A DNA stretch of 64,000 nucleotides from NCBI GenBank assembly GCA_963921825.1, contig OY997594.1, forward strand, positions 32,160,956 through 32,224,955, in the 5' to 3' direction. Source of the stretch: Erodium maritimum (Eukaryota > Streptophyta > Magnoliopsida > Geraniales > Geraniaceae). Below, piece by piece: positions 1 through 64,000 of the stretch. Below the pieces are notes generated by a model. It was given only the letters and a program-made list of their open reading frames with translations. It searched no databases and was not told where the DNA came from. The stretch's first letter is position 1; each line of letters opens with the position of its first letter. A program made the position numbers and the translations under genes.

Positions 1-54
1 ACCTGGGTTCCAATGTTGTTGGAATGGACCTGGGTTCCAATGTTGTTGCATGAA
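1..54. repeat. 27-bp tandem duplication
   Basis: The unit ACCTGGGTTCCAATGTTGTT plus seven bases occurs twice head to tail. The first 21 bases are identical in the two copies. On the minus strand it encodes a repeated QQHWNPG segment. Confidence 0.8.
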
Positions 55-320
55 TGTGGTGAAAGCGGCAGCGTCCCAAGCACCGATAGCTGAGTTGAAA
101 GGTGTGGTGAATATCTCTTGATAACCGCCTTCTTGAGATGTGTTGATCTGATCAGCCGAACGGTTTAAAGAATTTGGCGTGTAGTCTTGTTGCTCTGGTG
201 AGGACGACGGTTGAATCGAGTTGTTGGAAATTGTTGATCGGGTTTTTTAGAAAGAAAATGGATAATTTGATAGTGAAAGTTGAGAGAAATATTAGTGGTT
301 TGATGAATGTGGAGGAGAAT

Positions 321-327
321 ATTTATA
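321..327 (-). promoter_or_regulatory. TATA box of the edge Harbinger-like ORF1
   Basis: The minus strand reads CCTATAAATATTC about 75 bases upstream of the open frame that runs to the window edge. The same spacing and motif occur upstream of the ORF1 genes at 9396 and 10222. Confidence 0.4.
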
Positions 328-669
328 GGTGCTTAAAACCGATTTTTTATGTGTATATCGTATTTATTTTAATTTAAAAAAAGTAACTGTTATCGGACCA
401 TTTCCCCAATGGTCCAAAAAAAAATTCCTTTGCTTGGCCACGTGTCGACTTTCCATTGGTACGACCGCGAATCGCGAACCAGCAACTCACAATTGTGAGT
501 CGTGGTTTGGCATCTGAATCGCGAACCAGAATTTAGTGTTTTGCGAGTCGCGATTCATGCACTCCGCAACATGTGAATCGCGGCTCGTGAATCAATAGAA
601 TTGTGATCTGGGTCGTGGTTCGCTCGCTGTGTATACTCTCATGAACATGGATTACACTTGTATTTGTAA

Positions 670-1250
670 GAGCATCTCCATTCGTAGACGGTTCGCTGGT
701 TGATCGGTGCTGGAAAAGGTGAAGCGGCGACGTATAGTTGGAGGATCAGTGGCTGAAAGGCGTTGGCGGATGATGCGTCGGTTATGTTTCTGACGGAACC
801 ATCCGCCAGCACCGACAGCTAGTTGCCCTTTGACCCTTGAAAAATATATTTTGACTAATTGTCGACCCTTGAAAAATAATTTTTAAAAATATATTTTCAT
901 TTATAAAATCGGTTGTAGTTTCATAAATATGGTTTACATTATTTTTAAATTTTTAGTAACATTGATTTATTATTTAGTATATATATTTAATTTCAATTTA
1001 GTATACATTTAAATTTTTTCTATTTTTTATTTTGTTTTAGTAATTAAATTATTTTATATTTTTATCAAAATTAAAATAAAAACACGTCTGAAGTTCTTTT
1101 ATAATATTTATTTATTCTATCAGCCAATTGAAAAAACACTTGTTGGCTGATAGTGTTGGCTGATAGAGGAGTTTGAAGTAGATTTAATATTTTTTTATTC
1201 TATCACTATGTATTATCAACCACCAACTTTATTAAGGACTAGAGATGCTC
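670..1250. mobile_element. Tourist-like (PIF/Harbinger) MITE, 581 bp
   Basis: The left end reads GAGCATCTCCA and the right end, reverse-complemented, reads GAGCATCTCT. Each end is flanked by TAA (667-669 and 1251-1253), the TWA target duplication of PIF/Harbinger transposons. The inside is AT-rich with short GGCTGATAG-type inverted segments and has no coding potential. It is non-autonomous and would need a Harbinger transposase from elsewhere. Confidence 0.75.
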
Positions 1251-1253
1251 TAA

Positions 1254-3310
1254 CTACAAGATATTCGATGGTTTTGGCCTGGTTGGAAACATAAAGGAAT
1301 AAAAGACATCACACACATCAACGATGAAGCCCGGTAGAGACAGAGGGAAACATAAAACCCCAGACCAATACGGGCTCGAAGGTAAGAGTAGAAGCGGTGA
1401 AGGGGTGTATTATCGAGGAGAAGAAGAGAATGCAAAGTCAAGGAGTCATAGAAATCGCACACCACATATCACAACAACCATAATGAGCCCCGTGTTAGTA
1501 TTGGGTCTCGGGGAAGACTACGAACATACAATCACAGCGGAAAATAACTCGAGACCATGCAAACCATGAAACAACTAGCAAAGTTAGAAACACAAGACAA
1601 AATTCAGCACATGTATTCCTTACCCATTTGTTCAAGAACACCGAGTAAGGAATGATCGGGCTTGAGTCTCCAAGACGCCTACGTATCCACTTGTGAATCA
1701 AAGCCACATAGTTCTTCTTATGAGGACTCAAGAACACCAATAATGGAGGAAAATAGAGTATTGGCCGAAATTAGGGAGAGAGGGAGTTGTTCTTGCTTAA
1801 TACATTAATACATTCTCGCTTAGTTAGAACTCAATTAATTAAGGCTTAATTAATTAGTTCCATGGGCTTTTGGTGGCATGGGCCGAACATGGGCCTCGTG
1901 GGAGATGGCTCGTCGCCCATTCCCAACGAGGTCCCGTGACGCGCTCATCGCCTCCACGCCTTCCATACCGGATATGTCCAACATTATTCGACTCGATCAA
2001 TCCCAAGACTCCAAGCCTTGTCTCGATCCTTAATGTCCTAAATACTTACGGGCACATGACCCAAAACCCAGTTTTGGTCATGTTCCGAGACAACTCCCCT
2101 TTTGGCCATTCTCCATAAATGAGTTAATGAGTTTCATCCTCCGGTGTGACCCTTAGGTTTATGCATGTCAATAGATCAACGTAAAATCCCATTTTACATG
2201 ATCCCATATAAGTGGCACCTAACAGGACTTTAGTATTACCTAACACTGCATAACGAATCGACTCTGTCAATTCTAACCTTTCTATCGTCTATGTCACTAT
2301 CTTTTTATCACTGATATCCTAGTTGAGATAAGGAATAGAGTCGTCATCCTTATTATTCTCATTCACCATTCCTTGATATGTGAGATGACTGAATATATGA
2401 TACTCAGTATCATGTGCATGGTCATGCTATTCTTTCAATCACTCTCGATCAAGCGGTCGAGAACCGATATCTTTCCCATACCTCAGTATGAGGGATAAAT
2501 CCCTTAGCCGTCTTTCGTGTCACTCATGTAGTCCATCCCGAAGCCAATCTTGGTTGTTAGGGAAGCCTTGTTACAGACAAAGTTAGGCTCAGGTCAAACT
2601 CAGTTGTTGACTGCATAACGATCATAAAGAATCCTTAGTCTAAGGATACATGACAAGCTACGACACTGAATATGTTCATGACTTAATTTATGGCACACAT
2701 TCAGGGCAAGTCATCCAATATCATGTCCTACATGATATCTATGATCAAACTCCGGAATCTCATTCCAATGACTAACAGAACGTAAGTCATAAAGAGTCAT
2801 CTTTCATACTAGTCACTTCTAGTGAAGCTTTGTCGACTAGAGAGCCATCGAGTATGATCTATCTCGACCTATGGTTCTTTTCGTATGGTGGTCATAGATC
2901 AGAATACACATCGATATATTACTCCAACACATAAGTAATATAAATCCATTTTAATTTTATTGCTAACGATGATATATACGTTTAGATGTTTACAATTGAA
3001 CTACGAGCACTAAGACTAACAGTTAGCCCGTGAAGAGGTCTTTAACATTGAGTTTGAGACTTCGGGAATAAGGTGTTTCAAATCAACTGCTCTGACCTAG
3101 ACCTTGAGATCGCCATGAGGGATACCAAGTGGAGTTGGATGAAAAAAGTAGTTCGAAATCAAGAGAGAGGAAGGCTCTATGGTGCTTCAGGGAAGCTTTT
3201 TTCAATGAGTGACGGTGGAAGGGGTTCCATATCACGATTGGTGCTCAGAAACAATCGAAACCATAAGGAGAACATTGGGGACGGTAATTTTGGTGATCAA
3301 AGAAGGTGAG
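1254..3310 (+). pseudogene. unidentified broken reading frame split by a solo LTR
   Basis: Weakly open plus-strand frames lie on either side of the solo LTR at 1499-3021. The left part, from about 1324, is Arg/Lys/Glu-rich. The right part, about 3073-3309, includes RDTKWSWMKKVVRNQERG. The two meet across the GTTAG target duplication. The right part looks like C-terminal regions of plant retrotransposon-derived hypothetical proteins, but I do not recognise the family. It is clearly not intact. A LINE-derived or host origin are both possible. Confidence 0.3.
1499..3021 (-). mobile_element. solo LTR of a Ty1/copia element (minus orientation)
   Basis: This 1523-bp segment is flanked by a perfect 5-bp target duplication, GTTAG, at 1494-1498 and 3022-3026. 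It is clearly related along its length to the segments at 29578-31265 and 59337-61246. The third of these is joined to copia reverse transcriptase and integrase sequence on the minus strand, which fixes both family and orientation. No internal coding region remains, so the copy collapsed by recombination between its two LTRs. Confidence 0.85.
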
Positions 3311-3454
3311 AGTGACACAATTTTTGGCAAGACTTTCATGCTTTTACATAGCAGTGAACAATTAGGAGCAAAGTAATTTGATCTGAATCTCGAGAACAAA
3401 GTCTACTTGATCGCCGTGAATGCGTTGCTGACAATTAATGTTTCATGGAGAAAC

Positions 3455-3830
3455 TTTTTTTTTAATAAAAGACAATGTTTTCAAAATGAAAACATGTCCA
3501 AGGGTAAACCCTCAAGTACAATGCAGAGCATGTCAGAATTGACACCTCAAAGTAGAACAGACCCAATAAACTGGGTACCAACACATGGCACAATCCCCAG
3601 ATATACAAGAAATAGCAACTACACAGCCAACAAGGGCTAACCGAGAAATGTAAACACACATCCAATAAGGGCTAACCAAAGGCAAAAAACCCACACCGTG
3701 GGACGAACCTGAACAAGTACGAGAAACTTATTGGTCACATATGGGTACTCAATTAAGTATATGATGACGACACACCCGCTGAAGGGGCTACGTGAAGAAG
3801 GTTGAGGTGAAAACTCTAACATCAAGGGAC
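3455..3830 (-). mobile_element. 5'-truncated LINE 3' end
   Basis: A T9 run at 3455-3463 (a poly-A tail on the minus strand) is followed by AATAAAAGACAATG and a simple-sequence 3'-UTR style like that of the other LINE tails in this window (17671, 35836, 41955). No reverse transcriptase remains. The upstream limit near 3830 is uncertain and I found no clear target duplication. Confidence 0.45.
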
Positions 3831-5395
3831 CTTATCATTAATCAGTTTAATAATCTTGACTAGGAAATTCCTAGAAGGTTATTATTGAAGAGCGAAGAGG
3901 AAGACAAACTAGAGGAGTGGGACGAGGAAGGTGGTGGTACGACCACCCTCTCGTTTTAATGAACTCTCATGAAATTTTGATGCATCAAGTGGAAGCAGAG
4001 GCGAAAGGGGCCATTGCCATCTTACAATCATGTAGGTGAACAGGATGATATGAGGATGATTATGTGAGGAATAAGAGAAATGAGTGGTATTGAGGGAGTG
4101 GGGTATGCACAACTAACAAGATGAACAATCCTTAATGAGTTCTCTTAATTCTTTATTAAGTTACGTGCCTTTTCAATTTTTGTTCGATGTTGGGGTCATT
4201 TTGTGAAAGTTGCAGTAGTTTTTTACTTCACTGAGGTCTGATGTCTCAAAGAGGCACCGTGTAGATCAAGTCTCGATGTTTTTTTTTGGTATTGGATTGT
4301 TTTTGGTTGTAATAGTGTTTTCACTATTTTACACTTTGAGGACGATTCGCATGTTGGGTTGTATCTCCTTTTTATTTATTTATTTTTGCTCGAAATTAAA
4401 AGCGATGAATAAAACCATCGCCTATCAATAAAGAAAGATTAATCACTTAATTAATTCTTTGTAATCGATATTCATCTACAGGCCTTAAACCGTCGGGATG
4501 GCGCCATAACCGGGAACATCAAATCAATTGATTGATCTTAAGGATTGGTATGACATCCTACGAGAAAAAGACACCAAAATCCTGTTGAGATGGAACCGTT
4601 ACCGAAAATATCAAAATAATTGATCATTCTCAGTGATCAGAAGATAATAAAGGCCAAGACCAAAGTCTTCAACCTAACCCTACTGCACCCATCACAACAC
4701 CGCAATGCGACAACAACCTACCTTCTTCCTCTGTAGCAACGAGTAAGTGAAGAATCAGACCTAGTGAGCCACCACATGTCTCTGATGAACAAAAACTGTC
4801 ACCACGTCGGAAGCCAGCGCAAACAACTGACGACCACCGTGGGAGATTCCCAGGGAAAAGACGAGTAATCGCAGTAAATCTGGAAGAATCCGAAAGAGTC
4901 GCGGCCCGTACCACACCACCGACGCCTCATCGAATACGATCTTCAAACAAAAGCCAAACTTGGGAAAATAAGTCGTCCGAGGCCAACACCGTCGAACGAG
5001 CCCCAAACTACCGCCATGAATAAGAAGAGTAGAAGATCGAGACAGAACAAAGGCAAGGATAGCACGCACCGAAAACAGTGGAGAAGAAGTAGATTTAGAG
5101 GATTCCAACCGGGGCCAACACGTAAAAGACAGTCAAATTCTGACCTCACCGATGACGGAGGAGGTGTAGAAAACTGTCAAATCTAAACCGAAAAGGAACC
5201 CTCAAAGACCTTCGCGCCTCAACTCCAACCCGGACCAAGACAAAGAACCCCGAGTCGAAGCACCACCACCCATAACATGACAACTACAGGAAGTTATTTC
5301 CGACGAGGGACTGAAAAAAAAGGTGACGGCGGCTTGTAAAAGTGGAGGGAGAGATTGAGGGAACCACGGCCATTATTAATAAATAAATTGCCTCC
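3831..5395. other. non-coding region, possible retroposon fragment
   Basis: No convincing gene is present. From about 5370 down to 4370 the minus strand looks like a retroposon leader: it starts pyrimidine- and GC-rich and ends in an A-rich AAAAATAAATAAATAAAAAG tail. Several overlapping open frames of up to 115 codons here have no recognisable domain and sit on top of each other. A diverged LINE 5' fragment is the best guess. Confidence 0.3.
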
Positions 5396-5767
5396 CTTTC
5401 TGAATACTGATTTGTTTTGTAGCGCCTAACTCTATAGTTTCAAGTGATATTATACCATTTTTGTGGCTCTTTGTCCAATTTAATATATTAATTTTGGGGA
5501 CTACAGAATCTAAATGAACTTCATTGTTTGACTAAAATACTTTTTTATCTTACTTAAAATGTAGCAGCCCCGAGACTTAATCTGTAGCAGCCACCCACGA
5601 GACGTGGACCCGGCTCTGTGTTATTGAAAAACTAGCCAATATTTTGAAAGATAATTTGTGTGTGGTAATTGAGTTGAAATGACTAAAATCCAAACAATTA
5701 AAGTAAAGAATATTAGTACACTGATTTTGCTTATAAATAAAAATATTGGGGTTGGTGTGTATAAAAC
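5396..5767. other. upstream region of the GGPP synthase gene
   Basis: AT-rich sequence without a gene. A short motif, TGTAGCAGCC, occurs twice at about 5563 and 5583. Otherwise nothing specific was seen before the TATA box. Confidence 0.6.
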
Positions 5768-5776
5768 TATATATAA
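5768..5776 (+). promoter_or_regulatory. TATA box of the GGPP synthase gene
   Basis: TATATATAA lies about 350 bases upstream of the start codon at 6129. A transcription start near 5800 would give a leader of roughly 330 nt, rich in CT tracts typical of plant 5' leaders. Confidence 0.55.
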
Positions 5777-5913
5777 GGAGTCAGGTCAGTTGATACGGTG
5801 GGACATGTGGATTTCCATATTTGAGACTTGAAAATCCAATCCAAAATTCTATCTTCTCCTCCACTGCTTGTGGTTTCAGTCTCTGTAAACCTCATTTCTC
5901 TCCTTCCTTACTG

Positions 5914-6032
5914 GTAATGCTCTTTTGATTTTATTGCTCTTTTGATTCTGCTCGCTCGTTCACTTCATCTTCCTCTCTCTCATTGCCCATTAATTCTCTT
6001 TCTCAATTCGCATTTGCTTCTCCCCGATTTAG
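5914..6032 (+). other. possible 5'-UTR intron of the GGPP synthase gene
   Basis: The leader contains CTG|GTAATG at 5914 and a T-rich stretch ending CCCGATTTAG|GTTC at 6032. Together they would define a 119-bp GT-AG intron. Most plant GGPP synthase genes are described as intronless in the coding region, so this would be a leader intron only. Without transcript data it is a candidate. Confidence 0.3.
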
Positions 6033-6116
6033 GTTCTCTGGATCCAGCCCTTTGCATTAAAGCTCCAAGCTTTGCTCGCCTCTGTATAAACCAGACCCAC
6101 CAAGGCCCTGTCATAA

Positions 6117-7238
<1,122 letters not shown>

Positions 7239-7268
7239 ACACAAAAATGAATTGGATGTAAACAATCA

Positions 7269-7274
7269 AATAAA
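7269..7274 (+). terminator. polyadenylation signal of the GGPP synthase gene
   Basis: AATAAA lies 31 bases after the stop codon, within an AT-rich 3' flank. Confidence 0.55.
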
Positions 7275-7640
7275 TCTATGGAAGCCCACATAGCAAATTT
7301 TATGTTTTAGAGAGATCACTGTAATCAAATGAATATTCTTCACAAGTGGTGGGTCATCTTAGACACAACTCTTAAACATGTACAAGACTTGTTCTTATAC
7401 ACATCTATATTATTGAACTCCATTTTCAGCCATTTCTCATACGCTCGCTTTTACTTCCTTTCCTTTGTGTATGTGTTTTGGTTGCTTAAGATTCTATTTC
7501 TGGCTTATTTCAGTTCAGCCAATATTGTTTAATGTTTAATCTCCATGGAGGATTGAAGTGGGAGACAGATCAACATGTTCTGATTTCTTGCCAGTGCAAA
7601 GGGGTAGTTTATAAAAAGTGCTTTGGGAAATATTGAAAGC
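7275..7640. other. intergenic, no gene seen
   Basis: T-rich sequence downstream of the GGPP synthase gene. I see no conserved open frame. It ends at the TTA target site of the Harbinger element. Confidence 0.7.
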
Positions 7641-7660
7641 TTAGAGCATGAACAACATAA

Positions 7661-7797
7661 AGGGCCTTGGTCAGGGAGTGGGAGTGCAGAACTTGTGCTG
7701 ACTGGACAAAAGTCAGGGAGTGAGAGTGCAGAAAAGAGGGTGTTTTGCAACAGAAAGGGCCTTGAGGTCCTGGGAGTGCAGAACAGTGCTGACTGGA
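7661..7797. repeat. subterminal degenerate repeats of the Harbinger element
   Basis: The motifs GGGAGTG(G)GAGTGCAGAA, GTGCTGACTGGA and GGGCCTTG recur two to three times just inside the left terminal repeat. Subterminal arrays of this kind are often transposase-binding sites in Harbinger and hAT elements; a binding role here is inference. Confidence 0.55.
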
Positions 7798-8066
7798 TTA
7801 TTATTTGATATTTTCCTGTTTTATTTAATTCGTTATCAGAAACCGTTTAGTTTAGTCATAATTTAAACAATTTTGGAAATAAATAATTATGGTGGGGGTT
7901 GGCTTCGAAGATCATCAATTTGGGCTTCAAGGGTAGATATGAGTCTTCGTAGTTGGGTCTTGCAAAACTTATGGTCTGCCATAGCCTCTTCGTCGTAGGA
8001 AGATGTATCCGTCCCCACCAGGGACTTGTAGTTGGCGAGGTTTGCTTCCCACTGTTGGGTTAATGT

Positions 8067-9396
8067 CTATATCATGCGATACCTTTCTGCATGTTGTTCG
8101 CCACGTGAACGTTGAGCCTCAAACCGTGCACGTTCAGCGTTGATTCGTGCACGTTCTAGTTCGGCGAAGGCAGCCATTTGGGCCGTGAGGACGGGCCCCT
8201 TCTTTGCGGCCTTCGCTGCCTTCTTCCCTTGCCGTCGGCGAGGGGGACTTGGAGCGGCCTCAGGGGATGGGGGTGTGTCGCTGAGAGGGACCTGAGTCCC
8301 CTCGTAGTTCTCGCTTCCTCCCCATTCTGGTGGTTGGGACTCACCACTGAGATGTGTGCCCTCCTCCCCTGTGCTTGTGGGTGGGGTTGAGCTGTAAGCC
8401 CCAGCCTCATCCAACCGCTGTCGTTGTTGGCGTACCTGACTGCGGACAGTTCCCATTGTGCCCTCCTGGGCACTGAACTTCTCATTGCCCTCGAGCCTCA
8501 TGACCCAATGATCCAGGTCGAACTTTATCGGGTGGTCTTTAATCACTTTCCCATCATCCTCCCACATTTGCTTCGCACGTCTCAAGTGCTCTTCCTGGTT
8601 TGCGCCGCTCGGCTTCTCGGCCTTGGACCTCTTCATATAGCCGAGCATCCTCCTTGTCTGGCTGGAACCTCTGAGCCAACGTTTCTTGATAGCTTCCCAA
8701 CGGCGATGTGGGTAACCTCCCTTGGAGTTGTATTTCCTCTGCACTTCGCACCAGAATGTGTTGCCGGTTTGCGAGTTGCCCTTGATGGCGTCTTTTGTTG
8801 TGCTCAACCAGCAAGTTATGAGGTGGTGGTCCTCCTCCTTGCTGAATGTCCGGCCCTCCAGATCTGCTTCTTCGGGTTGGGCTCGGGCTCGGGCAGGGGC
8901 TCGGTCTCGTCGTTGGGAAGAGGATGGTTGGGGGGTTTGTACGTCGGGTAGTGGATGACCCTCGTAGTTATAGAATTGGGGTGGCAGGCCCCATTGTGAT
9001 TGTGGTTGGAACGGTGGCATCCGGACACCTTGTGGGGCCATGCCCCATTGTGATGACACTTGGAAACCTGGCGCCATTTGGAAATGTTGGGGACGGTATT
9101 GCCCTGATAAAAAAATTTAATACAATAAATTAAGTGCAAAAAAATAAAATAATAAAATAAGTGCAAATAAGTAATAAAAAAAATGAATACAATGCATTAA
9201 TACAATAAAATAAGTACAAAAATTACGTTACATAGATAATAAGTTTGCACTTACCTGAACTCGACCCCGGGTTCGAGGTTGGGGAGTTGGAGCGATTGCC
9301 CGTTAGAATGTCTCCGAAACCTCGTGCCAGTTCGTCCTCGGTGAATCCTACTTCGTCACCAGCTGACTGTGCACGAGACCCAGCGTCGCCCGACAT
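8067..9396 (-). CDS. Harbinger ORF1: trihelix/Myb-like DNA-binding protein, two exons
   Basis: Exon 1 (9396-9255) starts MSGDAGSRAQSAGDE and ends at a GTAAGT donor. A 151-bp intron (9254-9104) ends in ATCAG. Exon 2 (9103-8067) continues in phase 1, giving 392 residues. The order is a Gln/Pro-rich N-terminus, a trihelix/Myb-like domain starting around FSKEEDHHLITCWL and ending with RWEAIKKRWLRGSS, a NAM-associated-type region, then a basic C-terminus with GKKAAKAAKKG and an Arg/Glu helix. Such proteins are annotated across plants as trihelix or 'glutathione S-transferase T3-like' and are thought to help Harbinger transposase bind DNA in the nucleus. After the TAG at 8067 the frame stays open for 59 more codons to a TAA at 7887, with coiled-coil-like sequence, so this copy probably has a nonsense change and the ancestral protein was about 452 residues. 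Confidence 0.78.
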
Positions 9397-9500
9397 TTTT
9401 CAGGAGAATAATTGAAACGAGAGAGGAGAATTTGGGAAGGAGAGAGTGAAGTTGGATAGTTGAAGTAGGAAGTGGTGTGAAAAATATGAGAGGAGAGGGG

Positions 9501-9508
9501 TATTTATA
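9501..9508 (-). promoter_or_regulatory. TATA box of the Harbinger ORF1
   Basis: The minus strand reads CCCTATAAATACCCC about 105 bases upstream of the ATG at 9396. This fits transcription starting near 9470 and a leader of about 75 nt. Confidence 0.6.
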
Positions 9509-9856
9509 GGGTTTTAATTGTTGATTTTTGAATTAAAAAAAACTAGCTGTTAGTGTGCCAACGGTCGGGACACGTGGCAGCCCCACACGCTGCCAACGCA
9601 GCAGACGGCGCGCCGGCGCGTCCACCGCGCCCGGCCAGTGAGAGGGGAACGGGAGCGCGTGCAAGGGGAGCGAGAGCGCGTGCAAGGGGAGCGGGGCCGC
9701 GTTTTTCGGCGTTAACACCGGAACGGCCAGCGCGCCCGGCCAGCGAACGTCACGGTGCGGGGAGCGGGGCCGTTCCGTTGTACCTGCTCTTATATCAATG
9801 CCTCTACCACTAGTTACATTATACCGTTACATATGGAGTTTGTTGCAATATTAGAG

Positions 9857-10222
9857 TCACTTGGGATAGTTTTTGACGAGGTTCCACCATTCGAACTTGG
9901 TGAATGGTTGATCCGTATGATCCCGATAAGTCGACGCAGCCAGTGCTCTGATTTGAGCATCGGTTTGACCCGACTGCCGAACATGGAATAGTTCGCGGTG
10001 GATTAAATTGATCCCCTTAACCTTTAAGGAGGTCCTTTGCCAGTTGTCCTCCAATTGCCTTTTCGTTCGTAGGGGCGAACTCCGGTCCTTCGACGACGAA
10101 GTGGTTGTATACCGTCGGCCAGTAACGGATGTTGGGCCCCGGTCGTTATGTTGAAGCCATACAATGCACAACACCGTTTCTTCTATGGGGAACCATGGGT
10201 AGTGACAACGAATGGGATCCAT
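9857..10222 (-). pseudogene. trihelix/Myb-like ORF1 fragment with its own promoter
   Basis: A minus-strand frame from ATG at 10222 to a stop at 9857 encodes 121 residues starting MDPIRCHYPWFPIEETVLC. It includes TKRQLEDNWQR and then RSGQ-type SGQTDAQIRALA and FTKFEWWNLVKNYPK. This is the DNA-binding part of the Harbinger-associated trihelix family, ending just where the family's PKW motif and long C-terminus should follow. A TATAAAT box sits about 100 bp upstream. The frame could be extended to an ATG at 10444, but that segment lies upstream of the TATA box and reads as non-coding. I treat it as a truncated relative of the ORF1 at 8067-9396. Confidence 0.6.
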
Positions 10223-10321
10223 TGGCGATTCAGTGGAGATTGGATGACAACTCGGTAGAGAAATGGGGAAGAGAGGATACAGTGCTGATTTGTGTGATGA
10301 AAGAGGAAGGAAGAAGTTGCA

Positions 10322-10328
10322 TTTATAG
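10322..10328 (-). promoter_or_regulatory. TATA box of the 9857-10222 ORF1 fragment
   Basis: The minus strand reads AGCTATAAATGCAAC about 100 bases upstream of the ATG at 10222, the same arrangement as at 9501. Confidence 0.5.
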
Positions 10329-10469
10329 CTAGGGAATATGGGAAAATTCCACCAAACTGTCAGCCCCCCACTTAACCAATCGATCAACTGTCGACCAAGA
10401 TGGCAACCCAATAAACGATCACTCAACCATGATAAACAAGTCATAGAACAACTCGAGCATCACTTGCTA

Positions 10470-10593
10470 AGTCAACCTCGATCTCAATCGATCGGCATAC
10501 CAATTCAACCAAGGCACACAACACAACAATAAGTCAACCTCGATCTAAATCGATCGGTACAACAGCTCAACTGAAGCACACAGCACAACAAAA
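10470..10593. repeat. two 62-bp degenerate tandem repeats
   Basis: AGTCAACCTCGATCT followed by AATCGATCGG and an A/C-rich tail occurs at 10470-10531 and again at 10532-10593 with moderate divergence. Confidence 0.7.
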
Positions 10594-12281
10594 GACCAGA
10601 CGAAACACAAACAAGTAGTTCATTACCCGAGACTCTCATCGTCTCGGACTTACCCGTAGGACATTTCCTGTAAAACCCCACTTATTTCTAATAGGGTAAT
10701 AGTATGAAATCAGAAACATTGGGGTAGGAAATTGCAACAAGTATTGTTGAAGAAAAAAAAAGGGATCTAATTTCTAGCCCATGGGCTAAGCTCATTTAAG
10801 CCCATATTTATCTTAGGCCCATGTCTTTAACTAAAGCCCTTAGGTTTTAGCTTGTGTTGGATAAAAGGGGAAAGTAGGGTTGGGGTCTCTAGTACGCGGC
10901 TTCATTCTGACAGAGGAGGAGCACACAGCTCAGAGAGGGGATTAGGGACGACGCTGAGCACGAAGCACACCATTCACTCTTTTTTTTCTTGATCGGCGTG
11001 AATCACAGCACATTCAGTAAGTTCTAATTGTTGGTTGCTTTAAGAGAGATCTTTAATGCTCATCATTACTTAGAGCATTAATGGTTCTTTTCTTTTTATT
11101 GTCCTTTGAAAAAGCATGATTATTAAGTCTTGAAAGGGGTTGCTGGACACGAATCAAACAAGAGAAATCAAAGGAATTTATTTCTTTTGATTTATTTTTG
11201 TGTCTTTCCAAAATGCTACAAAGACATTTTTTTGGTGCTTCGGTTTCCCATCATGTATGTATTGATATGATAAACAACATGCACATAACCTATTTAAGAT
11301 TCAATCCCTAAAGTTGCTTTCAAATGGTGCTCATATTGATTCACATCTGGAAATCATTTTTATCTATCCGGCCACCCACGGCCATGTGTGGCCGTGGGGC
11401 CCACATGACCGGGAATTGGTGGTTTCGTATTTGGACGATCTTGGGTGAACCCCGGGACGTTAATTTCACACCCGGAACGAATTACGGATGTGATTCGTGA
11501 AATTTCGGGAAAAACGTTTAGAAACTTTAATTACGATTTTTGGAGCGCTCGGACCCCAGAATTTAATTCCTTCAAGTGCGTTGGAACAAGTAAATTTAAG
11601 TAGGAATGATAGAAACGAAAATGGAGATTTTCGGAGCCCCGGAAGGGCGTTTCCAAAACCCGGGTAGATTCGCCATGTCGGGCGAATCGGGCTTTACGGG
11701 TCCTTTATCGACAATGTTGACTAATTGGGAAGTTTGGGAGTGATCGACATTGTCGGGGTTACGTTTGGGCGTTAAGTTTATTGAATTTCAGTTTATTCCT
11801 GCGAGTTTAAAGTGCTTTAAAAATCGTGTTCTTTTAGATCGTGCTGCGGACCGAGGCAAAGGGAAGCTAGGCGAGTGACTGGGATCACGCCGGGGCTTAG
11901 TTGAGCACTTTTGGAGAATTACTCGAGGTAGGGAAAAGTAGCCGGATCTCGGCCCTGACTAGGGAAAGTTAACAGTAGAAATGCATGTGACACCGGGGTG
12001 TCGTGGGTTGAGTAGGTTTATTTTAAATATTAGAAAAGCATGTTGCGGGAACTTAGTAATTGTTGGAAAGGCATGTGACACTTAGTAGTGTCGTAGGAGT
12101 AGAGAACTTAGCGTAGTAGATTTACTGGAGGCATATGACCATGCCCGGAGGTTGTTTGTGAACTTATCGATATTAGGAGTACTGGAGGCATATGACTATG
12201 CCCGGAGGTTGTTTGAGAAACTGTTGATATTAGGACTGTTGGAGGCTTTGGTTAAGCCGGAGGTTATTTGATCTTTTGGTA

Positions 12282-12580
12282 TTTGGGTGGCCTTGAGAGC
12301 CGTGTTTATTATTGTTGAGTCTTGGGTGGCCTTGAGAGTCGTGTTATTTGTTGTTGAGTCTTGGGTGGCCTTAAGAGTCGTGTTATTTGTTGTTGAGTCT
12401 TGGGTGGCCTTGAGAGTCATGTTAATGGTTGTTGAGTTGGGTGGCCTTGAGAGTCGTGTTATTTATTGTTGAGTTTGGGTGGCCTTGAGAGCCCGTGTTA
12501 TTTATTGTTGAGTTTGGGTGGCCATGAGAGCCCTTGTGTTTGCTGTTGAGTTTGGGTGGCCATGAGAGCCCGTGTGTTAT
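12282..12580 (+). repeat. ~39-bp tandem repeat array inside the solo LTR
   Basis: About seven diverged copies of a unit containing TTGGGTGGCCTTGAGAG and GTTGTTGAGT lie head to tail. Confidence 0.75.
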
Positions 12581-12764
12581 TTTTGGTGTCTTGGGGTTGT
12601 TGAGCCCGTGAGTTAAGTGGTTGTGTTTTGGGAGGCCATGATGGCCCGTGGGGTTGTTGAACCCGAGTCTTGACTGTTGAGGTGTCTTGAGTGACCTTGA
12701 GTGCCTGTTTGTTGAACTTGCTTGTGTTTGCCCGACCCGATTGTGTGTCGGGGAGTGGTGTGGA

Positions 12765-12990
12765 TTTTGGCAGGTTACGAGCATTCTTCGACTGGCCTGA
12801 CCAAACTCGAGCCTCGACAGGTTCTGAGCATTCTTCGGCTAGCCTATTCCGTGTCCGGATCCCGAAAGGTTATGAGCATTCTTTGGCTAGCCTGATCCGT
12901 GACCGGGTCCCGGCAGGTTACGAGCATTCTTCGGCTGGCCTGACCGCGTACGAGGCTCGGCAGGTTCTGAGCATTCTTCGGCTAGCCTGA
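12765..12990 (+). repeat. ~47-bp tandem repeat array inside the solo LTR
   Basis: Five copies of GGCAGGTTACGAGCATTCTT with a following CGGCTGGCCTGA segment repeat with a period of about 47 bp. Confidence 0.75.
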
Positions 12991-13745
12991 TCTGTGTTCG
13001 TGTCTTTGGGGAAGGTCGTCATTGTTTGTTGTGTCGGTTTTAATTTACGAGTTTGAGGTTGAGTCTGGTGAGGGAGGTTACTGAGCAGCTGGTTTGCGAT
13101 CCTTTGTGATCTTGTTTGGTGTGCGATCCTTTGTGATCTGGTTTGGTGTTGCGTAGTTTCTTTCGAGTCCTTGGGAGAGGTCGTGATCGTTGTGTCGGGT
13201 CTACTTTACGTGTCAAAGTGTTGAGTTGGTCAAGGAAGGTAACAGTGGGTGTATGTTCAGTCAGAGTCCTTGGGTTGGGGACAGTGTCCCCCGGTGTTGA
13301 CTTTATTATTGGTGTTATCAGCATTGTCTGCTAATTATGCCGTAGTCAGTCTGTTATCCGTGGTGGTGAGCAAACGCTCACCCCTAGCTGCTTTTCCTAC
13401 AGGTACTGATCACAGGACGGACTAGGTGAGCTCTCGAAGCTTGTGGAGCTAGGAGCGGAGTCCGGGTTGTTTTTGAGTCTAGTCACGGATACCTACTTTT
13501 GTCCACTTGTTGGAACGCGTTTTAAATTGTAATTATTATATTATTTTGTTGAACAAATGGTGTTTTTAAAGTGTTTATCCAAAACAGGTTTCATTGTTTT
13601 ATTGTTTTTAAAACGTTCGCGTCCCGAGTTCGGTTCGTTGAAATTGGGACGTGACATTTCCGATTTGCGTAACCGAACTCTAGAACCCTAACGACTTAAC
13701 TCTACCCACCTAATTGACGTACGATCCGAAGTTTTGAAAAACCAG

Positions 13746-13757
13746 GCTCTGATACCA
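13746..13757 (-). other. primer-binding site of the gypsy element
   Basis: The minus strand reads TGGTATCAGAGC, matching the complement of the 3' end of plant initiator Met-tRNA. It lies three bases from the LTR end at 13761. This shows that the LTR at 13761-16687 is a 5' LTR and not a solo LTR. Confidence 0.8.
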
Positions 13758-14461
13758 AATTGTCACGCCCCAAATTCGGTTTTGGCCGAACTCGAGACGT
13801 GAACTAAAGAAAATAATAAAATAAGAATAAAAGGAAATTTAAATAACAAAATCTTCGAATTTAGTTCCAAAATAAACACCTCCAATAATCATAAGGCAAT
13901 GTTCCAAATCCAAAATAAAGGGAGTAAGGTCTAGTACAAAAGGTAAAGTACGTCACTAATAAATGTTAAATCCCCGGACTCTCGATGAGCTCCCGAGCTC
14001 TAAGACGCCCTCTAGACCGACTCACGATCGAAACCTGTAAAACAGTAAAAACAGAGGGGGTGAGCTTTTGCTCAGTAGGAAAAAGTAGTAACGAGATTGG
14101 ACATCCGCTCTATCATTTTAATTACTAATGCAAGAAATATAAACTAATAACCGACAACACGAATAGAAAACCAATAGGAACCCAACATTATTGACCATAG
14201 AACCAAGCTAAGAAAACATATAAACAACAGAATATTATATTGCTATAACCACTACGATTAGTAACTCTTACTAAAACTGACAAAATAAATAGAAACCAAC
14301 AAGAACACAACAATAACGATAATAGTACCAAACTAAAGAACATACGAACAACGGACATTATGCTGCTAAGATCACTACGAACGTTACTCAGATCCGATAT
14401 CACACAACATAAGACAAGTACCCATGACAATCCGATCACCACGCACAACTCAACAAATACA

Positions 14462-14712
14462 TCATACCGGAATACACCCTCGGTCTAGATGTCTTCCCGG
14501 AACACACAGCATCGGGGTGAAACAATATACCGGAAACGCACATCGGTCTTCCCGGAAACCCACATCGGGGTAAACAAGCAATACATCATACCAGAAACGC
14601 ACATCGGCCTAGATGTCTTCCCGGAAACATACCTCGGGGTAAACCAACAATACATCATACCAGAAACGCACTTGTCCTAGATGTCTTCCCGGAAACACAC
14701 CTCGGGGTAAGC
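14462..14712 (+). repeat. 60-70-bp tandem repeats inside the gypsy 5' LTR
   Basis: About four copies of a unit with CATACCGGAAACGCACATCGG and TCTTCCCGGAAAC occur in a row, with unit length varying between copies. Confidence 0.75.
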
Positions 14713-16687
14713 AAACAATACACAATACCATAACACACAGTACCATACCACACATGTTACACCGAACTTATCATATCATCAAAACTTACCGACACACTTA
14801 CCAAACCCACCACATCGGTCTATCATTCACCCGATCATATCACAAGACAACAGTTCAATTCACATTCATCACATTCATTCAACCAATCATATCGAGAAAC
14901 AAACATTCGTATCACATTCATCACAATTCATACAATATATTATGATTCTTAGAGTAATCGAAGAAGATACTATACATCAACATTTAAGGACTAATAATCA
15001 CAACCAAACACAACCAACACGCAACCCTAAGGCCCGACATGGCCACATGTGATTCTACAGCACGACAATTCCCATAATTGAAAGCGGTTATTCTAGTTAA
15101 TCACATCCTATATGCAAGTTAAGACTTTACCGGTTATTACGTCCTATATGCATACTATTAACATTCTTTAAATAAAAGCGGCAATTACTACTCTTCCCTA
15201 CCTCAAGTGCTTTCCAAACGCTTAGTCACACGAACGCCTAGTAGTCTCCTCCTCTGAGCTCGAAAATAAAGTCTAGGATCATAAATTAATACTAGAATTA
15301 ATAAACATTCAAGGTCGGTTTTAAAGCAAAATACCTAAACTAACCCCAATTGCTCAACTTGTCAAAATGGGCCCGGAAGGCCCATTTTGCCCGGAATCAG
15401 GAAAGCGTCCCTCAGGACACCGAAAATTTCCCTTTTCGTGTCTATCAATCATAATTACTTTACTTTTTCCAACGCACTTGATGGAATTAAATTCCTAGGT
15501 CCTAGCGTCCTAAATTCGCAATTAAAGTTTCCAAACGTTTTTCCCGAAATTTCATGAATCACATCCATAATTCGTTCCGGGTGAGAAATTAACGTCCCGG
15601 TGTTCACCCAAGACCGTCCAAGTACGAAACCACCAAGTCCTAGCTATGTGGGCCCTACGGCCACACATGGCCGTGGGTGGCCGGACCGGACCGGACCGGG
15701 CCGGTCACGGTCCAAGAGTGGCCGACTATGGCATGTCCTATGGCCAGTCCTCCCCTCCTCTGATTGCCGGATTCCGGCGACCGGCCGGAGCTCCGACGAA
15801 CTTCCGGTCACCGGAAAATACTTCCTTTCTCCCAATAAGTTCCCACAACACTATTTTTTAGCTCTAAAACTTCAAATTTCCCTTCAAACACTCCAAAGTT
15901 TCAAGACCCAAGCTGGGTTTCATCAAAAACTACCAAAACCCATGAAACTTCATCATTAATCTATACTTTCTCCATAACTCATCTAATTGAACACTTAGAA
16001 CCTTAAATCTCTAAGAACTAAGTCCATTTCATGCCTTTTCTAGAAAACCCATAAACCCAAACTCCATAAAGATGAATTTGGTTTGAAGATTTACCTTAGA
16101 AATGGAGAAAGGAAGAGGAAAATGATGTTTTGGAGAAGAATGGTGTTGGAAATCACCCAAAGGAGCTCCCTTTTCCTCCCTTTCTTCTTCTTCAAGCAAT
16201 GGAGGTTCAATGGAGTTTTCACTTTCTCTCTCTACCAATGGGGGTGTTCGGCCAAGGTGTAGAAAATGCTGAAATTGTTGCCCCATGTGGTCTTAACCTC
16301 AAGGTGGAAATGTCCCTTTCGTCCTTTAGTCCCTCTCTCTCCTTTGTCCTTAAGTGGGGACCAATTGGTCTTTTCTCCCACTTTTCTTCCCTTCCAAGCT
16401 AACATGGACATGTGTCCATGTGGGGACAATTCCTACCCAAAATACCTCAACTCATAATATATTTATTCGTTAATACTCCAAACTCTACCTAGTTTGACCC
16501 GAGTTTGACTTTTTCACAAAAGGTGTAATTTGAAAGGAAATGACCTAACTAAGCTAAGCGTAACGACGACTAAGCTTTTTGGGTCCCGGAAAGCAACCGA
16601 ATGACTCCCGGAGTCGTCGATTGACTTTTCCAACGGAAAGTCAACTTTCCCCAAATTTTCCCGGTTCGACCGGGATCGGTTCTTACA

Positions 16688-17250
16688 ATCGAAGTGTCCC
16701 TGGCCCTCTCTTTGTGCAGCTCAAAGTACGGATGGAGGTCGACAAGGAGCTTGCACTTTAATTCTAGCGCATTAATGACTGCTTCTTGTCCTTTCTTTTG
16801 AATTGTTGCAACCTATTGTGCCTCTGTGGTGACCGACATTTTACCTTTACGTTGCAGCCTTGGCAGCCTTCTGACCAATGAGTCGGGTATCTTAAGCAAA
16901 GCTCGTCCTAGTGGTGTGCTCACTCTCGCTCTGGGACATAGGTGTGTTCTCCCGCGTTCTCTTTCTCGATTCACTTGAAACCAATTTAGGCGCTATTGGT
17001 TGGACGTGTTTAGGCTTTGTTGCTTGAGGTATTCCAAAGTGTCGAGCGGTCCATTTGGGTTGATCTTTGACGAGTATCCACCAAGGCTTCCAAACGGAGT
17101 CGTGCCCTTCTTCATCCTTCTATAGTGCCTCTGCCAACTACATAGTTTGTTCATCGGATCGGTTACTTCGGTTTATCGTTCTCGGTGCATTCGTAATACC
17201 CTTGGAACTTTGTCACTCGTGGGTTGATGTTCTGCCAGTGCTCGTGGTGG
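16688..17250 (-). pseudogene. degenerate trihelix/Myb-like ORF1, cut by the gypsy LTR
   Basis: On the minus strand the recognisable order is HWQNINPRVTKFQGYYECTE, then DSVWKPWWILVKDQPKW, then SRKRTRENTPMSQSESEHT, then GQKAAKAAT followed by a Lys/Glu helix with KKGQEAVINALELK and a final FELHKERARDTS. This is the trihelix, linker and C-terminal order of the Harbinger ORF1 family. There are at least three in-frame stops and at least two frame changes, so it is a host-dead copy. The gypsy LTR at 16687 begins right after the last recognisable codon. Confidence 0.65.
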
Positions 17251-17670
17251 CCATCACCACCGAAGAGGCGCCGGAGTTCCTCCAGTCACCACATGTCGAG
17301 TAGATGATTAGAACCTCACGGTAACACCTCTAGATGAATAACGTATGAGGCGAACTCGTGGGACGGAGAGTGACCTGCAAAACACCCGCTTCACCAGTCC
17401 ACAGGTGTCAAGGCTTTCAAATCTGCAACAGCCAGGTCCGAGCGACCGATAGCAAAACAAGGCGGGAGAAACGAAGAGGAGAGAAGAAGAGGATAGAAGA
17501 AGAGGTGAAAAGAAGGGTGAGGGAGGACGAAAGGAAATGACGCCACCGGCAATAGCCAGGCCAGAGGGCGCGATTGTAGCTGGTGGACGGAGGAAGGGGC
17601 GATGGTTGAGATGGTTGTTCAGGGTTTGGGTTAGTCCTCTAGGAAAAATGGCTACGCTTGCTCATATCAA
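17251..17670. other. upstream of the ORF1 pseudogene, no clear gene
   Basis: Purine-rich sequence with GAGAAGAAGAGG runs. It may include the decayed N-terminal coding part of the ORF1 relative at 16688-17250, but nothing can be aligned by eye. Confidence 0.45.
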
Positions 17671-18123
17671 TTTTCTTTTTTTTAATCAGCAAAGCATGTA
17701 TATAAAATGAAACCTCCTTTGAGGTGAAAGGAGGAGTTACAACGGATTACTCTAAGAATCCCAAAAGCTCAAAGATAGGTGCAGCTATCTAATAAGAGCC
17801 AACATATAAACGAAACTTAAAAAACGAAAACAACAACCCAAAGTAACAATGTTCAGCAAAGGAAACACAAGGAAAAAGTATAGACCAGAGAAAGCATGAT
17901 CTTAAACTAAAGGGTAGGAAACTGCCAAAAAACAAAGACAGTAAGGGTAACTTGGGGTGCACGCAATCCAGGAAGTAACTTGAGGCTCAAGATTTCCAAG
18001 GGAAGATGATTTCCTAGCTAACCACTCCAAGAATTAAAACCTTCAGAACTTTCACAAATATACCAGGCTACAGTACCTTCAGATCTTCACCAAAATGGAG
18101 ACAAACTGTCAAGCTGCATCAGG

Positions 18124-18156
18124 ATGAGGAGGAGGAGGAGAAGGAGGAGGAAGATG
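18124..18156 (+). repeat. GAG-rich microsatellite in the LINE 3' UTR
   Basis: A run of GAGGAGGAGGAGGAGAAGG type triplets. Confidence 0.7.
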
Positions 18157-18629
18157 TCACACCACAGCTGGTGAACATTTAAAATGCTGCATAGTCTTGA
18201 TAGGAAGGAAGTAATGAACAGATGCTGCAACCAGAAAAGGAGAGAGGGAAGCAAAGAACCAAAACAAAGTCAGAACAAGCCAAACTCCCAAGGAAGGAGC
18301 CCAAAGAGATGACTGACCTCTCAGCCTATGAACTACCCACACACAAGAGACAACACCAGGAAGAAGAACCCACACACCAAACCAGACAAGGACCCCAACT
18401 TGTAGACCAAAGCAACACGTCACCAGCTCACCCCTCACCTAAGACATACCCAAAACCACCCAAACCACCCACCCACCCCCAAACCAGAGATCATAAAGGA
18501 ACCACCTTCCAGGGAAAACAAGCTTTAGGATTTGACTTCCAAAGCAAGAAAGAGAAATGAAAGGAGGATTTTCTAGGTCTTGATATTTCCCATTTATATG
18601 AATAGCTGAGAATGTTTGTAAATATATCC

Positions 18630-21600
18630 TCAGCAGTTAGAGTAATGCTTTGGAAGAGAAATAAATTCCTTGCCAACCATATATGCCAACACACCAGCTG
18701 CACCAAGCTTTGCCAAGCTTTCTTCAATTTTTTTGCTCTGAACCAAACTAAACCAGGAAGCTAGAAGAGAGGATACTGAACCAGGGACAATGAAATGTAT
18801 CCCCCACCAAGAAGCTACTAAACCCCAAACTTCCCAAGCTCTCTTACAATGCAGTAAAATATGACATCCCTCTTCAAAATCCCAATTACAAATTGGACAT
18901 ATGATTTCTTCTAAAGATAACTTGAGGCCCCTCTTATCCAGGTAACATTTTGAGGGTATTATATCTAGACAAGCCATCCAACAGAAAGCTGATATTTTTG
19001 GGGGAATCTCAGGCAACCATAGGACTTTTGACCAGCTAATTGTCTGTGCATTTTGAGTTCCTTGCTGAGCCATTAGTAAGTATAATTTTCTGACTGAAAA
19101 TCCTCTGGCATCCCACGCCCAATTTAGAGAATCTTCCAACTGGTTAAGCTGAACACCTTCTTGGACTGAGCAAAACATCTCCCATTCATCTTCTTCCCAT
19201 CCTCTTGGACTTCTTCTTAAAATACTTTCCCAATCATTTACTTCCAAAGTTTCAAATATTTCAGCAACTCTGGCCCTTTTGTTTTGAGCTAGAAGATATA
19301 TCCTTGGAAATAAGTATCTGAAAGGACTTTTCCCCCACCATATGTCATCCCAGAAGAAGACTCTTTCTCCATTGCCTATTCTCCAAGACAGTCCTCTCAT
19401 TCCAAAGAAATTGCTGCATCTTGGATCCTTTATCACATCCAAAATTTGTGCCATGAAACAACAACTCCCCACTTCTGAAAACTTGCTCAAATCCCATTCA
19501 TTTGGATCCCACCCAAATTTGGAACAACTAACTAATTTCCACAAAGAATTTCTTTCTAGAGCAAACCTCCACCACCACTTTGCTAGCAAAGCCAGATTCA
19601 TCAGCTCAAGATCTTTTACTCCCAATCCTCCTTCTTCTTCTGATCTGCATACGTTGTTCCACTTGGTTTTGCATAGAACTTTTGGGGAAGATTTACCATG
19701 CCACAAAAATCTTCTTTGCCAGCTAATCATCTCCTTGATCACTCCTTTTGGTGCTTTTATAATTGAGAAAAAGTATAGAGGCAATGCTCCCAAAATTGTC
19801 TTCAAAAGGGTTATTCTGCCCCCTAGGGACAACATCTTGGCCTCCCACAGTCCTAGAGCATTTTTGAATTTTTGGATTATACCTGTCCAAGTGGCTTTTC
19901 TTTTAGGATTTTCACCCAAAGGAAACCCCAAATAAGTCATAGGCATATTCCCTTTTGGAAAATTGAGAATATGAATGATTTCCAGTTCTTCTGCCTCAGA
20001 TAGATTGAAAGTGTATACAAGTGACTTTTCATAATTGACCTTTAAACCAGCTGCAACTTTAAAAAGCTTCAGAACATATTGTAGACAAGAAACCCCTTCC
20101 TTATTTGCCTCTAAGAAAAATATGGTATTATCTGCAATCTGAAGGTGTGAGATTATAGGACAGGTTGCCTTCATCTTAATACCTTGAATAAGGCCTTGAT
20201 GCAAAGAAACTTTCATGAGTTGGTTGAGACCTTCTGCCACCAGCACAAATATCAAAGGAGAAAGAGCACAACCTTGTCTTAGTCCCTTGAAAATTTGGAA
20301 GTCAGGACTAGGAGAGCCATTTATCAGAATAGACACACTTGCTTTGAAACAAGCCAACATCCACATTTTCCACTTTGCTCCAAACCCCATTTTTGAGAGA
20401 ATTTTCATACTAAAGTCCCAACTGACATTATCAAAGGCCTTTTCAAAATCTTCCTTGAAGATGATTGCTTTTGTTTTCTCCTTTTTGATGTATTGAACTA
20501 CCTCTGCTGCTATTAATATGCCATCTGTGATTTGCCTGCCAGAAATAAAACCAGTTTGCTCATCCCCCACCAAGAAGCCTATCATTTCCTTAAGCCTTGA
20601 AGATAGGAGTTTAGATAGTATCTTATATGGCCCTCCCATTAAGCTAATTGGCCTATAATCATCAAAGGACAAAGGGGATGGACCTTTTGGTATTAAGGTC
20701 ATAAAAGAGGAATTGAGGCCTTTTCCAATCTGCCCTGTTTGATGAAAATGGTTGATGAATAATAACAGATCATTTTTGATAATTGGCCAACAGACTTGGA
20801 AAAAATGGAGGGTATAACCATCTGACCCTATAGCTTTATCTCATTTGCAGGCTAATAGAGCTTGGAGCACTTCTTCATCCTCAAAAGGCCTTTCTAGCCA
20901 CTGAGCTTGTTCAGGAGTTAAAAATTCAAAGGGTAATTCATCCAGATCTAAGGGTTGGGAACTTGAAGCTGTAAACCTTCTTGAGAAATGATCTGCAGCA
21001 GCCTTCTTTATTTCTTCAGGAGTGGTTAAAGAGTTGTCATTATCCCAGATATGAGATATTCTTTTGATTGCTCCTTTGTAATTTACAATTCTATGATAGT
21101 ATTTAGAGCCCTTATCACCTTCATTTATCCATTTTCTTCTAGCTTTTTGGCTCCAAAGCTGAGAATGCAATTCATATTTCTGGATCAACTCAACCTTAAG
21201 CTTACCTCTTTCACAACATTCCAAACTTGAGAGATTTATGATATTCAACACATTATCCAACTTGTCTATTGAGGAGATTAGATCAGCAATTTGAGTATCA
21301 AGAGCTCCAAAGACTTCTACATTCCATTTTTTGAGCATGCCTTTCAATAACTTCAGCTTCATCCATAGAACATAGTGAGGCAGCACCACCACATGAAGGC
21401 CATGCCAGAATACTTGAATAGCACTAAAAAATCTTCCATCTTCTGTCCAGACATTTAAAAACTTGAAAGGTCTTGGCCCCCAATCCACTAGATTATCATA
21501 TAGCATAATTGGCCTATGATCAGAAATACTTCTTGGGAGAGCAGCTTGTGTAAGTGATGAGAAAGCTTGTATGAAATCCAAAGACACTAGAAACCTGTCC

Positions 21601-22190
21601 AACTTTGAAGCAGAAGAACCACCACCAAACCAAGTATACTTCCCATTTTGCAAGGGGAGATCAATTACTCCCGGAGAGTCTATAAAATTTTGGAATGCCC
21701 TCATATCTGAGGAGTAAGGCCGCTGAGAAGCTCTTTCAGCAATAGAGAGTGTAACATTAAAATCTCCCCCCAATAAGATGATAGGTGCAGGTACAAGAGT
21801 ACTGATGAAATCACTTAATTCAGACCAAAGCAAGCTCCTGCCAGCTCTTGAACATGGGGCATATATATTAATCAAGCTACAATTCTTATTCAAGGATTTG
21901 GACTTTCCCAACCAGATTATAGCTCCTTTCAGACATTTGAAGCTTGTCATTGTGTATTCATTTGATTTCCAAAAGGTAATGAGACCTCCAGAATTTCCTT
22001 CAGCTGGAATATCAATCATCTCCCACCCCCAAGATAATCCAAAGGATCTGAGAAACCAAGCAGGGATTTTTTCTAGTTTTGATTCCTGCAAGAAAATGAG
22101 ATTTGGCTGTTGCTTGTGTACCAAGGCATTGAGATTTCTCCTCTTTTGTGAGGAAGAGATGCCTCTCACATTCCAGGAGAGGGCTTTCAT
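18630..22190 (-). pseudogene. LINE ORF2: endonuclease, reverse transcriptase, zinc-binding domain
   Basis: The frame runs 1187 codons including the terminal stop, with a single internal TGA at 20841-20843 just before KAIGSDGY. The N-terminal third is an apurinic-type endonuclease with WNVRG, LQESK, GGDFNV and a final SDHRP. The reverse transcriptase follows with RPISLMGG, a KEDFEKAFD block, and LRQGCALSP. The catalytic FADD box reads IADN, so the second aspartate is replaced. The C-terminus has a zf-RVT knuckle, CPICNWDFEEGCHILLHC. No RNase H follows, unlike the LINE at 42074-57697. ORF2 begins 6 bases after the ORF1 stop, which suggests re-initiation or a similar coupling. The internal stop and the altered active site mean it cannot be autonomous now. 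Confidence 0.92.
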
Positions 22191-22196
22191 TGCTAC

Positions 22197-23885
22197 TTAA
22201 TTAGAGAAATTAGTTCCAGGAAGACTTGGATCTTCAAAATCCTTGTCTAAATCTACAAACTCATCCTCAGAACCCACTTCAAATTGTACACTGAGATTCC
22301 TTTTATCCTCCAATAAACTTAGTTGCTGCAGAATTTCCTCTTCCTTGCCTTTAGCTTTTAGGCCTAAAGCTTTGCCAAAACCCCAAGCTTTCTTAGCTTC
22401 AGATGATAAGGATAAGAAGGAGATATCCTTTTGAGTCTCCTGCTGCAATGGCTGATGTCCTTATTTGATTTTTGACCTAGTTACATATTTGTGAGGGGCT
22501 GCATTTTTTACTTTCTTCTTTCTTTTCTTTAGGTTGGACAGTTGCTGATGAGGTGTGGTTGTCAGTCCCGTAAAATCTGAAACTTCATTCACTTCAGCTT
22601 GAATGAAGAGAGACTCAAAAGAGGGGGGGGGGGAGTTTGAAATTGGAGAGCCAAATTCACCATCACTGTTCAAGCTATTCAGCCCTTGTGGACCCAAGGA
22701 AATGGGCTGTAAAGAGCAAACATTCCCATCCATGTCAGCTGTGTTAGGTGTTTCATTTTCCAAAGTCTGAGAAGGCTCCATCCTTAATAAATGCTTGACA
22801 GTTGAGACAGGAGAAGAGAGGATTATAGCTTGCTGGTTTAGAGGCAGAGTTAGATCCTTCTGAATTTCTGACAAATTGTGACTGAGATTTAACCCAAACC
22901 CCTCATGAGATTGAATATGAATAGTTCTGCCTTCCAATGGAACTACTTCTTCAATTAAATTTCCAACTACTGTAGAGATTGGAGGGGGATCTGAACAGAC
23001 ACCAACCACAGCTGCAATAACTTCTCCCTCTTCAATAAACTCAACTCCTAGAAGACCAACATTCTCCACCTGAGAATTTATAACCAATACATCTGGACCT
23101 AAAAGTTCTTCAGCCCTGACACCAACAATATCTGCAATAACTTCTCCAACTTCAATATTTTCAGCTCCAAGCAGGCCATCAATCTCCACCTGGTTTCTTA
23201 AAATTAAATCATCAGATAGTTGATTTTTTGAGAGTACCAGGTCATTAGTTTCCTCAATCAAAGCTAACTCATTCTCAACCATTAGGTGAGCTACTGGCCT
23301 TAGCATTTTAGAGCATAGGTTCTGAGTATTTAAACCAGGAGTAGGAGAAATGAGAGGATCTCCATAAGATGAACTGGATCCACTGAGATTTGATGAAGTT
23401 CCTGATGTATAAGGAGATTGCAGAGGAGGGACTGCACTTCCTAATATAGAGGAAACCAAGACTTTAAACTCAGAATTTGCAAGAGTGATGAGAACCTCCT
23501 CAAAAATGGGCTTCAGATTTTTGTTGTGAATGAGAACATATGCAATGTCTATTTCCAAGGCTTTTTTAGATGAAGGATGAGTAAATAGGATGTCTCCAAA
23601 ATCAATTACAGCAGCTTGAAAAGTTTCCTCACACCATCCATGGTAGGGAATGCCTTGTATAGCTAACCAAATAAACCTCCCACCTTTTAGGCAAATATCA
23701 ACAGGGGTTGGGATTTGAATCATCCATTCTTTCAACCAAGCACCCTTATCAGAGAGAAGTTCCTTATGATATTCCGTATCTGGACAATGTACCATAATAA
23801 CTTTGTTTCCCAATGATTTTAGCAAGATTTCAGAGGCTCCTTGCATTGCAATTTCATGCTGCATTGCTTCAATACTAATATTCAA
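22197..23885 (-). pseudogene. LINE ORF1, RNA-binding/chaperone type
   Basis: The frame covers 563 codons with one internal TAA at 22461-22463 after YVTRSKIK. A conserved block, GGRFIWLAIQGIPYHGW, followed by ALEIDIAYVLIHN is shared with the copy at 32662-33357. The distal part, AWGFGKALGLKA, matches AAGIWDYCKALGLKA at 34008-34060. The middle is long, Ser/Glu-rich and variable. An 11-base G run lies at 22623-22633. Upstream, an ATG near 23922 opens MEDVTISFSLISLEY in another frame, so one frame change probably removed the natural start. Confidence 0.8.
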
Positions 23886-23935
23886 GTGAGATAAGGCTAA
23901 ATGAGATTGTCACATCTTCCATAATAGAGTAGGCC

Positions 23936-24295
23936 CATTCGATTTAAATTGTAGGTTTAATAAGCACTAATTTGTTTTTTTTAATATTACACTTAAACAA
24001 GTCAGGTGTTTTAATGGTATTAGACTGAATCGGGTTTAATATCCAAAAACATACTGAAACGATTGCCTCCTGCATGTTTTTTCCTCTTGGTTTTCCATGT
24101 AGTATGTGATAGATTTAATTGAGCTGAATCTTCCTAAATCGTGTACCATGACTTTCCCTAATGGCAAAGATGACCTTACGAACTTTGAGGTTCCAATCAG
24201 CCTAATGAACTATATAACTTTATGAGTTTTTTTATTCTATTATTATTTTGTTCAATTTTTTTTATAAGTTCAAAAAATTATTAGTAAGACTAATT
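23936..24295. other. AT-rich spacer, no gene seen
   Basis: Low-complexity AT-rich sequence between two LINE remnants. No frame or repeat end was recognised. Confidence 0.6.
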
Positions 24296-24891
24296 CCAAA
24301 GAGGAATCATAATGCACTGCTTCAAAAGAAACATGGTGGGAACCAATGATTACAAAGGGCTCCATCAAAGGGAGCCAAAATGCCTAACCTTTTTTAAAAA
24401 AAACAAGGAGCTGAAAAAAACCAGAAGAAACCCGTCAATCCTCGAAACCCGAGGTCAACGCCGAGTATTCGCATCCTTCTTGGCAGCCAACTCACGAATT
24501 GAAGTCCATGCGTCAGTTCCCTGTGACGAGGCTACGACCTGAGTTTTTCCGATTCGGACTTGCCCAACCTGTTTCCCAATATCGACGGGACAGATATACC
24601 TTTTGCGATCCAAAGAGACCTTTGGTTTACATTGTAGGGTATAAAATTTCGTCAAGTGTTTAGGGGGCGGCTCACACGTTTTGACTGTACGAGGGCATCC
24701 TTCCACGGGGAGTATTGACGCGCGGAAACGTCAACAAGAGCAACTGGTTCTCTTGACAAAGCTGAAATGGGCTCTGATCCAAAACATTGAACAGGCCCGG
24801 AATCAGGCACATCCGAAATGATCTGAGTAGGCCCGCTCTTAGGCCCAGACGGCCCACCAGCAACGACGTCTTCAACCTCGTCTTTCTCGAG

Positions 24892-25923
24892 TCAAACAGA
24901 ATCCCTGTAAATAGGGACATGTGCGATCACAACCTCCCAATGTAAATCAGATACGAGGTCGAGAGAATCCCGAGTGATATCCAATCCAAACTCATCCTCA
25001 ACAGAAGGTGATTTTGAACTCTCCTCATCCGTAACAAATGATGATTTTGAATTCTCCTCACCTTGAACGACCAACTCTAGCGAGACTCCGACGCCTACCG
25101 TACCGGACTCTTGCAATCCCAAATCGATCTCCAGAACACCCTGACCATTCACTTCCTCACATTGTACCTGAGATTTCGAAGGCTGCAGGATGCTCTGTTT
25201 CGGAACTTCATAAACAGAGCATGTTGTCGTCCAACGACGCCACGCCTTGGCAATAAAAAGAGTGTAACCATTGATCTTAAACTCATTCAAGGCCTCTATC
25301 ACCTTAGTCGTTGCGTCTTTTAAGTCAAAACGAACAAATCCGAAGTAATGATTGCTTCAACCTGGTCGTTTTGGAATGCTTATGGACACGATCGTACTGA
25401 AAGGACTAAACACATTTTGGGTCCATTCCTTCGACAATTCGAATGGTAAGCTGTTCACAAAAACCTCGTCCTCTAATTCAATGAAAATGCCGCTCACTGC
25501 CCGAGGCCGACGAACAACCCTTGGTACCGGGTGCTTCACAACTGAAACCCTCTGCGACTCGGTACCACCACGAAGAATTGACCTGTCCCGTGCATCATTG
25601 GCTTCTGCCGCGTCTGCATAACTAGAAGATGCTGCAAACTGTTGCCTCCTCCTACTACAAACAAGGTCATGATCCAAAACAGGATCAACTTTCTCCGCTT
25701 CACGTTTCTTCTTCTCCGTCGAGATCTTTCGGATCTTAACCTTGGAACGTTTCTTTGTTGCCCCTGAATCAGCAGGATCCTTCATCGACACCTCCGAAAT
25801 TGTCAACACGTGATTCAACGCCGTCACTATTGATTCCAACGCCACAGTCACCTCCACCAAAAGCCCATTGACAGATTTGGGTCTCCGACGAAGTTGTGAC
25901 GACGAGAGAGAAAGAGTCTTCAT
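24892..25923 (-). pseudogene. RRM-containing LINE ORF1
   Basis: One frame of 344 codons has a single in-frame TGA at 25357-25359. A basic segment, KKRSKVKIRKISTEKKKREAE, at about residues 55-75 could be a nuclear signal. The RRM follows, with RNP2-like VFVNSLP and RNP1-like YFGFVRF; the TGA lies in the loop between them. After the RRM comes INGYTLFIAKAWRRW and then an acidic tail. The order RRM then acidic or variable region fits the BNR-type LINE ORF1. RNA binding is inferred from the RNP motifs. Confidence 0.65.
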
Positions 25924-26067
25924 AGAGATACCACCACCTGCTCACAGCAAATAACAAAGCCCACAATCGTGTTGATGCAGAATAACATCCACCAGAAGCA
26001 AACAACACAACGCCCGGATCGGAGACAGAACACACCTACAACACCGGATGGATGAAATGACGACTGC

Positions 26068-26210
26068 ACGGAAACTCTGCCCAATCACGACCCTTGGAGA
26101 GGCTCAGCCGCAATACCCTGCACCTCCTCCAATTCTCTGATTTATCGGAAACTTTGCCCACATCTGACTCTTGGAAAGGCTCAGCCACAAACTGACCCTG
26201 CACTTCGTCT
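26068..26210. repeat. imperfect tandem duplication in the LINE leader
   Basis: GGAAACTCTGCCCA...CCTTGGAGAGGCTCAGCCGCAA is repeated about 80 bp later as GGAAACTTTGCCCA...CTTGGAAAGGCTCAGCCACAA, each followed by CCTGCAC. Duplicated leader modules are common in LINE 5' UTRs. Confidence 0.65.
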
Positions 26211-26540
26211 GAATCTGAACGGAGACGAGGTAGCAACACGAAACCCGAACAGAAGTATGGCTCCCACACCGGCAACGAGACGATCGGAGACGAGGCTCCC
26301 GCAATGGCACCCAGAGCGCTGTCCCTAAGCAACGAGAGGCACAACCCGATCTCCGATCTAGCCCATTCTGACGGCGGCTCGTCTTTGCGATTCCGATCAA
26401 GGAAACTCAGGCCAGAAAAGAGACCAACGATCCTTCCCTCTACTGACCTGATGAAGCTCGATGGAGGAATCACCGAGAACGACCACAAAGGGGTGCGTGG
26501 GGGAGCGCGTTTCCTAGGGCCGACATTATTATTTCGTTCA

Positions 26541-26928
26541 ATACTTGTGCATTATATTCAATAATCCGGATTACTTGTGGTCACAAATTTAGTTCCCGGT
26601 TTTTGGTTTGAATACTTGTGTGACCCTCTTGTAATATTTGTAAGATAAATGTATTAATTTGTATTCATTGACAGAGGCGACACTTTCTTGTTCTCCTTTC
26701 AAGTTTCCCCCACCTATTCGCATGAAGCACAAAAATTCAAGTGCAAGACTAAGGATACCAAGACTAAGAAGTTCCATAGGCTGTGATTTAGTCATTAACT
26801 TTTTTTTTATATGATATCCAATTTGCAGTTCTAAGTCTAACATCCTAATATTGACTTAGGAGAAGATAGGAAACCATAATTTATGGACTGTATGACTATT
26901 GACGATATTTTGTGATTGTTTTTTATTG
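26541..26928. other. intergenic, no gene seen
   Basis: AT-rich spacer with no recognisable frame, ending at the foldback MITE. Confidence 0.6.
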
Positions 26929-27325
26929 GGGTAAACTACAAATATCTACCTTAAATTTTTAGCGTTTAACTGATACCTATCATAATTTTTTTTAACTGAT
27001 ACCTACTCAGATGTTTAGTTTTTTTAACAGATAGTCCAAGCAGACAGCTAAAATGACGAAAATACCCTCAACTACATTTCTGTAATTATTTAAAAAATCG
27101 CTTTTGTTAAGTATATATATGTACTTATTAAATCACTTCATTTTATTTAAAAAATCACTTCAGTTTATTTTTAAAAAAATCGATGAGGGCATATTCGTCA
27201 TTTTAGCTGTCTGCTTGGGCTATCTGTTAAAAATCTAAACATCTGAGTAAGTATCAGTTAAATTTTTTTTAGGGTAGATATCAGTTAAACGCTACAAATT
27301 TGGGGTAGGTATTTGTAGTTTACCC
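26929..27325. mobile_element. foldback MITE with ~140-bp inverted repeats (MULE-like)
   Basis: Both ends begin GGGTAAACTACAAATA and stay similar for about 140 bp inward, sharing GCGTTTAACTGATA, ACTCAGATGTTTAG and AAGCAGACAGCTAAAATGACGAA. Flanking 9-bp sequences TTTTTATTG (26920-26928) and TTTCTATTA (27326-27334) match at 7 of 9 places, which suggests a Mutator-like 9-bp duplication that has since diverged. There is no coding capacity. Confidence 0.78.
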
Positions 27326-27600
27326 TTTCTATTATTTATTGGCTACTAGGATATGTGACCATACTACTCTTGATCTTGATATGTAAGATGAAGATCTCCT
27401 CAATCATACAATCGGATCCAATGGTTATGATGTCAGTGACGTACAATCGGATCTGATAACCCATAGCTAGTTAACAGGTAAAATCATAACCATTGCTTGT
27501 TGGATGTAAATGGAAAAATCTGATGGATTACTTAAATTATATTTCTGATTGATTTCAAATTTTCGTTATTATACTAACTACCTCACATTGGTAACACCTA
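27326..27600. other. short spacer with a 13-bp inverted repeat
   Basis: CAATGGTTATGAT at 27420-27432 is mirrored by ATCATAACCATTG at 27484-27496, and ACAATCGGATC occurs twice nearby. No gene is visible. Confidence 0.5.
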
Positions 27601-28521
27601 AAAACATTCTTATTCATCCACTCCAGGTTTGTGTCGTCTTTACGACCGGAAGCCTCCCACTGTCTTTGGTCTTGTGAGTTTGATTCAGCGTGGATGGGTC
27701 TGGGTAGTTTCGTCTTCGTCCCTGTTTGCTTCTGGCGTGTCTTTGTTGTCCGTGTGGATCGCAGTTTGTAGGTGTCTTCTCTTCTCGCAGACTCGGTTCC
27801 TAGCCAACTTCGGTCGTAATTCTGACGGCCTCCTTCACCGTTGCTGCAATTTCAGGCCTCTCGACCTCCGCCCTTTGGTTTTGTCGTGCCTAGGATCCGT
27901 TTATCCCCTCTTTCCTTTTCCTTTTGTTGGAGTAGCAACACTTTCTAATGATGTCGCTGGTTGTGTCATCCCAAAATTACATGAGGAAAGAGACAAGAAT
28001 AAAGGTGAAGACATATTTGTGGAGCCAGGCAGTGATCGCGCTAATTTGGGAAAGGACAATTCTCATAGTGGTGAGGTTGGGGAGGTGGGGGTTGGGAAGG
28101 AGATGATTGATTTTTAAATCGAGGACCGGTTCAGAAAAGCCCAAGTGCAAGGTGAATTATCTCCTATCAAAGTATTCATGTTGAACTTACCGGATGGATC
28201 CACTATAGACAGCGTTCGGGCCATTTTTAATATTGTGGGCGAGGTACAAACTGTCACCCTTCCGCCCAATTCGAACCATAGAGACTGATTCTTTGGTTTT
28301 GTCAGATTTAAGCCAGGGACCGACCTGGAAAAGGTGGTAAGGGGGGCAACGGTTCTAAGTTGGGTTCAAACACGTTATTCGTAGCTCAGGCGTGGGACAC
28401 GGATCTAGGTTTGGGGAATGATTTAAGGAACGTCAATAACTAGAAGAGAGAGTGTTGCTCAAGGACAAATCATTATTGGGGAAATACATCAGATCCACAT
28501 ATCGGTGGATGCTCGCTTGAA
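27601..28521 (+). mobile_element. LINE 5' fragment with RRM-type ORF1, plus strand
   Basis: A leader-like open stretch (27629-28117) runs into a broken ORF1 with RNP2-like KVFMLNLPDGSTIDSVRAIF at about 28170 and RNP1-like FFGFVRFK at about 28290. It ends where gypsy reverse transcriptase sequence begins, near 28522. Stops interrupt the frame at least twice (after EMIDF at 28115 and within SNHRD*FFG at 28286). The RRM resembles those at 25350 and 32490 in this window. No ORF2 follows. Confidence 0.55.
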
Positions 28522-29577
28522 AGAGGAGGCAATGCACCAACTAGCTTTCAAACCCTCATGACACAAGTCCTTCAACAATTCCTCAGAAGGTTTGTGTTAG
28601 TGTTTTTATGACATTCTTATTTACATTCATACCTGGGAAGAATATTTAAAGAATGAGGAGATGTCCTTACTGAAGTTAATAGAAAATCAGTTGTATGCCA
28701 AATTGAGTAGTTGTGCCTTTGGATAGTCCCAAGTTAAGTATCTTGGCCATATCATACCAGCACAAGGAGTCTCTACTGATCATGTAAAATTGGAGCAAGC
28801 ACCGATGGCCAGTGCCTAAGAATATTAAGGCTTGAGGGGTTTTCATGGTCTCACTAGTTACTACAGAAAATTTGTGTAGACTTATGGAGTGTTAGCAAGA
28901 CCATTGTCCAATTTATTGAGGAAGGGATCCTCTGTTTGGTATGAAGAGGCACAAAAGAGTTTTGATAAGCTTAAGGAAGCTATGACATCCACTCTAGTCT
29001 TGAGGTTGCCTGACTTTTCTCTTCTTTTCATAATTGAAACTGATGATAGTGACGTGGGAATTGGGGGGAGTTTTGATGCAAGAAGGGCATCAAATTTCCT
29101 ATATGAGTAAGGCCTTGGGAACAATGACTCAAGATATTTCTACTTATGAGAAGGAATTTCTTGCTCTAGTTACTACCATCCAGGAAAGGAGGCATTACAT
29201 CTCTACTACACCATTTGTGATCAGGACAAATCAGCAGGCCCTTAAATTCCTCATAGAGAAAAAATTGACCACTACTGTCTAGCACAAGTGGTTAGCTAAG
29301 CTAATGGGGCTACAATACACTATTGAGTATAATAAGGGCAAAAAAACATTGTGGTTGATGCACTTTCAAGGGTTTCCCATGAAGACTTTAAGGAGATCTC
29401 TATTGTGGTGCTTGCTTGGATTACTGAAGTCGCTTAGATTCTCTTGAGGGACAAGGAAATGGAGGGCCTCCTCAAGTAGTTTATATTGACTCTTGAAGCC
29501 TTACCTGATTACTCATGCAAGAAATGAGTGATATGGATGAATAGCAAGATCATGCTTGGAACTGGTTCTAGTATAAG

Positions 29578-31265
29578 TGTTGGGTCTCGAGGTAGGGTTG
29601 GAGATGAACCAACTCGCAGCGGAAAATCAATAAAAACCAAGAGACGATTAAAACCATGAAACAACTAACAAAGAATGGATTCACAAGAGAAAAATTCAGC
29701 ACTATCTCTTACCAAAACAAGAACACCGGTTAACGAATGATTGGCTTGAGTCTCCAAGACGCCTACGTATCCACATGGGAATCAAAGCCACGTAGTTCTT
29801 CTCTTTGAGGACTCAAGAACACAAAAATGGAGGAGGAAACTAGCCAAACCCGAAATGGCCATGGAAGAGGGAGAGAAAATGTGTTTCCTATTCTTGTCTT
29901 GTCTTTGTTATGTTGAAAAAAGATGACTTAAACATAACAAAACCCATACTTGTCCAACTAAAGGCATGAGACAAGTATGGTGTCAAGTAAGGTGTAAATA
30001 GGACAAAGTATGGCAAGAAAAGATTGGGTTAGGTGGTGAATCACCAACACCTTAATCCTTGTCTTGCTTACTTAGTACTAATTAATCAAGACTTGATTAA
30101 TTAGTTCCATGGGCCTTGGTTGCATGGGCCTTTCATGGGCCTCTTGGAACATGGCCCGTGGCCATTTCCAACGAGGTCCCGTGATTCGCTCATCGCCTCC
30201 ATGCCTTCCATACCGGAAATGTCCAACATTATCCGACGCGATCAATCCCAAGACTCCAAGCCTTGTCTCGATCCGTAAAGTCCTATTCACTTACGGGCAC
30301 ATGACCCAAAACCCAGTTTTGGTCATGTCCCGAGACAACTCCCTTTTGGCCATTCTCCATAAATGTGTCAATGAGTTTCATCCTTCGGTGTGACCCTTAG
30401 GTTTATGCATGTCAATAGATCAACGTAAAATCCCATTTTACTTGATCCTATTTAAGTGGCAACTAACGAGACTTTAGTATTGCCTGACACTACATAACGA
30501 ATCGACCCTGTCGATTCTAACCTTTCCGTCGTCCCTGTCATTATCCTTTTATCTCCGATATCCTGATTGAGATAAGGCATAGAGCCGTCATCCTTATTAT
30601 TCTCAATCACCGTTCCTTGATATGTGAGATGACTGAAGATATGATACCCAGTATCATGTGCATGGCCATGCTATTCTTCCAGTCACTCTCGATCAAGCGG
30701 CCGAGAACCGATATCTTTCCCATACCTTAGTACGAGGGATAAATCCCTTAGCCGTCTTTCGTGTCACTCATGTAGCCCGTCCCCAAGCCAATCCTGGCCG
30801 TTATGGAAGCCCTGTTACGGACAACGTTAGGCTCAAGTCAAACTCAGTTGTTGACTACATAACGATCACAAAGACTCCTTGGTCTAAGGATACATAACAA
30901 GCTACAACACTGAATATGATCATGACTTAATCTATGACACATATTCAGGGCGGGTCGTCCAATATCATGTCCCACATGATATCTATGATCAGACTCCGGA
31001 ATCCCATTCCAATGACTAACAGAACGTAAGCCATAAAGAGCCATCTTTCATACTAGTCGCTTCTAGTGAAGCTTTGTTGACTAGGGACCCATCGAGTGTG
31101 ATCTATCTCGATCTATGGTTCTATTCGCATGGTGGGCATAGATCAGAGCACACATCGATATATTACTCCAACACATAAGTAATATAAAGCCGCTTTAATT
31201 TTATTGCTAACGATGATATATACATTTGGACATTTAGGATTGAACTACGGGCACTAAGACTAACA
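29578..31265 (-). mobile_element. solo LTR of the Ty1/copia family, minus orientation
   Basis: This 1688-bp segment begins TGTTGGGTCTC and ends GACTAACA, with a perfect ATAAG target duplication at 29573-29577 and 31266-31270. It is closely similar along its length to 1499-3021 and 59337-61246. It lies inside the gypsy chromovirus and is therefore younger. Confidence 0.9.
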
Positions 31266-31977
31266 ATAAGGACCAAGGTGATTCAGGCATTGCATGATTC
31301 AGCTTTTGGGGGACATTCTGGAATCAATTCCACTTTACAAAGGAAGAGGGCTCAATTTTTTTGGCCACCGATGAATATGGGTATTCTGGATTTTGTTAAG
31401 AATGGTGACACTTGCTAAAGATGCAAGGATGAGCATATCATCCCTAAAGTTATGGCCAAACTGAGGGAGTGAATCAATACTTGGAAGCTAACTTAAGGGT
31501 TATGTGTCACCAAGTTCCCAAGAAGTGGCACTCCTGGCTCACTATGGCTCAGTTTTGGTACAATTCTTGTTACCATACATCTCTCAAAATGTCAGCATTT
31601 GAAGTTCTCTATGGCTACCCTCCTTCTGTACTGAGCACCACTACAATTCCTTCTAAAGTTCAGGCAGTAGAGGAATTTATCGAGTCTAAGAAGGAGTAGG
31701 ATAAGGTTTTGAAGGAGAATTTGAGGTATGCTAGGGACATGATGAAGGTCTAAGCAGACAAACATAATACTGAGAGGTCATTTTCCATAAGAGATTGGGT
31801 TTATTTGAGGCTACAACCTTATAGACAAACCTTGTTCAGTTGAGGAAGAACATAAAGGTTGTTGCAAGATTTTATGGGCCTTTTCAAGTCATAGAGAAGA
31901 AATTTCTTGTAGCATACAAGCTGATACTTCCTGGAGGATCTTTGATTCATCTGATGTTCCATATATCTCTGCTTAGC

Positions 31978-34822
31978 GAACGTGCGACTACACGCACCCC
32001 TCTTTCCCTTGGGTTTTTGTTTCCGCTCGTTCTCCGTCCCGTTTCCGACCATGGTGGGTGTTTCTTTGTCCTTTCTCAATAACATCAAAGATCTGTATAA
32101 TTGTTAGCCTCTCCATAGATGGTGCCAGTTTAGTTTCTTTCCTACTTGAGTATGTGATTTTTCATCTATGCTTTTGGAAAACTCGATTTGGTGTCGTTTG
32201 TGATGGTTTCGTCGGTGTCGACCGGTATGGACTCTTCTTTGAGTTTGAGGTACCCACCGCCAAGATTTAAGGGGAAGTGAGAAATTTAGGAGTAAGGTCT
32301 GCGGAGAGTGGTCCACATCCTGGGTTTGAGAATCGTTGTTCAGTCAAGGAAGCTGGGGTTCAAGACAAGAGGTTCTCAGGGGAAGGGAGACATTTGAAGT
32401 CTTTAGTGGTTTCAAAACAGATAGAGAATCGGGTTGGAACTTTGTTTGGAGGACCAGGATTTCATCGCAACAAGAAGGCTCCTGGGTCTTTGTTCATAAT
32501 CTACCACCCAAAACTTCTTCTACTTGGGTACAAAATCTGTTTCTAGATTGTATTGATATCATTAAGGTAGAAGCTCAAACTAGACCAAATGCTAGAGATT
32601 GTTTGTTGTCAAGGCTTGGAGAAGAGAAAAGGATCAGAAAAGGTCTTAGTTACAGAGAAGGGTGCAACAATCTAGGAAGAGAAAGGAAAACACACAATTC
32701 TCAACTCAAAAAGGTGTCACAAAAGGAAAAATCGTGGAGGCACACAAGGAATTACTGGATAGGGGTCATCTTGCCATCCTCCATAAAAATGTAGATGTTG
32801 AAACTGTTATGAAAGAGATCTTGTCAAAAGGAGGAACTGAAGTCAGTATCAACTCTTTGGGAAACATGGCGATCCTATTGTATTGTTTGGATCAGGATTT
32901 TAAGAAAGAGATATTAAAGGATAATGCGGTTTGGCTTCAGGCTTGGATGAAAATATTACCAGACAAGAGTGCTCTATGTAAGTCTGGAGGAAAATTCTCT
33001 TGTGTGGCTATCTATGGCATACCAATCTTGGGTTGGTGTATTGAATCTTTTGCAGCAGTCACAGAAGATCTAGGAACTCTGGTTTACACACACCCTCAGT
33101 CAACGAAAGTTCATCTTGATGTTGCCTATGTATTGATTCATTCCCATGAATATCTGAAAGTCTACAAAGAAACCAATCTATTTCTTGGTGAGGAGGAATT
33201 TAATGTTATGGGTTGTTCTGTGGATTTTTCTGTGGTACCTTTCATTCTTGTTAGGGAACTTTCCTATATAGGGGGTCATTCTCTTCTGAAAAAGAATATG
33301 GGAGCAATTCACTTTCGAGTGAATTTAATGTCACACTCTCTAAGGATGTTGCCATAACTAGGGCACCTGTAGGGGAAGGTTTGAATGTTGGAGAATGTCT
33401 TCTTGATAAAGGATAAGAGAAGAAGGTTTTAATTGGTGCTGATACCATCATTGAGAAAGGTTTGAGGTTAAACGGAAAAGATTTCCCTCGGTTATCTAAG
33501 GGAAACTCTTCTGTTAGGAAAATTGAATTATTCCACTCTCAAAATCAATCATTCAAAGAAGCAGTGGTTGACGGAAAAGGTTCAGATTTCCTTGGTGATA
33601 CTGTTCCGGCCACATTAGGTGAGGAGATTACTCCCTCCCTCCCTCTAGTCGAAGGAGATAGGACTACTATTGATCTTAGGGTCAAAAAGGAATTTGGGGA
33701 GTTGGAATCATTAATGGGGATGGAGATAGTACTCCTTTAGCTGCTGATTTGGGCCCTAATAGTCAGACACCAATTGTCAAAATTTCAAACTTGGAGGTAA
33801 CAATTAATTTGAAATCCCTCTCTTTATGGCCTAATCAACTAAAGCCCTCTACTATTCCTAAAGGCCTCACTATTGAAAAGAAGACATCCAGGTCTTTTCT
33901 CCCCGTTGCTTATCATACCAGATCAAAGTCCAAGACTCTTTCTACTCCTCCTATCTATCGTCCCACTCCTACAGTAGCCATCAAGAAAAACAATCAGATC
34001 TTCAAAGCTGGAGCGGCCGGAATTTGGGACTATTGTAAGGCATTGGGTTTAAAGGCTTATGTAGTTGATGAATTGTTGGTGGAGCAGTTTTACAATTTGG
34101 AAAATGACCTAAATCAGGCTGTGGATTTAGATTCCAACTATAAGGATGATTATTGTGATTTAGATGAGGCTAAAGATGACATCCTAATTGAGGTCATCCC
34201 TCAGTCTCTCTCCTCCCTCCATTCTTCCTGGTTTGTGTTACAGTAGGGGAATATTCCAAAAAATGGGGTTGACTGCTTTATGAGGAGGGCCTAGTTTCAC
34301 TTTCTGCTGGTGTTCACAATTATGCAGCATTTACCTCACTTGAAGGGCTTTTTGTAGCAAGTGTTTCCTTGGTTGGATCTCTCTAGACTAACTCATTTCA
34401 AGAACATCTTCAGGTGCAACTGCTTTCTTTTGGGATGACTTCAGGGAGCTTTTGAGACTTTTTTTTATCTTTCTGATTTTGTGTTCTCCTTAACTCGGGG
34501 TAGATTTTTTGGGGTGCTGAATATTTTTTTTCACTGTTTCAATATGGTTTGGGGTAAATTGGGGGTGCTTACAGTGTTGGAAATTTTTTCTATTTGTTCT
34601 AGGGACTGTAGGGTATTGTGGTTGGTTTTGAGGCCCTCGGTTGATTACTTTGGGTAAGAGTGGTTTCTTGGGTTTAGGTTTCTTGCACTGCAAGTCATTG
34701 GACCAGGATTCTAATTATGGGAATCCTTTGTTTGTAAGTCACCTTGTTTTGAGTGTATTTCCCTTTGCCTTATCTTATACTTTAAGACTTGGTCTTTAAT
34801 ACAAAAATTGCTAATAAAAAAA
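31978..34822 (+). mobile_element. LINE copy with ORF1 but no ORF2
   Basis: A leader (31978-32400) precedes ORF1 sequence (about 32470-34246), a 3' UTR of about 560 bp and a poly-A tract at about 34815-34823. ORF2, which should follow ORF1 directly as in the LINE at 17671-23935, is absent, so either an internal deletion removed it or the copy was made from a shortened RNA. The element splits the gypsy chromovirus between HISLL and KKQLVYKN codons. No clear target duplication was found. Confidence 0.72.
32470..34246 (+). pseudogene. LINE ORF1 with RRM, frameshifted
   Basis: The N-terminal part has an RNP2-like VFVHNLPPKTSSTWVQNLF at about 32490. A frame change near 32700-32790 leads into the conserved ORF1 block at 32662-33357, with GGKFSCVAIYGIPILGW and VHLDVAYVLIHSHEY. 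Further breaks follow near 33357 and 33738 (stop before APLIADLGP-type sequence), then the C-terminal block 33749-34246 with AAGIWDYCKALGLKA. The same blocks occur in the minus-strand ORF1 at 22197-23885, which lacks the RRM. It is not functional. Confidence 0.7.
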
Positions 34823-35072
34823 AGAAGCAATTGGTCTACAAGAATTGTTTAATGCCTCAATTGACTGACATTACTGATGAGGGAACATTGAAACATGCAC
34901 CTGCACATTTTGTCAATCGCAGGATTGTGAAGCGCAACAATGGAGTTGTGGTACAGTGGCTTGTTCAGTGGGGGCTATCCTTGGCTAATGATGCTACATG
35001 GGAGGATGATTGCTTCCTCAAGGCCAATTTCAGGGACTGGTTTGATCTTCAGTAGGCTTGAGGTCAAGCATG

Positions 35073-35510
35073 TCTAAATGAGTGACACTATCACGATTGT
35101 GTGCGTGGAAAGATTCCTTTTCGGTTTGAATAAAGAAGAACATCCATACAATGCGTTTTGTTTAGTTGAAGTCGTTAGGTGACGTGGCAGAGACGTCCAC
35201 CTGTTTTTTTCTTATTGGCTCGCGTGGAAGGAGTTGCCTCGTCAACGTCTTCTTCCTCGTGTGGTCATGAGCTTGAGCTGACAAAGGCGTGAGCTGGAGC
35301 GCGAGATGCGGGATGTAGATAGAAGAGATGACCTATAAAAGGATTATAAGGATTTAGGGTTCATTTTATCAAAGAACTGAATTGTAATTCTTCTTCTTTC
35401 TAGTCTAGATGCTCTCTGTAAATTCTCTCTGAAAATCAATAAAAAAAATTCCTCATTTCCACTTCCATTTCTTCTCATTAAGCTTCGTAGGCATAATAGT
35501 GTTCACATCT
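35073..35510 (+). repeat. putative 3' LTR of the gypsy chromovirus
   Basis: A polypurine-like CTTGAGGTCAAGCA precedes TGTCTAAATGAGTGACAC right after the chromodomain stop. Inside are CCTATAAAAGG (35333) as a likely TATA box and AATCAATAAAAAAAATT (35438) as a likely poly-A signal, the usual LTR order. The right end is not certain because no target duplication was found. Confidence 0.5.
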
Positions 35511-35795
35511 TCTATCTCACCTGCAAATGTTTTCACTTAACTATCTCTCTCTTTAAACAGATAAAGGTGAATATGGGAAGGAGAAGAAGCGAAACAGAAG
35601 AAGACAAACACTCGAATTGAATTAATTGGGGAAAGAAAACGACGTGGCAAGCGAAGGGAAAGGAAGGAGTAGATTGAAGGAGAAGAGCAGATTCACAAAA
35701 ACAAGCACTAAAGGAAAAAGGTTGAAACAGAAATGACTGAGAAGACGACACATATACCTCAATATTTTACTTTTAGAGAGTATAAGATAATATTA
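35511..35795. other. spacer, no gene seen
   Basis: Purine-rich then AT-rich sequence with no recognised frame. Confidence 0.5.
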
Positions 35796-36736
35796 GGTTT
35801 AGTACATAATATAAGAACCTTGTTAATAATGAATGATTTTTTTTTGAAACGGGTAATGAGGAATTGCATTAATGCCAATCAAAGGTTACATAGTAGGACC
35901 GAAGGTCCTGGACTCCAAAATATTGTCCGAGCCACCCGTAGGTGACCCAGCTCTCATGACCCGTAGAACTAGTCTACTTTTGATCGTAGATACAAATTGA
36001 GGAAATTCCACTACCACACTTTCAACTAAGAAAAGCACACTACGAGGAAACCAACTAAAAAACCAAAAACTGCAATCCCAAACGGAAGCAAAATAGTACT
36101 GACAATATAGAAAACAAGAATGTGTTGTTCCCTTAGCTTTCCCGAGACGTCCCAGCACCGGTCACCCTGGGTCTTGGAGGATAGGCCAACTCCCGACCTT
36201 CCCCCTAACCAAAAACTACAGTTTCGATTGGAAACAAAATAGTAATAGCAATATAAAAAGCAACTACCGTCGATCCGTCTTGATATGTCGGGGTAATCCG
36301 ACCTTGGGTGCCGTGGAACAAAACCTCATCTTATCATCCCACCCCCGGATCCCAAACCCAACGACTGAGTTGCTCCAATGCCTTCTTGAGTCGGCTCGAG
36401 TTCGTGTTCGGTTGATAAATCTTTAGTTACTGTCGGTTTTTGTTCGATCCCACACCTCGACAATTTCAAACCATGAACCTGGTTATCGAAACCTCCAAAA
36501 ACCAGTGCACACCAATGCTAGAAGACGAAAGTGTGGTAATAGTACCGCGTACCTGGAGATTGATTTCGGAACAGCCCAAAAAACTCGATATAATCTCTTA
36601 GACTCGATGCTATCTAGATTGGAGACAAAAATAATTAGTAATGAAAGATTGATTTATGAACCGTACATCTTCTGTTCTTATAGTATTAGATTAGATTTAG
36701 TATATAATATAAGAACCTTGTTAATAATGAAAGATT
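35796..36736 (-). mobile_element. LINE 3'-end fragment between 43-bp direct repeats
   Basis: Direct repeats at 35796-35838 and 36694-36736 match at 40 of 43 bases. Just inside the left copy is a T9 run (35836 on) followed by GAAACGGGTAATGAGG, the style of a minus-strand LINE tail. If the repeats are a target duplication they are unusually long for a LINE. The insert has no reverse transcriptase. Confidence 0.5.
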
Positions 36737-37147
36737 CCAGCCATACATATAAGAATAAAATTGGACTAAGCCCAATCTTGTTTTGATAGTGCGTATATAT
36801 AATCTGGTCGGGTTTGAGATGGGTATGGTCATACCCATATTCTATCCGTATCCGGTCAACATATCCGATCGACACCCAATACCCTACCTTATTGTGAAAA
36901 TACCCGTCCAAAATCTTATCTGATTGGGTCAGGTAATTGTCGGATTCGGTGATTTTGCTCTCCTGTTTTGAGATCAAATTTTCCATCTTTTATGGCTTGG
37001 GTTGCACTTTCTATCCGATTACTCTAGACTACTCCCGCGGCATGGAGTATATATCATCATTGTGGCGGGCAGGTTTGCTCACGAGCGTCGCTTCTTTCGC
37101 CTCAATTTTGATGGGAACCAAACATCCCTTCTGAGGGCATATTCAAG
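36737..37147. other. upstream region of the nucleoredoxin-like gene
   Basis: Contains a degenerate GGGTATGG/CCATACCC palindromic stretch near 36817-36835 and otherwise no gene. Confidence 0.5.
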
Positions 37148-37215
37148 TGGGCCTCGAAAAGCTATGCGGGCCGGGCAGGTACCAGAGCCCATTAGGGTAT
37201 GGAAGTGTCTATAAA
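37148..37215 (+). promoter_or_regulatory. promoter of the nucleoredoxin-like gene
   Basis: A TATAAA box lies at 37210-37215, 45 bases before the ATG at 37260. Two TGGGCY-type (site II) motifs lie upstream: TGGGCC at 37148-37153 and, on the minus strand, TGGGCT at 37186-37191. Site II motifs are common in plant housekeeping promoters. Confidence 0.45.
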
Positions 37216-37259
37216 GGCATGGCATCGCATGCCTCGCCCTCAATCTTGATGGTTCGGAG

Positions 37260-38758
37260 ATGGCAAGCGCAAGAAGAATCGTCCTCCATGTATCTACTGC
37301 GGTCAAGCAACTGAGAGCGATTTCAAGCGCTAGGAGAAGAGTCGATTTATCTACCGGTATTTCTGAGTGGTCAAGGAGAGGGATGAGAATCGATGCGGTC
37401 AAGCAAGGGAATAATCGTAATCTATCCACTAATACTGCAACAAATGATTACGATTATTTTCGTGAGATTGGCTATACTGATGTCGTCGACCTTCTCTCGA
37501 CGCCTGAAAGGGACTTCCTTCTCAGAAACAACGGCCAAAAGGTACCCATACAACATCAACGGACACAAGGGATTTATGTCTTTTAATAAACAAAAAACAC
37601 TTACCGTTACAGGTACCCGTCTCCTCCCTTAAAGGCAAGCTCGTTGGCTTGTATTTACGTGAACGTATACCACCACCTCACTGCAATCGCATCCAAGTGC
37701 TCAAGAAGGTTTATGAGGAAGTTAAATCGCGGGGTTTTGATTTCGAGATGGTGCAAATAACCTTCGATTTCCATCCCAAACAACTTGGTACCAACCCGAT
37801 TGTAGAGCAGTTCCGCAACGATATCCTCTGGTTGACATTGCCTTCCACGAACTCAGGCTTTAGGAAAATACAACGCATCTTTCGATGCAGTAATCATAAG
37901 GAAGATACATACTGGGGGGGAGATTCCCTTGTTTTAATTCATCCACCTCAGGCTGAGGCTCATGATATCCTTTTTGAGTTTTCAGGTGCAGAAATTCTTC
38001 AACAATGGGGGGTTGAAGGCTACCCGTTCACACGACCAGCTCTTTACAAGGTCGAGTATGAATTACAGAAAAGAGAGGTCACATTGCAATGGTTTTTTCC
38101 TCCTGGAGAAAGTCTCCTCATGCGTCCCAGGCCTTCTGGCCATGGGTTTGATCTAGTTGATGCTCATTCCCAACTCTCGGGGAAGAGGGTTCTTGTTTTG
38201 TTTGCTTCCTATTCTGTTGGCGACTATGGCGTTAACTTTGTATCGAAGCTCAAGTCTGAGTATCAGGCACAAGTAGCAGGAGAAAGTCAGTTTGAGGTGG
38301 TCTATGTCTCAACTAAGTCATCCGGTTCGTCATCCTTTGACGAGTTCACCAAAGACATGCCATGGTTGGTTCAGCCTTTTCCTTCAGACGCACACTGTGT
38401 TCGCTTGTGTAAGGCTTTCAAACCACGTCCAAGGGGGGCAGCTGCGGTGGCCTTTAATGAACAAGGTGAGTTCATTGCCAAGGAAGATTTCTTAAATGTA
38501 AAGAAGGAAGCTGACAATCTTCAGTTCCCCTTCATTGATCAAGATTTAGAAACGCCTATCCGAGCGGAAGTGACAAAATCTGTAATTCTTTTACCTGATC
38601 TATGTATCTCTGCTATGCTGGTAATACAACACATTACAGGGACTGGGACTGACCTGCTATCTCTTGTTTTGTTAAGTTTATGCAAATTTGCGACCTTAGT
38701 ATTACATGTACCATACAGTTCGAGCAGTTCAACTCTAGGTGAATCAGAGTGCAAATAG
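37260..38758 (+). CDS. nucleoredoxin-like protein lacking CxxC, two exons
   Basis: Exon 1 (37260-37541) and exon 2 (37613-38758) join in phase 0 across a 71-bp intron with GTACCC donor and GTTACAG acceptor, giving 475 residues. The join restores the nucleoredoxin signature: ERDFLLRNNGQK followed by VPVSSLKGKLVGLYL. Two thioredoxin-like domains are visible, at about residues 70-235 (ending GVEGYPFT) and 275-405 (LSGKRVLVLFASYSV, then FEVVYVSTKSSG, then DMPWLVQPF). Plant nucleoredoxins reduce oxidised protein targets through WCxPC sites. Here the first site reads RERIPPPHCN and the second FASYSVGDYG, so neither domain keeps a CxxC pair. The N-terminal 60 residues are basic and Ser-rich and could be a targeting peptide. 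The last 60 residues look non-native and hydrophobic; a GT at 38582 might be a donor to an unseen last exon. A redox-inactive paralogue or early pseudogene are both possible. Confidence 0.78.
37542..37612 (+). other. intron of the nucleoredoxin-like gene
   Basis: This 71-bp GT-AG intron is bounded by an 8-bp direct repeat, AGGTACCC. One copy spans the donor (37540-37547) and one spans the acceptor (37611-37618). Unspliced reading stops after 13 further codons at 37584. Confidence 0.75.
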
Positions 38759-39311
38759 GCAGAAAATGAGGTTTTGGCTGAATCACCCTCTCACATTTAG
38801 TGGTCCAAGCTGGTTTATTGGGTTTACTTTTAAAACAAATTATGAACTATTCCTTTTAATTTTTATCTCTTCTGTTATGACTCTGTCAATTATATTTTGG
38901 GACTTTTGTACGATGAGTTTATATTTATCGGAGTGTTGTTTTTAAGTGCTGACATAGGCTTAAACCAATCATTGAACTGAGCCATTATTCCAATGGAATT
39001 TGGGCTACATCAGGAGTTCAATATTAATTGTTTGTCTTCCTTCTCTGTACCATGAGATTCAATCATATGATCTCTTAGCATGAGGTTCAATATGATCTAA
39101 GAATTTGCTCCAAAATCATATAGATTTTTTAGTGCGAACTTATGAATTTGTGTCAAAATCATTTACACCAAATGGTGAGTCATCGATTTTGACATTTACG
39201 TGTTCTTTTTTTCTCCTTATGTTATGATGCATGGAAGTAAACATGTGATGATTTTGATGATGGAGCAATAAATGTCTGCTGAATCTCACCTTCTGTTCAT
39301 TCTTAATCATA
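38759..39311 (+). other. 3' flank of the nucleoredoxin-like gene
   Basis: AT-rich flank without a conserved frame. An AATAAA at 39267-39272 is a possible, rather distant, poly-A signal. Confidence 0.45.
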
Positions 39312-39692
39312 AGAGCAATTCATATTTGGGTTTTGAATCAACGTTGAAGTAGTAGTTGATTTCATTTTAAAAGACTAAAAGGTAGATAATGGCAAAAAAT
39401 TTATTTTTGAGTTCATTTCTGAATTTATCTAATAAAAAAAATTATTACAATTGGAGCCAACATCCTGATTGTTTTTCCACCTCAGCGTCTTGTGGCGTTT
39501 CCCTATTTGTTGGTCGAGGAATCGTAAGTCGCGACTCACGGTCCACTATTGTAAACAGCGAGTCGCGACCGTTACGACTTATGATTTAGTGGGTTAGAAC
39601 CGCACAAGTCACACGCTACATCGCGCGACTTACGGTTCGCGGTTCACTAAACCACAAGTTTCAAACCGAGAGTCGCGACGATGTGGTTGTTC
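39312..39692. mobile_element. small MITE-like unit rich in TCGCGA palindromes
   Basis: The left end GAGCAATTCA and the reverse-complemented right end GAACAACCAC are similar to Harbinger ends in this window. The flanks are TAA on the left and TTA on the right, so the target duplication is not perfect. The right half repeats GAGTCGCGAC, AAGTCGCGACT and GGTTCGCGGTTC, as does the segment at 455-600. Confidence 0.38.
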
Positions 39693-41954
39693 TTACTCCT
39701 CTCTTTTGTGCTTTGTTGCTCCAAAGCATCACCACTGCTATCATGCCTCCGACATCCCCTCCACGACCCCTTCCACCTAAATCCAGCGTAAGATCGGCGT
39801 CGATCTATCCTTCGAGCCCAAGTCCAAACAAAAGTTCGAGGAGATTTCGAGACCTCCATCGCCTTCGATGAAAAACAAGAGCAGGAGGTGGACATTCTTT
39901 ATGGGAAGATCCCCTTGAAGTATCATGGAGTTGTTTGAATATAGGGATAACACCCGTTCCTAACCTTCTTAAATCTTTGGTTATCACGTCCTAACCCAGA
40001 CCAACCTTTGGTTACAATTCCATACATGAAAGGTTGAGAATTTTATAAAAAGTATAAAAATCCGTCCAAGTTAACAGCACTGTTAGACAACAGATACGTG
40101 CATGTCACGTGTACTGTTTCAAATTTAAATATGACAATTTCGCCCTAGACTTTTGTTACACATCCTAACCTTCACTCTCGACCTTTGTTACACATCCTAA
40201 CCCTGACTATGCATTTTTTCATACAAACCATCAAAATCACATTCACAGCTCAGTAGTTCTGAATTTTTTTTATGGGTTCTAGCTTCTTTTCGTGAATTTT
40301 GACGTTGAATCCTTTATGGATTCTAGCTTGTTTTCATGAATATGGTAAAAATGATTATTATTTTTTGTTTATGAGTGTTTGGACGGAGAGAAAATGAAAG
40401 AAAAATAATACAAATGACAAAAATTATGGACTTTTAATCCTTTATATTTATGGGTTTGAGCTTTTCATCATGAATTTGCTTCTGAGTGTTTGTACAAATT
40501 TTGAGGTTTCTAGATTCTACCGAAATTTTCCAAGTTCATTTTTATTATGTTTAGGGAATTTAGACGAGATAAATATATTTCCTAACTTTGAATTTTACGT
40601 CATTTTTATGTTCTAATTGTGTTTAACTTTTGCTTTCACTTCCTAACTATGACTTTAATAAAAATTGTAGAACCTAACATATGAGTGAAGGTTAATGTAA
40701 TCTCCCAGCCTTCACCTCTACATCATTTACACTTCCTAACTACGATCGATTTTTCGTTTCATAAACTACAAAAAACTTATACATTCACAAGTGCATTATA
40801 AAGGTTGTGATACTTAAATAAACCCATTCATGAAGTTAGACGAATTTCGTCGCATCTACACTAGGTACCACAATTCTTTTTAAAAGTCATAGTTAGGAAA
40901 TGAAACCAAAGATTAAGCACAACTAAAACGTGAAAATACAATAAAGTTCAACGTTAATAAATATATGTATTTATTTTTCTCAAGAATTTCAATTCTAAGG
41001 ATTAGATTTAGGGATTTGGGATTAGACAGAGATTTGAGGTTGTAGAGGAGAACCGGGAAAAAGATCAGGACTGGACATAAGGATCCCCAAATTCAACATT
41101 TGGATCCCACGCTTTGGGATTTGGGATTAGACGGGGCCTGAAGCATGCTAGGTCAATTACATCTTACATACATGTCTTATTTATTTGTAGCAGCAAATCA
41201 GTAGTTCCTCGTGATTTTCCTGGGAAGCTCACATAGGTTTTGGAGAATCATTTCTTGGTATGGCTCCGTGCTCTTATTGTTTTTCATATTTCGTGATTGA
41301 TGTTTCAATTCTAGATTTATATGTGAAACCCCCCCTTTGAAAACTGATGTAATTGTTAATTTTGAACCCAATGTTGCTTGATTGAATATGTCGATTGTGC
41401 TGTGAGTGTTAGAATTTTGTCTAGTTTTTAGTTGATGGATGTTGTTGTTCCACAATGTATTTGTATGTATGATGTTTGATGTCTTGTTTGGGGTATGGGA
41501 ACTATAACCTACAAGCTATGATTCACTTGGAGAGGTTGTTTTGTTTTGAAGTGGGGATGTTACAAGATGTTTGCTTGCTTTACTGACTCTATAGCTCCAT
41601 ATTTTTTTTCTTTTTGAGGAGTATAGCCCAGGCTTTGGCACAACACTTATATATTGGTGATTCAATGGGTTATGAGAGTTGGTAGTGATTTTCTTGTATA
41701 AGCTGGTTTCACGATTGGTCTATCTATCCATAAGTTTTAAAGTCAGTTGGAATACGGCAAAAAAATATTCTGCGTAAATGAATTCCTCTTTCAAGTTTTG
41801 CTTGGGTTGAAGATGTTTCTTTACATCTATAAAAACAGAGAGATGGTTTCTTGTGTGTTTGATTCAAATGTTACCTAAATCTTTCCTTCCTTTTTTGAGA
41901 TGGTTTCTTGAGATCATTTTATTTGTAGGTTATATTTGGACAAGATGAAATAGC
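39693..41954. other. long non-coding stretch
   Basis: No gene recognised. A Pro/Ser-rich frame at 39683-39871 has no known domain. TTTGTTACACATCCTAACC occurs twice at about 40154 and 40184. GGGATTTGGGATTAGAC is repeated exactly at 41011-41027 and 41116-41132. The rest is AT-rich. Confidence 0.5.
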
Positions 41955-42502
41955 ATACCACATCTTATTTGTTTTTTTACCAGTAAAGCGAATTTAAATT
42001 AAAACCTCTTTCGTGGTGAAAGATGAGTTACAAAAAGTGAGGCTTACAAAAGGAACCAACTATAGAGCAACCAAAGAGAAGATACGAAAACATATTTTTA
42101 GAACGCGCCGCACACGCCCCTTTTTTGGCGAAACCCTTATCCCATCGGCGACGCCGCGCATCTTCCTTCCCCTTTGCGATGTTCGCCTACTATGGATGCG
42201 TTTGAAACCCGACGAGGCCGTGGGCTTTTCCCCCACCCACCGGAAGCTCCCCGCGCGACTCTTTTCTCCAGGTCCGTCAGAAGGAGTCTCTTCTACCAGG
42301 TTCCACTTCTCATCTGATTTTTGCGATCTCGTATGCTTTTGATTCTCACTACTTTTGTCTCTGAATTTCCTTGGATGTCTTTGATTTTGTGGTCGACTGT
42401 ATCTCTTCATTGGCTGTGGTTTTTGTTGCTATTATTCTACATTCAATCAAGGGCTCTCCGTGCGGGGTTTCTATTTTAAGGGTTTGTTTACAGTAGTCCG
42501 GC

Positions 42503-43747
42503 ATGGAACTAGACTTTAGGGTCTTGGCCTGGAACGCCCAGGTTTTGGGTAGTGATATCCATAAGCACGAGTTAAAGGGTTACCTCAATCAATACTGCCC
42601 GATCGTGGTGTTTATCCCGAATACGTTTCTAAATGATGGAGCCCTTAAAATCCTCCTTAGAAATCTTGGATTCCACAAGGGGGACTTGGAAGGAAGCTGT
42701 TGGCAACCAGGGAGGGGTGACGATGTTCTGGACGGAGGGGTTGAATGTCAGACAAGGTCGGTGCACTGAACATTGCATTGATATAAATGTCACCCCGCCG
42801 GGGGGGGGGGGTTGAATTCTGTTTCACAGGGATTTACGGTGAAGAGAATCGGGCTAACCGACTTAGAGCCTGGAGGATGCTACGCGATATGGCAGGAGAG
42901 GACATGGGGGACAAATTGATTGTGCTGGGTGATTTTAACTGCATCTTGCATCCATTGGAAACCAAATGGGGGGAACCCCTACCCAAATCAACTCATACAG
43001 AATATCAGGGAGGTTATTGAGGATGTCAGGCTCGAAGGCATGCCAATGTAGGGTTACCAATTTACTTGGCATAGAGAGAAAAATCCTCTAAACAAGATTG
43101 ACACGAAGCTATATCTCGCAGATGTTTCTACACAGTTACGCCCAAGCCTCCCTCACAAATTTGGGGTACTCGACCTCAAACCACAAGCCGCTTCTTCTAA
43201 GTTTGGCCAAGGAAGAGAAGGGACGTAGACCCACTCGATTCCGTTTTGAGATTATATGGACGGAAGATCCTCAGTGTGTGCATATAATTTAGGAGGAATG
43301 GCATCAAAGTACGAATACTACAATGACAGAGAATATCCAAAGGGTTTCCCAAGCGCTCCATCAATTGGGGCATGATGTCTTTAGAATTACAAGTAGAAAG
43401 ATTAAGGCGTGTCAGAAGTGTTTGGTTATTCTCAATAGCCGGCTGGATAGACCGGGTATTATGGAAAGAGAAGCAGTTCAGAAACAGTACACGGTTTTGT
43501 TGAAGAATCTGGAAAACTTCTGGCGCCAGAGAGCAAAGAAACATTGGTTAGCAGAGGGGGACAAAAATTCTAAGTTTTTCTTCGCAACACTGGATCGGAG
43601 AAAGAGGCAAAATACAATCCAGGATCTGGAGGAAAATGAGGGGAGGACTCTCACTTGGGAAAATGACTTAAGGCTTTCATTACTACATATTTCAGGGACA
43701 TCTTCAAAACCTCGTTTACAGATGAACACACTTGGTCGTTTGAGGTT
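42503..43747 (+). pseudogene. LINE ORF2, first part: endonuclease and start of RT
   Basis: The frame opens MELDFRVLAWNAQ and shows the endonuclease blocks LIVLGDFNCIL and TSNHKPLLL (family SDH changed to SNH). It continues with a helical linker ending KKHWLAEGDKNSKFF, the block that precedes reverse transcriptase in plant LINEs. Frame changes occur near 42770 and 43010 and stops near 43050 and 43290. A G12 run at 42800-42811 sits at one of the frame changes. Confidence 0.8.
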
Positions 43748-43923
43748 TGTAATAAATGTGGGAGACTAAGGGGCACCCATTAGTGGTCCTAGAAGTCTAA
43801 GAGTCACCCATTAATGATCCTACCATTATTGGGGTAATTGAAGAGTCATGTAATTGTGTATATATTTCTAGTTTCTATGTATATTCAGATCAAGTGGAAT
43901 AAGAACAACTTCTTATTTATTCA
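43748..43923 (+). repeat. 5' LTR of the copia element
   Basis: 176 bp, TG...CA, 96% identical by eye to the 3' LTR. Confidence 0.93.
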
Positions 43924-46900
43924 TGGTATCATAGCAGTGGTTATTAGCTCTGAGGGATTAGGGAATTTAGGTGGGCCTCCATTGGTGCCCCGTTGTGCAC
44001 GTTTACTGCCCAGGTGTGCAGGTGTGTTTTTTCGTTCATATTATTTTCTCACCTCCTATCCCATAAGGTAGAGGATCTTTTGGGTTGCCTATATCTGAAA
44101 TTTGAGACCCATCCAACCACCACCGGAATCTCACTTGCCTGTAGAAGTTAAGGTGTTTTTGAATCTGTTCGTATCGTTTTACAAGGCTCCAGTGCTTTTT
44201 TTATCTCACCTCCGGCGAGTGAAACCGCCCGCCCGCGAGCTTCTGGATTTTTTCGTCGCCGCCGCCATGCACCTAGTGAAAACAGTGGCATTGTTCCCTC
44301 TCTTCTGGCAGCCTGATTCGGGTATTTTTCATCTATTTTTATTCTACTTTTTACCTCTTTGAATGGCCGAAGAGACTAAAAATAGTTATTTTGATGGAAA
44401 GTATCCCCACAATGTCCCGAATAACCGATCCAAAATTGTCTGGACCAAATTATCCAGGTTGGTCAAAGAGTGTTCGCATTTATTTACGAAGTATTTCAAA
44501 GGATGATCACTTTTCTGATGACCGCCCTGTTGATGAAGAAGCTAAGAAAGAATGGGTGCGTGATAATGCACGAATGTTCCTTGAAATCAGGAACTTTATT
44601 GATCCAAAAATGGTTAGTTTGGTTAACCATTGTGAGTATGTCAAAGAGTTGATGGAGTATTTAGACTTTGTTTATTATGGGAAAGGGAATGTTGCTCGTA
44701 TTTATGATGTTTGTCAGGGATTTTATCGTGTTGAGCAAGGAGGGCAATCCCTACAAACCTATTTCATGAACTTCAAGAAGACTTACGAGGAACTAAATGC
44801 AGTAATGCCTTTACGCACAGATGTTAAGATTCAACAGACACAGCAGGAACAAATGGCGATAATGAGCTTTCTTGCAGGACTTGGCTCTCAGTTTGAGTCG
44901 ACCAAATCTCAAATCCTTTCTAGCACAGAGCTAACCTCGTTGGTTGAGGTTTTTAGAAGAGTTCTTCGTACAGATACCCAAAAAGGAGAGGTGTCATCTA
45001 CCCCCGAGGTCCACAATGTTCTTATTGGTCACTCACGCGGTCCTCTCAATTCTCGCCCTTATGGGAGAGGCGCTCACAAGGGAAGTGGACGAGAAAGTAA
45101 TCATGGTCGTTGGAGTAGTCGAAATCAAGAGACAGGGGGAGTTATCCGCTTCCATTGTAATGAACCAGGACATACCAAGAGATCGTGCCCAAAGTTGATC
45201 CCACGATCATCTGTCAATGTTGCTGCAACTTCTTCTGATCAGACCATCACTATATCTACAACCGAGTATGACCGTCTTCGCCAGTACCAGGATACATCCA
45301 CGTATTCATCTCACTCTGTCACCTCTGCCGCTGAGTTAGGTAATCTACCTAAGTGCCTCGTTTCGTCCCAATCCCCTTCTCAATGGGTCCTTGATTCTGG
45401 TGCCACAGATCACATGACAGGTAACCCTAAATTACTTGACACTTTTGAGCCTCGTACTTCATGTTCTTCTGTAAGCTTAGCTGATGGTTCTCAGTGCCCT
45501 GTTCTCGAGCCTGGGACGGTCCACCTCACACCAACCATTTCCTTACCTTCGGTCTTAAGCTTACCTGGATTTTCTTTTAATTTGATGTCCATCAGTAAAG
45601 TTACTCGTGCCCTAAATTGTTGTATCTCATTTTATCCTGATCATTGTCTGTTTCAGGATCTTTTGACGAAGTGGATTATTGGTAAAGGACATGAGTTGGG
45701 GGGGGGGGAGGGTTTACATCATGCATACCGAGAAACCCGCACCACCAGTCGCTTGTTCAGCCTCCTTAACCGTACTTAAAGCACATTGTCATTCTAGACA
45801 TCCATCTCTTCCCACCTTGAAGAAGCTTTATCCCAGTTTGAGAAGGTAAAATATTTTGATTGTGAAGCATGTCAGTTTGCTAAACATCATCATCTCCCCT
45901 CTACTCCTCGAGTCAAGAAAAGAGTCAACTCTCCTTTTGAATTAGTCCATTCTGATGTTTGGGGTCCGTCCCCTATAGTGTCTAAAACTGGGGTTCGGTA
46001 TTTGTTTCTTTTGTGGATGATTTTTCTCGAACTACATGGCTTTATTTCATGAAAAATCGGTCTGAGATATATTCTCATTTTACTGCCTTTTGTGCTGAAA
46101 TACAAACTCAGTTTGGTTCTAATGTTCGTATTTTGAGAAGTGATAATGCCAAAGAATACTTTTATGACCATTAACTACTTACATGGCCCAAAATGGTATT
46201 CTTCATGAATCATCTTGTGTAGATACCACGTCTCAAAATGGCATTGCTGAAAGAAAGAATAGACATCTTCTTGAAATTGCAAGAGCCCTTTTATTTCAAA
46301 CTCATGTACCAAAATGTTTTTGGGCTGACGCTGTCTCCACTGCATGTTTTCTCATCAATCGTATGCCTTCATCTGTCCTTCAAGGTGACATCCCGTATCA
46401 AGTCTTGTTTCCCACCAAACATCTTTTTCCTATTACTCCTCGTATCTTTGGGAGTACATGTTTTGTTCATGATGTTCGTCGTAATCGCACGAAACTGGAT
46501 CCTAAGTCTGTTAAATGTGTTTTCTTAGGGTATTCCCGGTTACAGAAAGGATATAGTTGTTATTGTCCTGATCTTCATCGATACCTTGTCTCCATTGATG
46601 TCACTTTTATTGAATATTATCCTTTCTTTTATTTGGAAATTCCTCACACTCCACGATAGGGGGAGACCGATGACTTGTTAATCTACCACATCTCTCATCG
46701 AGAACCGATTGTACCTGCACCTCCTGTTTTATTTTCCACCACACCGACACCATCAGTTATTCTGGACCCGCCACCACCACCACCACCACCGCCACTGCCT
46801 ATCCGTTACATTTATTCCCGTCAACAAGCACCTCCCGCTACATGTCCGGAGCCAAGTTCCTCTTCGCCACCAGATCCTAACGACCTCCCCATCGGCCTTC

Positions 46901-48524
46901 GCAAAGGCAAACGACAGTGTACATATCTTATCTCTTCCTTTATGTCATATGATGAATTGTCTCCTTCATCATGTTCTTTCATAGCCTCTATTGATTCAGT
47001 CTCGATTCCTAAAACTATTCATGAGGCACTATCCCATCCTGGCTGGCGTTCAGCGATGACAGAAGAGATGAGTGCACTGGATGCGAATGGTACTTGGTAG
47101 TTGATCATGTTGCCTCGCGGGAAAAAAGGCTATTAAATTTAACTCTGATGGCTCTGTTGCACGCCTTAAAGCTCGACTCGTGGCCAAAGGCTTTGCTCAA
47201 ACTTATGGGGTGGATTACTCTGATACTTTCTACCCTGTTGCTAAGCTGACCTCTGTGCGGTTGTTTGTCTCTTTGGCAGCCACTTATGATTGGCCTTTAT
47301 ACCAACTGGATATCAAAAATGCTTTCTTGCATGGGGACTTGCATGAGGAAGTCTATATAGAGCAACCTCCTGGTTTTGTTCCTCAGGGGGAGTGTGGACT
47401 GGTATGTCACCTTCGGAAATCATTATATGGTCTTAAACAGAGTCCTCGAGCTTGGTTCGGAATGTTTAGCCAAGCAGTTGAAAAGTTTGGAATGAACAAG
47501 AGCAAGTCCGATCATTCTGTATTTTACAGGAAATCTTCAACATGTGTTATTCTTCTAGTTGTATATGTGGATGAGATTGTTATCACTGGCAGCGATAACT
47601 TGGGCATCTCTTCGCTGAAGTCTTTTCTCCACAGCCAGTTTAATACCAAAGACCTGGGAGTCTTGAAGTACTTTCTGGGAGTAGAAGTATAAAGAAGCAA
47701 GAAGGGCATATTCTTATCTTAGAGAAAATATGTTCTTGATTTGTTATCAGAAACTGGGAAGCTAGGAGTCAAGCCATGTTCTGCCCCATTACCTCAAAAT
47801 ATGCAACTCGTGAAAGAAGGTGAACTATTTGAGAATCCAGAGAGGTACATAAGAATTGTGGGGAAACTGAACTACCTTACGGTAACTCGACCTGATATTG
47901 CATATTCAGTAAGCATCGTAAGTCAGTCTATGTCCTCCCCTATTGTTGAACACTAGACTGCTCTTGAACATATTCTGGCATATCTAAAAGGAGCACCAGG
48001 ACGTGGTTTACTCTACCAGAACCACAATCATACTCATATAGAATGTTTCACAGATGCAGATTGGGCAGGATCCAAGATTGATCGACGATCCACGTCGGGA
48101 TATTGTGTATTTGTGGGAGGAAATTTAATCTCGTGGAAAAGTAATAAACAAAATGTTGTCTGACGTTCTAGTGCAGAATCAGAGTATAGAGCCATGGCTC
48201 AATCGATTGCTGAGATAATGTGGATCTATCAACTGCTTTCAGAACTCGGTCTCAAAGTCTCCATGCCAGCAAAATTATGGTGTGATAATCAAGTTGTTAT
48301 TCATATTGCCTCAAATCCCGTATTTCATGAACGAACCAAGCATATTGAGATTGACTGTTATTTCGTCCATGAAAAGCTATAGCAGAATTTGATTACCACC
48401 GCATATGTACAGACCAGAGAACAATTAGGAGATATGTTCACCAAAGCACTTACAGGTACTCGGGTTGATTATCTTTGTAACAAGCTGGGCATGATTAACA
48501 TCTATGCATCAGCTTTAGGGGGAG

Positions 48525-48700
48525 TGTAATAAATGTGGGAGACTAAGGGTCACCCATTAGTGGTCCTAGAAGTCTAAGGGTCACCCATTAATGATCCTAC
48601 CATTATTGGGGTAATTGAAGAGTCATGTAATTATGTATATATTTATAGTTCCTATGTATATTTAGATCAAGTGGAATAAGAACAACTTCTTATTTCTTCA
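48525..48700 (+). repeat. 3' LTR of the copia element
   Basis: 176 bp, TG...CA, preceded by a purine-rich tract. Confidence 0.93.
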
Positions 48701-48705
48701 AGGTT

Positions 48706-50463
48706 CAAGCCCATGTGACAGATGCGCAGAATCAAATTCGTATGAGAGAACTTATTCCAAGTGAGCCAAATGAGGTATGGGCGGCGATGTTTCAAATGGG
48801 CCAAACAAATCCACGAGCCCGGACAGTCTTAACCCTTATTTCTCCTAAAGATATTAGAGCATTCTTAAGGACCAAGTCACCTTGTTTATTTAGAGCGCGA
48901 TTGAAATGAGGGAATTCCCGGCTGCTCACAATGAAATAACTTTGGTGCTTATACTAAATAAGTCGGCCCCAAAGAAGATCACGGACCTCCGGTCGATTGC
49001 CCTGTGCAACGTCATATTCAGAGTATTATCTAAGGTACTAGCAAACAGACTGAAAGCTAAGCTACATGGCCTTATCTTGGAAAACCAAGGAGCCTCTGTA
49101 CCAGGTCGATCAATCCAAGACAATATTTGTACAAATTTTGAGGTCATCCATTGCCTAAAACGCAGGATGCAAGGACAGAAGGGATATATAGCACTTAAAC
49201 TGGATATGATAAAGCCTACGATCAAGTTGAATGGAATAATTGGAGCAGATGATGATCAAAATGAAGTTCAGGAGTGTGTGGATCAATTTGATGAAGGCGT
49301 GCATTCTTTCAGTCTAGTATAAGGTAGTTTCGGAAGGGAGGTCTACGGATATGATTTCACCGGTAAGAGGAATCCGCCAGGGTGATCCGTTATCCCCGTA
49401 TCTATTTTTATTTTGTATGGAAGCCTTATCTTGCTTGTTGAACCAGGCGGAAGAGAATGAGGACATCCAAGGGGTTTTAGTCGCTAGGGGGCCCATCGGT
49501 TTTACATATGCTATTCGCGGATGACTGTTATATTTTTTACAGGGATGATGATCTATACACTAAAGCTTTGCAGGATATCCTGCCAATTTTTGGGAGTATC
49601 TTGGGCCAACAAATTCACCGGGACAAGAGCTCGATCTTTTTCAGCACCAACACGTCAGTAAGTAACATACATCTTTGTTGCAACAATCTGGGCATACGAG
49701 AGATATTAGAAGCCTCCACGTATCAGGGGGTCCCAAATTTTATTGGGAGAAACATAACTTTAGCTCTTCAGTTTATTGCAGATAAGGTTATATCCCGGAT
49801 TGGAACTTGGGATAACCAACTTTTGTCTCAGGGAGGGAAGGAGGTTCTTATCAAATGAGTTCTGACAACACTCCCGGTCTACACAATAGGGGTGTTCTTA
49901 CTGACCCAATCCCTTATATCAACTATTCATGTGGCTTTGGCCAGATTCTAGTGAGTAGGGTCGGCGAAATCCAACAGGCTTATAATTTGGAAATATTGGC
50001 ACAAGCTCTGCATTCCCAAAGCAAAAGGAGGTATGGGTTTTCGAGACTTGATCGATTTTAATCTATCCCTATAAGGGAAAATGGGATGGAAATTCTTGAC
50101 AGATGCAAGAGCGCTAGTGTCCATAATTTTCAAAGCAAGGTACTTCCCGAATGGGGATTTACTAACGGCGGGAAGAGGAAATGGCCCTAGCTTTCTTTGG
50201 ACCAGCATTAGAGCAACACAAACGTTACTTACTCACGAGGCTAGGAGAGTAGTGGGATAGGGAACATCTGTAAAAATTCTGGGCGATCCGTGGTTGATAG
50301 GGGGAGACTCGTGGGTTCGGACATCGGGGGACGAGATGTCAGGGTGTGCATGGATCCCTTTTCTTACCAGGTAAGCGGGAATGGGATAAGGAAAAAATAA
50401 GAGCAAATTTCCTAAGTCCGGATCAAGAGGCTATTCTGACTATCCCATTATTTGCCATTGGAA
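48706..50463 (+). pseudogene. LINE ORF2, second part: reverse transcriptase
   Basis: Visible blocks are DLRSIALCNVIFRVLSKVLA (48988), ENQGASVPGRSIQDNI, GYIALKLDM (49186), RGIRQGDPLSPYLF (49366) and the catalytic LFADDCYIFY at 49508, which keeps both aspartates. Frame changes occur near 49210 and 49320-49500, and several stops follow after 49858. The sequence runs into the CTGAT target site of the solo gypsy LTR and resumes at 56702. Confidence 0.85.
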
Positions 50464-51304
50464 CTGATTGTCACGCCCCAAATCCGGTTTTGACCGGACT
50501 CGAGACGTGACCTGAGTTAATAATAGAAAGATAATAAACAATTGATAAATCCTTTAAAATTTCAAACAAACTCCATCAAATACTCATAAATAAATAATCC
50601 AAAAACTTCAAATATGAGTCAAAGCTCAACATAAAGAGTAAGATAAATAGTGTTTAGTACAAACGACCAACACAACTCTATAATAATCCCCAAGACATCC
50701 AGAAGCTCTCGAGCCTCGAACTCACTAGACATCAGGTGCGCCTGTAAAAACAGTCAGAAAAACCATAAGGGTGAGCTTACGCTCAGTAGGAAAAATCGTA
50801 AACAACTCAACCTTTAGATCAATAATAACACTGTTTTAACAAGATAATGCAAATAACGATTTAATTATGATTAACAATGAAGTGCTAGTAACACTTTAAA
50901 TACTATTAACCAATGGAACACTAATAATCAGAATGAATGAGAAAAGTGCCATATTCTTAAAGATAGCAATAACTTAAAAAGATCCATGAAAATTACTATA
51001 AATGTATCATAACTACTAAAATGGGGACAATTAGTAACACACCAACCACTTGCTTTCTCAAGCCTCCGATCCACGGATAGATTCTGGTGTCACATCGGTT
51101 CCCATATTCGATCCACCAGAGTACCCATATCATATCAGATTTTCCCTCGGTCCAGAGGCACATACATCGGGGCACCGGAAACCATCCCAAAGGGACGCTC
51201 ATCGTCGGAATTCTCGGAAATGCCTCCAAAGGACCATATGTCATAGGGAACCAAGGTAGTGCTCCCGTAGGAGGCATACACTTGGATGAAACCACAAGTA
51301 ACCA

Positions 51305-51460
51305 TTTCCCCGCAGGGTAAACCATCCAATTGCCCGCAGGCTCCGAAATCAATGCCCCGCAGGGTCCAATAATCAATGCCCGCAGGCTCCAATAATCAAT
51401 GCCCCGCAGGCTCCAATAATCAATGCCCGCAGGCTCCAATAATCAATCATTATCCCGCAG
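51305..51460 (+). repeat. ~23-bp tandem repeats in the solo LTR
   Basis: Five to six copies of CGCAGGCTCCAATAATCAAT with CCC or CC linkers. Confidence 0.8.
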
Positions 51461-52849
51461 GATCTGCCAACACCAACGACTATAACACCACCAGATTACG
51501 CCCCCCCCGGTGTAAGTACCCTACCGAACAACCAAACATCTTAAGAACAAGAATAAGGGAAACACAGAATAACACATCAATCAACCAACGCTTATTAAAT
51601 CACACTTTCACCACAACACACCAAAGACACCCATTTAATCCTCACACTTACCGTTATATTTACCTGTCACGATCCATCGGTCCATCAATCACCTGATCGT
51701 ACCGTTTGGCACAATCAGTCATACTCGATCATCCGTTCAAGTATTCAATCATTCAACATTCAATCAATCGACCAATCATATAAACATTCAATCAATCAAT
51801 CAAGCATACGATTTAGCTAGTTTCGTTAGACTCTTAACTTATCCAAACTAGGCAACCAAGCATGTGAACCTAAAACAACAACTAATCTGAGGGCTCATCA
51901 CGGCCTCTCTACCAGTAAAACAATTCCCAAGTATTGAAAGCGATTTACACTAGTTATTCTCATCCTATGCATGCATACTAGACACATCCGGTTATTAGTA
52001 ATTGAAAGACGATTATTCTAGTTATTCGCATCCTATATGGAATTCTAGGACCTTTCCGATTTTATTAACCTAATAGGCACACTAGTAATGAAATACTCGA
52101 GTAGTTAGGACTTTCCCTACCTTGAGGTCTTCCTCTAAAACTCTGCTGTAAAGCTGGTTAGTCGCTCCTCCGTTCTTCACACGGGTTCCAGAGTGATCTT
52201 CGTCTCTCTAGCTCGGGTCCAAGGCCTTTCCTTCACTTGAGCTCGGGCTCACGGTCTTGGACCACAACAATACCAATGTCACGCCCCAATTTCAGTAAAC
52301 CGAACTCGGGACGCGAACATTTAAAATAATAAAACATTTTGAAACCATTTTCATTAACCCACTTTAAAAAAAACCATTTGTTCAACAAAATAATATTTAC
52401 AACTTAAAACACGTCCCAACAAGTGGACATAGTATGGTATCCGTTGCTAGACTCAAAATAAACCCAGAAAATCCCGCTCCTAGCTCTTTAAGCTTCGGAA
52501 GCTCACCTAGTCCAACCTGCGATCGGTACCTGTAGGAAAAGTAGCTAGGGGTGAGCGTTCGCTCACCACCACGGATAACAGACTGACTACGGCATAATTA
52601 GCAGACAATGCCAGTAACACCAACAATAAACTCAACACCGGGGAAACTATCCCCAACCCAAGTACTCCGACTGACACACGCCCATTGTTACCTTCCTTGA
52701 CCAACTCAACACTTTGACACATAAAGTAGACCCGACACAACGATCACGACCTCTTCCAAGGACTCAAAAGAAAGCTACGCAACACCAAACAAGATCACAA
52801 AGGATCGCACACCAAACAAGATCACAAAGGATCGCAAACCAGCCGCCAA

Positions 52850-53060
52850 CTGCTCAGTGCCAAGAACGCTCACACCCTGCCGAGACTCTAACTCAATCAG
52901 GCCAACCCAAGAATGCTTGCAACTTACCGAGACTCTAACTCGTAAGCCAGCCGGAGAATGTTTGCAACTTACCGAGACTCTAACTCGTAAGCCAGCCAAA
53001 GAATGCTTGCAACTTACCGAGACTCTAACTCGTAAGCCAGCCAAAGAATGCTCACAAACC
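52850..53060 (+). repeat. ~45-bp tandem repeats in the inner solo LTR
   Basis: Units of GCAACTTACCGAGACTCTAA plus CTCGTAAGCCAGCC recur about four times here and again singly at about 53521, 53637 and 53685. Confidence 0.8.
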
Positions 53061-53184
53061 CAAACCACACACGCGCGGCCAGGACCCCTTTATTGGCGGG
53101 CGGGCCCCCTACCCCGTCTGAACATGCTGACGCGTGTGCTCGTGGACCCCCGTTTCATGAAGCGGGCCCCCAACCTCAAGTAAC

Positions 53185-53214
53185 CACAATCACAATCACA
53201 ATCACAATCACAAG
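53185..53214 (+). repeat. CACAAT microsatellite
   Basis: Four perfect CACAAT units followed by CACAAG. Confidence 0.85.
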
Positions 53215-53234
53215 CAAGTTCAACAACCAGTAAC

Positions 53235-53850
53235 AACGCAGGTTCAACACTCACAGGCACTCATGGCCACCCAAGACACCAACAGAAGAACACGGACTCA
53301 ACAACCCCACATGCACTCACGGCCTCCCAAGACACACCAACAGTAAAGACACGGGCTCACAACACCACGGGCACTCACGACCACTCAAACCACCAACAGT
53401 AAAGACACGGGTTCAACAACCCCACATGCACTCATTGCCACCCAAAACACCAATGGTAAAGACACGGGTTCTACAACCCCACGGGCACTCATGGCCACCC
53501 AAAACCCAACAATAAAACACGCTCGCAACTTACCGAGACTCTAACTCGTAAGCCAGCAAAAACACCAAAGGTAAAGACACGGGTTCAACAACCCCACGGG
53601 CACTCATGGCCACCCAAAACTCAACAATGAAACACGCTCGCAACTTACCGAGACTCTAAATCGTAAGCCAGCCAAAGAACGCTCGCAACCTCCCGAGACT
53701 CTAACTCGGTCAGGCCAGCCAAAACCCCAACAGTAAAGTACGGGCTCTCATGGCCACCCAAACACAAATAATAACACGGGCTCTCATGGCCACCCAAGAC
53801 TCAACAATAATAGCACGGGCTCTCAAGGCCACCCAAGACACCAAATAAAC
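53235..53850 (+). repeat. ~37-70-bp repeat array in the inner solo LTR
   Basis: About a dozen diverged units with CATGGCCACCCAA and ACACGGGTTCAACAACCCCA. This is the reverse complement of the GGTGGCC array at 12282-12580. Confidence 0.75.
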
Positions 53851-55684
53851 AAACAACCTCCGGCTTAACCAAAGCCTCCAACAGTCCTAATATCGATAAG
53901 TTCACAAACAACCTCCGGGCATGGTCATATGCCTCCAGTAATTCTAACAACACTAAGTTCTCTGCTCCTACGACACTACTAAGTGTCACATGCATTTCCA
54001 ATATTCGCTACGTTCCCGTATCATGCCTTTCTAATATTCGATAACCTACTTAACCCACGACACCCCGGTGTCACATGCAATTCTACTGTTAACTTTCCCT
54101 AGTCAGGGCCGAGATCCGGCTACTTTTCCCTACCTCGTGCGTGTTCTCCCAAAAGCCAACCAACGAGCTCCGGTGATTATCTCAGTCACTCACCCAGCTT
54201 TCCCTTGCCTCGGTCCGTGGCACGATCTAAAAGAACACAATTTAAAGGCACTTAACAACTCGCAAGAATAAACTGAAAATCATTAAACTTGATGCCCAAA
54301 TTTAATCCCGACAATGTCGATCACTCCCAAACTTTCCAAATACTCGACATTGTCGATAAGGGACCCGTAAAGGCCCGATTCGCCCGACATGGCGAATCTG
54401 CCCGGGTTTTGTAAATGCCCTTCCGGGGCTCCAAAAATTCCCGTTTTCGTTTCTACGGTCTTAGAATAATTCAAGGGTCCCAATGCATTTGACGGAATTG
54501 AATTCCGACTTCCGAGTCAATTAATTAATGTTTAAAGTTTCTAAACCGATAAATACAACTTTCGCATTTTAATTCCAAATTTCGATTCGGTTATGGATAA
54601 ATTATTCGGGGAACGTCCTAAACCACCCAAACACGAAACCCTAATTCCCGAGCGTGTGGGCCCCACCCGGCCATCCTTGGAAAATGTTCCTTTTCGCCCC
54701 AAAACGTTCCTAACGAACTCCAATCCTTAACCCAACCTTAATCAACACATCTAAACTCAAACCCTAAAATTCAAACGTTCCAAAATGAGAAAAAATATGG
54801 GTTCTTACCGTAGGTAATGACGAGGGGAGTTCGAATCTTCAATCGTTGAGTCGATCGGTCGGTCGGGTCGTCGGGAAATCACCAAAAACCCAACCTTCTT
54901 CTTCCTTTCTCTCTCTTCTTTTCTCTTTCTTCTCTCTCCTAAATTCTGAAATTGCCGAACCATCTCACTCTCTTCCCCTTTTGTTTTGTTTTAAAAATCA
55001 AACCACACATCAAAATGACAAAAGTACTCTTACTTTCCCTTTTTCTTTAGTTTTAAGTCAAAGGGAAAAGTTATCCCCTTTTCTTCATTCCATCACATTC
55101 ATGACAAGTGGCAAAATGGGTACCACCCCTTTTTGGAAAAATATCTACTAGATATTTTCCAATCAGATTCGCGCAAATCGGACATTTCGGGCCCTGAACG
55201 GGCACTTTTTCCCAAAAATTACGAAATCTGACGGGCTACAAGGAAACGGCTCAACTAAGACCGCTGCGATGACGGCTAAGCTTTTTGGATCCAAAACGGT
55301 CCTCGAATGGACCAAAACGTCGCTCGGTTGACTTTTCCAGCGAGAAGTCAACTTTTCCGAAAACGGTCAGAAAGTTGCCCTGAGTCCCCCAGAACTCACT
55401 TTGGTCGATAATGGGGTCAAGTTAAGTCTGGTATGACTCTCGGGGTCATTTTATGTTCAATTAAGTGTTTGTCTTAAAAATTTTAAATTTTCCTGTTTTT
55501 CGCAGGTTTGACTGGCGTTGACCGGGAGTGGTTATTACAACCAAAATTAGTAACCCAACGGAGTGTTCCTCAACCAAAGATTACAGAACAATCCTCAAGC
55601 AATGGAAACAAGGTCAAAGAAGTGATCTAGAAATCGAAATGGGCTAAAAGGAAGGGTTTTTGGATCTAGAGGTCTGATCTGGAA

Positions 55685-55915
55685 GGTGGCCCTGACCGTA
55701 GCACAGGCCGTGCCAGAACCTGGCACGGACCGTGTCACAGACCGGCCCGGTAACCAGCACGGACCGTGCGGCACACCGGCCTGGAGTCTGACACGGACCG
55801 TGCGAGGTTCCGTGCCGGACTCAAGCCCGTTCCGCGCAGCACGCCGTGCCGGTACCTGGCTCGTTCCGTGCGGCCTGCCGTGCCGGCACAGGGCCCGGTC
55901 CGGGTCACGCTCCGT
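55685..55915. repeat. GC-rich cluster of CACGGaCCGTG palindromes
   Basis: The near-palindrome CACGGACCGTG occurs at least three times, with many partial versions such as GTTCCGTGC and GCCGTGCC. The region is far more GC-rich than the rest of the LTR. Confidence 0.7.
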
Positions 55916-56701
55916 AGCGAACCAGTCCAGGTTCTCCCCCAGCTCGAGTTTCATGAAAATCAAATCAAAAACCACATTTCCAACCTACTTCACTACTTCT
56001 TCTCCAAGCAACAACCAAAATTGCTAGTTCTTCAACTTCAAGCTAAAACCCACAAAAACCAAAATTGGAGAGTAGATGAAATGGAGAGTTAAGAGCATCC
56101 ATACCTCTAGGAAGGTGAGATGAAGAAGATGGAAGGAAAATGGAGGAGAAATGACCAAGAACAAGCTCCAAAATGCAAGCTTTCCTCTCTTTCTTCTTCC
56201 TCAAGAAATGAGCTCTTCTCTTCTTTTCCCTTTGTGATTTTCGGCTGCAACAACAATGAATGAGCTGAGTAGTGTGCTCATGTTGCTTTAAATGACCTAT
56301 TTTGTTCAATTACCAAAAATCCCTTAAGGTCATATCTCTTTAAAGGTAAGTTGGGAGGGTATAAGAGTCAATTGAAGCTCCTTCTTCATCCTCCAAGTCA
56401 AACATGACAAGTGTCATGTGGGGTCACTTCCACTTAATTAATTTCCATCTTTCCAAGATTTTATCGGAAAATAACCGATATAAAGTCCAAGTTTGACCGA
56501 AATTTGACCTAACCAATATTACAATCAAACTGAAGGAAATGGCCCAACTAAGCTAACCGTGATGACGGCTAAGCTTTTTGGGCCCCGGAAAGGTCCCAAA
56601 TGGCTTCCTGAGCCATCGGTTGACTTTTCCTACCAAAAGTCAAACTTGTCTATAATTCACCGATTCGACCGGGATCGAGCGGGAGCGGTTCTTACACTGA
56701 T

Positions 56702-57622
56702 GATTCATGGTATTGGGCTGCAAATGATAAAGGCCTCTATACAAAGAAATCTGGATATAGTTTAAGCCAACAAATGAAGGGAAATGAGTTTCAAGCGCCC
56801 TTGGAGACTTTTTGGACAGACACTTGGAACATAGAAGTGCCCCCCAGAATTAAGGTCTTCTTGTGGCGGTGCCTAACGGATTCGCTCCAGGTTGCAACCG
56901 ATCTCTTGGCTAGGTGTGTACCAATATCACCCCTCTGCCCTATTTGTTTGACGGAACAAGAGTCCACAACTCACCTCCTTCTTCATTGCCCGTTTGCAAA
57001 GGGTTGTTGGGAACTGTTGGATCTTACCATAATTCACACTCCTGGGATAACTTTCATGGAATGGTGTGGAATGATGACGGTTTTCTCCCAACAACAATGG
57101 CTATCTCAACAAAAATTCATTATGAAGCATGAAAGGAGGCAAACCTTAAGCCACTGGGAATTAGCCTTGGGGATCAGCCGCCGCCGACCTCATTTATCTG
57201 CCAACCTCGACTGCAGCTATAAGGATCCACACGGACGGGGCCGTGTTTAATAATAAGAATAAGTTGGGATGGGCTTTCATCTCTAGAGACCAGACATGAA
57301 GGGTTCTGGAGGCCAGGAATAGGACGGTAGAAGGTACTCTATCGACCTCCTTGATTGAGGTAATTGCTCTTAGAGAGGCCCTCCGATGGACAAAAGAGGC
57401 CAATATCCCAATGATTGATGTGTATTCGGATGCACAGGTGGTGATCAACTTAATTATTGAAGGCCTACTGCTTAACTCCTTGCTTGGAGGGATAATTCAG
57501 GATTGCCAATAGTTAGTTCATGAGATCGAGTCTGCTAAACTCGTGTTTGTAAAGAGGTCAGCGAATGCTGTAACTCACTGGCTAGCCAGGGTTGTAGATT
57601 CTATGTTTGTCCCTACGTGGTA
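56702..57622 (+). pseudogene. LINE ORF2, last part: zinc-binding domain and RNase H
   Basis: The segment resumes with DDSWYWAANDKGLYTKKSGY, then IEVPPRIKVFLWRCLTDSL, and a zf-RVT knuckle, CPICLTEQESTTHLLLHC. A frame change near 57130-57200 leads to an RNase H domain with LGWAFISRD, EVIALREALRWT, VYSDAQVVINLI and KRSANAVTHWLAR, ending near 57622. Two further stops lie at about 57288 and 57511. A C-terminal RNase H is known for one group of plant L1-type LINEs and distinguishes this LINE from the one at 17671-23935. Confidence 0.85.
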
Positions 57623-57850
57623 ATGGTACCCCCCCCATGAGGCACTTATATGTATGTTGTCAAATGGAAGTCCTTGAGCAATGATATTGTAAAAAAAACT
57701 ATAGAGCAACCACACAACCAAAGATTAGAGGAGACTAGCCCCAACCAATTAGCTTGCACTCCAAGCTACCCAAGGGCTAAAGTAACAAAACCCAAAAAAG
57801 TAACCCAAGTACCATGATACTAATAAAGAACTCAACACCTTATTTGTTGA

Positions 57851-58574
57851 TTGTCTTTGTGACAAGGTATTTTCTTTTTGAATTATTCTTATTGATGATT
57901 GTATGGAAGTCCATCCTATAAGTATGATTTTATTTAAAAATCTAACATGATCAACGTCTCATTATGTCTATCCCTTGCTGGAATCTAGCATGAAATTTTT
58001 TGTTTGCTGTTTCTTATATACAGTTGATGGGATTCTCTTATATGCCTTTTTTTATGTGTGTCGTAAAGTAGATTGTTCTAGGTGCAATTGTTTGATGGTA
58101 TTTATTAAATTGGAAAGGAGGACTACGAATGGTGTAGAAGACGTTGTGAATGTGGGAGAGACGTATTTATAGGGACCATGAGTAGGGTTGAGAGGGAGGT
58201 GAGTAAGGGATTGATGTTGTGTTGGTTTATATAAGGAGGAGAGGAACTAGGGTTAAGAAGTGAGATGGGATTGGTTTCGAAGAGGTGGGCCTAGGGAATG
58301 GACTGAAGGATTCAAAACTTGAAGGGTGAAGGTAGAAAAGACATGACACAAGCATGGGCTGAATCAAGGCTGGGCTGGAACTTATTGCTAAACGTAGCGG
58401 ACCGGGTATTATCCGTATCCGGTAGATTTTAGTTCATAAATCCGGACCCGAATCCAGATTTTATCCATCAATTTTCGGAGCGGTTAAACCAGATAACGAT
58501 TTACCTACAACAGATGATAGATCACCAAACCAGAATCTGTATTACTTGGGAATGCATGCAAGAAACATAACATA
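57851..58574. other. spacer, no gene seen
   Basis: AT-rich sequence. A TATCCGTATCCGG motif near 58410 also occurs near 36845 and may be part of a dispersed repeat. Confidence 0.5.
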
Positions 58575-59336
58575 TGTTAGCAATATGCTGCTAAGGATTG
58601 ATTGTGGCGTAGTGAGGAGATAGGGTTGAAAGGAAGAGGAGAGGAAAGGGGAGAGTAGAGAGAGGGGAAGGACAGAGAGGGATAGATGAGCTGTAAGCAA
58701 GAGACATGATGATTCCCAAAATCATACCCTGCATCTAATTTCCGAGGTATAGGAAGACAAAGCATTGGCCATGGGCTAGCCAAACAACGCCTATTTAATA
58801 AAACTAAACATAATTTGATCAAAAGGCCCACAAAGAATCTTGATCAACAAGCAATACATAACATATGCCCTCCTCTTAAAGGCTTCATGTCCTCATGGAG
58901 CCAAGCTGAAATTTGGAAAATGTTTCTACTATTCGAATGCAAATTCCCAAGTAGTACCATCAACATCAGAGTCAGACTATTGGATCAAGAGTTGTGTTGA
59001 AACTTAGTTACCTCGTTTAACCATTCTTCAGTCTAAGATCAAAACATGACATTTCACAATTACACCCTCTGAATTGAGTTGTGGTAGAGCTGACTGAGTT
59101 ATCACTGCTCCGACATGCTTCTTGAGCTGCGAGACATGGATATGGGATGTATACGGGATGAAGGAGGAAGATCCAGAGTGTAGGCCAAAGCTTCTGTTTT
59201 CTTCAAGACTTTATACAGGCCAAAAAACTTGGGACAAAGTTTTGCAGAAGAACGAATCACCAAAGAACTCTGTTTGTAAGGCTGGAGCTTCATGTATACC
59301 CAGTCCCCAACTTTGAAGCTGTGAACAGAACATTTC
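58575..59336 (-). mobile_element. 3' end of a Ty3/gypsy chromovirus, minus orientation
   Basis: On the minus strand the order is the integrase C-terminus (59293-59150), decayed chromodomain sequence (about 59110-58900), a purine-rich tract AAGAGGAGGGCATA, and a 289-bp putative 3' LTR (58863-58575) with TGTTATG...GCTAACA ends. Several interruptions are present. The upstream part is cut off by the copia element starting at 59337. Confidence 0.65.
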
Positions 59337-61246
59337 TGTTGGGTCTAGAGGTAGGGTTGGAGATTAACCAACTCGCAGCGGAATAACAGTGAAAACAAGA
59401 GACCATTAAAGGCATGAAACAACTACCAAAGAATGGATTCACAAGATGTAAATTGAGCACAAGTTTATTTAGCATCTTGTTCAAGTGGCTCAACTTTCAG
59501 CTCGTGTATCTGAATAACGAACCATTGAAATCCAAATTCCACCAATCACTTTGAAGATCCATATGTGTAGAACATTCACTCCAAGAATTAGCTTCATCGA
59601 ACCTTGGATGAAACACTCGATCGGGCTCTTGAAAGCGGATGGTCGGACAAAATCTTGGCAGATAGATTTTTCTTCTTGTTTCTCCCAATTTAGGAACAAC
59701 GGGTAAAGAATAATTTGGATAGAGTCTCTAACACGCCTACGTATCCTCCAAGGAATCAAAGCCATGTAGTTCTTGAGTTTGAGGACTCAAGAACACAACT
59801 ACCATGAACTTTTGGGTGTCTTGCCAAAGAGGGAGATGAAGAGAAAATTGTTGTGCTGAAATTTCTCTCTCTCTCTTCACTTTTATGCATATGTTGATTT
59901 GACTAAGTGTCTTGCATGTAGAGATAAGTGGTGTCCAACACCTCGTCAATCTCCCATTATTTTTCATGTGTCAAAGTTGATTAGGATAGTGGACTAATAT
60001 CTAATTAGTTAGTTAGTAACTAACTAAGTTAACTAATATAGTTAGAAGCTTTTAGTCAACCCTTGACCAATTGTCTTCTTGGGCCTTTGGTGACATAGGC
60101 CGCCCAATGGGCCTCTTGGGTGTTGGCCCACCGCCCATTCCCAGAAAGGTCCCGTGACGTGCTCATCGTCGCCAAAAGCCATCCACTTCGGATATGTCCA
60201 ACATTATCCGATGAGATCGATCCCAAGACTCCAAGCCTTGTCTTGATTTCTAATATCCTAATCACTCACGGCTTATGACCCTAAACCTAGTTATGGTCAT
60301 GTCCAGTGTCAACATCACGCTTGCCCATTTCTCCATCAGTTGTGTTAATGAGTTTCATCCTCCGGTGTGACCCTTAGGTTTATGCATATGAATGTCTATA
60401 GATCAACGTAAAATCCAATTTTACTTGATCTTATATAAGTGGCAACTAACAAGACATAGTATTGCCTGACATTGCATAACAAATCGACCATGTCGATTCT
60501 AACCTTTCTACCGTCTATGTCATTATCCTTTTATCACTAGTATCCTGATTGAGATAAGGCATAGAGTCGTCATCCTTATTATTCTCAATCATTGTTCCTT
60601 GATATATGAGATGACTGCATATATGATACCTAGTATCATGTGCATGACCATGCTTTTCTTTCAGCCACTCTCGATCAAGCAGTCGAGAAACGATATCTTT
60701 CCCATACCATAGTATGAGGGATAAATCCCTTAGGCTTCTTTCGTGTCACTCATGTCGTCCGTCCCCAAGCAAATCCTAATCGTTATGGAAGCCTAGTCAC
60801 GGTGCAATGTTGGGATCAGGTCAAACTTAGTTGTTTACTGCATAACATTCACAAAGACTCCTCGGTCTAAGGATACATGACAAGCCACGACACTGAATAT
60901 GTTTATGACTAGATCTATGGAACATATTCAGGGTGGGTCGTCCAATATCATGTCCCACATGATATCTATGATCAAACTCCGGAACACATTCCAATGACTA
61001 ATAGAACTAGGCGATAAAGAGTCATATTTCATACTAGTCGCTTCTAGTGAAGCTTGTTGAATTGGGACCCATCAAGTGTGATTTATCCCGATCTATGGTT
61101 CTATTTCTTTTGTGGACATAGATAAGAACACACCTCGATATGTTACCCCAACACATGAGTAACACATAAAGCCGATTTATTTATATTGCTAACGATGATA
61201 TATACATTTGGACGTTTACCATTGGACTACAGGCAGAAAACTAATA
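59337..61246 (-). repeat. 3' LTR of the minus-strand copia element
   Basis: The left boundary TGTTGGGTCT matches the two solo LTRs. The right boundary is placed at CTAATA before ATCTCCCACTTTCCC, by alignment to CTAACA in the solo copies. Confidence 0.85.
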
Positions 61247-64000
61247 ATCTCCCACTTTCCCTAATTCCAATCTAAACTCCAATCTATATCCATTGACCTT
61301 ACATGCTTCTTATTTCTAGGCAACGACAATGCCTTTGTCAAAGGGTCGGCTACGTTATCATCCGTTGCAATATAGGTGATCTTCACATCGCCTCGGCTTA
61401 GTATTTATCTGATGAGGTGATAACGCCGCAGTACATATTTGGATTCGTTATGGGATCTGGGATCTTTAGCTTAAGCAATGGCCCCAGTGTTGTCGCAAAA
61501 TGGATTCACCGGGCTTAGGCCAATTTTTAATTATGCCTAACACAGCCGTGAATTTCCTAATCCATATAGCCTTTTAGCTTCCCTTACAGCACCTATGTAC
61601 TCAGCCCTTGTCATAGAATCGGCGATAGTTTCATGCTTCACGCTCTTCCAGCTGAAAGCACTGCCATTCTGCGTAAACATATGTCCTGACTAACTTCTAA
61701 AGTCATTTGGATCCGTCAAGAAAACTAGCGTCTACTCTTCCTTCGGCGACTAGTTCAGCATCATCTTTCCCAAGGGTTAGACTGATGTCTACTGGTACAA
61801 CACAGAGCATACGAGACGTCCGGTCTCGTATATGTCATGACATATATGATCGATCTCGCCCCTCTAAGATGCATGGGATTCACATCATTCTTTTCAGCTC
61901 ATCAGGTGTTTTAGGAAACTGAGTCTTGTTGAGATTAATGCCATGACTAGCGGGTAAGAATCTTTCTTTGAATCGAGCATTGAGAACCTACTCAATGCCT
62001 TATTCATATAGGCGCTCTGACTTAAACCCAAGACCCTCTTGGTGCAATCTCTATATATCTTAATCCCTAAGATATAAGTAGCATCGCATAAGTCTTGTAT
62101 TGCGAAATACTTCCTCAACTGAGCTTATAGTCTCGTGCAAGGTTGGGATGTCGTTACCAATAAGCACCAGAAAGGCAATCTTGCTCCCACTAGCCTTCTT
62201 ATAACCACAAGGGTCATCTTCATACTTAATGAAGCTAAATCTAATTACCGCTTCATCAAAACAAAGGTTCCAACTCCGAGAAGCTTGTTTCAATCCATAA
62301 ATGGATTTCAACAAATTATAAATCTATCCATTATTCTTCGGTTCGTCAAAAACTTCGGGCTGAGACATACAAACGTCCTCAGTTAAATTCTCATTTAAAT
62401 ACGGTTTTGACATCAACTTGCCATATCTCGTAATCAAGATACGAGACTATGTAAAGAAGAATCTGGATAGATTTGACCGTATCCACTAGTGAGAAGGTTT
62501 CCTCATAGTCAATCCCTTGGATCTGCCTATAAACTTTCGCAACCAGTCAGGCTTTAAAGGTCTGAGGGTTTTTGTCCATGTCCATCTTCACCTTGAAGAC
62601 CCATTTGTATCCGATGGTCCTCACACCATCGATGGGATCAACCAATTCCTAGACTTGGTTGTCCGACATGGACTGCTTTTTCTGCCTTATGGCTCCCAGC
62701 CATAACTCGTTGCCGGGCCCATCCACGGCTTCCTGAAAGGTGGCTGGATCCTCGTGATCCACTGTAAGCTAACCATCACCTCTAGATACAAAATAACCAT
62801 ATCTCGGAGGTGGGTGACTGATCCTTCTAGATCGCCTTAGACTTTCAGGAATTGCTACATGAACTAGTTCTTGCTCTACGACCACTTCAGGCTCCTCTAC
62901 TGGGTTTTCAAGTGGTTCAGATGCATCTGTACCATCTTGAACTTCTTCTAGATGTACAACCCTCCCACTGACGTCTTTGGAAACAAATTCCCTTTCCATA
63001 AAGACCCCAACCATGTTCTCACTGGGTTTGTAGAAGTAGTATCCCCTTGTTCCTTTGGGATACCCCACGAAGGTGCATTTCTCTGATCTTGGTTCGAGCT
63101 TAGTCAAAACCAAACGTTTCACATAAGCCTGGCAACCACCGACCCTCATGAAGGACAAAACGGGCGATTCAAAATGAATATGGGCGTCTCTAGAGCATAA
63201 CTTCAAAAAGAGATATGGAGATCAATCCATTGTCCAACAATGTTCGATTTCTCCGTTCGGCTACACCTTTCAAATGCGGTGTCCCGGGAGGATTCCATTT
63301 CGAAGGATACCATTCACTTTTAGATGATCTAAAACTCTATGGTCAAGTATTCTCCACCTCGATCTAATCAAAGTGCCTTAAAACCTTTCCCGATCGGGTT
63401 TTCTACTTTAGTCTTAAACTCTTTGAATTTTTCAAAAGTTTCAGACTTATGTCTCATCGAATAGACACAATCATATTTACTGTAATCATCAGTAAATGTG
63501 ATAAGGTAGCTAAAACCCCATTGGCAAGCGAACTTATTGGTCTACACACATCCTAATTTTATCAGCCCCAATAATTCACCCGCCCTCTCACCGCGATCGA
63601 TGAAGGGCGCTTTAGTCAGTTTTCCCATTAAACACACTTCGCACCTATCAATCGAATGAAATTCGAATGGACTTAAAAGTCTGCACTTTTGAAGTGCTGA
63701 TATGCATTTTTGTTTATGTGGCCCAAACGACAATGCCATAACAAAGTTTGGTTTAAATCGTCAGATTTAGACCTGTTAGTATTAACCTTATATAGAGCTT
63801 GAGGCATTGTTACCCATATCCAATATGTAAAATCCTCCGACCATGTTAGCATTATTACAAAACATATAATTGCATAGAATATTGAAAATCCAATTTCCAA
63901 CATCAACATTATATTTCGGTGCCTAACACGGATACAGATATAATGTTCCTATTAAAATAGATGTGCAATATACACTGTTTAGTACAAAACAAAGCCACTT
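59337..64000 (-). mobile_element. Ty1/copia element with long LTR, minus orientation, runs off the window
   Basis: The 3' LTR (59337-61246, 1910 bp) is related to the two solo LTRs at 1499 and 29578. Next to it is a polypurine tract reading AAAGTGGGAGAT on the minus strand, then, moving right, RNase H (61260-61920), reverse transcriptase (62060-62740, with KSIYGLKQASRSWN), integrase C-terminus (62769-63206), integrase core remains (63210-63600) and the zinc-binding/GAG-pre-integrase region (63600-63900, with LWHCRLGHI). Gag and the 5' LTR are beyond the window. The coding part is broken about ten times, so this is a fossil. It inserted into the gypsy fragment at 59336. Confidence 0.88.

Follow-up and report, generated by a model that had tools for sequence, protein, structure and literature searches.

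The locus considered here lies in a 64,000-nucleotide stretch of Erodium maritimum DNA (contig OY997594.1, positions 32,160,956 to 32,224,955), referred to below as the window. Between 42059 and 57712 the window holds three plus-strand pieces of a LINE separated by LTR-type insertions. The first piece begins with a 5' region of 429 bp (42074..42502, +), measured from the left target duplication to the start of ORF2 at 42503, in which no ORF1 was found; a block shared with paralogs starts within it at 42101 (+) with GAACGCGCC. It continues into ORF2 part 1 (42503..43747, +), which is the endonuclease region by position, is collinear with paralogs, is broken in frame and ends with AGGTT. ORF2 part 2 (48706..50468, +), also frame-broken, carries the reverse transcriptase (RVT_1 at about 48969-49193) and ends with CTGAT. 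Part 3 (56702..57697, +) contains zf-RVT (about 56738-57010) and the RNase H region, and runs through a short 3' end into an A-run. The pieces 42074-43747, 48706-50468 and 56702-57697 measure 1,674, 1,763 and 996 bp, counted unjoined and with one copy of each duplication included; their sum of 4,433 bp agrees with the length of 4.4 kb given in an earlier note on this DNA.

The earlier note had read the pieces as a single LINE bounded by a 15-bp target duplication. The repeat, ACTATAGAGCAACCA, is present at two places in the window and no others, 42059..42073 and 57698..57712 as claimed, and together with the preceding A it forms a 16-bp match that was not equalled in score or length in shuffles of the upstream stretch (0 of 300 and 0 of 500). 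The right copy had been said to follow an A8 run: an A-run does stand directly before it, with seven A's, the eighth being the first A of the repeat itself. The LINE, bounded by the duplication of 15-16 bp, was inserted into the tail of an older LINE on the opposite strand. The 3' part of that tail, with its A-run, is the insertion target at 41972..42073 (-), and its 5' part is at 57713..57834 (-). For an empty-site comparison, the two flanks were put together, keeping the repeat once, and searched against paralogous copies of the older tail. Several of these match straight over the insertion point (the repeat occupies query 122-137), including C2:45797715 with 77% identity over query 39-221 and C1:64710092 with 78% over query 61-223. 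The flanks of the repeat thus join, as had been proposed, to restore an older LINE tail of which other copies are unbroken. The older tail seems to have a degraded duplication of its own: the left copy, ACATCTTATTTG (41960..41971), matches the right copy, ACACCTTATTTG (57835..57846, read from the sequence), at 11 of 12 positions by eye.

Three later insertions had been invoked for the gaps, and each has its exact 5-bp duplication sitting on LTR-type ends: AGGTT at 43743-43747 and 48701-48705, CTGAT at 50464-50468 and 56697-56701, and ACCAA at 52272-52276 and 55540-55544. The first is a copia element (43748..48700, +) with LTRs at 43748-43923 and 48525-48700, each 176 bp long and differing at 7 positions. 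Between them lie a PBS-like TGGTATCATAGCAGTGG, which we take to be tRNA-Met-like, a purine tract, and matches to Pol_BBD and RVT_2 (2.7e-56); with two TG..CA LTRs, a 5-bp duplication, a PBS and a copia reverse transcriptase, it is a copia LTR retrotransposon. The second is an LTR element that is now a solo LTR containing another solo LTR. The outer one (TGTCACGCCCC...TTACA; 50469..56696, +) measures 2,960 bp once the inner LTR and one ACCAA are subtracted, and the inner one (52277..55539, +) is 3,263 bp long and belongs to a many-copy family, some copies of which occur as same-strand pairs a few kb apart. Their ends and duplications, and for the inner one the paired copies, support the LTR nature of both solo LTRs; the label 'gypsy', applied to them earlier, has no coding part in the window behind it. 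The relative order proposed for the locus holds from the old tail to the LINE, then to copia and the outer LTR, and then to the inner LTR, with copia and the outer LTR not orderable against each other. Nesting of this kind is commonplace. Diverged or partial extra copies of both solo-LTR families are also present in the window at 11367-13658 (-) and 13759-16678 (+).

The assignment of the three pieces to one LINE can be checked against its paralogs. All three ORF2 pieces match the LINE copies L009, L011 and L012 collinearly at 70-76% identity, in the order claimed for them. When the pieces were searched separately against L011, the identities were 72, 73 and 76%; piece 1 ends at L011 position 5223 and piece 2 starts at 5246, and the end of piece 2 and the start of piece 3 coincide at 6989. 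With these offsets, as expected from one duplication copy, neither insertion point is interrupted in the paralog L011, and the matches do not divide among different LINE families. LINEs adjacent to or nested in one another are common in this genome (L013, L014, L041), so that three coding stretches might in principle derive from different insertions and stand in order by chance. Such a coincidence is refuted by the recurrence of the same paralogs in order, the offsets exact to the duplications and the continuity of L011, and we assign it practically no probability.

Pfam searches were run on stop-free frames of the LINE stretches. ORF2 part 3 matches zf-RVT at 5.9e-18, and part 2 matches RVT_1 at 1.2e-6 and 28.8 bits, just below the cut-off of 29.6; in relatives, the RVT_1 match reaches 3e-15 (L011) and 3e-26 to 6e-34 (L031-L033). 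The match to RNase H (RVT_3, 1.2e-10) lies in the paralog L012, in the stretch aligned with part 3, and the window copy itself gave none. Similarly, no endonuclease match was obtained in the broken ORF2 pieces of the window, and the paralog L009 gave PF03372 at 0.0036, below the cut-off. Part 1 is open at 42497-42769 and 43293-43769; with a threshold of 90 aa, the open pieces of the LINE are 90-208 aa long, and two extend into LTR sequence. The window copy is dead. An Rfam search of the window gave no match.

Close relatives were collected by searching the genome (763 Mb) with the first LINE piece, which gave 40 scored places including the window; 20 of the other 39 were fetched. BLAST recognised the conserved 5' block ahead of ORF2 in 16 of the 21 copies, the window included. 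Its distance from the ORF2 start is at most about 530 bp; L010 and L024 are exceptions, with foreign DNA intervening (LTR-like in the former, gag-like frames in the latter, by reading and without a domain search). The BLAST search for the block did not recognise a 5' end in L009, L012, L016 and L017, and that of L028 was placed by eye only; for these, the fetched 4 kb may fall short of the true 5' end. Duplications were seen in L011 and L022 (13/14 each, equalled by 2 and 4 of 300 shuffles, thus modest) and more weakly in L025 (14 of 300 shuffles as good), and none was found in L014, L012 or L016. ORF2 is broken in all 20 close relatives, so that the case for function of this exact subfamily comes from more distant kin.

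To look for ORF1, seven ORF1 queries were compared by tblastn with 27 upstream regions (those of the 20 fetched loci, L030-L033, L040, L041 and the window). In none of the 27 was ORF1 found as part of the element, and 22 gave no match at all. Matches in L009, L032 and L040 are antisense, and those in L013 and L041 are sense but within units that have a separate poly(A) end. The same search missed a divergent 482-aa frame in a second LINE within the window and is therefore blind to unusual ORF1s; for this reason the argument for absence leans on the stronger evidence of a short distance from duplication to ORF2; in five copies (window, L011, L022, L032 and L033) it is about 430-600 bp. Since no ORF1 with DUF4283 and a zinc knuckle, the mark of a canonical L1, was found upstream of ORF2 in the window LINE, we file it as L1-like without ORF1 and not as a canonical L1. 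The earlier note had not remarked on this lack.

A separate observation concerns the outermost 5' nucleotides. In both ORF2-only copies and the ORF1-only copies described below, the 24 to 63 bp that separate the duplication from the conserved 5' start appear to be copy-specific: 27 bp in the window (42074-42100), 59 in L011, 49 in L022, 42 in L032 and 63 in L033, and 31 and 24 bp in the ORF1-only copies L067 and L069. Perhaps this stretch is flank carried along by transcription starting upstream of the source copy.

More distant relatives (L030-L033) have longer open ORF2 frames, again with a short 5' region directly before ORF2. The start of that region is defined by copies sharing it for L032 and L033 (about 510-535 bp), and was judged by eye for L030 and L031. 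A fifth distant relative, L029, no longer has its 5' part and was left out of the count. Among 40 scored places for each, the sharp 5' start of L033 (query 515-518) is common to 6 other copies and that of L032 (query 521-529) to 5. Both elements are bounded by exact duplications, of 15 bp in L032 and 19 bp in L033, and both are frame-broken in places. Between L032 and L033, ORF2 is 70% identical and the 5' block has no BLAST similarity.

These starts bear on whether the elements could be 5'-truncated LINEs that merely appear complete, the GC-rich block then representing the 3' part of an ORF1 now lost. LINE copies usually end up 5'-truncated, and L009 and L029 do look truncated or replaced upstream. 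Against this, independent copies have a sharp start in common (the 6 at 515-518 and the 5 at 521-529), and the 5' blocks of L032 and L033 are dissimilar despite 70% identity in ORF2, whereas the ORF1 end of canonical LINEs is conserved. We regard truncation as a quite improbable explanation.

Most other matches to L032 and L033 go no further than about 100 bp from the ORF2 start. Where ORF2 was as much as 94% identical and the upstream sequence different, the copies were suspected of carrying an ORF1; in the two that were fetched, L040 and L041, this was ruled out, as each has a different 5' region and no ORF1 of its own. Over the first ~600 bp of ORF2, L033 and L040, and likewise L032 and L041, are about 90-94% identical, and their 5' sequences differ beyond the last 20-45 bp. 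Such differences point to replacement of the 5' module. By reading, LINE units also occur head to tail, in the same orientation, behind the A-tail of another LINE unit at L013, L014, L031 and L041.

Canonical LINEs are present in the same genome. Six with long frames were picked from 150 scored DUF4283 matches, and ORF1 overlaps ORF2 in all of them; with a query spanning a canonical ORF1-ORF2 junction, 37 of the first 40 rows (self included) run past the ORF2 start into ORF1. In a tree of reverse transcriptase with 21 rows, a single branch (100/100) separates 15 ORF1-less from 6 ORF1-bearing rows. The rows are fragments of different extent, several of them partial, with L013 and L023 on long branches; fragments under 120 aa (L009, L016, L018, L019, L024, L025) were left out, and L015, L020, L021, L026 and L027 yielded no fragment. 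L012, L017 and L029 are labelled ORF1-less in it without a recognised 5' end. The tree is internal to the genome, without named reference LINEs, and the sampling followed similarity to the window element and long-framed DUF4283 matches and is no census. For the sampled copies, the lineage of the window element is distinct in its reverse transcriptase from the ORF1+ORF2 LINEs of the genome. Four comparisons among ORF1-less lineages gave pS of 0.79-0.87 and dN of 0.17-0.44; near-saturated synonymous sites at such dN indicate that the lineages evolved as functioning coding units and not as dead deletions.

An ordinary ORF1+ORF2 LINE from which ORF1 was deleted or spliced out in the window copy alone is a rival reading, to which both the canonical LINEs in this genome and the loss of segments by splicing known from human L1 lend some plausibility. 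The same organisation in many diverged relatives, and the coding constraint that the lineages have kept, argue against it and make it very unlikely. The sampled copies consist of a short 5' region followed by ORF2, the best of them are bounded by long exact duplications, and protein constraint between lineages is strong. We thus consider it highly probable that the pieces represent a single insertion, full-length at 4.43 kb, of an L1-like plant LINE from an ORF1-less lineage, composed of a 5' region, a single ORF2, a short 3' end and an A-tail.

The element shares with plant L1-clade LINEs the non-LTR reverse transcriptase, zf-RVT with a C-terminal RNase H (the latter by way of L012), and an A-tail with a long target duplication of variable length. 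To our knowledge, LINEs of the RTE clade have no ORF1, and they also lack zf-RVT, RNase H and an A-tail. The window LINE resembles them in having no ORF1 that we could find, but differs in its zf-RVT and A-tail and in the RNase H of its paralog L012, and with zf-RVT and RNase H present it falls outside that clade. Celine of poplar, a plant L1-clade element, is described as having an ORF1 with DUF4283 (1,617 bp) overlapping ORF2 (3,765 bp) (PMC11288735). Celine and the window LINE both have an ORF2 bearing reverse transcriptase, a poly(A) tail and a target duplication; Celine has an ORF1, whereas none was found in the window LINE. Ta11-type plant L1 elements have an added C-terminal RNase H (PMC5348765). 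Compared by that description, they are like the window LINE in that a cysteine motif and then RNase H end ORF2, and the difference is again that no ORF1 was found in the latter (PMC5348765). Among the matches listed in a literature search of titles and abstract openings, we found no ORF1-less plant L1 element. The ORF1-less L1-like LINE may accordingly be a new variant, with the reservation that coverage of the literature was incomplete and novelty is not established.

The genome also contains ORF1-only elements. The ORF1 unit beside L013 matches DUF4283 at 3.3e-15 and zf-CCHC_4 at 0.0013 (below the cut-off), and its ORF1 domain is 30-34% identical to canonical ORF1 domains. It has many relatives, scored by DNA (40 of 3,486 first-look candidates) and by protein (150 of 9,329, with open frames of up to 675 aa). 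Eighteen 3' ends were fetched, 16 of the family of the L013 unit and 2 like L041. In 16 of them the conserved 3' end is followed by a run of five or more A's, the exceptions being L047, with AAAGAAAA only, and L045, without an A-run; the DNA beyond the 3' ends shows no similarity among the 18. Of three copies fetched with both ends, two have exact duplications (17 and 21 bp) and one has none. The ORF1-only elements are about 2.45 kb long, with DUF4283, a zinc knuckle, an A-tail and exact duplications.

At L013 and L041, we considered whether the ORF1-only and ORF2-only parts form one composite element. This was rejected, since at L013 the ORF1 unit ends in a separate A-tail and shows a duplication of 13 bp, the A-run included; the idea is further weakened by a same-orientation LINE tail just upstream at L014 and L031 too (by eye). 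To the eye, some elements of the two classes have similar final letters ahead of the A-tail (TTATCTCAAAA and TTCTTCTCAAAA). A search for shared ends, with one 5' and two 3' parts of ORF1-only elements against 18 ORF2-only ends, gave chance-level matches (E 0.26 or worse).

In LINEs generally, the ORF2 protein nicks the target and, priming on the A-tail, carries out reverse transcription, from which a duplication results, and ORF1 is held necessary for retrotransposition of the L1 type. The anatomy of the window LINE fits movement by target-primed reverse transcription through its own ORF2 protein, in which case an ORF1-like RNA-binding protein would be either dispensable or provided in trans. 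Nothing may be needed in its place (as in RTE), or a host protein or the ORF1 of the ORF1-only elements might serve. Both ORF1-only and ORF2-only elements exist as complete units in the sampled copies. A tentative reading, which we think somewhat less probable than its negation, is a split L1 whose two halves propagate as separate many-copy retrotransposons, with their proteins acting in trans. ORF1-only elements could instead be riding on canonical ORF1+ORF2 LINEs, with the ORF2-only ones needing no ORF1. As the few ends compared share no 5' or 3' sequence between the classes, a split L1 is offered here as a hypothesis. A mammalian parallel to the ORF1-only elements is HAL1, an ORF1-only half-L1 whose partner L1 keeps both ORFs; the difference is that an ORF2-only lineage coexists with them in this genome. 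With a diverse lineage constrained in ORF2, in which no ORF1 was found in cis, beside free-standing ORF1 elements, a single genome allows tests of whether ORF1 is needed and whether it is supplied in trans. In annotation, LINEs of the window type, with a single ORF, would otherwise be scored as truncated.

Other features of the window include the second LINE mentioned above, at about 17900-24000 (-). Its 482-aa frame lies upstream of ORF2 and matches DUF4283 weakly (0.054), and it has matches to endonuclease (3.5e-10), reverse transcriptase (1.4e-28) and zf-RVT (1.6e-12); it is a two-ORF LINE of another kind. An uninterrupted 373-aa frame for a polyprenyl synthetase (5e-60) is at 6117-7238 (+), and a repeat of about 1.2 kb is present in three copies, 83-90% identical, at 1799-3021, 30046-31265 and 60052-61248.
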